Below, piece after piece: positions 1 to 27,003 of a DNA stretch of 27,003 nt. Both the position numbers and the translations under genes were made by a program. Source of the stretch: a virus; the IMG/VR virus record IMGVR_UViG_3300042475_000520, positions 1 through 27,003 of that record. One strand, written 5' to 3'. The first letter of the stretch is position 1, and every line of letters begins with the position of its first letter. The notes under the pieces are model-generated. The model saw nothing but the letters and a program-made list of their open reading frames with translations, made no database searches and had not been told where the DNA came from.

Positions 1-96
1 CAGCTCTACGCCGCCGCTAAGGTCGGTGAGCAGAAGATCATTGAAATCAACGCACGCAGCTTCATGCTGGTTAACATTAAAGGAGTCAAGAAATGA
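1..96 (+). CDS. C-terminal end of an upstream phage gene (partial)
   Basis: An open frame runs from the window edge to a TGA at 94-96 and gives the last 31 residues of a protein that begins outside the window. The visible part has a helical, charged stretch and ends in a Lys-Lys tail. The stop overlaps the start codon of the next gene in an ATGA arrangement, which is the same coupling used along this whole operon, so I take the frame as real. Nothing in 31 residues identifies a family. Confidence 0.6.
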   Translation, partial: QLYAAAKVGEQKIIEINARSFMLVNIKGVKK

Positions 97-317
97 ACGA
101 GAACGCGCCTGTATTGGCGGATGTCAAGTGGTTCACCACTGGCAAAGGTATCGTGGGCATCGCGGCTGTGAGGACTGAGACAGGTGACCTCACGTTCCGC
201 ATTTGCCCAGTTGATGGTTTTAACGCGGTGATTGACGCTAACTTGGTCATGTCACACGGAGCGGTTTTCCCTGAGGACGCCGGTTATGCAGTATTCGCAC
301 GGGAGGATTCAGAATGA
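93..317 (+). CDS. Hypothetical 74-aa protein leading the modification cluster
   Basis: This small acidic protein is not one I recognise. It has no membrane segment, no Cys/His metal motif and no P-loop. It looks like a compact alpha/beta domain. The start is well supported: AAAGGAG lies about 7 bases before the ATG, and the ATG overlaps the upstream stop. Its own stop overlaps the next start (ATGA at 314-317), so it is translationally coupled to the PLP-enzyme gene. That position allows a role in the modification pathway, but nothing in the residues shows it. Confidence 0.7.
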   Translation: MNENAPVLADVKWFTTGKGIVGIAAVRTETGDLTFRICPVDGFNAVIDANLVMSHGAVFPEDAGYAVFAREDSE

Positions 318-1270
318 ACACAGTATTTCCTGAGTTAGCTATTGACCGTAACTTGGTCAAGTGGGAGCAACACCTCGGCACTCAGACGCCATGGGAGAAC
401 CGCAAAGGTATGTGGTTCAAACGTGATGACTACTTTGCCCCGCTCGGCTACAGTGGTCCGAACGGCTCAAAGATGCGCCAGCTCATCTGGTACGTCAACA
501 AGTTTCGTCAGGGTAAGACCCACATTGTCACTGGCGCTAGCATTCAGTCCCCTCAGCTGAGCATGAGCGCTATTGTCGGTGCACATTACGGGTTGCGTGC
601 TCGGCAGATCGTCTATAGCAAGCCTGAGACGGTGTTGCGTCATGAGAACCCTCGCATTGCCTACGGCTTTGATGCTGAGTTTGAGTTCGCTTCTGGTCCG
701 TACAACCCTATCCTGCAACGTAAAGTTGTTGACCTGACGCAGCCGACGTCGCTCGTAGTTGAGTACGGTATTACTGTGCCGCATGACCGCTACCCTGAGG
801 ATGATGTGCGTAAGTTTCACGAGGTCGGCGCTCATCAGACGACCAACATACCGCCTGAAGTCAAGCGGCTCATCGCCCCTGCTGGGTCTTGTAACTCGCT
901 GACGAGCATCATGCTCGGCTTGAGCCGCGACTCGCACAACATTGAGGAACTGTTCACCATAGGTATTGGTCCTGACAAACGCGGTTGGATGCGTCAGCGC
1001 CTCGCCTACATCGGCGTGGACGTTGATAAGCTGCCGTTCAAGTGGAAGCACTATAGCCTACACGATAGCGGCTACAGCAAGTACAGTGACCACTTTACCG
1101 GTGAGAATTTTGACGGCATCAAGTTTCACCCGACCTACGAGGCTAAGATGTGGCGCTGGTTGACACACCATGGCCAATTAGATTATGATGACCAGACCGC
1201 CTTTTGGATCGTGGGCAGCGCCCCTGACACGAAAGTTGTTGAACCCTTTTACACTAGGAAAACATCATGA
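314..1270 (+). CDS. PLP-dependent enzyme, fold type II (ACC deaminase / D-cysteine desulfhydrase-like), probable DNA-base modification enzyme
   Basis: The 318-aa protein resembles fold-type II PLP enzymes. The stretch at residues 34-57 (WFKRDDY...NGSKMRQL) matches the family block whose Lys holds PLP, here Lys53. Residues 73-94 (TGASIQSPQLS...GAHYGL) match the block with the catalytic Ser in QSN, here QSP. PAGSCNS at 189-195 fits the phosphate-binding loop. Seen alone it could be a free amino-acid lyase. It is coupled by ATGA overlaps to genes for base hypermodification, and PLP enzymes are known partners in such phage pathways, where they process the amino acid attached to thymidine. I therefore infer that it acts on the modified base in DNA. 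Family fold is fairly sure; substrate and reaction (decarboxylation, elimination or deamination) are open. Confidence 0.78.
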   Translation: MNTVFPELAIDRNLVKWEQHLGTQTPWENRKGMWFKRDDYFAPLGYSGPNGSKMRQLIWYVNKFRQGKTHIVTGASIQSPQLSMSAIVGAHYGLRARQIVYSKPETVLRHENPRIAYGFDAEFEFASGPYNPILQRKVVDLTQPTSLVVEYGITVPHDRYPEDDVRKFHEVGAHQTTNIPPEVKRLIAPAGSCNSLTSIMLGLSRDSHNIEELFTIGIGPDKRGWMRQRLAYIGVDVDKLPFKWKHYSLHDSGYSKYSDHFTGENFDGIKFHPTYEAKMWRWLTHHGQLDYDDQTAFWIVGSAPDTKVVEPFYTRKTS

Positions 1271-2265
1271 CAGATTATCGTCTGCCGAAAAACCGCGCAG
1301 AGTATTTCACCGCGCTCTACAAGATGAATCTTGAGCACGGGGTTATGCCAGGACTCGTCTACTTGTACATGCCTGAACTCGCTCGCCGCCATAATTGGAA
1401 CGCTGAGCAGAAGCTCTGGTTCGCATTCTTGAACGGCTTGACGCAGAACCCAATCACCTCGCTGCGCATATTTGATCAGCTGCCGATGGTTCCTCCTGCG
1501 GGCGCGGCGCTGACTAAGTTTGAGGAATGGTTCAATGCTGAGTGGGATACGCTACAGTTTGACACTGACCGCCGGTATCAAAAGAAAGACACAGTGCCCG
1601 CGATCAAGACTTACGCCCAGCTCGTTGAAGTTAGCGGCTCGCAGCAAGCTATGCTCACTGGCGCATACTCAGAGTTGTGGAGCCACGTGCGTGACTCGTA
1701 CTTTTCGTTCGGTCGCCTGTCATCGTTCAGCTACCTAGAGTATGTTCACCTGAACGGGTTCGGCGCTGACTGTGATGACCTGTTGTTCAGCGACAAGTCA
1801 GGTAGCAAGTCACACCGCAATGGAATGCTGTTCTTGATAGGCAAAGATGAGCTGGTCTGGGACAAGCGCCTACCTAACGGGCAGGAGGGTAACTACCCTA
1901 AATTTAATTTGATGTGCGGCTTCCTCGCTGCGGAGGCTGATAAGTTTGTTGATAACTTTAAAGCCGCTCACCCTGACGTACCTAATGCTGGTCGCTTCAC
2001 TATGGAGTCAAACCTCTGCACATTCAAGAATCATTTCTTCGGTCGTCGGTACCCAGGAGTTTACGCCGACATGGCGCAGGAGCGCATTGAGTGGGCTGAC
2101 TTGCGCGGTCAAAACGCTTACACCGATGTGTTCAAAGACATGCGGTCTCAACTGCTGCCGGAATGGTTGCGTGTTGAATGTGAGAGTTCACCTATGACCG
2201 TGAAAGAGAAAGCCGCCGTGTTTCCTGAGACCGGTTCACCCTTTAGAGCGGAGTATTTCCTATGA
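1267..2265 (+). CDS. Alpha-glutamyl/putrescinyl thymine pyrophosphorylase-like protein (amino acid:DNA transferase group)
   Basis: The 332-aa protein has the conserved blocks I associate with aGPT-Pplase proteins, a DNA-glycosylase-related helical family. The blocks are FSFGRLSSFSYLEYV at 147-160, GSKSHRNG at 179-186, and a C-terminal block at 247-274 with ESNLC, RRYPGVY and ADMAQERI. Family members displace the pyrophosphate from phosphorylated hmdU in DNA with an amino acid or amine, forming the hypermodified thymidine. It sits between the PLP enzyme and the kinase, with 4-bp overlaps on both sides, which fits that order of reactions. The acceptor amine (Gly, Ser, Glu, putrescine or other) cannot be read from sequence. 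Family recognition is from memory of the motifs rather than from a search. Confidence 0.8.
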   Translation: MTDYRLPKNRAEYFTALYKMNLEHGVMPGLVYLYMPELARRHNWNAEQKLWFAFLNGLTQNPITSLRIFDQLPMVPPAGAALTKFEEWFNAEWDTLQFDTDRRYQKKDTVPAIKTYAQLVEVSGSQQAMLTGAYSELWSHVRDSYFSFGRLSSFSYLEYVHLNGFGADCDDLLFSDKSGSKSHRNGMLFLIGKDELVWDKRLPNGQEGNYPKFNLMCGFLAAEADKFVDNFKAAHPDVPNAGRFTMESNLCTFKNHFFGRRYPGVYADMAQERIEWADLRGQNAYTDVFKDMRSQLLPEWLRVECESSPMTVKEKAAVFPETGSPFRAEYFL

Positions 2266-2843
2266 GCCAGATTGTCAATATTCGCGGCTGCAATGGTTCT
2301 GGCAAGACCACAATCGTGCGGCGCTTCCTCACTAAACTGCCGACTCAGGCGCTGGGTGGTAAACCTGACCGCCCGTTGGGTTACAAAGTAGATGCCTCTG
2401 TTTGGGGTATTATGACCCCTGTGTTTGTAGTAGGTAGCTACGAGAACACATGCGGCGGCGCAGACGGAATCAAAACACAAGAGGAGATCGCTGATCGCGT
2501 GGTCAAGGCGCATGGCCACGGTCATGTGCTCGTTGAAGGGTTGCTGATGAGCAAGTCAAGCAGCGGCGGGCATGTAGCTCCGATACTGAAAGACCACGGC
2601 GCGATATTCTCGTTCTTGAACACCCCTTGGGAGATCTGCTTAGAGCGGGTTTTGCAGCGTCGCGCGGCGGCGGGTAATGAGAAAGTATTTGATCCCGAGA
2701 AGACCATGCGCACGGCGTATGAGCAATGTCATAGGAGCGCAGAAATACTAACTGAAGCGGGCGGTTATGACGTTCGTTTCCTAGATTGGCAAGACCCCGT
2801 CTCTGGTGTTGTAGCGTATTTGAAGGAGAATGAAAATGCGTGA
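2262..2843 (+). CDS. 5-hydroxymethyl-dU DNA kinase-like P-loop kinase
   Basis: The 193-aa protein starts with a beta strand and a perfect Walker A loop, GCNGSGKTT at residues 9-17. A block at 58-70 (GSYENTCGGADGI) is characteristic of the phage kinases that phosphorylate 5-hydroxymethyl-dU in DNA. VLVEGLLMSK at 89-98 fits the Walker B strand, and RVLQRR at 129-134 can supply the lid arginines. Its role would be to phosphorylate hmdU in DNA and so activate it for displacement by the transferase. It lacks the helical domain that some members carry, and the next gene encodes what looks like that domain as a separate protein. A free-nucleotide kinase is the main alternative, but the GSY...CGG block and the neighbours argue against it. 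Confidence 0.83.
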   Translation: MSQIVNIRGCNGSGKTTIVRRFLTKLPTQALGGKPDRPLGYKVDASVWGIMTPVFVVGSYENTCGGADGIKTQEEIADRVVKAHGHGHVLVEGLLMSKSSSGGHVAPILKDHGAIFSFLNTPWEICLERVLQRRAAAGNEKVFDPEKTMRTAYEQCHRSAEILTEAGGYDVRFLDWQDPVSGVVAYLKENENA

Positions 2844-3759
2844 CAATTGCCCATACCCGATGCCGACACCGGAGACTGTGTGCTCGATGCCAAGTCTGCT
2901 TTATTTCATCTGGGAGCGAGAGGCTATTCGCCTTGCCCGTGAGAACGGTCACAGCGCCCCGTGGACTAAAGACCCCGTGCTTGACAAATACAAGTTTACC
3001 AATATTCACCGCTGTGACGACCGCGTCTCGCAGTGGATCATTGATAAGTTGATAACCCCGCACCTTGAGCGCTCTGACCTCTGGTTCACCCTGCTGATCG
3101 CTCGCCTGATCAACTGGCCACCCACGCTACAAGCGCTCATCAACAAGGGCGTCATTCCCTGCACTCCGCAAGAGTTTGACGCTGACATGTTTGAGCACAC
3201 GCTTGAGCGCATCAAGAACGACGGCAAGAAGGTCTACTCCGGCGCGTACATGCTCTACCCGACTAAGATGGAGCCAGGAGGCAACAAGTCTAAGGCGGTG
3301 GCAAAATACATCATCGGCAGCGCCGTTGAGAACGCTGAGAGCATTGACAACACGCTATGGGAGGCGGGCGAGGCACCGACAATAGAACGCTTTGTGACTG
3401 AGTTAAGCAAGTGCTTCGGCATTAGCACTTTCATAGCCGGTCAAGTGGCTGCTGATTTGACTTATGCTCCTGGTCATCTGGACACGGCTGAGGACTTATA
3501 CAGCTATGCACCGGTGGGTCCAGGGAGTTCACGCGGTCTCAACTACTTGTTAGGCAAGTCGCCTTACGCCACGTGGAAGCAGAAAGAGTTCAATGCCGAG
3601 CTGAGCATCGTCTTTAGCGAGATTGTTGACAAGTTAGAAATCATAGACATGACGCTGCACGATGTGCAGAACTGCATGTGTGAGTTCAGCAAGTACTGCC
3701 GCGCTGTGCTCAGCGAGGGTAAACCTAAAACAAATTATCAACCAGAAACGGAGTTCTAA
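2836..3759 (+). CDS. 5-hmdU DNA kinase helical-domain / DNA base transferase family protein
   Basis: This protein of about 307 aa opens with a family block at roughly residues 24-68 (FIWEREAIRL, PWTKDP, YKFTNIHRCDDRVSQW). I know this block from the helical domain of phage 5-hmdU DNA kinases and related base-modifying proteins. Further blocks are GPGSSRGLNYLLG near 228-240 and HDVQNCMCEFSKYCR near 275-289. It has no P-loop. An ATG at 2830 is only 1 base from the AAGGAG at 2823-2828, whereas the ATG at 2836 is 7 bases away, so I chose 2836. It probably recognises or flips the modified base for the kinase, or is a second transferase. The adjacent separate kinase suggests a two-subunit version of a usually fused enzyme. 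Confidence 0.72.
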   Translation: MRDNCPYPMPTPETVCSMPSLLYFIWEREAIRLARENGHSAPWTKDPVLDKYKFTNIHRCDDRVSQWIIDKLITPHLERSDLWFTLLIARLINWPPTLQALINKGVIPCTPQEFDADMFEHTLERIKNDGKKVYSGAYMLYPTKMEPGGNKSKAVAKYIIGSAVENAESIDNTLWEAGEAPTIERFVTELSKCFGISTFIAGQVAADLTYAPGHLDTAEDLYSYAPVGPGSSRGLNYLLGKSPYATWKQKEFNAELSIVFSEIVDKLEIIDMTLHDVQNCMCEFSKYCRAVLSEGKPKTNYQPETEF

Positions 3760-4797
3760 ATGGAGTTAGTCGTACGCAACGTCAATCAGGCTTTCAGTGA
3801 GATATTCTGGAAGCTCAAAGTGCTCAACCTACAACCTGAGCAGACCCGCAATGGTCCCGCAATCGTGTACCCAGAGATGGTGACCACGGTCTATAAGTGT
3901 CCGTCTGAGCGGGTGCTGTTTCACAGGGGTCGTGACGCGAACCCTATCTTCCACTTGATGGAGTCAATCTGGATGCTCGCTGGGCGTAACGATGTTGCGT
4001 TCTTACAGCAGTTCAATAAGCGTATGGTCGAGTTCAGCGACGACGGCAAGACATTTAACGCTGCCTACGGTCACCGCTGGCGTAAACACTTCGGTCATGA
4101 CCAGCTTGACGATGTCATCAAGATGCTACGCCGCGACCCTAACAGTCGTCAAGCCGTTATTCAAATGTGGGACGATGCTGACTTGAGTAAGAAGACCAAG
4201 GACAAGGCATGTAACATGCAGGTCATCTTTGATACACGCGGCGGTCGCCTCAACATGACGGTGATCAACCGGTCTAACGATATCTGGTGGGGTGCTTACG
4301 GCGCTAACGCTGTGCACTTTAGTTTCCTGCAAGAGTTCATTGCCGCCGCCATAGCGCACAGAATCGGCGTGTACCGTCAAGTGAGTAATAATTTTCACTT
4401 GTACACAGAACTTTATAACGCGAAGCCTTACTTGGTGTCCCCGCCGGACTCACATGACTATGACCATTACTCTAACGGCTCGGTGCGTCCGCTGCCGATC
4501 ATGCTGAATGGCGAGTACAAGTTATTCCTGACGGAGTGTGAGATGTTCTGCCATGACCCGTTCAATGAGCGTATACATTATGCTAACCCGTTCTTTGAGC
4601 ACATCGCCCGCCCTATGGCTATGATCAGTCGTGTGCGTAAGATTCACGCCGGTGACGGTCGCAGCTATGCCGCTAAGATCCGCGCTGAAGACTGGCGTCG
4701 CGCCGCTTTTGATTGGATTGACCGCCGCGACCACGCTCGCAAGATCAAAGAGGAAGATGACGAGATAAATGAGATGCGGGAGACGCTGAAAAAATAA
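3760..4797 (+). CDS. Thymidylate synthase family protein, probable dUMP hydroxymethylase
   Basis: The 345-aa protein has the thymidylate synthase core. YGHRWR at 103-108 matches the family block, the nucleophile Cys151 lies in KACNMQ, and RSND at 171-174 matches the phosphate-binding RSxD. GANAVHF at 181-187 carries Asn183 where uracil-specific members have Asn and dCMP hydroxymethylases have Asp, and FHLY is at 212-215. It therefore should act on dUMP. Sequence alone does not separate methylation from hydroxymethylation. Lying directly after the hmdU-kinase and transferase genes, it is best read as the enzyme making 5-hydroxymethyl-dUMP. About 50 residues after the core are charged and helical. 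It begins right after the upstream TAA, with GGAG 8 bases before the ATG. Confidence 0.85.
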   Translation: MELVVRNVNQAFSEIFWKLKVLNLQPEQTRNGPAIVYPEMVTTVYKCPSERVLFHRGRDANPIFHLMESIWMLAGRNDVAFLQQFNKRMVEFSDDGKTFNAAYGHRWRKHFGHDQLDDVIKMLRRDPNSRQAVIQMWDDADLSKKTKDKACNMQVIFDTRGGRLNMTVINRSNDIWWGAYGANAVHFSFLQEFIAAAIAHRIGVYRQVSNNFHLYTELYNAKPYLVSPPDSHDYDHYSNGSVRPLPIMLNGEYKLFLTECEMFCHDPFNERIHYANPFFEHIARPMAMISRVRKIHAGDGRSYAAKIRAEDWRRAAFDWIDRRDHARKIKEEDDEINEMRETLKK

Positions 4798-4828
4798 TTT
4801 ACTTTTTGTAAGAAATGTGAGCTATAAT
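4798..4828 (+). promoter_or_regulatory. Sigma70-like promoter before the HD phosphohydrolase gene
   Basis: In the 64-base gap after the thymidylate-synthase-like gene there is a perfect TATAAT at 4823-4828. A weaker TTTACT at 4798-4803 lies 19 bases upstream and matches 4 of 6 bases of the -35 consensus. The gap is AT-rich, unlike the flanking genes, and is the only real gap in the left arm. It would start a second rightward transcript for the HD, DUF3310 and polymerase genes. Confidence 0.55.
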
Positions 4829-4836
4829 TTCTTACA
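4807..4836. promoter_or_regulatory. Inverted repeat over the -10 box, probable operator
   Basis: TGTAAGAAA at 4807-4815 and its exact complement TTTCTTACA at 4828-4836 are 9-bp arms separated by 12 bases. Arm centres are 21 bp apart, two helical turns, so a dimeric repressor could bind both on one face of the DNA. The spacer contains the TATAAT box. No T-run follows the right arm on the plus strand, which argues against a terminator. Confidence 0.55.
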
Positions 4837-4861
4837 TAACTGCTAACTGGAGAACTTTTTT

Positions 4862-5350
4862 GTGAAACATACTCTCGATTTTATTCTGGCTGGAAGCGAA
4901 GTGAAGCGGTATCATACCGTCACCACTCTCGTGTCTGAAACAGTCGGTCATCACTCTCACGGCGTAGCTATGCTGTGTTTGTTGTTTGATCCGATGGCGA
5001 GTCGTCAAATGCTGATGGCTGCGTTGTTTCACGACCTCGCTGAACATCAGACCGGTGACATCCCCTCCCCCGCTAAGCGTGAGTTCGGCATCGGCGGTAA
5101 GGTAGACGAATTAGAGCTGCGACTTATGACCGCTGCCGGAATCGTCATGCCTCACCTCTCGCCTGAAGACAAGCGCACTCTCAAACTCGCTGACGTAGCT
5201 CAGGGTGCGTTGTTTTGCGCTCGGGAAATTTCATTGGGTAACAAACGCATGCGCCGCGTATTTGACCGCTACATCAGCTATGCGGAAGAGTTGATTCTGG
5301 TCGGTCGCGAGCGCGAAATCTTCAACATGATTAAGGAATACGCAGCATGA
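4862..5350 (+). CDS. HD-domain phosphohydrolase (YfbR/DatZ-like nucleotidase or dNTPase)
   Basis: This 162-aa HD-domain protein has VKRYH at 14-18, His33, the HD pair His57-Asp58 followed by DLAEHQTGDIPSPAK to residue 72, and a distal Asp111 in LADVAQG. This layout fits YfbR-type 5'-deoxynucleotidases and the small phage dATP hydrolase DatZ. It starts with GTG; TGGAG lies 9 bases upstream. It has its own promoter and operator-like site. The substrate cannot be read. Near a predicted dUMP hydroxymethylase it may remove dTMP or dTTP, or another nucleotide that competes with the modified one, much as hmdU phages such as SPO1 suppress thymine nucleotides. Its stop overlaps the next start (ATGA). 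HD nuclease function seems unlikely at this size. Confidence 0.8.
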   Translation: MKHTLDFILAGSEVKRYHTVTTLVSETVGHHSHGVAMLCLLFDPMASRQMLMAALFHDLAEHQTGDIPSPAKREFGIGGKVDELELRLMTAAGIVMPHLSPEDKRTLKLADVAQGALFCAREISLGNKRMRRVFDRYISYAEELILVGREREIFNMIKEYAA

Positions 5351-5619
5351 GCGCGGCTAATCAAAAACAAATAGGCGGTAATCACTACAAGCACGGCGGC
5401 GAGGAGCACTGGGACCGTGTGAATCGTTTGAACCTGAATTACTTTCAGGCGGCTACTACTAAGTACGTTGAGCGGTGCTACCTCAAAGGTAACCCGATTC
5501 AAGACTTACAGAAAGCCGTTCATTTCCTTGAGAAGCTGATTGAGATCGAGCAGCGTAAAGCTGATGCGGCTTGCAGTGACGGTGCTGAGCCGACTCGTGG
5601 CTATGTTAACCAAGACTGA
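5347..5619 (+). CDS. DUF3310 family protein
   Basis: The 90-aa protein matches the DUF3310 pattern. KQIGGNHYK is near the N-terminus, followed by EHWD, LNYFQAATTKYVERCYLKG in the middle, and DLQKAVHFLEKLIE near the C-terminus. This small helical family is widespread in phages and often lies among nucleotide-metabolism and replication genes. It is sometimes named a nucleotide kinase, but the protein has no P-loop and I would not give it that role. It is coupled to the HD gene by an ATGA overlap and runs into the polymerase gene. Confidence 0.82.
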   Translation: MSAANQKQIGGNHYKHGGEEHWDRVNRLNLNYFQAATTKYVERCYLKGNPIQDLQKAVHFLEKLIEIEQRKADAACSDGAEPTRGYVNQD

Positions 5620-7462
5620 AATGGGCACTTGGGTGTTTGATACTGAAACTCTACCTAACCGCACTTTGTTCTGCGCAAAGAACATTGAGACGGGCGAGTG
5701 GTTTGACCTGTGGCGTCATGATGACGACGCACCGGCTCGCCTTACGCGGTTCGTGCAGCAGTCAGACAGTACATTTATTGGCTTCAACAGCAAGTCATTT
5801 GACAACGCGGTTGTGGCGGCGTTCTGCCTCGGCAGGACTGAGATTGAGATCAAGCGCATTGCTGATGACATCATCACGAACCGCCTAGCGCCGTGGAATG
5901 CGATGCGTAAGCATAATTTACGTAGCGTTATTCTTGATGACATTGACTTGATTGAGGTCGCCCCGTCATTCGTAGGTTTGAAAGCCTATGGTGCTCGCAT
6001 GCACATGCCTAAGTTGCAGGATATGCCGATCGCTCACGACGACATGATCACCCCTGATCAAGAGCCGATGCTACTTGAGTATTGCCACAACGACGTTGAC
6101 ACAACGGCTGAGCTGTTGAATCAACTCGAGGGTGAGCTTATGCTGCGCGTTGAGATGAGCCGCCGTTACGGAGCCGACATGCGTAGCAAGTCTGACTCGC
6201 AAATGGCTGAACAGGCTTACATCACCAGCATGGGTCTCAAACGTCAGGATAATGACATCCCTAAGACGGTCAGATATACGCCTCCGGCGTTCCTGAAGTT
6301 TATGGATGCCGAGCTACAGGGGCTGCTTGATCGCGTCTCTGAGCACGTGTTCAACATGAACCCCGTCACTGGGCACGTCAGGCTTCCAGATTTTCTCGGG
6401 CTAAAGACGATTAAATTCGGCAGCGGCGAGTACCAGCTCGGCGTGGGCGGTATTCACAGCGTACATGATAGGCAGGTGTGTCACATCGCTGGTGATGATC
6501 ACATGTGCGACATTGACGCGGCTTCGTTCTACCCGAGTATCATTCTTGAGTGCGGGTTCATACCGGTCGCGTTAGGTAAGCGCTTCGTAGAAGAGTACCG
6601 CAAGATCTATGAGCGCCGCCTAGAAGCAAAGCGTAACGGCGACAAAATCACCGACGCGACCCTGAAGATTTCATTGAATGGTACGTTTGGCAAACTCGCT
6701 AGCCGCTTCTCGGTGTTGTACTCGCCGGACTTGATGTTGGCGGTCACGCTGACTGGGCAGTTCACCCTGCTCATGTTGATTGAGTGGCTTGAGCGAGCAG
6801 GGGCTTTGACTTTGTCAGCTAATACTGACGGTATTGCAATTCGTTACACTAAGGAGCAGAAAGAGCTGGTTGAGAAGGTTGTCAACAAATTCAGCGAGGT
6901 GTCTGGTTTCTCATTTGAGTACACGCCGTATCGCGCCTTAGCTGTCAAAGATGTCAATAATTACATTGCGGTCAAACCTGATCGCAAATTAAAAGTGAAA
7001 GGAATCTATGCGCCGTTATCTCTCAAGAAAAACCCAACGGCTCAGGTATCGTCAGATGCTGTGGGAGCATGGCTGGCAGAGGGTACTCCGTTTGAAGACA
7101 CGATTAGGTCTGCTCCGTTCACGGACTTTATCAGTGCCCGAAATGTTACCGGCGGCGGTCAGCAGAACGGCGTTTATCTTGGCAAAGTCGTACGGTGGTA
7201 TCAATCAACGGATGCTAGCAATGAGCCTATCAAGTACGCTACGAATGGCAACAAGGTTCCGAAAACCGAAGGCGCTAAGGCATGCATGACCCTGCTTGAC
7301 AAGGTCACACACCCAGCTGATTTAGACTATGACTGGTACAACAAAGAGGCGATAAAAATCGCCATAGCGGTCGGCTGCTCTGAGTATCTCACTCCTGAGC
7401 AGATCGCTTTAGTGGCACCACCACCTAAGAAAACTAGGAAAGTTAAAAATGGAACACGGTAA
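5603..7462 (+). CDS. Family B DNA polymerase with 3'-5' exonuclease
   Basis: Numbered from the ATG at 5603 this is a 619-aa polymerase. The proofreading domain has FDTE at 12-15 (Exo I), FNSKSFD at 61-67 (Exo II) and YCHND in the Exo III position. The polymerase domain has motif A DAASFYPS with Asp305, motif B KISLNGTFG starting at Lys355, and motif C NTDG with Asp409. Motif C lacks the first Asp of DTDS but keeps the catalytic second one. At this length it is a compact replicase; I cannot tell whether it is protein-primed. An in-frame ATG at 5540 lies deep in the DUF3310 gene. The ATGs at 5603 and 5621 are both possible and neither has a strong ribosome site. Confidence 0.93.
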   Translation: MLTKTEMGTWVFDTETLPNRTLFCAKNIETGEWFDLWRHDDDAPARLTRFVQQSDSTFIGFNSKSFDNAVVAAFCLGRTEIEIKRIADDIITNRLAPWNAMRKHNLRSVILDDIDLIEVAPSFVGLKAYGARMHMPKLQDMPIAHDDMITPDQEPMLLEYCHNDVDTTAELLNQLEGELMLRVEMSRRYGADMRSKSDSQMAEQAYITSMGLKRQDNDIPKTVRYTPPAFLKFMDAELQGLLDRVSEHVFNMNPVTGHVRLPDFLGLKTIKFGSGEYQLGVGGIHSVHDRQVCHIAGDDHMCDIDAASFYPSIILECGFIPVALGKRFVEEYRKIYERRLEAKRNGDKITDATLKISLNGTFGKLASRFSVLYSPDLMLAVTLTGQFTLLMLIEWLERAGALTLSANTDGIAIRYTKEQKELVEKVVNKFSEVSGFSFEYTPYRALAVKDVNNYIAVKPDRKLKVKGIYAPLSLKKNPTAQVSSDAVGAWLAEGTPFEDTIRSAPFTDFISARNVTGGGQQNGVYLGKVVRWYQSTDASNEPIKYATNGNKVPKTEGAKACMTLLDKVTHPADLDYDWYNKEAIKIAIAVGCSEYLTPEQIALVAPPPKKTRKVKNGTR

Positions 7463-7817
7463 TCAACGAACTGTCTACGTAGTACAAGTAGACAATAACA
7501 AAGACCTCTCGGACGCGAAGAAGTACGGCGCGTTGCGTGCGGTCTTCGGTAATCCGCGTAAACCTTACGACACGACAGGCATGATCGCTAAGGCGCGTCG
7601 TGTCATGGCTGAATGGCAAAATGGCGACCACCTGTTGATGGTTGGCGACCCTACGCTGTGCGCAGTTTGCATGGTAGTAGCAAGTGAGCAGGACGACATT
7701 ATCAATGTGCTGAGCTGGGATCGTAACTCGTTCTCGTACATGCCTCAGCGTTGGGACTTTGGGCAGATGGGTCTCGACTATGACGATTTTGAAACAGCGG
7801 ATGACAAACCGCTTTAA
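7449..7817 (+). CDS. Hypothetical 122-aa phage protein
   Basis: I do not recognise this acidic protein. It has alternating strands and helices, two Cys in the LCAVCM segment near residue 75, and an acidic C-terminus. It shows no membrane segment or nucleotide-binding loop. Its start overlaps the polymerase end by 14 bases, with AGGAAAG about 6 bases upstream. It lies between the replicase and the recombination ATPase, so a replication-accessory role is possible, but nothing in the sequence shows one. Confidence 0.72.
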   Translation: MEHGNQRTVYVVQVDNNKDLSDAKKYGALRAVFGNPRKPYDTTGMIAKARRVMAEWQNGDHLLMVGDPTLCAVCMVVASEQDDIINVLSWDRNSFSYMPQRWDFGQMGLDYDDFETADDKPL

Positions 7818-7836
7818 CCCACGAAAGGAGAAAAAT

Positions 7837-8577
7837 ATGTCAAACTGGCAAGACGCCTTGAGAAAAGGCAAACAGGACGTGCCACCCCGTATTTGTATTT
7901 ACGGCGGTCACGGTATCGGTAAGTCTACCTTGGCTAGCAAGTTCCCAGCGCCGATTTTCATCAGCACTGAGGACGGGCTAGACTCGTTAGACGTTACCAG
8001 CTTCCCGCGTGCAACTAAGGTTGAGGACGTGGTCGAGAACATCAAGACTCTCATCAAAGAGGATCACGAGTTCAAGACCGTCGTAATCGACTCGGTTGAT
8101 TGGCTTATTGAGCCGCTCATCGTGAGCAACGTGGAATCTTCACATGACGCTAAAGACCTTGCCTACGGTAAAGGTCAGATGCTCGTTGCTGAGGAGTTCC
8201 GCGAGATCCTGCAAGGGCTGGACGTGCTGCGTGTAAAGCGCCGTATGAATGTCGTGCTGATCGCTCACGCTGCCGTGGTGAAGTTTGAAGACCCGCGTAC
8301 TGAACCCTACGACCGCTTCCAGCCTAAGCTGCCTAACCGCTGCAACGCGCTGCTGCAGGAGTGGGCTGATGTGCTCGCGTTTGCTGCGTTCAAGGTGATC
8401 ATTCGCAAGTCTGACTCCGGTTTCAATAACCAGAAAACACGAGGCGTAACGACTGGTGAGCGCTTGCTTCACTTTGTTGAGAACCCCGCGTTCGCTGCTA
8501 AGAACCGGTACACCTGTCCTGACGATATTGAGATGACAATCGAAAATATCGAAAAACTGATCCCAATCTCTAAATAA
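7837..8577 (+). CDS. RecA-like P-loop ATPase, Sak4-type recombinase
   Basis: The 246-aa protein has Walker A GGHGIGKST at 23-31 and Walker B TVVID at 81-85. The conserved VLIAHA in the second half fits the sensor-like strand of RecA-fold ATPases. This is the phage AAA_24/Sak4 type that promotes single-strand annealing or strand exchange. It is followed at once by a DUF669 protein, a nuclease and a resolvase, the usual partners. A longer frame starts at 7759 inside the previous gene, but AAAGGAG at 7824-7830 sits 6 bases before the ATG at 7837 and decides the start. Confidence 0.86.
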   Translation: MSNWQDALRKGKQDVPPRICIYGGHGIGKSTLASKFPAPIFISTEDGLDSLDVTSFPRATKVEDVVENIKTLIKEDHEFKTVVIDSVDWLIEPLIVSNVESSHDAKDLAYGKGQMLVAEEFREILQGLDVLRVKRRMNVVLIAHAAVVKFEDPRTEPYDRFQPKLPNRCNALLQEWADVLAFAAFKVIIRKSDSGFNNQKTRGVTTGERLLHFVENPAFAAKNRYTCPDDIEMTIENIEKLIPISK

Positions 8578-8592
8578 CTTAAGGAAATTATC

Positions 8593-9093
8593 ATGGCTAA
8601 ATTTGGCTTTGACGTCTCTGACGTCACCCCTGACACCGGTGCTACCGGCGGTTCGTATGATCCCATCCCTGATGGCGAGTACGTGTTGAAAGCACTTGAC
8701 GCTGAGGAGAAAGCGACCAGCGCCGGTACGGGTTCTTACATCAAAGTGAAGTTTGAAGTCGTCAAGGGTGAGTACACCGGTCGTTTGATCTGGCAAAACT
8801 TCAACATCAACAATCCTAGCGAAAAGGCTCAGCGTATTGGTCGTCAACAGATGGTGGCATGGGCTACTGCTTGCGGTAAGCCTGACGCAGACGACACTGA
8901 CAAGCTGCTTGACAAGCCGTTCAGCGCGGCGGTCAGTATTGAGAAGGGCACTGGTGGTTATTCTGACAGTAACCGCATTAAAGCATTCTTGTTCAATCAG
9001 GAAGCCGCGCCAGCTAAGGCAGCGCCTAAACCCGCCGCTAAACCTGCTCCCGCAGCAGCCCCCGCTAGCAAGTCCGCTAACCCTTGGGATTGA
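8593..9093 (+). CDS. DUF669 protein, probable ssDNA-binding protein
   Basis: The 166-aa protein has the DUF669 layout. A Gly-rich start (PDGEYVLKALDAEEKAT) leads to a beta-rich core with YIKVKFEVVKGEYTGRLIWQNF, and the last 35 residues form an Ala/Pro/Lys-rich linker ending in NPWD. This family accompanies Sak4-type recombinases and is thought to bind single-stranded DNA. The flexible tail with an acidic, aromatic end is like the protein-docking tip of bacterial SSB, so it may recruit the neighbouring ATPase or nuclease. AAGGAAATT precedes the ATG. Confidence 0.83.
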   Translation: MAKFGFDVSDVTPDTGATGGSYDPIPDGEYVLKALDAEEKATSAGTGSYIKVKFEVVKGEYTGRLIWQNFNINNPSEKAQRIGRQQMVAWATACGKPDADDTDKLLDKPFSAAVSIEKGTGGYSDSNRIKAFLFNQEAAPAKAAPKPAAKPAPAAAPASKSANPWD

Positions 9094-9096
9094 GCC

Positions 9097-9933
9097 ATGG
9101 TAGCCATACCGCCTAGACCAGAGCAGCAGATCATTAACAGGGTCTACGCTGCTATTGAGAAAGAGAAGTCGTCAACCGACCTCTATCTCGGGCGGCTTGG
9201 CTCGTCTTTCATAGGCGAAGAATGCATACGACAGGTCTGGCTTGACTGGCGCGGGTTTGCCCGTGAAGGTTTTGAAGGACGTATGCTTCGCCTGTTTGAG
9301 ACGGGACACTTGCAGGAGGAGCGGATCGTAGCTGATCTGCGCCGCGCAGGATTTGCCGTCTGGGATAAACAGGAAGACGGTCGTCAGTTTGAGTTCATAG
9401 ATGAAACTGGCCACTTTATAACTAAGGTGGACGGGGTCATCAAAGATGTGCCAGATTGCGACACACCTCACGTGCTCGAGGTCAAGACGCACAACAAGAA
9501 CAGCTTTAGCGGTGTCGCTAAGAAGGGTATTCAGGAGTCTAAACCGCTGCATTATGCACAGGTTCAGATTAGCATGGCGCTCGGCGGCTTTACCCGCGCC
9601 CTTTACGTCGCGGTCTGCAAAGACGATGAGCAGTTCTACGTTGAGCGTGTCAAGGAAGACAAAGAGACACAGAAGAAGTTGAAGCAGAAAATCATTAAGC
9701 TGACTGAGGCGCGTCTGCGCCCTGCCGGTATCAGTGATGACGGTAGCAGCTTCGGGTGTAAGTTTTGTAGCATGAAGGCGGTCTGCGTGCGTGAGGCTGA
9801 ACCCTTACGTCACTGCCGCACATGCGCTATGGCCACTCCGACCCCAGCAGGGACTTGGACGTGTGAACTCAACAAGGTAACTCTCAGCATGGACGCTCAG
9901 CGTGCGGGCTGTGAGAATTACGAGGCTTTATGA
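9097..9933 (+). CDS. Cas4-like PD-(D/E)XK nuclease with predicted Fe-S cluster
   Basis: The 278-aa protein has a RecB/Cas4-type active site. GHLQEER at 70-76 supplies the early His/Glu block, Asp112 is in KVDGVI, and E128-V-K130 is in HVLEVKTHN. Cys43 together with Cys221, Cys224 and Cys230 (Cx2Cx5C) has the spacing of the Cas4/AddB iron-sulphur cluster. Further Cys at 240, 243, 256 and 272 could bind a second metal. It should be a single-strand-directed exonuclease that makes or trims ends for recombination with the upstream ATPase and DUF669 protein. The ATG lies 3 bases after the upstream stop; its ribosome site is weak. Confidence 0.87.
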   Translation: MVAIPPRPEQQIINRVYAAIEKEKSSTDLYLGRLGSSFIGEECIRQVWLDWRGFAREGFEGRMLRLFETGHLQEERIVADLRRAGFAVWDKQEDGRQFEFIDETGHFITKVDGVIKDVPDCDTPHVLEVKTHNKNSFSGVAKKGIQESKPLHYAQVQISMALGGFTRALYVAVCKDDEQFYVERVKEDKETQKKLKQKIIKLTEARLRPAGISDDGSSFGCKFCSMKAVCVREAEPLRHCRTCAMATPTPAGTWTCELNKVTLSMDAQRAGCENYEAL

Positions 9934-10406
9934 TTACAATCGGTATTGATCCAGGACTCAGCGGCGCTATTGGCGTTCTTCGTGATGGCGCTTTTGTAGC
10001 CGTGGAAGATATGCCGATTGTAGCTAAAGGCTCAGGAGCTGTGAAGAATGAAGTTGACCCCGCTGGGTTGATCACCCTGCTCAGGAAGCACGCCCCCGCT
10101 GAGGAGGCGGTATGCGTTGCGCTTGAGCGGGTGAACGCCATGCCTGGACAGGGGTCGTCTTCTATCTTTAGCCTCGGGGACAGTTTCGGCTCTGCCCGAG
10201 CTTCTATTGCAGGGTGTCGGTTTGAAACAGTTTACATGACCCCGTCGCAGTGGAAGAAACATTTCAAACTGACTAGCGACAAAGAAATGAGCAGGGCGCT
10301 CGCGATTCGCATGTTCCCTGAAGCGCCGATGAACTTGAAGAAACACTCTGATCGTGCGGAGGCATTGCTCATGGCTCGCTGGCTTTACGAGACGAGGTAC
10401 AAATGA
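9930..10406 (+). CDS. RuvC-like Holliday junction resolvase
   Basis: The 158-aa protein has the RNase H-fold catalytic set of phage RuvC-like resolvases: GIDPG with Asp7, ALERV with Glu66, and SDRAEALLMA with Asp141 and Glu144 at the end. WKKHFKLTSDKE at 108-119 is the usual helix region. It would cut branched DNA made during replication and recombination, and clear it before packaging. Its start overlaps the nuclease stop (ATGA). Length is typical for the family. Confidence 0.9.
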   Translation: MITIGIDPGLSGAIGVLRDGAFVAVEDMPIVAKGSGAVKNEVDPAGLITLLRKHAPAEEAVCVALERVNAMPGQGSSSIFSLGDSFGSARASIAGCRFETVYMTPSQWKKHFKLTSDKEMSRALAIRMFPEAPMNLKKHSDRAEALLMARWLYETRYK

Positions 10407-10642
10407 TTGAAACCCATATTAGAGGAATACCTTGCAAGGTTGAAATGACCGCAGGGTATTATCAGAAACCAGACTACAACAATTGGGTTAGCGACTGGGA
10501 TCACTACGGCGGTTGGTTTGACGTTGAGTTTGAGGTTTATGACCGTAAAGGTTATAAAGCAAAATGGCTTGAGAAAAAGATGACCGCTGAAGATGAGAAA
10601 CGAATCATCAACGAATTAACTGAAAAAGCAGGAGAACATTAA
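10403..10642 (+). CDS. Hypothetical 79-aa protein
   Basis: I do not recognise this small protein. It is rich in Trp, Tyr and Asp in its first half (NNWVSDWDHYGGWFDVEF), and its second half is charged and helical. That first half looks like a beta hairpin. GAGG lies 6 bases before the ATG, which overlaps the resolvase stop in an ATGA. Coupling and context fit a small accessory gene. Confidence 0.72.
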   Translation: MIETHIRGIPCKVEMTAGYYQKPDYNNWVSDWDHYGGWFDVEFEVYDRKGYKAKWLEKKMTAEDEKRIINELTEKAGEH

Positions 10643-10824
10643 TGGAAACTTTTGAACCCGCATGCCCTTGGCATATTCAAGTCGGTGATTTATTCATCGC
10701 TCCTGGTCGCGTGCCTAACACGGGTACGGTCTGGATTGGTGAAGTAGAAAGCGGCGAAGGCGGCGAATTTAAGACTGAAGACCTCGCCAAAATATTACGC
10801 ACGTTTTACAACAAAAACTTCTGA
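10642..10824 (+). CDS. Hypothetical 60-aa protein
   Basis: This unknown small acidic protein has a beta-strand-like centre (GTVWIGEVESG) and a short C-terminal helix. AGGAG lies 7 bases before its ATG, and its start overlaps the previous stop by one base (TAATG), so translation is likely. No domain is recognised. Confidence 0.68.
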   Translation: METFEPACPWHIQVGDLFIAPGRVPNTGTVWIGEVESGEGGEFKTEDLAKILRTFYNKNF

Positions 10825-11231
10825 TGGCTAAAATAACCCCTACACGGGTCAAAAAGCAGGTCGGTCTGAACCCGATTGCTAAGCTAGTAGCGCGTGAAAA
10901 CATGCGCAAGGCTATTCTTGATCAAAAGATCCAGCTCTACATGCGATCCGAGGGTGAACCTTGTGATGACTTCTGCGTGCCGATGTGGATGATGTTCCGC
11001 GCATTAATCAATGCAGCGGGAGCCGATCCGAAAGTAGGGGTTGACATCTATGAAGTCAAAATCATTCGCGGGGCACTCTCCGCGCTTGAGCAAATGATAA
11101 CTGATAACAAATACCGCCGCGTAAACATTATTTCACTTGAGACAGCGCTTGACTGCGCTTACGCACTGACTAACAAAGTTAACTCAGTGCTGTTCAATCA
11201 AGAGTGGAATAGGCTCGCGGGCGGTATGTAA
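10824..11231 (+). CDS. Hypothetical 135-aa helical protein
   Basis: I do not recognise this mostly helical protein. It has a basic N-terminus (TRVKKQVG), an amphipathic middle with two Met/Trp-rich turns (VPMWMMFRAL) and no clear catalytic motif. It is coupled to its neighbours by one-base overlaps at both ends (TGATG and TAATG). The basic, helical character would suit a nucleic-acid-binding or regulatory protein, but this is weak. Confidence 0.7.
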   Translation: MAKITPTRVKKQVGLNPIAKLVARENMRKAILDQKIQLYMRSEGEPCDDFCVPMWMMFRALINAAGADPKVGVDIYEVKIIRGALSALEQMITDNKYRRVNIISLETALDCAYALTNKVNSVLFNQEWNRLAGGM

Positions 11232-11431
11232 TGCCGTGGGCGTATATTCGCTCACTGCTCGGACCAGGATTACATTGGGACAGAACCCAGCGGGAGTTGT
11301 TAGACGCTATAGCGCGTGCAGACCGTGAAGGTCAACCGGACGCCGCTGAACATATTCGCATCATACTCAGGCTACGTAACCGCGTGCTCATGGACGTTGA
11401 GCAAAAAGAAACCCCGCCGGAGCGGGGTTAA
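11231..11431 (+). CDS. Hypothetical 66-aa protein, last gene of the rightward operon
   Basis: This small protein, with many Arg residues, is not recognised. Residues 15-56 form a likely helical pair (RTQRELLDAIARADREG, then AAEHIRIILRLRNRVLM). It overlaps the previous stop by one base. Its last codons and its TAA stop (11429-11431) fall inside the terminator hairpin, so the Thr-Pro-Pro-Glu-Arg-Gly tail is dictated by the hairpin sequence. Confidence 0.65.
   Translation: MPWAYIRSLLGPGLHWDRTQRELLDAIARADREGQPDAAEHIRIILRLRNRVLMDVEQKETPPERG
11401..11429 (-). terminator. Intrinsic terminator of the leftward structural operon
   Basis: AACCCCGC at 11410-11417 pairs with GCGGGGTT at 11422-11429 around a CGGA loop, an 8-bp GC-rich stem. 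Read leftward, the stem is followed by TTTCTTTTT, the U-tract of an intrinsic terminator. Read rightward it is followed by AAAAGTGG, so it should stop leftward transcripts best. It lies 41 bases past the end of the last structural gene. Confidence 0.82.
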
Positions 11432-11469
11432 AAGTGGCAACTGCTCTAAAAGAGACAGTGAGGTGAATT

Positions 11470-13509
11470 TTACTTCATTTTCTTCAAGTCAGCTTCGATG
11501 TCCGCATCAATGTCCGGACCGATCAAGCGGCTGCCAGGAATGTTAGGGATATCCGACGCTTCAATATTCTCTGGCGTGGCGTTAGGATCAATCGGTGAAG
11601 GCGGGAATGCTGTCACAGTACCCATGATCGCACCCGTCTCGCCTTTACCGAGCTTAGCCGCCCCTGCGGTAGCCTTAACATTGTACTGCTCAATCAATTT
11701 AACAGCCGCCGCAACTTCATGCGGGTCACTTGACATGAGCAATTTGCTGACTTTCTCAGCAACTTCATCAGTCATCGTAGCGCTGCGTGCTACACGTGCT
11801 GCCATGTTTGTGAAAGAATTCCAGAACGTCCCCGTCACGGCATCCGCAACTGCTGCCCCTACCCCTGAGTCCTCCTCAAAGCGTTCACGCGCCTGAGTGC
11901 GTCTTCCGGTAGCCGCGCCACCAAGGATGCGGTTGGATTGTTGGAACAACTGAGCCTCACGCTCAAGAGCCGACTTGAACATCTCAAACTTAGCAGGGCT
12001 GTCAAACAACGGCTGCAACTTAGCTTGCATCTCAGGCGAGCCGATGATACGCTGTGCGGCGTTCAAATTAGCAGCAGTCGGATCCATTATTTTGCTGTAG
12101 ATGTCACGAACAACACCTGTGCGGAACGCGTCTTTTTCAGCGTTACCCATTTTGCTGATCATGTCAATCACTTGCTCATGGTCTAGCTTGTTGAAGTCCT
12201 TCATACCTGCGCGCATCGCCTCAAGCACTTCCATGTCACCGGAGTAGGCTTGACGAGCTTTGAGATAAGGTGAGTTCACGCCGCCTGTAGCCTCGTCAAT
12301 CGCGTTTACGTAGACATTACGGAGCTGCTTGAGAGCGTTAGCTTCAGCGCTGCTCATACCTTTAGCACTTGTGTAACCAGCTTCAATCGTTGCGTCGATA
12401 CCGCGCTTGACGTAATCAAGTGTGCGGACGTCAGGCAATTTTGCCAACTCTAAAATCTCATTACCGTTGGCGTCAAATTTACCAGTGGGTTTGTAGATTT
12501 CGGGCAGGGCAAACTTGCTGGGGTCTTCACCGCGCAACTTAGCCGCTTGAGCTTCCGTGTCAGCAATGCTACGCGCTTTGCTCCAGAACTCTTGAAAACG
12601 AGGGTTCTTCAAAGCATCAATGATGCGGGGGTCATCTACGTCACCAAAAGCGTACGCGTCGTCATAAAGCGTATCAGCTTGCTTACGCAACTCTTTCATC
12701 ATCTTCTGCTCATCAGCGTAGAAGTTACCAGACTTGATCCCTTTACGGGTTTGTGCGTAAGTGCGCTCACGAGCACCGGCGGTTTGCTCGCCGAGTTTCT
12801 TCTCAACTAAACGACCGCTGGGACCGCTACGCTGGGCAACGGTCTCGGCGAGGTCAACTAGGGCGGGGTCAGCGTTAGCTATGGTTGACGGAATATTACG
12901 AGCACGGTCTTGAACGACCTTCTGCTCAATCTGCTGAGGAGTCATACCTGACTCGTTCATAGCACGGGAAACTTTACCTAGAGCTGTTTTAGTCACGCTA
13001 GCCTCGCTAGGGGCGAGCCGGTCACGTAACCACTTAGCAGCCGCACCGCTACCGCGAATGACTGCCGGAGCAGCTGTGCCGAGTGTTGTTCCGACCACTG
13101 TTCCGGTAGTTGCCCCCGCGCCTCGTTCTCCTGGCTGGGCAGAACCCGCGCCAGAGACAGCACCGGTCACACCGCCGGTCACCGCGCCGCGCACGTAAGG
13201 GTTTGCTGCTAAGCGAGCTAAAGCGCTAGCGGCGACCGGAGCAGTAGCGCCTCCAGTAGCGGGAGCGGTCAGCATCGCAGCTAAAGCAGGAGCAGCCCCG
13301 CCGCCGAACTCAAGAGCCGGAGCCACAAACGGGTTCTCTTTAGAATACTGCGCATATTCTTGATTGATTCTAGCGAGTTCAGTCTCGTAACCCTTGCTAC
13401 CGGCGAGCTTTGAGCGGAGCCATGCTTCGGCTTCATCACCCCAGCCCATACCGAGACCTTGACCGAGGACGGCACGAGCACCGCCCAAGTACGGATTAGC
13501 TGTAGCCAT
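11470..13509 (-). CDS. Large internal virion / DNA ejection protein
   Basis: The 679-aa protein starts with GARAVLGQGLGMGWGDEAEAWLRS near residues 10-32, a block seen at the start of phage internal virion proteins, then ELARINQEYAQYSKENP. Residues 68-150 are Ala/Gly-rich and hydrophobic, as in membrane-active ejection proteins. The rest is long, charged and helical. It would be packed in the virion and ejected with the DNA. It is the last gene of the structural operon and starts one base inside the upstream stop (TAATG). No lysozyme or polymerase motif is visible. Family assignment rests on composition, the N-terminal block and position. Confidence 0.68.
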   Translation of the reverse strand: MATANPYLGGARAVLGQGLGMGWGDEAEAWLRSKLAGSKGYETELARINQEYAQYSKENPFVAPALEFGGGAAPALAAMLTAPATGGATAPVAASALARLAANPYVRGAVTGGVTGAVSGAGSAQPGERGAGATTGTVVGTTLGTAAPAVIRGSGAAAKWLRDRLAPSEASVTKTALGKVSRAMNESGMTPQQIEQKVVQDRARNIPSTIANADPALVDLAETVAQRSGPSGRLVEKKLGEQTAGARERTYAQTRKGIKSGNFYADEQKMMKELRKQADTLYDDAYAFGDVDDPRIIDALKNPRFQEFWSKARSIADTEAQAAKLRGEDPSKFALPEIYKPTGKFDANGNEILELAKLPDVRTLDYVKRGIDATIEAGYTSAKGMSSAEANALKQLRNVYVNAIDEATGGVNSPYLKARQAYSGDMEVLEAMRAGMKDFNKLDHEQVIDMISKMGNAEKDAFRTGVVRDIYSKIMDPTAANLNAAQRIIGSPEMQAKLQPLFDSPAKFEMFKSALEREAQLFQQSNRILGGAATGRRTQARERFEEDSGVGAAVADAVTGTFWNSFTNMAARVARSATMTDEVAEKVSKLLMSSDPHEVAAAVKLIEQYNVKATAGAAKLGKGETGAIMGTVTAFPPSPIDPNATPENIEASDIPNIPGSRLIGPDIDADIEADLKKMK

Positions 13510-16061
13510 TATTCAGTTCCTTCCTCAAGCGGGGCAGTCATACGGTAAGCGCCCGAAGTGATTTGATCAAGACGTGATTGTTCACGAGCGACGCGGTCCT
13601 GAAGCACTCTGTAAGCGCGTTTGATGATTGCGCCGCGTTCTTCTTTAGTTTTAGCGCCGATACCTTCAAGCTCCATCAAGATTGCGCGTTCGCCTTCAGT
13701 CGGTGCGCCACCGAAGGTTGCTTTCAACTTAGCCAGACCCTGAGAACCGAGCAGGTTGTTAAGGATACGTGTGTTGACAATCGTAGGATCTTTAGAACCC
13801 GCCGCTTCACCCAAGAACTGCTGCCCTTTCTCCAACCAGCCCCCCGCTAATGTGTTCGGGTTCAGCGCGTACGCCTGTTTCAAATCAAGCAGAGATTGCT
13901 TGCTAGAGGCGATAAGGTCTTCAGCTTCGCTCTTCATTTTGATTTCAGGTCCGCTCAGCTTAGCTTGCTGTTGTTTCTGGTTTTGGAATTTTTCCTGAGC
14001 CAGAGCCAAATTAGCAGCCGTTGTGCTTACACCCGCTAACGAGGCCGTAATCTGCGCCAGTTTACCTTCAATATTCATATTGCCGATAACTTCTACGCGC
14101 TTCTGGTACTCAGGAGTTCCTGGTGTCAACCCCTCATCCTTCGCTTGCTTACCTGCGGAAGACTGCGGCTCACCAGACTTGATATAATCCTTGATGAGTT
14201 CTGTAGCGATCGCTCGCTTGTCTTTCATCTCTTCGCCAGCTAGCGAACGCAAGGTGTTCAAGTCTTCTTTTGCTGCGGTCATCTTCATCTTCTGACCTTC
14301 AAGAGCCAGAGCGAGTTTCTGTTGAGCAGAAGCGCGTTTGTTTTTAGAGTATTCACCCAGCTCTTTACCGACCATACTGAGGTTCTCAGCAAAGTGGCCG
14401 GTTTTAGTGGGAGCGCCGAACGCAGACGCCAATCTGAAATACATCTCAGCCTTAGAAGATTTCTCATCTTCGGGGGACTTCATAGCGCTGCTGAGCATCT
14501 TAGCGAATGCGTCGCTCTCAGCCTTAGCGCTAGCGCGGGCGGCTTTCAAATCTTCTCCGTAAGCACCGTCTTTTGGACCGTACGCAGCGAGCAAGGCTTG
14601 AATGTTACCCATACGCTCAGAGCCGAACGCTGGCGGTGCTACGGGTGGGGGCTTAGGCGCGGCTACAACAGCTGGAGCCACGGGAGCCTCGTTCATAGCA
14701 ATAGTAGCCAGAGGCGCGTTGACTGGCTCGGCTTCTGCCCGCGTTGAAATCATAGGCGGCGGGGGGCTGCTCATGTCGACAGGGCTAATCTCAACCGGTG
14801 CGCGGTCACGCTCTTGACGAGCGAGAAAGTCTGCTTCTTCCTCAGCGCTTCCGTAGCCGCTAGGTAAACTCACGCTACCGGCGGTTTGATAATGAGTTTT
14901 CACTTGACCGCCCTCAGCAAAAGCCATCGTAGCCATATTTTGATCGTCAAAGTATTTACCGCCGCCTCCGGAGCCGCCAAAATTGTAGTCGCTTCCGCGG
15001 AAATCGTAACTTCCGTCAAGGTTAAATGAGTTGTCAACTAAGTATTTATCAAACTCTTCTGGTAGGTCTTCTGGGTTTTTCATTAAACCCCTTGAAGGTC
15101 CGTATTCAACAAGGTCTGGGTCATCAAAAAACGACTTGTCTTCTTTTGGTTTTTCAACTGTAAAATCTGGCAACTCAAGAGGAGTTTCAGGAATGATTAA
15201 CGGGATATTGGTGTCAACAGTGTCAGGAATATCATTGATGATTGGCTTTGTGTAAATTGACGGTATTTCAACCACGGGATCAACCACCGGATCAACCACC
15301 GGATCTACTACAGGGTCAGTGATTACGGGGTCTACCACTGGATCTACCACGGGATCAACTACAGGATCTACCACGGGATCAACTACAGTAGGTGTGGTTA
15401 CGATAGGGGTAGTAACAATAGGGGTTGTAACTGTTGGGGTGGTGACAGTTGGAGTGGTGACCGTTGGAGTGGTGACCGTTGGTGCTGTTACGGTGGCTGT
15501 CGGAGTAAAAGTTGGTCCGTACTTAGGCGCTTGCAGCACGTTTCCCCAACGATTCTGAGTAGCGTTATAAATGTCTTGACCGCTAATGCCATACAAATCT
15601 GCATACGCATTAATAGCGCTTGAATAAGCGTTCGGGTTTTTAGCGGCGTAATCTTGAATGTTTTGGTTGTACTGCTTGATACCAATATTTCGACCAGTGA
15701 TTGGGTCCGGCGAAGGGTCTTTGTCACTCTTAGTTGCCCATTGCAATCCAGCAGACTTAGGTTCATAACCGGTTTGAAACTGAGATTGCATGTACATCGG
15801 AGTATTCATCAAACGGGTTTGATACTCTTTCTTGTACGCGTCATACGCAGCCGTGTCAGCGGGAGCGTTAGCTTTGTCAATGTTGTATTTAGCTAAGAGC
15901 GAATCATAGTTAGTTTGCGCGGCGGTCAGCTTGTCACCTGTCAGTGTGTCCGTAGCGACTGGGCGTGTGCCAGGATCAACCGGAGTTGCACCTGAATAGT
16001 TAACCCTGCCAGGAGTACCTACCCCGTATTGCTGCATTATGCGGTTGAGTTCAAATCCCAT
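13509..16061 (-). CDS. Internal virion protein with low-complexity Thr-Val-Pro / Val-Asp-Pro spacer
   Basis: The 850-aa protein has a helical N-terminal domain (1-185), then seven five-residue units of the TVTTP type (190-224) and about nine units of the VVDP type (226-262). A Gly/Asp-rich segment follows (350-370), then FAEGGQV at 381-387, an Ala/Pro linker (about 440-480) and a long charged helical C-terminal half. The repeats should form an extended stalk joining two folded parts. Position between two other large internal proteins suggests an ejection or internal core protein. A tail-fibre role is less likely but possible. AAGGAGCAGGT lies just before the ATG. Confidence 0.62.
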   Translation of the reverse strand: MGFELNRIMQQYGVGTPGRVNYSGATPVDPGTRPVATDTLTGDKLTAAQTNYDSLLAKYNIDKANAPADTAAYDAYKKEYQTRLMNTPMYMQSQFQTGYEPKSAGLQWATKSDKDPSPDPITGRNIGIKQYNQNIQDYAAKNPNAYSSAINAYADLYGISGQDIYNATQNRWGNVLQAPKYGPTFTPTATVTAPTVTTPTVTTPTVTTPTVTTPIVTTPIVTTPTVVDPVVDPVVDPVVDPVVDPVITDPVVDPVVDPVVDPVVEIPSIYTKPIINDIPDTVDTNIPLIIPETPLELPDFTVEKPKEDKSFFDDPDLVEYGPSRGLMKNPEDLPEEFDKYLVDNSFNLDGSYDFRGSDYNFGGSGGGGKYFDDQNMATMAFAEGGQVKTHYQTAGSVSLPSGYGSAEEEADFLARQERDRAPVEISPVDMSSPPPPMISTRAEAEPVNAPLATIAMNEAPVAPAVVAAPKPPPVAPPAFGSERMGNIQALLAAYGPKDGAYGEDLKAARASAKAESDAFAKMLSSAMKSPEDEKSSKAEMYFRLASAFGAPTKTGHFAENLSMVGKELGEYSKNKRASAQQKLALALEGQKMKMTAAKEDLNTLRSLAGEEMKDKRAIATELIKDYIKSGEPQSSAGKQAKDEGLTPGTPEYQKRVEVIGNMNIEGKLAQITASLAGVSTTAANLALAQEKFQNQKQQQAKLSGPEIKMKSEAEDLIASSKQSLLDLKQAYALNPNTLAGGWLEKGQQFLGEAAGSKDPTIVNTRILNNLLGSQGLAKLKATFGGAPTEGERAILMELEGIGAKTKEERGAIIKRAYRVLQDRVAREQSRLDQITSGAYRMTAPLEEGTE
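15270..15494. repeat. Tandem 15-bp and 12-bp coding repeats
   Basis: On the minus strand, bases 15494-15387 carry seven imperfect 15-bp units and bases 15386-15270 carry imperfect 12-bp units. They encode the TVTTP and VVDP runs of the 850-aa structural protein. Unit lengths are multiples of three, so gain or loss of units keeps the frame. There are no unique spacers, so it is not a CRISPR array. Confidence 0.85.
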
Positions 16062-16070
16062 ACCTGCTCC

Positions 16071-17510
16071 TTAAATATTGCTCAAACCTTTGTACGTATA
16101 GAGACCGGTCGCCAGCTGAGACAGCGGTGAAGGTGAATACGTAGCGCCGACGGACGTGCCCGTGTTAGTTGTGGTTTGCGGTGTGATTGGAGCCATGCCG
16201 CGAATCTGCGTGCTGAGCCAATCCATTTGCTGTTTGGGATAGTTCTGCTCGTTGATGTACTGCTGTTGAGCAGCGTTAAGTTGCTGCTGCATTTGACCCT
16301 GCTGAGCCGCGCCCGCGCCTTCAAGTGACGCTACGTCAGCTGAGCGCATAGCTTGCTCCTGCTGTTGCATGTTGGCAAAATTCTGCAAAGCAGACATTTG
16401 TCGCGCGTAATCTTGAGCCTGAGCTGCTTGTGTAGCTTGAGCAGCGGTAAGACCGAACTGCTGTTGAGCCTGACCCGCGCTAGTCTGCATTTGGCCAAGG
16501 TTACCCAGCTGAGACATCTGTTGAGCTGTCATTTGACCGGCGGTTTGACCTAGGTTAGTCAAGTTTTGTTGCTGTTGACCGGTCAACGAACCTGCGGTCT
16601 GTGCGAGGTTCTGGTATTGACCAGCGCCTTGCAGAACACGAGACAAATCCGCACCCGAGATACTACCCACAGTGCCAGCCAATTGAGCTTGACGAGCGAG
16701 GTCTGCTTGAGAAGCGCCGAGCGCCTGACCGTAACCCTGTTGAGCAGCTTGAGCTTGCTGATTAAGAATAGCCTCTTGTGTATCACGCAGCGCACGTGAG
16801 CCGAACTCACCCATACGTGTGCCGCCAAACTGACCCGCCTTGATGAACTGGTCAGACACGGCAGGTAACAGGTTTTCGCTCAAATTACGAGCACCCTGCT
16901 TGGCGATGACGTCCATGACGCCTTGTTGGTACGGGCTGTCGTACTGACTGATACCTGATGCGGCACTTTTAGCGGCGGCTTGCAAGTAAGGGTTAGCGGC
17001 GGTTAAAGCCTTGTCAGACAGGGCTTCAGCGGTCGTCTGACCTGACTGCTGTAGGTAGGGATTAGCCGCACCCATGATGTTTTGCTGACCCGCTTGTGAC
17101 AAGTACGGCTGAGCCGCGCCCACGATGTCCATCTGACCGGCTCTATTGAAATATCCTTGACCCGCGTCTAGGTTTTTACCGACCAAATCTTGACGCAAAT
17201 ACTGACTTTGCGCCTGTTTTAACGCGTCAGCTGTACCTTTGCTGCCGAACTCGTACATGCCCGACTGAGCTTTGTCTAAGTCGCCTTGATAGAAACCTTG
17301 ATTAGCCTGAACCTGCTTGTATGCTTGCTGTTGTAGCGGTGACAATTCAGCCACAGTAGGCATGTCGTACGGCTGGTAAGGCGTATTGGCAATGTTCTGA
17401 GCGACTTGAATTTGGTTATAAATCGCATCCTGCATCCACTTCGGGGTCTCGGTGGATGACGTGGTGTAAGACGTAGCGGTCTGAGGCGACCCTTGGAATA
17501 AGCTGCCCAT
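16071..17510 (-). CDS. Gln/Ala-rich internal virion / ejection protein
   Basis: The 479-aa protein begins with a block (STETPKWMQDAIYNQIQVAQ, then TPYQPYD, then SPLQQQAY) common to ejection-type proteins of podovirus-like phages. Residues 80-180 repeat a Gly-Gln-Asn-Pro-Tyr-Leu theme (QPYLSQAGQ, NPYLQQSGQ, NPYLQAAA). Residues 250-430 are very rich in Gln and Ala and should form long helices or coiled coils. It lies between two other large internal proteins and is coupled to the previous gene by a TAATG overlap. Function is inferred from composition and position. Confidence 0.66.
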   Translation of the reverse strand: MGSLFQGSPQTATSYTTSSTETPKWMQDAIYNQIQVAQNIANTPYQPYDMPTVAELSPLQQQAYKQVQANQGFYQGDLDKAQSGMYEFGSKGTADALKQAQSQYLRQDLVGKNLDAGQGYFNRAGQMDIVGAAQPYLSQAGQQNIMGAANPYLQQSGQTTAEALSDKALTAANPYLQAAAKSAASGISQYDSPYQQGVMDVIAKQGARNLSENLLPAVSDQFIKAGQFGGTRMGEFGSRALRDTQEAILNQQAQAAQQGYGQALGASQADLARQAQLAGTVGSISGADLSRVLQGAGQYQNLAQTAGSLTGQQQQNLTNLGQTAGQMTAQQMSQLGNLGQMQTSAGQAQQQFGLTAAQATQAAQAQDYARQMSALQNFANMQQQEQAMRSADVASLEGAGAAQQGQMQQQLNAAQQQYINEQNYPKQQMDWLSTQIRGMAPITPQTTTNTGTSVGATYSPSPLSQLATGLYTYKGLSNI

Positions 17511-19318
17511 TATGCAACCCCTTTCAAATAGCTGAGAGGTGACTTGGCGTTAGGACTAAATTTACCCTTTGCCAACACTTTACCTTTATGTGAGCGGATC
17601 TTTCCGCGCATGGCGTCGAGGCGCTTAGCACCCTCTTTGTTAGAGCCATCGCCGAGCATTGCTACTGTTTCTGCGTCCATCACGTATTCACCATCTGAGA
17701 GTTTAGCATCAATGGTGTCTGCTCGACCAGAACCTGCTCCTTGAGCGAATCGGGCAACAGCTGACAGAGCGCCACCTCTTGCCATCGCAGGAGGATTGGT
17801 GGTCGCTGGTTGCATATTATAAGCGCCAGAAGTGATTTTTGGCCAACTCCGCGCCATGTATTCAGTCAGGCTAACATTGCTAGCATTAGCGTCACCCTGT
17901 AATTTGTTCCAATCCCAGCTGATTGAAGGGCGGTTAAAGTACTCCTGCTGCTCAGGGGACATCTTGCTGACCGCCTGTTGAACCTGCGGAGGAGCGCTAC
18001 CGAGGCTGCTCAGTAACGTGGCTCCCATTAGCGCGTTCTTCATTGTGAACGGGCTAGAACTACCGGTGGTCCCAGCTGTTTTAAGTTGTCCCAACGGAGA
18101 CTGCTGAGGTGCGTTCAAACCCACACCCATGTCTTGAGCGCCGTATCCGCCGGTTGCTATTGGCGCGGCTGGATTCGTCAAAGAATAATCGACTGAGAAA
18201 TTCTCGGGACCTTTGTAGCCCATTTCACCAGTCATAAAGTTTTTTGTTCCAAAGCCAGCTTCCGGCACGCCGCTGTATGAGTAATCTCCACCCTTAGGCA
18301 TCTTCAAACCTTCAATGACTGCGTCAGAAGGTTTCAAACCTATGTTGCTCTGTGTTTGAGCAGGACGAGACATACCGCTCGCCAGACCTGTTAACGCCCC
18401 GCCTAAAACGGCAGACTTGGGGTCGTAACCGGCAGTAATCATTTTACCGAACTGTTTACCACCCGCGCCAAGCGAAGCGTTACCGGTCAAGTCGCCGAGT
18501 TGTTGACCTGCGTAAGTACCTAGAGCGCCTGTAGCCGCACCTTTCAAGAAACCTTGACCAGACGCCACACCGCCCAGACCGCCAACGAGCGCATTACCTA
18601 AAACATTCTGACCGGCAGCGCCTAAATTCAAACCTAATCCGGTATTAGCAGCCCCGCCTACGTATTCACCTAGACCACCGCCTAAACCGCCCAACAATGC
18701 GCCTTTCAGCGGATCACCGCCGGTCAGAGCAGCCGTACCGCCGCCAATGACCGCACCACCCACCATGGTGGCGGCTGTACCGGTGAAACCCATAGAAGCG
18801 CCGATTGCAGAGCCAGCTCCAGGGACGATAAAGTCCAACGCAATCGGTAATGCAACAGCTAAAAACTTCTTGAGACTGAACTTGTACTCAGGTAACCCTG
18901 TGCGTGGGTTGATCGTTCCTGAGCCGCCCATACGCTTAAGCATCGCAGCTTCACGCGGATTGATATGCGCTAGCATCGTATCGCCGTGGCGACCTAAAGA
19001 AGCCAAGCCGCCTTTAGCGAACCCCTGCTGCTTACTGCGCTCTTGCATGCCGTACAACAACACCAACAGTGAGATGATCACTACGGGATCGAACTGCTCA
19101 GGTAGATCACCCTCTTCAACCATGTCATCTTTAACAGCAGAAGCAACAATCTCGGGATACTGTTCAGGGTTATTGAGCGCAAACTCAAGCATCTGCACGA
19201 GTTCATCTAAACCCTCACTCGTAATCGGCATGTCACCGATTTGATTCTCAAGCGTTAAAACCGCCTTTGAGAACCTTGGGTCGCTCTTTGCTATTTCAAG
19301 AATCTGTTGCTTATCCAT
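17510..19318 (-). CDS. Internal virion / ejection protein with Gly-rich membrane-active region
   Basis: The 602-aa protein has a helical N-terminus with a hydrophobic stretch at 79-90. A conserved block follows at 100-145 (FAKGGL, RHGDTMLAHINPREAAML, GGSGTINPRTGLPEY). Residues 155-315 are Gly/Ala-rich and hydrophobic with repeated GG pairs, suited to crossing or lining a membrane channel. The C-terminal block at 529-553 holds ADTIDAKLSDGEYVMDAE, a motif that recurs in phage tail and internal proteins. A GGAG lies 6 bases before the ATG. It is probably ejected into the host envelope with the DNA. Confidence 0.68.
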   Translation of the reverse strand: MDKQQILEIAKSDPRFSKAVLTLENQIGDMPITSEGLDELVQMLEFALNNPEQYPEIVASAVKDDMVEEGDLPEQFDPVVIISLLVLLYGMQERSKQQGFAKGGLASLGRHGDTMLAHINPREAAMLKRMGGSGTINPRTGLPEYKFSLKKFLAVALPIALDFIVPGAGSAIGASMGFTGTAATMVGGAVIGGGTAALTGGDPLKGALLGGLGGGLGEYVGGAANTGLGLNLGAAGQNVLGNALVGGLGGVASGQGFLKGAATGALGTYAGQQLGDLTGNASLGAGGKQFGKMITAGYDPKSAVLGGALTGLASGMSRPAQTQSNIGLKPSDAVIEGLKMPKGGDYSYSGVPEAGFGTKNFMTGEMGYKGPENFSVDYSLTNPAAPIATGGYGAQDMGVGLNAPQQSPLGQLKTAGTTGSSSPFTMKNALMGATLLSSLGSAPPQVQQAVSKMSPEQQEYFNRPSISWDWNKLQGDANASNVSLTEYMARSWPKITSGAYNMQPATTNPPAMARGGALSAVARFAQGAGSGRADTIDAKLSDGEYVMDAETVAMLGDGSNKEGAKRLDAMRGKIRSHKGKVLAKGKFSPNAKSPLSYLKGVA

Positions 19319-19330
19319 TTGTCACTCCAA

Positions 19331-19558
19331 TTAAGACAGCGATTGAGCAAACCGCTCAGCCCAGTCACGCCAATCATCAAAGTCGTAAGGTAGAGGGAAG
19401 TTTCTACCTAGCGAAGTATTGTTCAAAAACTGCATAGCCCAATTCTGCCAGTCGTCACCGTCAAGACGACTAAGCGCCCCGTAACTGTCCAGATCGAGCG
19501 CAATCTGATCAGCCCAGTCATGTAGCGACATGTAAGAGGGGCGAGTAATCGTGGTCAT
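19331..19558 (-). CDS. Small tryptophan-repeat protein of the structural operon
   Basis: This 75-aa acidic protein contains three copies of a short unit: SLHDWADQIALDL at 11-23, DDWQNWAMQFLNN at 35-47 and DDWRDWAERFAQS at 61-73. Each has the pattern [W/L]xxWAxx[I/F] and would form a short amphipathic helix, so the protein is probably a three-helix repeat. It overlaps the stabilization-protein stop by 4 bases (ATGA). The position suggests a small virion or chaperone-like protein working with the tail or ejection proteins. I do not know a named family for it. Confidence 0.72.
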   Translation of the reverse strand: MTTITRPSYMSLHDWADQIALDLDSYGALSRLDGDDWQNWAMQFLNNTSLGRNFPLPYDFDDWRDWAERFAQSLS

Positions 19559-21390
19559 CCGAGCACCGTCCTGTCGCCCGAGTCAATGTGTCCAATGATC
19601 TGACCCATCTGGTAATTACCACCTACCGCATTTGACTCAAAGCGTACACGCAACTCACGGCGTTGTTCTTTAAGCATCACGATCTGCTGGTAAGGCTCAG
19701 AGGCGGTCTCAGGGAATGAGAACACGCTGCTGAAAACTTCAGGCGCTCTAGCGTTAGCGCGACCAGTAACTTGAACCGTCATGGGACCGCTCTGTATGAA
19801 GTCAGGTTCAATTTCCGTTATGCGGACATATTCGTTCTTACCCTGAGGTAGTGAAGACAAGTCGGCTGTTTCAAAATAAGACTGGATGGGCAATGTTGAT
19901 TGACCTTCAATAGCATCAACACCTTGCTCATGAATCCAGACGCGATAGCCGCTCGCGGTAGGAATACAATCTGTCAGCAGAGGTGCGGCAAAGCCATTGT
20001 TGTAGCCGCCCGAGGCGCGACCGGAGGCGGGCAGCTCGGTGTCATACCAAGAGTTCTCGCGCACATTGTAAATAATGGCGTGCGTGCACTCTGTCGCATC
20101 ATCGCGTGGGTAGCACCACCAAATTTCACCGAAATGAGGCACTTTGAACGCAAACACTTTTGCTCTCTGGCTCTCATTGATGTTGTCAAAAAAGTAGTTC
20201 AGGTTCATCTGGTTAGGTACTTCACGCACCACGCCATTGAACATCAGGAAGCGGTCAACACCGCACCAGAAAAACACGCCATCATAGTCTACCACGCAGT
20301 CAGGTGACATGATAGAAGTGTCCGTGGCGATCGTGTCAAACTGAAATACGGTAGCGCCGCCTGTGAAAGTTGCACGAATCACAGCGTCATAAGCCCAGAA
20401 CAGACCCGCTGGCGCTGAGCCTGAACCTGCTCGCAGAGGCATACCCTTGACAATCTTCTGACCCCAGACACGCGCTATCCCTGAACCTGAGCCGCTGAGA
20501 TCAGTAAAGTCACCAGGAACAGACCAGCCAATAATACCAGCTGTACCGTAGTAAAACAGGTAAGGGAACAGCATCACGATGCCGCCGGTGGTGTTAGCCC
20601 CAGCAGGTAAAGGGATCTCTACTAACGGCGCGGTTCCTAGAACATCACCGTAAAAAATCTGACCGCCGGTGTCATTACAGACACATTGCAAATTAGGCGC
20701 TACATGCGCAATGATAGAGTTATATGTGGTTGATGCGTCATAGGATGTCTGGAACATCCATTGGTTGTAAGCAGAGCTAACCAAAGCATTTGCGCCACCA
20801 GTCATGTTAGTTACTGTGGTTGTGATCGTTGTCGTGTTAGCAACCACCACAAACCCGTTAGTAGCTTGCCCAGCAGTTGCGGCTGTGATGGTGATTACCG
20901 CTCCAACAGCAACAGCACTGTAGTTTGGCGTAGATGCAAATGCTGTAATGTTTGCCGCAACAGCCGTAGCCGTTGTAGCCAAGTCAGTCGTAAAAGAAAC
21001 TGAGCCTGATGTAATTGTCACGCCGTTAACCGTGATGCTATCAACTGATCCAGCCCCGCCACCCGTCAAAGTAACTGTTCCGGTTGCGCTAACCGCAACA
21101 GGGGTTCTGTTGCTAATGACAGAGCTGTTTTTAGTTGTGTCAATCGTAAAACGCTCAACAGTAGACGCGCCCGCTGAATGGCAATACTGCAAGCTCTGCT
21201 GGGTAAAGCTGTTGAAGCCGCGAGAGATTTCTGTCAAGTATTTATTGATAGATCGATAGCCGAGAATCTTTCTAGGAAGCCCGCGCTGAAACCTGACCCA
21301 CTGTCCGTCAATGTAAAAGTCACCGTCGTACTTAGTGCCGTCTCGCTTAATACCGGCGAGAGACTTCAGGACTATCGTGGATTCAGGCAT
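19555..21390 (-). CDS. P22 gp10-like tail / packaged DNA stabilization protein with inserted Ig-like domain
   Basis: The 611-aa protein opens with a block (YDGDFYIDGQWVRFQRGLP, then RKILGYRS) typical of the stabilization and tail-hub proteins that close the portal of podovirus-like phages. The core, from about 207 on, is rich in beta strands with Trp/Tyr pairs (FFWCGVDRFLMFNGVVREVPN, IWWCYPRDDA) and fits a beta-propeller. Residues 103-199 break the core with a Thr/Val/Ala-rich stretch (TVNGVTITSGSVSFTTD and GAVITITAATAGQATNGF) that looks like an Ig-like or surface-decoration domain. It is coupled to the fibre-like gene by a one-base overlap. Confidence 0.76.
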   Translation of the reverse strand: MPESTIVLKSLAGIKRDGTKYDGDFYIDGQWVRFQRGLPRKILGYRSINKYLTEISRGFNSFTQQSLQYCHSAGASTVERFTIDTTKNSSVISNRTPVAVSATGTVTLTGGGAGSVDSITVNGVTITSGSVSFTTDLATTATAVAANITAFASTPNYSAVAVGAVITITAATAGQATNGFVVVANTTTITTTVTNMTGGANALVSSAYNQWMFQTSYDASTTYNSIIAHVAPNLQCVCNDTGGQIFYGDVLGTAPLVEIPLPAGANTTGGIVMLFPYLFYYGTAGIIGWSVPGDFTDLSGSGSGIARVWGQKIVKGMPLRAGSGSAPAGLFWAYDAVIRATFTGGATVFQFDTIATDTSIMSPDCVVDYDGVFFWCGVDRFLMFNGVVREVPNQMNLNYFFDNINESQRAKVFAFKVPHFGEIWWCYPRDDATECTHAIIYNVRENSWYDTELPASGRASGGYNNGFAAPLLTDCIPTASGYRVWIHEQGVDAIEGQSTLPIQSYFETADLSSLPQGKNEYVRITEIEPDFIQSGPMTVQVTGRANARAPEVFSSVFSFPETASEPYQQIVMLKEQRRELRVRFESNAVGGNYQMGQIIGHIDSGDRTVLG

Positions 21391-22595
21391 CAGTAAGTCC
21401 CACCATTAACAACGCCCGCAGGAGCAACACCTAGCACAGTCCAAGCCGCTTGTTGATTAGCTGCTTCAAAAATAGGGATACCTACCGCCGTGCCGCCAAG
21501 GTTAATCAATGCGCCGCCCGCCGTAGTAGCCCCTGTACCGCCCTGTGCGACCGTAATTGGGAAACTCGCAGTAGTGGTGTCTGCATCGACAACGTCAGTG
21601 CCGTCACAGTAATAAATACCTCTTGAACCTTGGGCTACGGCCACACCCGTTCCGGCAGAAGTTCTAACAGTGAGCGTGTAAGCGCCGGTGGTAGAATTGT
21701 CAATCCAATACTGTTGAACAGTGGCGGGGACAATTACTGTTCGGTTACCGGTCAAAATGCCGGTGAACTTATAAACGATTCGGTTCAGCTCTGAACCAGT
21801 CAGTGTGTACGTACCAGTACCCGCAATTGCGATCACCGTGTAGTCAAACACAAAGACAGAAGCCTGACCAAACCCTAGCGTGTAGAAGTTTGTACCGTCG
21901 CTGATGATCACGGACGATTCAGTAGGCTGGTAGTTTTTTGTTGCCAACCCGTCGATTGTGTTGATACCAGAAGGTGTCAGTACAACCTGACCACCACCTG
22001 AGTTACGCAAATACATGAACCAGTTGTTACCCACGGTAGCAGCGCTAGGTAGGGTCAAAGTCCCTGACCCTGACCCTGTCCACAGGTACATTTTGGCGCG
22101 GTCTGAGTCCCCTGCAATGTAGTCAGTGTTGAACTGCGTAATAGGCACTGATTGAGACAACAGCGTACCAACCGCCACAATACCAGTACCAGCAAGCGCA
22201 GAAGCGTTAGCCTCAGATACCGTAGCGCCAAACTGCAATGACTCCCACAAACCATTTGTTGTGGTGTTGCTAGTCAAATAAATTTGATACACCGTTCCAG
22301 CGGCAATTGAAGCGACTTGCGTGCCACCGGCGTTCTTAACTATGAAAGTTTGTGCGCCTTGATTGTTGAACAGAATAGTGTTACCGACACCGCTTTTCTG
22401 AGCATCTGGCAAAAAGATTGACCGTCCTGCGTTAGTAGCTGTTACGTCAATAATACGGGTCGCGAGGTTGACGTTAGTAGAGGTTTCCTCCGGCCAACTC
22501 AACACAACATCGGTGGTCGTCAGCGTTATTGCGCTGTAGCTAATTTCGCTCGGGTAGATGTTTGCACCACCAAAGACATCGGTATAAATAGGCAT
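21390..22595 (-). CDS. Tail fibre-like / virion surface protein
   Basis: The 401-aa protein is beta-rich and full of Thr, Gly, Ser and Val, with several similar blocks around SAATVGNNWFMYLRNSGG, ISDGTNFYTLGFG and YCDGTDVVDAD. Near residues 352-372 it has QGGTGATTAGGALINLGG, a motif typical of phage tail fibres. I see no chaperone domain or enzyme. It probably forms a trimeric fibre or decorates the tail. It lies between the adaptor and the tail stabilization protein, with one-base overlaps on both sides. Confidence 0.73.
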   Translation of the reverse strand: MPIYTDVFGGANIYPSEISYSAITLTTTDVVLSWPEETSTNVNLATRIIDVTATNAGRSIFLPDAQKSGVGNTILFNNQGAQTFIVKNAGGTQVASIAAGTVYQIYLTSNTTTNGLWESLQFGATVSEANASALAGTGIVAVGTLLSQSVPITQFNTDYIAGDSDRAKMYLWTGSGSGTLTLPSAATVGNNWFMYLRNSGGGQVVLTPSGINTIDGLATKNYQPTESSVIISDGTNFYTLGFGQASVFVFDYTVIAIAGTGTYTLTGSELNRIVYKFTGILTGNRTVIVPATVQQYWIDNSTTGAYTLTVRTSAGTGVAVAQGSRGIYYCDGTDVVDADTTTASFPITVAQGGTGATTAGGALINLGGTAVGIPIFEAANQQAAWTVLGVAPAGVVNGGTY

Positions 22596-23227
22596 TACGC
22601 TTCACTCCTGTTTGCTGAGCGATCCATGATACGTTTCAGGTCTTCTCCGTTGAGAGCCTGAGCAGCACGGTCGTACATGGCTTGCCAAGTCTGAATACGC
22701 TCGTCTTTTTTAAGGAACGGGGTGGCTTCTAGCAGCGTTGCGTAAAGCAGCACATCAGGTGCGTATTCAGTAAGCCAGTTGGTTTGTAAATCATCACCCA
22801 GAAGGGCAGGTTGTTCATAGTACAGAATCTCAAGAGTCTGCACTGCAGAAGGCGACGGGGTTATCAACCAATGTTGGTAATCATAGTCAGCGTAAAACTG
22901 CGGAGCAGCGGTCTGAGCCTCGTTAGGCCAATAACTGCGGCAGTACTCGTATGAACGAGCGAAAATAGGTGACCCGTTGACCGTCATGCTGATTGTGTCG
23001 CGCCACCGGTCAGGCTTGAGGTAGACAGCTACGCCGACAGACAAAGGAGTTGACACTGCGCGGATAAACCCCTGAATTTTAAGTTCGCGGGCGATACGGC
23101 GCTCACCTAATGTGATTAGGCGAGGTAGCTGGTCGTAAACGATCTGGTCGCTCTCTTGCGTGAAACCACGTTCAAGGTAGCGGCGCACGTCCACCAGCAG
23201 ACTGTCGTACGTCATGCTATAGCTCAT
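22595..23227 (-). CDS. Phage adaptor / head-to-tail connector protein
   Basis: The 210-aa protein resembles the adaptor proteins that sit under the portal ring. It has a helical N-terminus with VYDQLPRLITLGERRIARELK at 30-50, then YLKPDRWRDTISM at 69-81, and a C-terminal helical part with WLTEYAPDVLLYATLLEATPFL. It is followed by the tail proteins, as expected. It has its own promoter-like site and GGAG 6 bases before the ATG. Family recognition is from motif memory. Confidence 0.75.
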   Translation of the reverse strand: MSYSMTYDSLLVDVRRYLERGFTQESDQIVYDQLPRLITLGERRIARELKIQGFIRAVSTPLSVGVAVYLKPDRWRDTISMTVNGSPIFARSYEYCRSYWPNEAQTAAPQFYADYDYQHWLITPSPSAVQTLEILYYEQPALLGDDLQTNWLTEYAPDVLLYATLLEATPFLKKDERIQTWQAMYDRAAQALNGEDLKRIMDRSANRSEA

Positions 23228-23277
23228 AAATACTCCATGGGTATTAGCCGCTGATTCAGCATGCGCCGTTTTGATGA

Positions 23278-23307
23278 ATTATAACCTTGAAACAAGTTTC
23301 AAGGCAA
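23278..23307 (-). promoter_or_regulatory. Promoter-like site before the adaptor and tail genes
   Basis: Read leftward, TTGCCT (23307-23302) and TATAAT (23283-23278) are separated by 18 bases. The -10 box is perfect and the -35 box matches 4 of 6. It lies in the 90-base gap between the holin and adaptor genes, the longest in the right arm. It would start a transcript for the adaptor, tail and ejection genes. Confidence 0.5.
23285..23304. promoter_or_regulatory. 20-bp palindrome between the -35 and -10 boxes
   Basis: CCTTGAAAC and GTTTCAAGG are exact complements separated by AA, at 23285-23304, inside the spacer of the promoter-like site. As DNA it is a good operator. As RNA read leftward it could fold an 8-bp stem with a CUUG loop, but the following TTATAATTC is a poor U-tract, so it would be a weak terminator for the lysis genes at best. 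Confidence 0.55.
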
Positions 23308-23317
23308 ATTGAAAGTG

Positions 23318-23755
23318 TCACTTACTGGCGACGCCCTTGGTCTTCTCAAACGAGCGCATACCCGCGATACCCAAGATACCTGACAATATCACCCAAAGTT
23401 GATCGGCTTCAAGCACCGGTGGGGGATCCATACCGACAGGAACCCAGCCCATAGCCTGCAAGTATTTCCACGCCCACTGAAACAAAGGGTAGAGCAAAAA
23501 CTGATACGCCATCGCCGCCACGCCGATCCACCCGATAGCGGGTCGCCAGCCAGAGACGAACACGCTAGACGAAGCGGCTTCAATTTTGTTGACCTCAATT
23601 TGCGCTAGATCAGTGGCTTGGTCGATGCGTTTTTCTTCAAGATCTAGCTTCCGCTGCTCGATCTCCATCTCCATCTTTTCTTTGTCAGTGGTGATCAAGT
23701 CACCCGCGACTTTACCTACGGCTTCAATGATTGATCCAACAGCTAGCAAGCTCAT
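23318..23755 (-). CDS. Holin of the 3-TM superfamily
   Basis: The 145-aa protein matches the 3-TM holin family also seen in gene transfer agents. It has a charged helical stretch at 23-60, then FVSGWRPAIGW at 66-76, a hydrophobic AMAYQFLLYPLFQWAW at 81-96 and a C-terminal LWVILSGILGIAGMRSFEK at 120-138. It would form the membrane lesion that ends the infection and releases or activates the endolysin. The start overlaps the endolysin stop by four bases (ATGA), which couples the two lysis genes. Confidence 0.86.
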   Translation of the reverse strand: MSLLAVGSIIEAVGKVAGDLITTDKEKMEMEIEQRKLDLEEKRIDQATDLAQIEVNKIEAASSSVFVSGWRPAIGWIGVAAMAYQFLLYPLFQWAWKYLQAMGWVPVGMDPPPVLEADQLWVILSGILGIAGMRSFEKTKGVASK

Positions 23756-24267
23756 GCTAAACCTTTCAATGTGCGGTTAATCCAACCCTTGAGAAATTTA
23801 ACCTGCACGGGGTTTTTGTTGCATATCTCAACATAACGGGCAATTTTAGCCAAAGCGTAAGATTCTTTAAAGCGCTGACCGTCTGTGATTTGGTTCAGCT
23901 TCTCTATAGTTTTAGCCCCGATACCACCATCAGGCGTAGCACCTACGACCAGTTGAGCTAGCTTGACCGCCATACCCATACCGGCGTTTACGCCGAAGTT
24001 GAAGATAGAATTAGCAACTTCTTGATTGGCAATCTCGTTGCCGCGCATTTTGTCCCAGAACTCAACGCGGTAGAACTCCCTCACCATAGGTGTCAAAGAG
24101 CCGCCGAACTCTTTCTTGTCTACTAGCGCCCAGCCGTTCCACTGAGGATTTTTGTTACGAGCAATGCCGGCATAAGTCATACCGCCGGTGTCACCAGGAA
24201 CTTCGTGGAGGACGTAGCCGCCCTCATCTCTGATCATTTGCTCAAAAGCTGGTTCAAACTGCGCCAT
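23752..24267 (-). CDS. Endolysin, glycoside hydrolase family 108
   Basis: The 171-aa protein has the GH108 N-terminal signature: IRDEGGYV with catalytic Glu15, then PGDTGGMTYAGIAR at 24-37. A peptidoglycan-binding_3-like C-terminal half follows, with NSIFNFGVNAG and GATPDGGIGAKT. It should cleave peptidoglycan glycan strands. No signal peptide is visible, so it needs the downstream holin. It starts one base inside the upstream stop. Confidence 0.88.
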   Translation of the reverse strand: MAQFEPAFEQMIRDEGGYVLHEVPGDTGGMTYAGIARNKNPQWNGWALVDKKEFGGSLTPMVREFYRVEFWDKMRGNEIANQEVANSIFNFGVNAGMGMAVKLAQLVVGATPDGGIGAKTIEKLNQITDGQRFKESYALAKIARYVEICNKNPVQVKFLKGWINRTLKGLA

Positions 24268-24878
24268 TACTGTTTACTCCTTGAAAGCATGGTGGCTGCA
24301 ATATCCATCATTGTTCTCGTTACTTGAATGTCGGCTGGTTCACTATCCCAACCCACAGTAATCTGGCCTACAAATCTGTTTGGGTCAGGTGGAATACTAA
24401 TTCGGCAAGTGTAGGCAACCCCCTTGGCGATGTACCACAAGCCCATTTCGGACTGCGCCGAACGGTATTCCCCGCAAGGTATCTCACTAGCCATCAGCTT
24501 CACCACATCTGCGTTGTTGGCTGCGTTTTGAGTAAACAAACCCACATCCAGCCCATCGTTGGTTTTGTCTCGGCCTTCTTTGGTGTAAGCGCGATACAGC
24601 ACTCGAGTTCCAAACATTGGGTTTACTTTGAACACAGCGACAATAGTGGCGTTGGTGGTTTTAAATAAATGAGCAGCAGCATCTTCTACCCTGTCCTCAA
24701 CAATGCTTGGCATCTTCTTGGACTCTTTGTACGCACCCATTAACAGTTCTTGGTTTTGCCAAACAAAGTACCCAGAGAACGCAAACACCGCCATGAGTAT
24801 CAGCGCGAACAGTTTAAACGGGCTATCTACATAAGACAGCACCTTGCTTAGTATGTCTGCTGGCTTTTCGTCACTCAT
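24267..24878 (-). CDS. Membrane-anchored protein of the lysis region (unknown)
   Basis: The 203-aa protein has one clear membrane segment at about 21-40 (FKLFALILMAVFAFSGYFVW), followed by a soluble domain of about 155 residues with two Cys (IPCGEY, AYTCRI) that could pair outside the cytoplasm. The N-in orientation would put the domain in the periplasm. It lies right before the endolysin with a one-base overlap, so a lysis role such as antiholin, spanin-like or inhibitor is possible. I do not recognise the soluble domain. Confidence 0.7.
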   Translation of the reverse strand: MSDEKPADILSKVLSYVDSPFKLFALILMAVFAFSGYFVWQNQELLMGAYKESKKMPSIVEDRVEDAAAHLFKTTNATIVAVFKVNPMFGTRVLYRAYTKEGRDKTNDGLDVGLFTQNAANNADVVKLMASEIPCGEYRSAQSEMGLWYIAKGVAYTCRISIPPDPNRFVGQITVGWDSEPADIQVTRTMMDIAATMLSRSKQ

Positions 24879-25036
24879 CCTAGTCCAATCATTCCAAGTA
24901 GTTTATTCACAATCTTATTTGACAAGTCATCAGGCAGGAACTGGAGAAACCCAAGTATCCACCAAGCAATGCACAATCGCACAAAAACTTTAAGAAACAG
25001 GTCAAATTGCTTTTGGTACTCATTCACCGCCCACAT
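24875..25036 (-). CDS. Small 53-aa membrane protein
   Basis: The frame encodes 53 residues with a hydrophobic stretch at about 11-34 (FDLFLKVFVRLCIAWWILGF, then LQFLP) and an amphipathic C-terminus. Its TGA overlaps the next start (ATGA at 24878-24875). Two starts are possible: ATG at 25036, where AGG touches the start codon, or GTG at 25027, which overlaps the previous stop (GTGA) and has AGGA 8 bases upstream. It fits a small holin-like or accessory lysis protein. Confidence 0.62.
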   Translation of the reverse strand: MWAVNEYQKQFDLFLKVFVRLCIAWWILGFLQFLPDDLSNKIVNKLLGMIGLG

Positions 25037-25524
25037 CCTGCTTTGCCGCATATATTTTGCAACTCAGTCAAGCCAAAAGCAATCAGCGTTACAAGAAAAA
25101 CAATTGCTAATCCAGCTACTAGGTAAACCGTCTGTTCTTCCTCGGCTTCCTTTTGCTTTTTCTCTTCAAGCCGTAGCGCCTTCATCTCTCGGGCATCTGC
25201 CAAGTCCATCGCGGCTTGTCGTGCTTTGATTTTGTTCCATACGTCAATCTTGCCTGTGGTCATAAAGAGCATCTTTAGCTCTTCTTCAAACGCTCTGGCT
25301 TGCTCAAGCACCATCTCAATCTGTAGCGCGGTTCCCATGTTAGAATTTTTCTTGGAACGCTTGGCCTCGATCATCGCTTTGGTAGCGGTGCTCCTAGCAT
25401 CAAACATCTTACCGATCATCGGGGCAAGACCACCTAAATCATTGGCAACCTTGCTGGCCTTCTTGACCATGCTGATGGCATTTTGCAACCCATCCAGTGC
25501 TGCTATGGGGTCTATTAAAATCAC
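25024..25524 (-). CDS. Coiled-coil protein with C-terminal membrane segment (unknown)
   Basis: About 166 residues: a hydrophobic N-terminal helix, a long charged helical region with MKALRLEEKKQKEAEEEQ, one membrane segment (TVYLVAGLAIVFLVTLIAFG) about 15 residues from the C-terminus, and a Cys-containing tail (NICGKAGCGR). I chose the GTG at 25524, which overlaps the previous stop (GTGA) with TGGAG about 6 bases upstream; a GTG at 25536 is the alternative. It could be a lysis or ejection accessory protein. No family is recognised. Confidence 0.68.
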   Translation of the reverse strand: MILIDPIAALDGLQNAISMVKKASKVANDLGGLAPMIGKMFDARSTATKAMIEAKRSKKNSNMGTALQIEMVLEQARAFEEELKMLFMTTGKIDVWNKIKARQAAMDLADAREMKALRLEEKKQKEAEEEQTVYLVAGLAIVFLVTLIAFGLTELQNICGKAGCGR

Positions 25525-25613
25525 GACAAACTCCACGCAATTATGTACGTGCCATAGATGACGAAGACCACTATACAGGTCGCCGCAATGAATGCTTCGA
25601 CCCAGTCCCGCAT
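25521..25613 (-). CDS. Tiny 30-aa membrane protein
   Basis: An ATG at 25613 opens a 30-codon frame ending in TGA at 25523-25521. It encodes MRDWVEAF, then a single hydrophobic segment (IAATCIVVFVIYGTYIIAW) and SLS. It fills the gap between its neighbours: it begins two bases after the upstream stop, and its stop overlaps the next start as GTGA. The packing and the clean membrane segment support it despite the size. It could be a holin-like or regulatory peptide. Confidence 0.5.
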   Translation of the reverse strand: MRDWVEAFIAATCIVVFVIYGTYIIAWSLS

Positions 25614-25615
25614 GA

Positions 25616-25957
25616 TTATGCGTTCAGTGCGTCCAAGCGACCCCATGCCCAGTCAGCGGCGGCAGAAGGATCAAAAGGAACAGTAGCTGTAGGATCGCCA
25701 AGGTTTGCTGGGTCAGGTTGTGTCCAGCTCGAACCCACTGTTGTCAAATACGCCAATAGGTCAGCTTTAGTTGCAATAGCTTCAGCGTCACCGATGTCAT
25801 CGGTTTCAGAAATGCCAACCATGACCATGTCACGGGGGCTAGGAGTTGCGGGGTCGCCAACCACAAACACACCACCAACGCCTTCAGCGTGTAGACAGAG
25901 GAATGTAGGGACTGTGCCGTCAGCGGCGAGGCGGTACTTAATGCAATGATGTGCCAT
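25616..25957 (-). CDS. Hypothetical 113-aa acidic protein
   Basis: I do not recognise this acidic protein. The first half is beta-strand-like (MAHHCIKYRL, VGGVFVVGDP) with VMVGISETDD; the second half holds a helix (AEAIATKADLLAYLTTV) and a Trp-containing end (AADWAWGRLDAL). It overlaps the glycosyltransferase end by 20 bases. A structural or accessory role is possible. Confidence 0.66.
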   Translation of the reverse strand: MAHHCIKYRLAADGTVPTFLCLHAEGVGGVFVVGDPATPSPRDMVMVGISETDDIGDAEAIATKADLLAYLTTVGSSWTQPDPANLGDPTATVPFDPSAAADWAWGRLDALNA

Positions 25958-26672
25958 TTAATGCTCCTTGTTGGGCATACTGCCCGTTGAAAAGATATGC
26001 TCCAAAGTGCCCGAGTTCGCACCAAGGTGCTGCCCAGACGGTTCCACCGTGTTCACGGTACAGGTGGCAGAAGTTGTAGTCCTCAGACAGAAGCTCGTGG
26101 TCGTAGTTCTGTACCTTGAAGTAATCGTACACCTTCTCACCTTTGGGGATAGTCACACCCCCGTTATCATACCAACCCACGTGAGGTTGTAGTTTTTCAA
26201 AAACATCGCGCCGGATCAACATGAAACCTGTACCAATGTGCTTGACTTGGAACGGCAGGTCAGGACTGATCATCTCATGTCCGTCCAGCTTGTTGATGTT
26301 GAAAATACCGGTGAGTTTTGACAGGTCTGGGTGGTTCAGAACAGCGCCCTGACGCACCTTGTCCCAGTTGACACCCTTCATAGGAACCGGACCACCGATG
26401 ATTCCCTTGTCAGCTTTGATCATTCGAGCAATGTCATTGGCTACGAACTTCTGGTCAGCGTCAATAAAAATCAAGTGGCTCGCGTCCGTCATCTGCATGA
26501 AGTGGTGAGCTATGGTGTTGCGACCGCGTTGTACTAGGCTCTCATTCCCCAAGAAGACGCAGGTCAGCTTGATGTTGTTCATCAAACACGCCTCCTTGAG
26601 CGCCAGCAGGGACTGTGCGTACTCGGTACACATCATCCCTCCGTAACATGGTGTGCCGACGACGAGGTGCAT
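25938..26672 (-). CDS. GT-A fold glycosyltransferase
   Basis: The 244-aa protein starts with VVGTPCYGG, has the metal-binding DxD in FIDADQKF (Asp71, Asp73), HIGTGFMLIRRDVF at 145-158, and SEDYNFCHLYREHGG at 196-210 with the catalytic Glu/Asp block, then a late His in GHFG. This is a GT-A fold family common in phage genomes. It may add sugar to a virion protein, to a host surface glycan or to the modified DNA base. The last is tempting because hmdU-derived bases can be glycosylated, but the gene is in the late operon and far from the modification cluster. It starts one base inside the upstream stop. Confidence 0.78.
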   Translation of the reverse strand: MHLVVGTPCYGGMMCTEYAQSLLALKEACLMNNIKLTCVFLGNESLVQRGRNTIAHHFMQMTDASHLIFIDADQKFVANDIARMIKADKGIIGGPVPMKGVNWDKVRQGAVLNHPDLSKLTGIFNINKLDGHEMISPDLPFQVKHIGTGFMLIRRDVFEKLQPHVGWYDNGGVTIPKGEKVYDYFKVQNYDHELLSEDYNFCHLYREHGGTVWAAPWCELGHFGAYLFNGQYAQQGALNGTSLH

Positions 26673-26983
26673 TATTTGCTCTCTAACTGCGGTGTGTTAG
26701 TCAGGGACGTAGCGTCAAAGACAGAGAAGCCGCGACGAGCAGCAAATGTCTCAGGGTCTTTTTCCCACTTGTCAGCACAAGCCTCTAGCCAGCGCATCGT
26801 CATCTCGTGCGTCGGCGCATTGCCGTTAGAGATTAATTGATTCTCCATGTTGAGATAAGCAAACACTTCAGCCTGAGCTTGAGCGGCGTTGATACCTAAG
26901 TCAAACAAATATATCAGGTTGCCTTCGTCAATCATGCCACTGCGTGAACGTGCGGCGTTTAAAGCCTGCTTCATACAGGTCAT
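26672..26983 (-). CDS. Hypothetical 103-aa protein
   Basis: I do not recognise this protein. It is mostly helical with a Trp-rich middle (MRWLEACADKWEKDPETF) and no catalytic or membrane motif. The start near the window edge is uncertain: the ATG at 26983 and an internal Met three codons later are both possible. Its stop overlaps the glycosyltransferase start by one base (TAATG). Confidence 0.62.
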   Translation of the reverse strand: MTCMKQALNAARSRSGMIDEGNLIYLFDLGINAAQAQAEVFAYLNMENQLISNGNAPTHEMTMRWLEACADKWEKDPETFAARRGFSVFDATSLTNTPQLESK

Positions 26984-27003
26984 GATGTGATAACGAGACT
27001 CTT

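Follow-up and report, generated by a model that had tools for sequence, protein, structure and literature searches.

The DNA of Salmonella phage ViI (Vi01) contains 5-NeOmdU, which makes up ~43% of its T-derived bases according to the available part of PMC6449724. The genes of this pathway are said to be conserved in the Ackermannviridae (PMC11721090, available portion), and the accessible text of PMC6336734 describes the same kinds of genes in Dickeya phage PP35, a member of Vi01's family, on ORFs spread over the genome. In Vi01 they are scattered over 157 kb, and only the thymidylate synthase (TS) and kinase genes are neighbors (TS, 37163-38203; kinase, 38203-38865; HMUDK_hel, a kinase helical-domain protein, 87432-88655; PLP enzyme, 140538-141812; ADDT, an amino acid:DNA transferase, 151076-152311).

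Other described phages share parts of the locus that we report here. The 5-NedU cluster of Pseudomonas phage M6/YuA has homologous kinase, HMUDK_hel, TS, HD-domain and DUF3310 genes in the same order as our locus, but its ADDT (gp51) and PLP enzyme (gp52) belong to other subfamilies, and it includes radical SAM (gp53) and Nmad5 (gp56) genes. Pseudanabaena phage Pam3 likewise arranges its core genes (kinase, HMUDK_hel, TS, 5'-deoxynucleotidase) in the order of our locus, but its PLP and ADDT proteins are of M6 type, and further genes bear the annotations DNA repair photolyase and Nmad5. In Glutamicibacter phage Montesquieu, ADDT (phrog_3271) adjoins the PLP gene (phrog_3650), as in our locus, but there are two P-loop genes of PF18751, and the TS and HMUDK_hel-type genes lie 3.5 to 5 kb away. 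Mycobacteriophages of the Lolalove group encode the named ADDT proteins closest to ours; in place of TS there is a hydroxylase (Lolalove) or a TET-like gene (Rhodococcus phage Tonitrus), plus a ParB-like gene, and no PLP gene is named for Tonitrus or appears in the annotation of Lolalove's first 9.7 kb. Finally, HTVC023P-type pelagiphages have pairs of TS and aG/PT-PPlase1 (HMUDK_hel-type) genes near PolA, some with a 5'-deoxynucleotidase, and the available part of PMC9599517 names no PLP or ADDT partner for them.

Layout and family assignment of a five-gene operon

The window, that is, the whole stretch of DNA analyzed, comprises 27,003 nucleotides of the IMG/VR virus record IMGVR_UViG_3300042475_000520. 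Within it, five consecutive plus-strand genes at positions 314 to 4797 overlap or abut; from the PLP gene to the TS-like gene, the junctions are overlaps of 4, 4, and 14 bp and then a direct abutment. These ORF coordinates bear out the compact layout described in an earlier, sequence-only reading, whose guesses of the gene families also hold in substance; the families make up the known set for hmdU-based thymidine hypermodification. The operon and its neighbors are as follows.

93-317, + strand: small ORF of 74 aa, overlapping the PLP gene start by 4 bp (ORF list)
314-1270, + strand: fold-type II PLP enzyme of the ViI subfamily, putative decarboxylase of a DNA-linked amino acid (PHROG, blastp, structure model)
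1267-2265, + strand: ADDT, amino acid:DNA transferase, putatively transferring serine to pyrophosphorylated hmdU in DNA (PF18724, phrog_3271)
2262-2843, + strand: predicted P-loop 5-hmdU DNA kinase, belonging to class A of the two kinase classes (phrog_800, blastp)
2830-3759, + strand: HMUDK_hel, 5-hmdU DNA kinase helical-domain protein, a separate gene (PF18723)
3760-4797, + strand: predicted TS-family dUMP hydroxymethylase (Thymidylat_synt, M6 gp58)
4862-5350, + strand: HD-domain 5'-deoxynucleotidase-like protein, conserved partner (YfbR-like PF12917, 6.8e-10)
5347-5619, + strand: DUF3310-like small protein, conserved partner (phrog_5839, 1.1e-20; M6 gp61 homolog)

Profile searches, which had been suggested as a check, matched ADDT, HMUDK_hel, and the TS-like protein to their Pfam families; the kinase fell below its cut-off and the PLP protein had no relevant Pfam match, and the assignments of these two rest on PHROGs and named relatives. 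What had been called an aGPT-Pplase-like transferase proved to be a member of the Pfam ADDT family (PF18724, 2.7e-17; 63.7 bits against a curated cut-off of 26.2). It falls in phrog_3271 (5.9e-62) with Vi01_199, whereas M6 gp51 falls in phrog_6364. Its identity is 26% to the Vi01 protein and 36% to its closest named relatives, in the Lolalove group. A search of PDB sequences at E 1 returned no relative of the window's ADDT; among solved chains, M6 gp51 has close relatives that bear the names amino acid:DNA transferase and glycinyltransferase. The HMUDK_hel protein, recognized earlier as a kinase helical-domain family member, matches PF18723 (2.5e-45; 155.4 bits, cut-off 25) and is 31% identical to M6 gp55 (4e-42).

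The adjoining kinase gene, placed beside HMUDK_hel as in M6, a phage with analyzed DNA, encodes a protein of phrog_800 (7.4e-17), a group common to M6 gp54 and Vi01_061c. Its homologs Pam3_49 (blastp, 1.6e-17) and M6 gp54 (6e-13) support its description as an hmdU DNA kinase-like P-loop protein, but its score against PF18748 (HMUDK_HMUD1) of 17.6 bits (E 0.0028) misses the cut-off of 27; M6 gp54 itself scores 65.1 bits. Kinases of relatives score on both sides of this cut-off (L009, 19.7; L034, 20.6; L014, 25.8; L011, 26.4; and L076, above it at 33.5). The PHROG label of the kinase, terminase small subunit, was ruled out because phrog_800 also holds M6 gp54, a PF18748 protein.

The TS-like protein matches Thymidylat_synt (6.6e-22) and is 45% identical to M6 gp58 (2e-95). 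Its best solved relatives are CMP 5-hydroxymethylases (9.3e-23 and 1e-22), ahead of the best TS chain (1.2e-11). It keeps the equivalents of C146, which we take to be the catalytic cysteine, of N177, presumably the uracil-type asparagine, and of H207 and Y209, while W83 is replaced by F and H147 by N; at these two positions Vi01 also has F and N, and M6 has Y and N. Judged by sequence, the protein is closer to hydroxymethylases than to TS, in agreement with its initial designation as a dUMP hydroxymethylase.

The PLP enzyme was correctly named from the outset: the protein belongs to phrog_3650 (1.5e-73), together with Vi01_182 (31% identity; blastp, 2e-57) and Montesquieu gene 41. Its AF2 model (pLDDT 79) gave a Foldseek match to D-cysteine desulfhydrase (4d92; E 1.4e-10, TM 0.62), which with ACC deaminase represents the nearest solved folds. 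Residue K53 aligns with the lysine in the GGNK motif of E. coli DcyD, presumably the PLP-binding (Schiff-base) residue, and is invariant in 25 aligned sequences (the window's and 24 relatives). The modeled fold and this lysine point to fold-type II, in the D-cysteine desulfhydrase/ACC deaminase branch. Pattern matching for bacterial homologs of this enzyme yielded six hits, none of which was confirmed.

Given that metabolic enzymes often have TS, P-loop kinase, or PLP folds, and that an HD nucleotidase-like gene comes next, the operon could be read as serving nucleotide-pool or amino acid metabolism, its resemblance to a DNA modification pathway being coincidental. We regard this as extremely improbable, because ADDT and HMUDK_hel score above the curated cut-offs of two families whose Pfam names refer to DNA modification, and the set has homologs in two phages for which the modified DNA has been analyzed (PMC6449724, available part). 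Counting repeats of a contig, 59 of 76 loci have the HD gene; M6 has a homolog, gp59, in the same place, and the product of the gene possibly controls the dNMP pool. The 74-aa ORF had no family match in Pfam and PHROG searches but was matched in 23 of the 76 loci, repeats again counted, and is a possible first gene of the operon.

When repeats are set aside, 67 distinct related viral loci are left. All five genes occur in 54 of them, on one strand and in identical order in 52, and PLP and ADDT occur together in 60; many of the loci short of five genes are cut by contig ends. This recurrence, spread over many uncultured phages, implies that the five-gene grouping is not due to chance. In unsaturated comparisons with eight chosen relatives, dN/dS was 0.028 to 0.166 for PLP, ADDT, HMUDK_hel, and TS, and the operon genes are under purifying selection.

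Ancestry of core and tailoring genes

Homologs of all five proteins are present in Vi01 (PLP, 2.3e-56; TS, 1.4e-39; ADDT, 1.2e-25; HMUDK_hel, 4.5e-11; kinase, 3.9e-5), and PLP and ADDT share their PHROG subfamilies with it. The two differ in that the window's genes form one 4.5-kb operon, with kinase, HMUDK_hel, and TS proteins that are M6-like, and in that long records of the window's phage group span 53 to 59 kb. PLP and ADDT had no match among M6 proteins at an E limit of 1, whereas the kinase, HMUDK_hel, TS, HD, and DUF3310 proteins do match M6 proteins, in identical order. The PHROG assignments divide accordingly, with phrog_3650 (PLP) and phrog_3271 (ADDT) in the window, Vi01, and Montesquieu, and phrog_7093 (PLP) and phrog_6364 (ADDT) next to radical SAM in M6 and in Pam3; trees, with long branches, agree with this split. 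The DNA polymerase also differs, being of phrog_1252 in the window and phrog_17 in M6. Taken on these relationships, the locus is best described as a compact chimera of an M6-type core and ViI-type tailoring genes.

The M6-like sequence and order of kinase, HMUDK_hel, TS, HD, and DUF3310 would also be compatible with an M6-type product, 5-NedU made from glycine. However, M6-type ADDT, PLP, radical SAM, and Nmad5 were all unmatched in 76 of 76 loci (phmmer, E 1e-3; repeats counted), and none of the 12 long relatives chosen had a radical SAM match either. We consider this product very improbable and ruled it out on the PLP/ADDT subfamily evidence. The two PLP subfamilies are distantly related (window against phrog_7093, 1e-4; M6 gp52 against phrog_3650, 2.7e-4), so subfamily by itself is no proof of product. 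One later locus, L114, shows a weak match to M6-type ADDT (55 bits) alongside the ViI-type pair.

The earlier observation that no radical SAM gene lies beside the cluster was extended by a profile search, in which neither the window record nor the same 12 relatives (53 to 59 kb) gave a match to the radical SAM model, a weak one that scores M6's own radical SAM gene at only E 1.8e-4, below the cut-off. Acetyltransf_1 was searched for in those 12 relatives and matched in none. No tRNA was found in the window. The window record may be a fragment, and further tailoring genes may therefore be missing from it.

The predicted base

We propose, with a probability of roughly 65%, that the operon directs a ViI-like hypermodification of thymidines after replication, yielding 5-NeOmdU or a close analogue. 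The four chemical steps, the choice of serine, and the product are modeled on relatives. The TS-family enzyme would produce 5-hydroxymethyl-dUMP, which would replace part of the T in phage DNA, and the P-loop kinase together with HMUDK_hel would pyrophosphorylate the 5-hydroxymethyl group at selected DNA sites. Through ADDT, an amino acid would then replace the pyrophosphate, most likely serine by its side-chain oxygen, leaving the alpha-amine free. With this amine the fold-type II PLP enzyme would form an aldimine, and decarboxylation would give 5-(2-aminoethoxy)methyl-dU (5-NeOmdU) or one of its close analogues. Lee et al. reportedly identified the PLP enzyme of Vi01 as a decarboxylase in 2022. 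Because the amino acid would be joined by its side chain, a radical SAM rearrangement would be unneeded. The modified base should shield phage DNA from host restriction.

The lack of radical SAM and acetyltransferase genes had been taken to mean that the base may differ from those described. This argument was not supported, as the same absence fits a ViI-type pathway and all five genes have Vi01 homologs; since the ViI gene set explains the gene content, a new base is not the default reading. The genes that should decide the product, PLP and ADDT, are of Vi01 rather than M6 type, which makes 5-NeOmdU or a close analogue the best prediction. A different base is possible, and the evidence does not predict one.

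Such a base could arise if the pathway were the same up to pyrophosphoryl-hmdU and ADDT then used another amino acid, or the PLP enzyme catalyzed another reaction, such as racemization or elimination. PLP and ADDT are both of low identity to Vi01; the named proteins nearest to ADDT come from mycobacteriophages, one of them lacking an annotated PLP gene nearby, and the amino acid may therefore be one other than serine. As for the PLP enzyme, the solved folds nearest to it, those of D-cysteine desulfhydrase and ACC deaminase, are not known as decarboxylases. Nevertheless, PLP and ADDT co-occur in Vi01-like phages, in Montesquieu, and in the window's group, and a known pathway with such a gene set exists, and we judge a new base unlikely, though well worth keeping in mind.

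Variation among relatives

A further alternative is that the PLP step is not needed or is nonfunctional, the DNA then bearing the undecarboxylated amino acid. Four relatives (G001 to G004, 43 to 61 kb) match ADDT, kinase, HMUDK_hel, and TS but not PLP, and a fifth (G005) keeps only a C-terminal PLP remnant of 25 residues. In the window's lineage, however, none of the other four genes had a lower dN/dS than PLP in five of the six comparisons in which PLP was unsaturated (0.028 to 0.066), and the presumed Schiff-base lysine of the enzyme is the invariant residue described above; we find this alternative improbable.

The kinase gene falls into two diverged classes, 72 to 100% and 40 to 49% identical to the window's, which have repeatedly replaced one another while the backbone stayed conserved. 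A methyltransferase-like gene, so labeled from motifs seen by eye, is present in some relatives; its protein had no Pfam or PHROG match, and its AlphaFold model has a pLDDT of 43. Tentatively, the hmdU DNA kinase may be an exchangeable specificity cassette in an otherwise fixed operon, its classes swapped by gene-sized recombination, with PLP loss or the methyltransferase-like gene altering the base. If so, a kinase swap would alter the sequence contexts in which thymines are modified, in a manner resembling S-subunit exchange in restriction-modification, and the operon would vary both the site and the kind of modification.

The locus indicates swapping of tailoring genes onto a common hmdU core. 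Relatives with either kinase class, without PLP, or with the methyltransferase-like gene are natural variants that open both the sequence specificity of the kinase and the order of tailoring to direct testing. A single operon should hold the complete ViI-type pathway, allowing easier reconstitution than genes scattered over a large genome.

Beyond these loci, a phage collection contained 346 records with PLP and 374 with ADDT, 27 of the latter from Mycobacterium; counts for the two were equal or nearly so in nine other genera listed for both. Three MAG contigs were recovered by the ADDT search, and one of them (L090) carries ADDT and PLP without profile matches to the other three genes. ADDT is sometimes labeled "aGPT-PPlase clade 2" in phage records, and HMUDK_hel "clade 1."

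The five-gene operon and its proteins

The sequence-only reading had described five consecutive genes at 314-4797 joined by short overlaps or abutment, and the ORF coordinates agree: the overlaps are 4, 4 and 14 bp, and genes 4 and 5 abut directly. A 74-aa ORF (93-317) shares 4 bp with the start of gene 1.

Features of the window (genes 1 to 5 are ORFs)
314-1270, plus strand: gene 1, fold-type II PLP enzyme
1267-2265, plus strand: gene 2, ADDT
2262-2843, plus strand: gene 3, P-loop 5-hmdU kinase-like, kinase class A
2830-3759, plus strand: gene 4, HMUDK_hel
3760-4797, plus strand: gene 5, thymidylate-synthase (TS) family
4862-5350: HD-domain gene, downstream of the five genes
5347-5619: DUF3310-like gene, downstream of the HD-domain gene
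5540-7462: DNA polymerase gene, downstream of the DUF3310-like gene

The families that had been proposed for these proteins were recovered in part by Pfam profile search. Gene 2 matched ADDT (amino acid:DNA transferase; 2.7e-17) and gene 4 matched HMUDK_hel (2.5e-45), both above cut-off, and gene 5 matched the thymidylate-synthase family (6.6e-22). The 5-hmdU DNA kinase model (PF18748) gave gene 3 only 17.6 bits, below its cut-off of 27, and gene 1 returned a single irrelevant match under the cut-off. In PHROGs, genes 1 to 5 fall into phrog_3650 (1.5e-73), phrog_3271, phrog_800, phrog_2396 and phrog_5131, respectively. PHROGs label phrog_800 "terminase small subunit," which looks like an error, because the group contains Vi01_061c of Salmonella phage ViI (Vi01) and the PF18748 protein gp54 of Pseudomonas phage M6. 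Phage records, too, seem to give 5-hmdU DNA kinases this label wrongly.

Gene 1 bears a weak likeness to XcbE, D-cysteine desulfhydrase and ACC deaminase models, far under their curated cut-offs, and matches a solved D-cysteine desulfhydrase in sequence at E 0.0099. The best PDB matches of its AlphaFold model (pLDDT 79, pTM 0.78) were D-cysteine desulfhydrase (4d92: E 1.4e-10, TM 0.62, 16% identity) and an ACC deaminase homologue. Lys53 is invariant across 25 aligned proteins, the window's and those of 24 relatives, and lines up with the GGNK-motif lysine of DcyD, which we take to be the PLP-binding lysine. By sequence and model, gene 1 is a fold-type II PLP enzyme.

The closest solved relatives of gene 5 are CMP 5-hydroxymethylases (9.3e-23); thymidylate synthase chains reach 1.2e-11 at best. 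In an alignment to E. coli ThyA, gene 5 retains C146, R166, N177, H207 and Y209, while W83 is replaced by F, H147 by N, and W80 lies opposite a gap; these three are also absent from the Vi01 and M6 TS-family proteins. Given the role that ThyA N177 presumably plays, its retained equivalent would fit a uracil substrate.

Relationship to the ViI and M6 pathways

Vi01 and M6 (stretch 36000-59446), both phages with analyzed DNA, served for comparison with the window. Genes 1 and 2 matched Vi01_182 (2.3e-56) and Vi01_199 (1.2e-25) and had no match in the M6 stretch at E 1. In contrast, M6 proteins were the better matches for gene 3 (gp54, 1e-13, versus Vi01_061c, 3.9e-5), gene 4 (gp55, 3.1e-35, versus Vi01_130c, 4.5e-11) and gene 5 (gp58, 1.2e-87 and 45% identical, versus Vi01_060c, 1.4e-39). 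This division argues that the locus is a chimera, with a core of M6 type (kinase, HMUDK_hel and TS) and tailoring genes of ViI type (ADDT and PLP). Single-protein trees repeat the split, with long branches to the reference phages.

M6 carries ADDT gp51, PLP gp52, radical SAM gp53, kinase gp54, HMUDK_hel gp55, Nmad5 gp56, TS gp58 and HD gp59 in that order. Its ADDT and PLP proteins belong to phrog_6364 and phrog_7093, as do those of Pseudanabaena phage Pam3; the PLP subfamilies are distant kin (window PLP to phrog_7093, 1e-4; M6 gp52 to phrog_3650, 2.7e-4). In the window, the HD 5'-deoxynucleotidase-like gene matches M6 gp59 and the DUF3310-like gene matches gp61. The two (4862-5619) follow the putative hydroxymethylase as they do in M6, and they perhaps control the pool in favor of hmdUTP. 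The polymerase in the same place belongs to phrog_17 in M6 but to phrog_1252 in the window, and the two do not match each other at E 1.

According to Lee et al. 2022, the ViI base reportedly comes from serine, decarboxylated by a PLP enzyme, whereas M6 is said to use glycine, a radical SAM isomerization and decarboxylation. Serine joined through its side chain would leave free, without rearrangement, the alpha-amine that the PLP enzyme needs, and a radical SAM gene would for that reason not be expected. The gene combination, with neither such a gene nor an acetyltransferase gene beside it, had been read as predicting a base that may differ from those described; since ViI-type logic needs no radical SAM gene, that prediction gives way to 5-NeOmdU or a near analogue as the best one, by analogy with ViI. 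Which amino acid is attached is the least certain part of this scheme. For M6 gp51, the solved relatives are chains that bear the names amino acid:DNA transferase and glycinyltransferase; the window ADDT has no relative among solved chains at E 1.

5-NeOmdU makes up ∼43% of T-derived bases in ViI DNA, and M6 DNA contains 5-NedU (PMC6449724; also PMC11721090). An activated intermediate is supported by a phiW-14 mutant in whose DNA pyrophosphorylated hydroxymethyluracil builds up (PMC5977210). The ViI relative PP35 is described in PMC6336734 as having a dUMP hydroxymethyltransferase, two kinases, a PLP enzyme and two "aGPT-PPlases."

The individual gene families and the pathway logic are already known. 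The abstract of Lee et al. 2022 reportedly pointed out gene permutations in viral metagenomes. Other work describes TS with aG/PT-PPlase1 pairs close to a polymerase gene in pelagiphages (PMC9599517) and a five-gene set unlike the window's in Rhodococcus phage Tonitrus (PMC11955845). A compact M6/ViI chimera, kinase exchange and PLP loss were not found in the accessible open-licence literature, outside which two central papers lie.

Distribution of the operon and exchange of its kinase

PLP and ADDT proteins used as queries against IMG/VR gave 76 loci, or 67 after nine contig repeats were dropped, some of the contigs being near copies of one another. PLP was present in 62/67 and PLP with ADDT in 60/67; the two PLP loci without ADDT stop at a contig edge. 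All five genes occurred in 54/67, and 52 of these 54 had them on a single strand in the window's order. On the same strand, ADDT and kinase overlap or abut in 57/63, kinase and HMUDK_hel in 54/61, and PLP and ADDT in only 20/58, while HMUDK_hel-TS spacing lies between -1 and +5 in 58/58. Three loci (L024, L025 and L097, the last in record G012) are rearranged, with PLP ∼7 kb off on the strand opposite to ADDT-kinase-HMUDK_hel-TS. M6 gp49, gp51, gp52, gp53 and gp56 had matches in 0/76 loci (phmmer, E 1e-3). In 12 chosen records of 53-59 kb, gene 5 matches one place in each; none of the 12 matched Acetyltransf_1 or the Pfam radical SAM model, with which M6's own protein scores only E 1.8e-4. Against eight chosen relatives, the window's unsaturated dN/dS was 0.028-0.166 for PLP, ADDT, HMUDK_hel and TS, and 0.051-0.080 for same-class kinases.

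Kinase identity to the window across 55 relatives was either 72-100% (class A) or 40-49% (class B), with none between. Either class can accompany a PLP that shares 94% identity with the window's (kinase identity 94% in L015, 48% in L011). Two diverged kinase classes are exchanged within a backbone that is otherwise conserved.

Kinase genes of relatives (L015 is a further example)
L011:10560-11123
L014:11946-12518

In three cross-class comparisons in 100-base steps, DNA identity was 0.48-0.69 across the kinase gene and recovered in the adjoining genes, whereas in a same-class comparison it stayed at 0.85-0.96 over the kinase gene. Besides this drop, shorter dips to 0.60-0.68 occur inside HMUDK_hel and ADDT. 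Between otherwise close relatives, low-identity patches lie in ADDT (window 1467-1667, 0.68-0.90) and HMUDK_hel (3467-3567, 0.60-0.67), possibly loops contacting substrate or DNA.

The kinase tree separates the classes by one split (support 97). On the ADDT+HMUDK_hel+TS tree (56 rows, of which 49 are distinct; 24 belong to class A and 32 to class B), the class label requires 9 changes, at least 6 of them forced by well-supported branches, and a constraint grouping class A was rejected (p-AU 7.5e-41), these trees being quick and long-branched and the classes defined from the same data. The class B rows L081 and L082 seemingly branch beside class A. In M6, ViI and phiW-14, modification favors TG/TC, a preference that the authors of PMC6449724 credit to the kinase; because of this, swapping kinases may, by analogy, alter which sites are modified.

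The window, which spans an entire viral record of 27,003 bases, may be a fragment. Megablast of its first 25,000 bases against 50,697 phage records gave no match. Its virion module (11470-24878) has mostly weak matches to tail sheath, tape measure, fibre, virion structural and endolysin families, and the sole match of 13512-16061 is to the tail lysozyme stretch of Pseudanabaena phage Pam5. The lineage is thus probably so far undescribed.

Variants of the tailoring genes

Four long relatives (G001, 54.8 kb; G002, 43.3 kb; G003, 57.5 kb; G004, 60.8 kb) match ADDT, kinase, HMUDK_hel and TS with no PLP match. A fifth, G005 (locus L076), seems to be a natural loss of the PLP gene, because only a C-terminal remnant (residues 292-316) is left immediately upstream of ADDT.

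PLP remnant
L076:8202-8276: about the last 25 codons, upstream of ADDT

Among 17 records picked partly because no PLP was seen near ADDT, 8 had a substantial PLP match, 1 a remnant and 8 none.

Elsewhere, ADDT of Mycobacterium phage Lolalove (L085, 785-3462) adjoins a "hydroxylase" and a Ploopntkinase3 kinase, and no PLP or TS is annotated in the phage's first 9.7 kb; hmU is perhaps formed within DNA there and the amino acid attached afterwards. An Actinomycetota MAG contig (L090, RGDC01000007.1) has adjacent ADDT and PLP, and profile search of its 20.9 kb found no kinase, HMUDK_hel or TS genes.

A 248-256-aa protein, labeled methyltransferase-like from its motifs, sits between PLP and ADDT in 10/67 loci.

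Methyltransferase-like genes (in the PLP/ADDT gap, or by ADDT if PLP is absent)
L042:1670-2416
L050:9513-10283
L053:7199-7966
L126:7178-7915
L150:6046-6783

The L042 and L053 proteins had no Pfam or PHROG match. G001 and G002, which lack PLP, have homologues of the methyltransferase-like protein near ADDT, as does G006, a record of 11 kb; G011 gave a weak match. Pam3_39, encoded close to the cluster of phage Pam3, is a distant homologue. A later locus, L114, also has the methyltransferase-like protein between PLP and ADDT. From L114:1763 onward, a weak M6-type ADDT match (55 bits) lies upstream of the ViI-type PLP, the methyltransferase-like gene and ADDT, which would place two kinds of transferase together.
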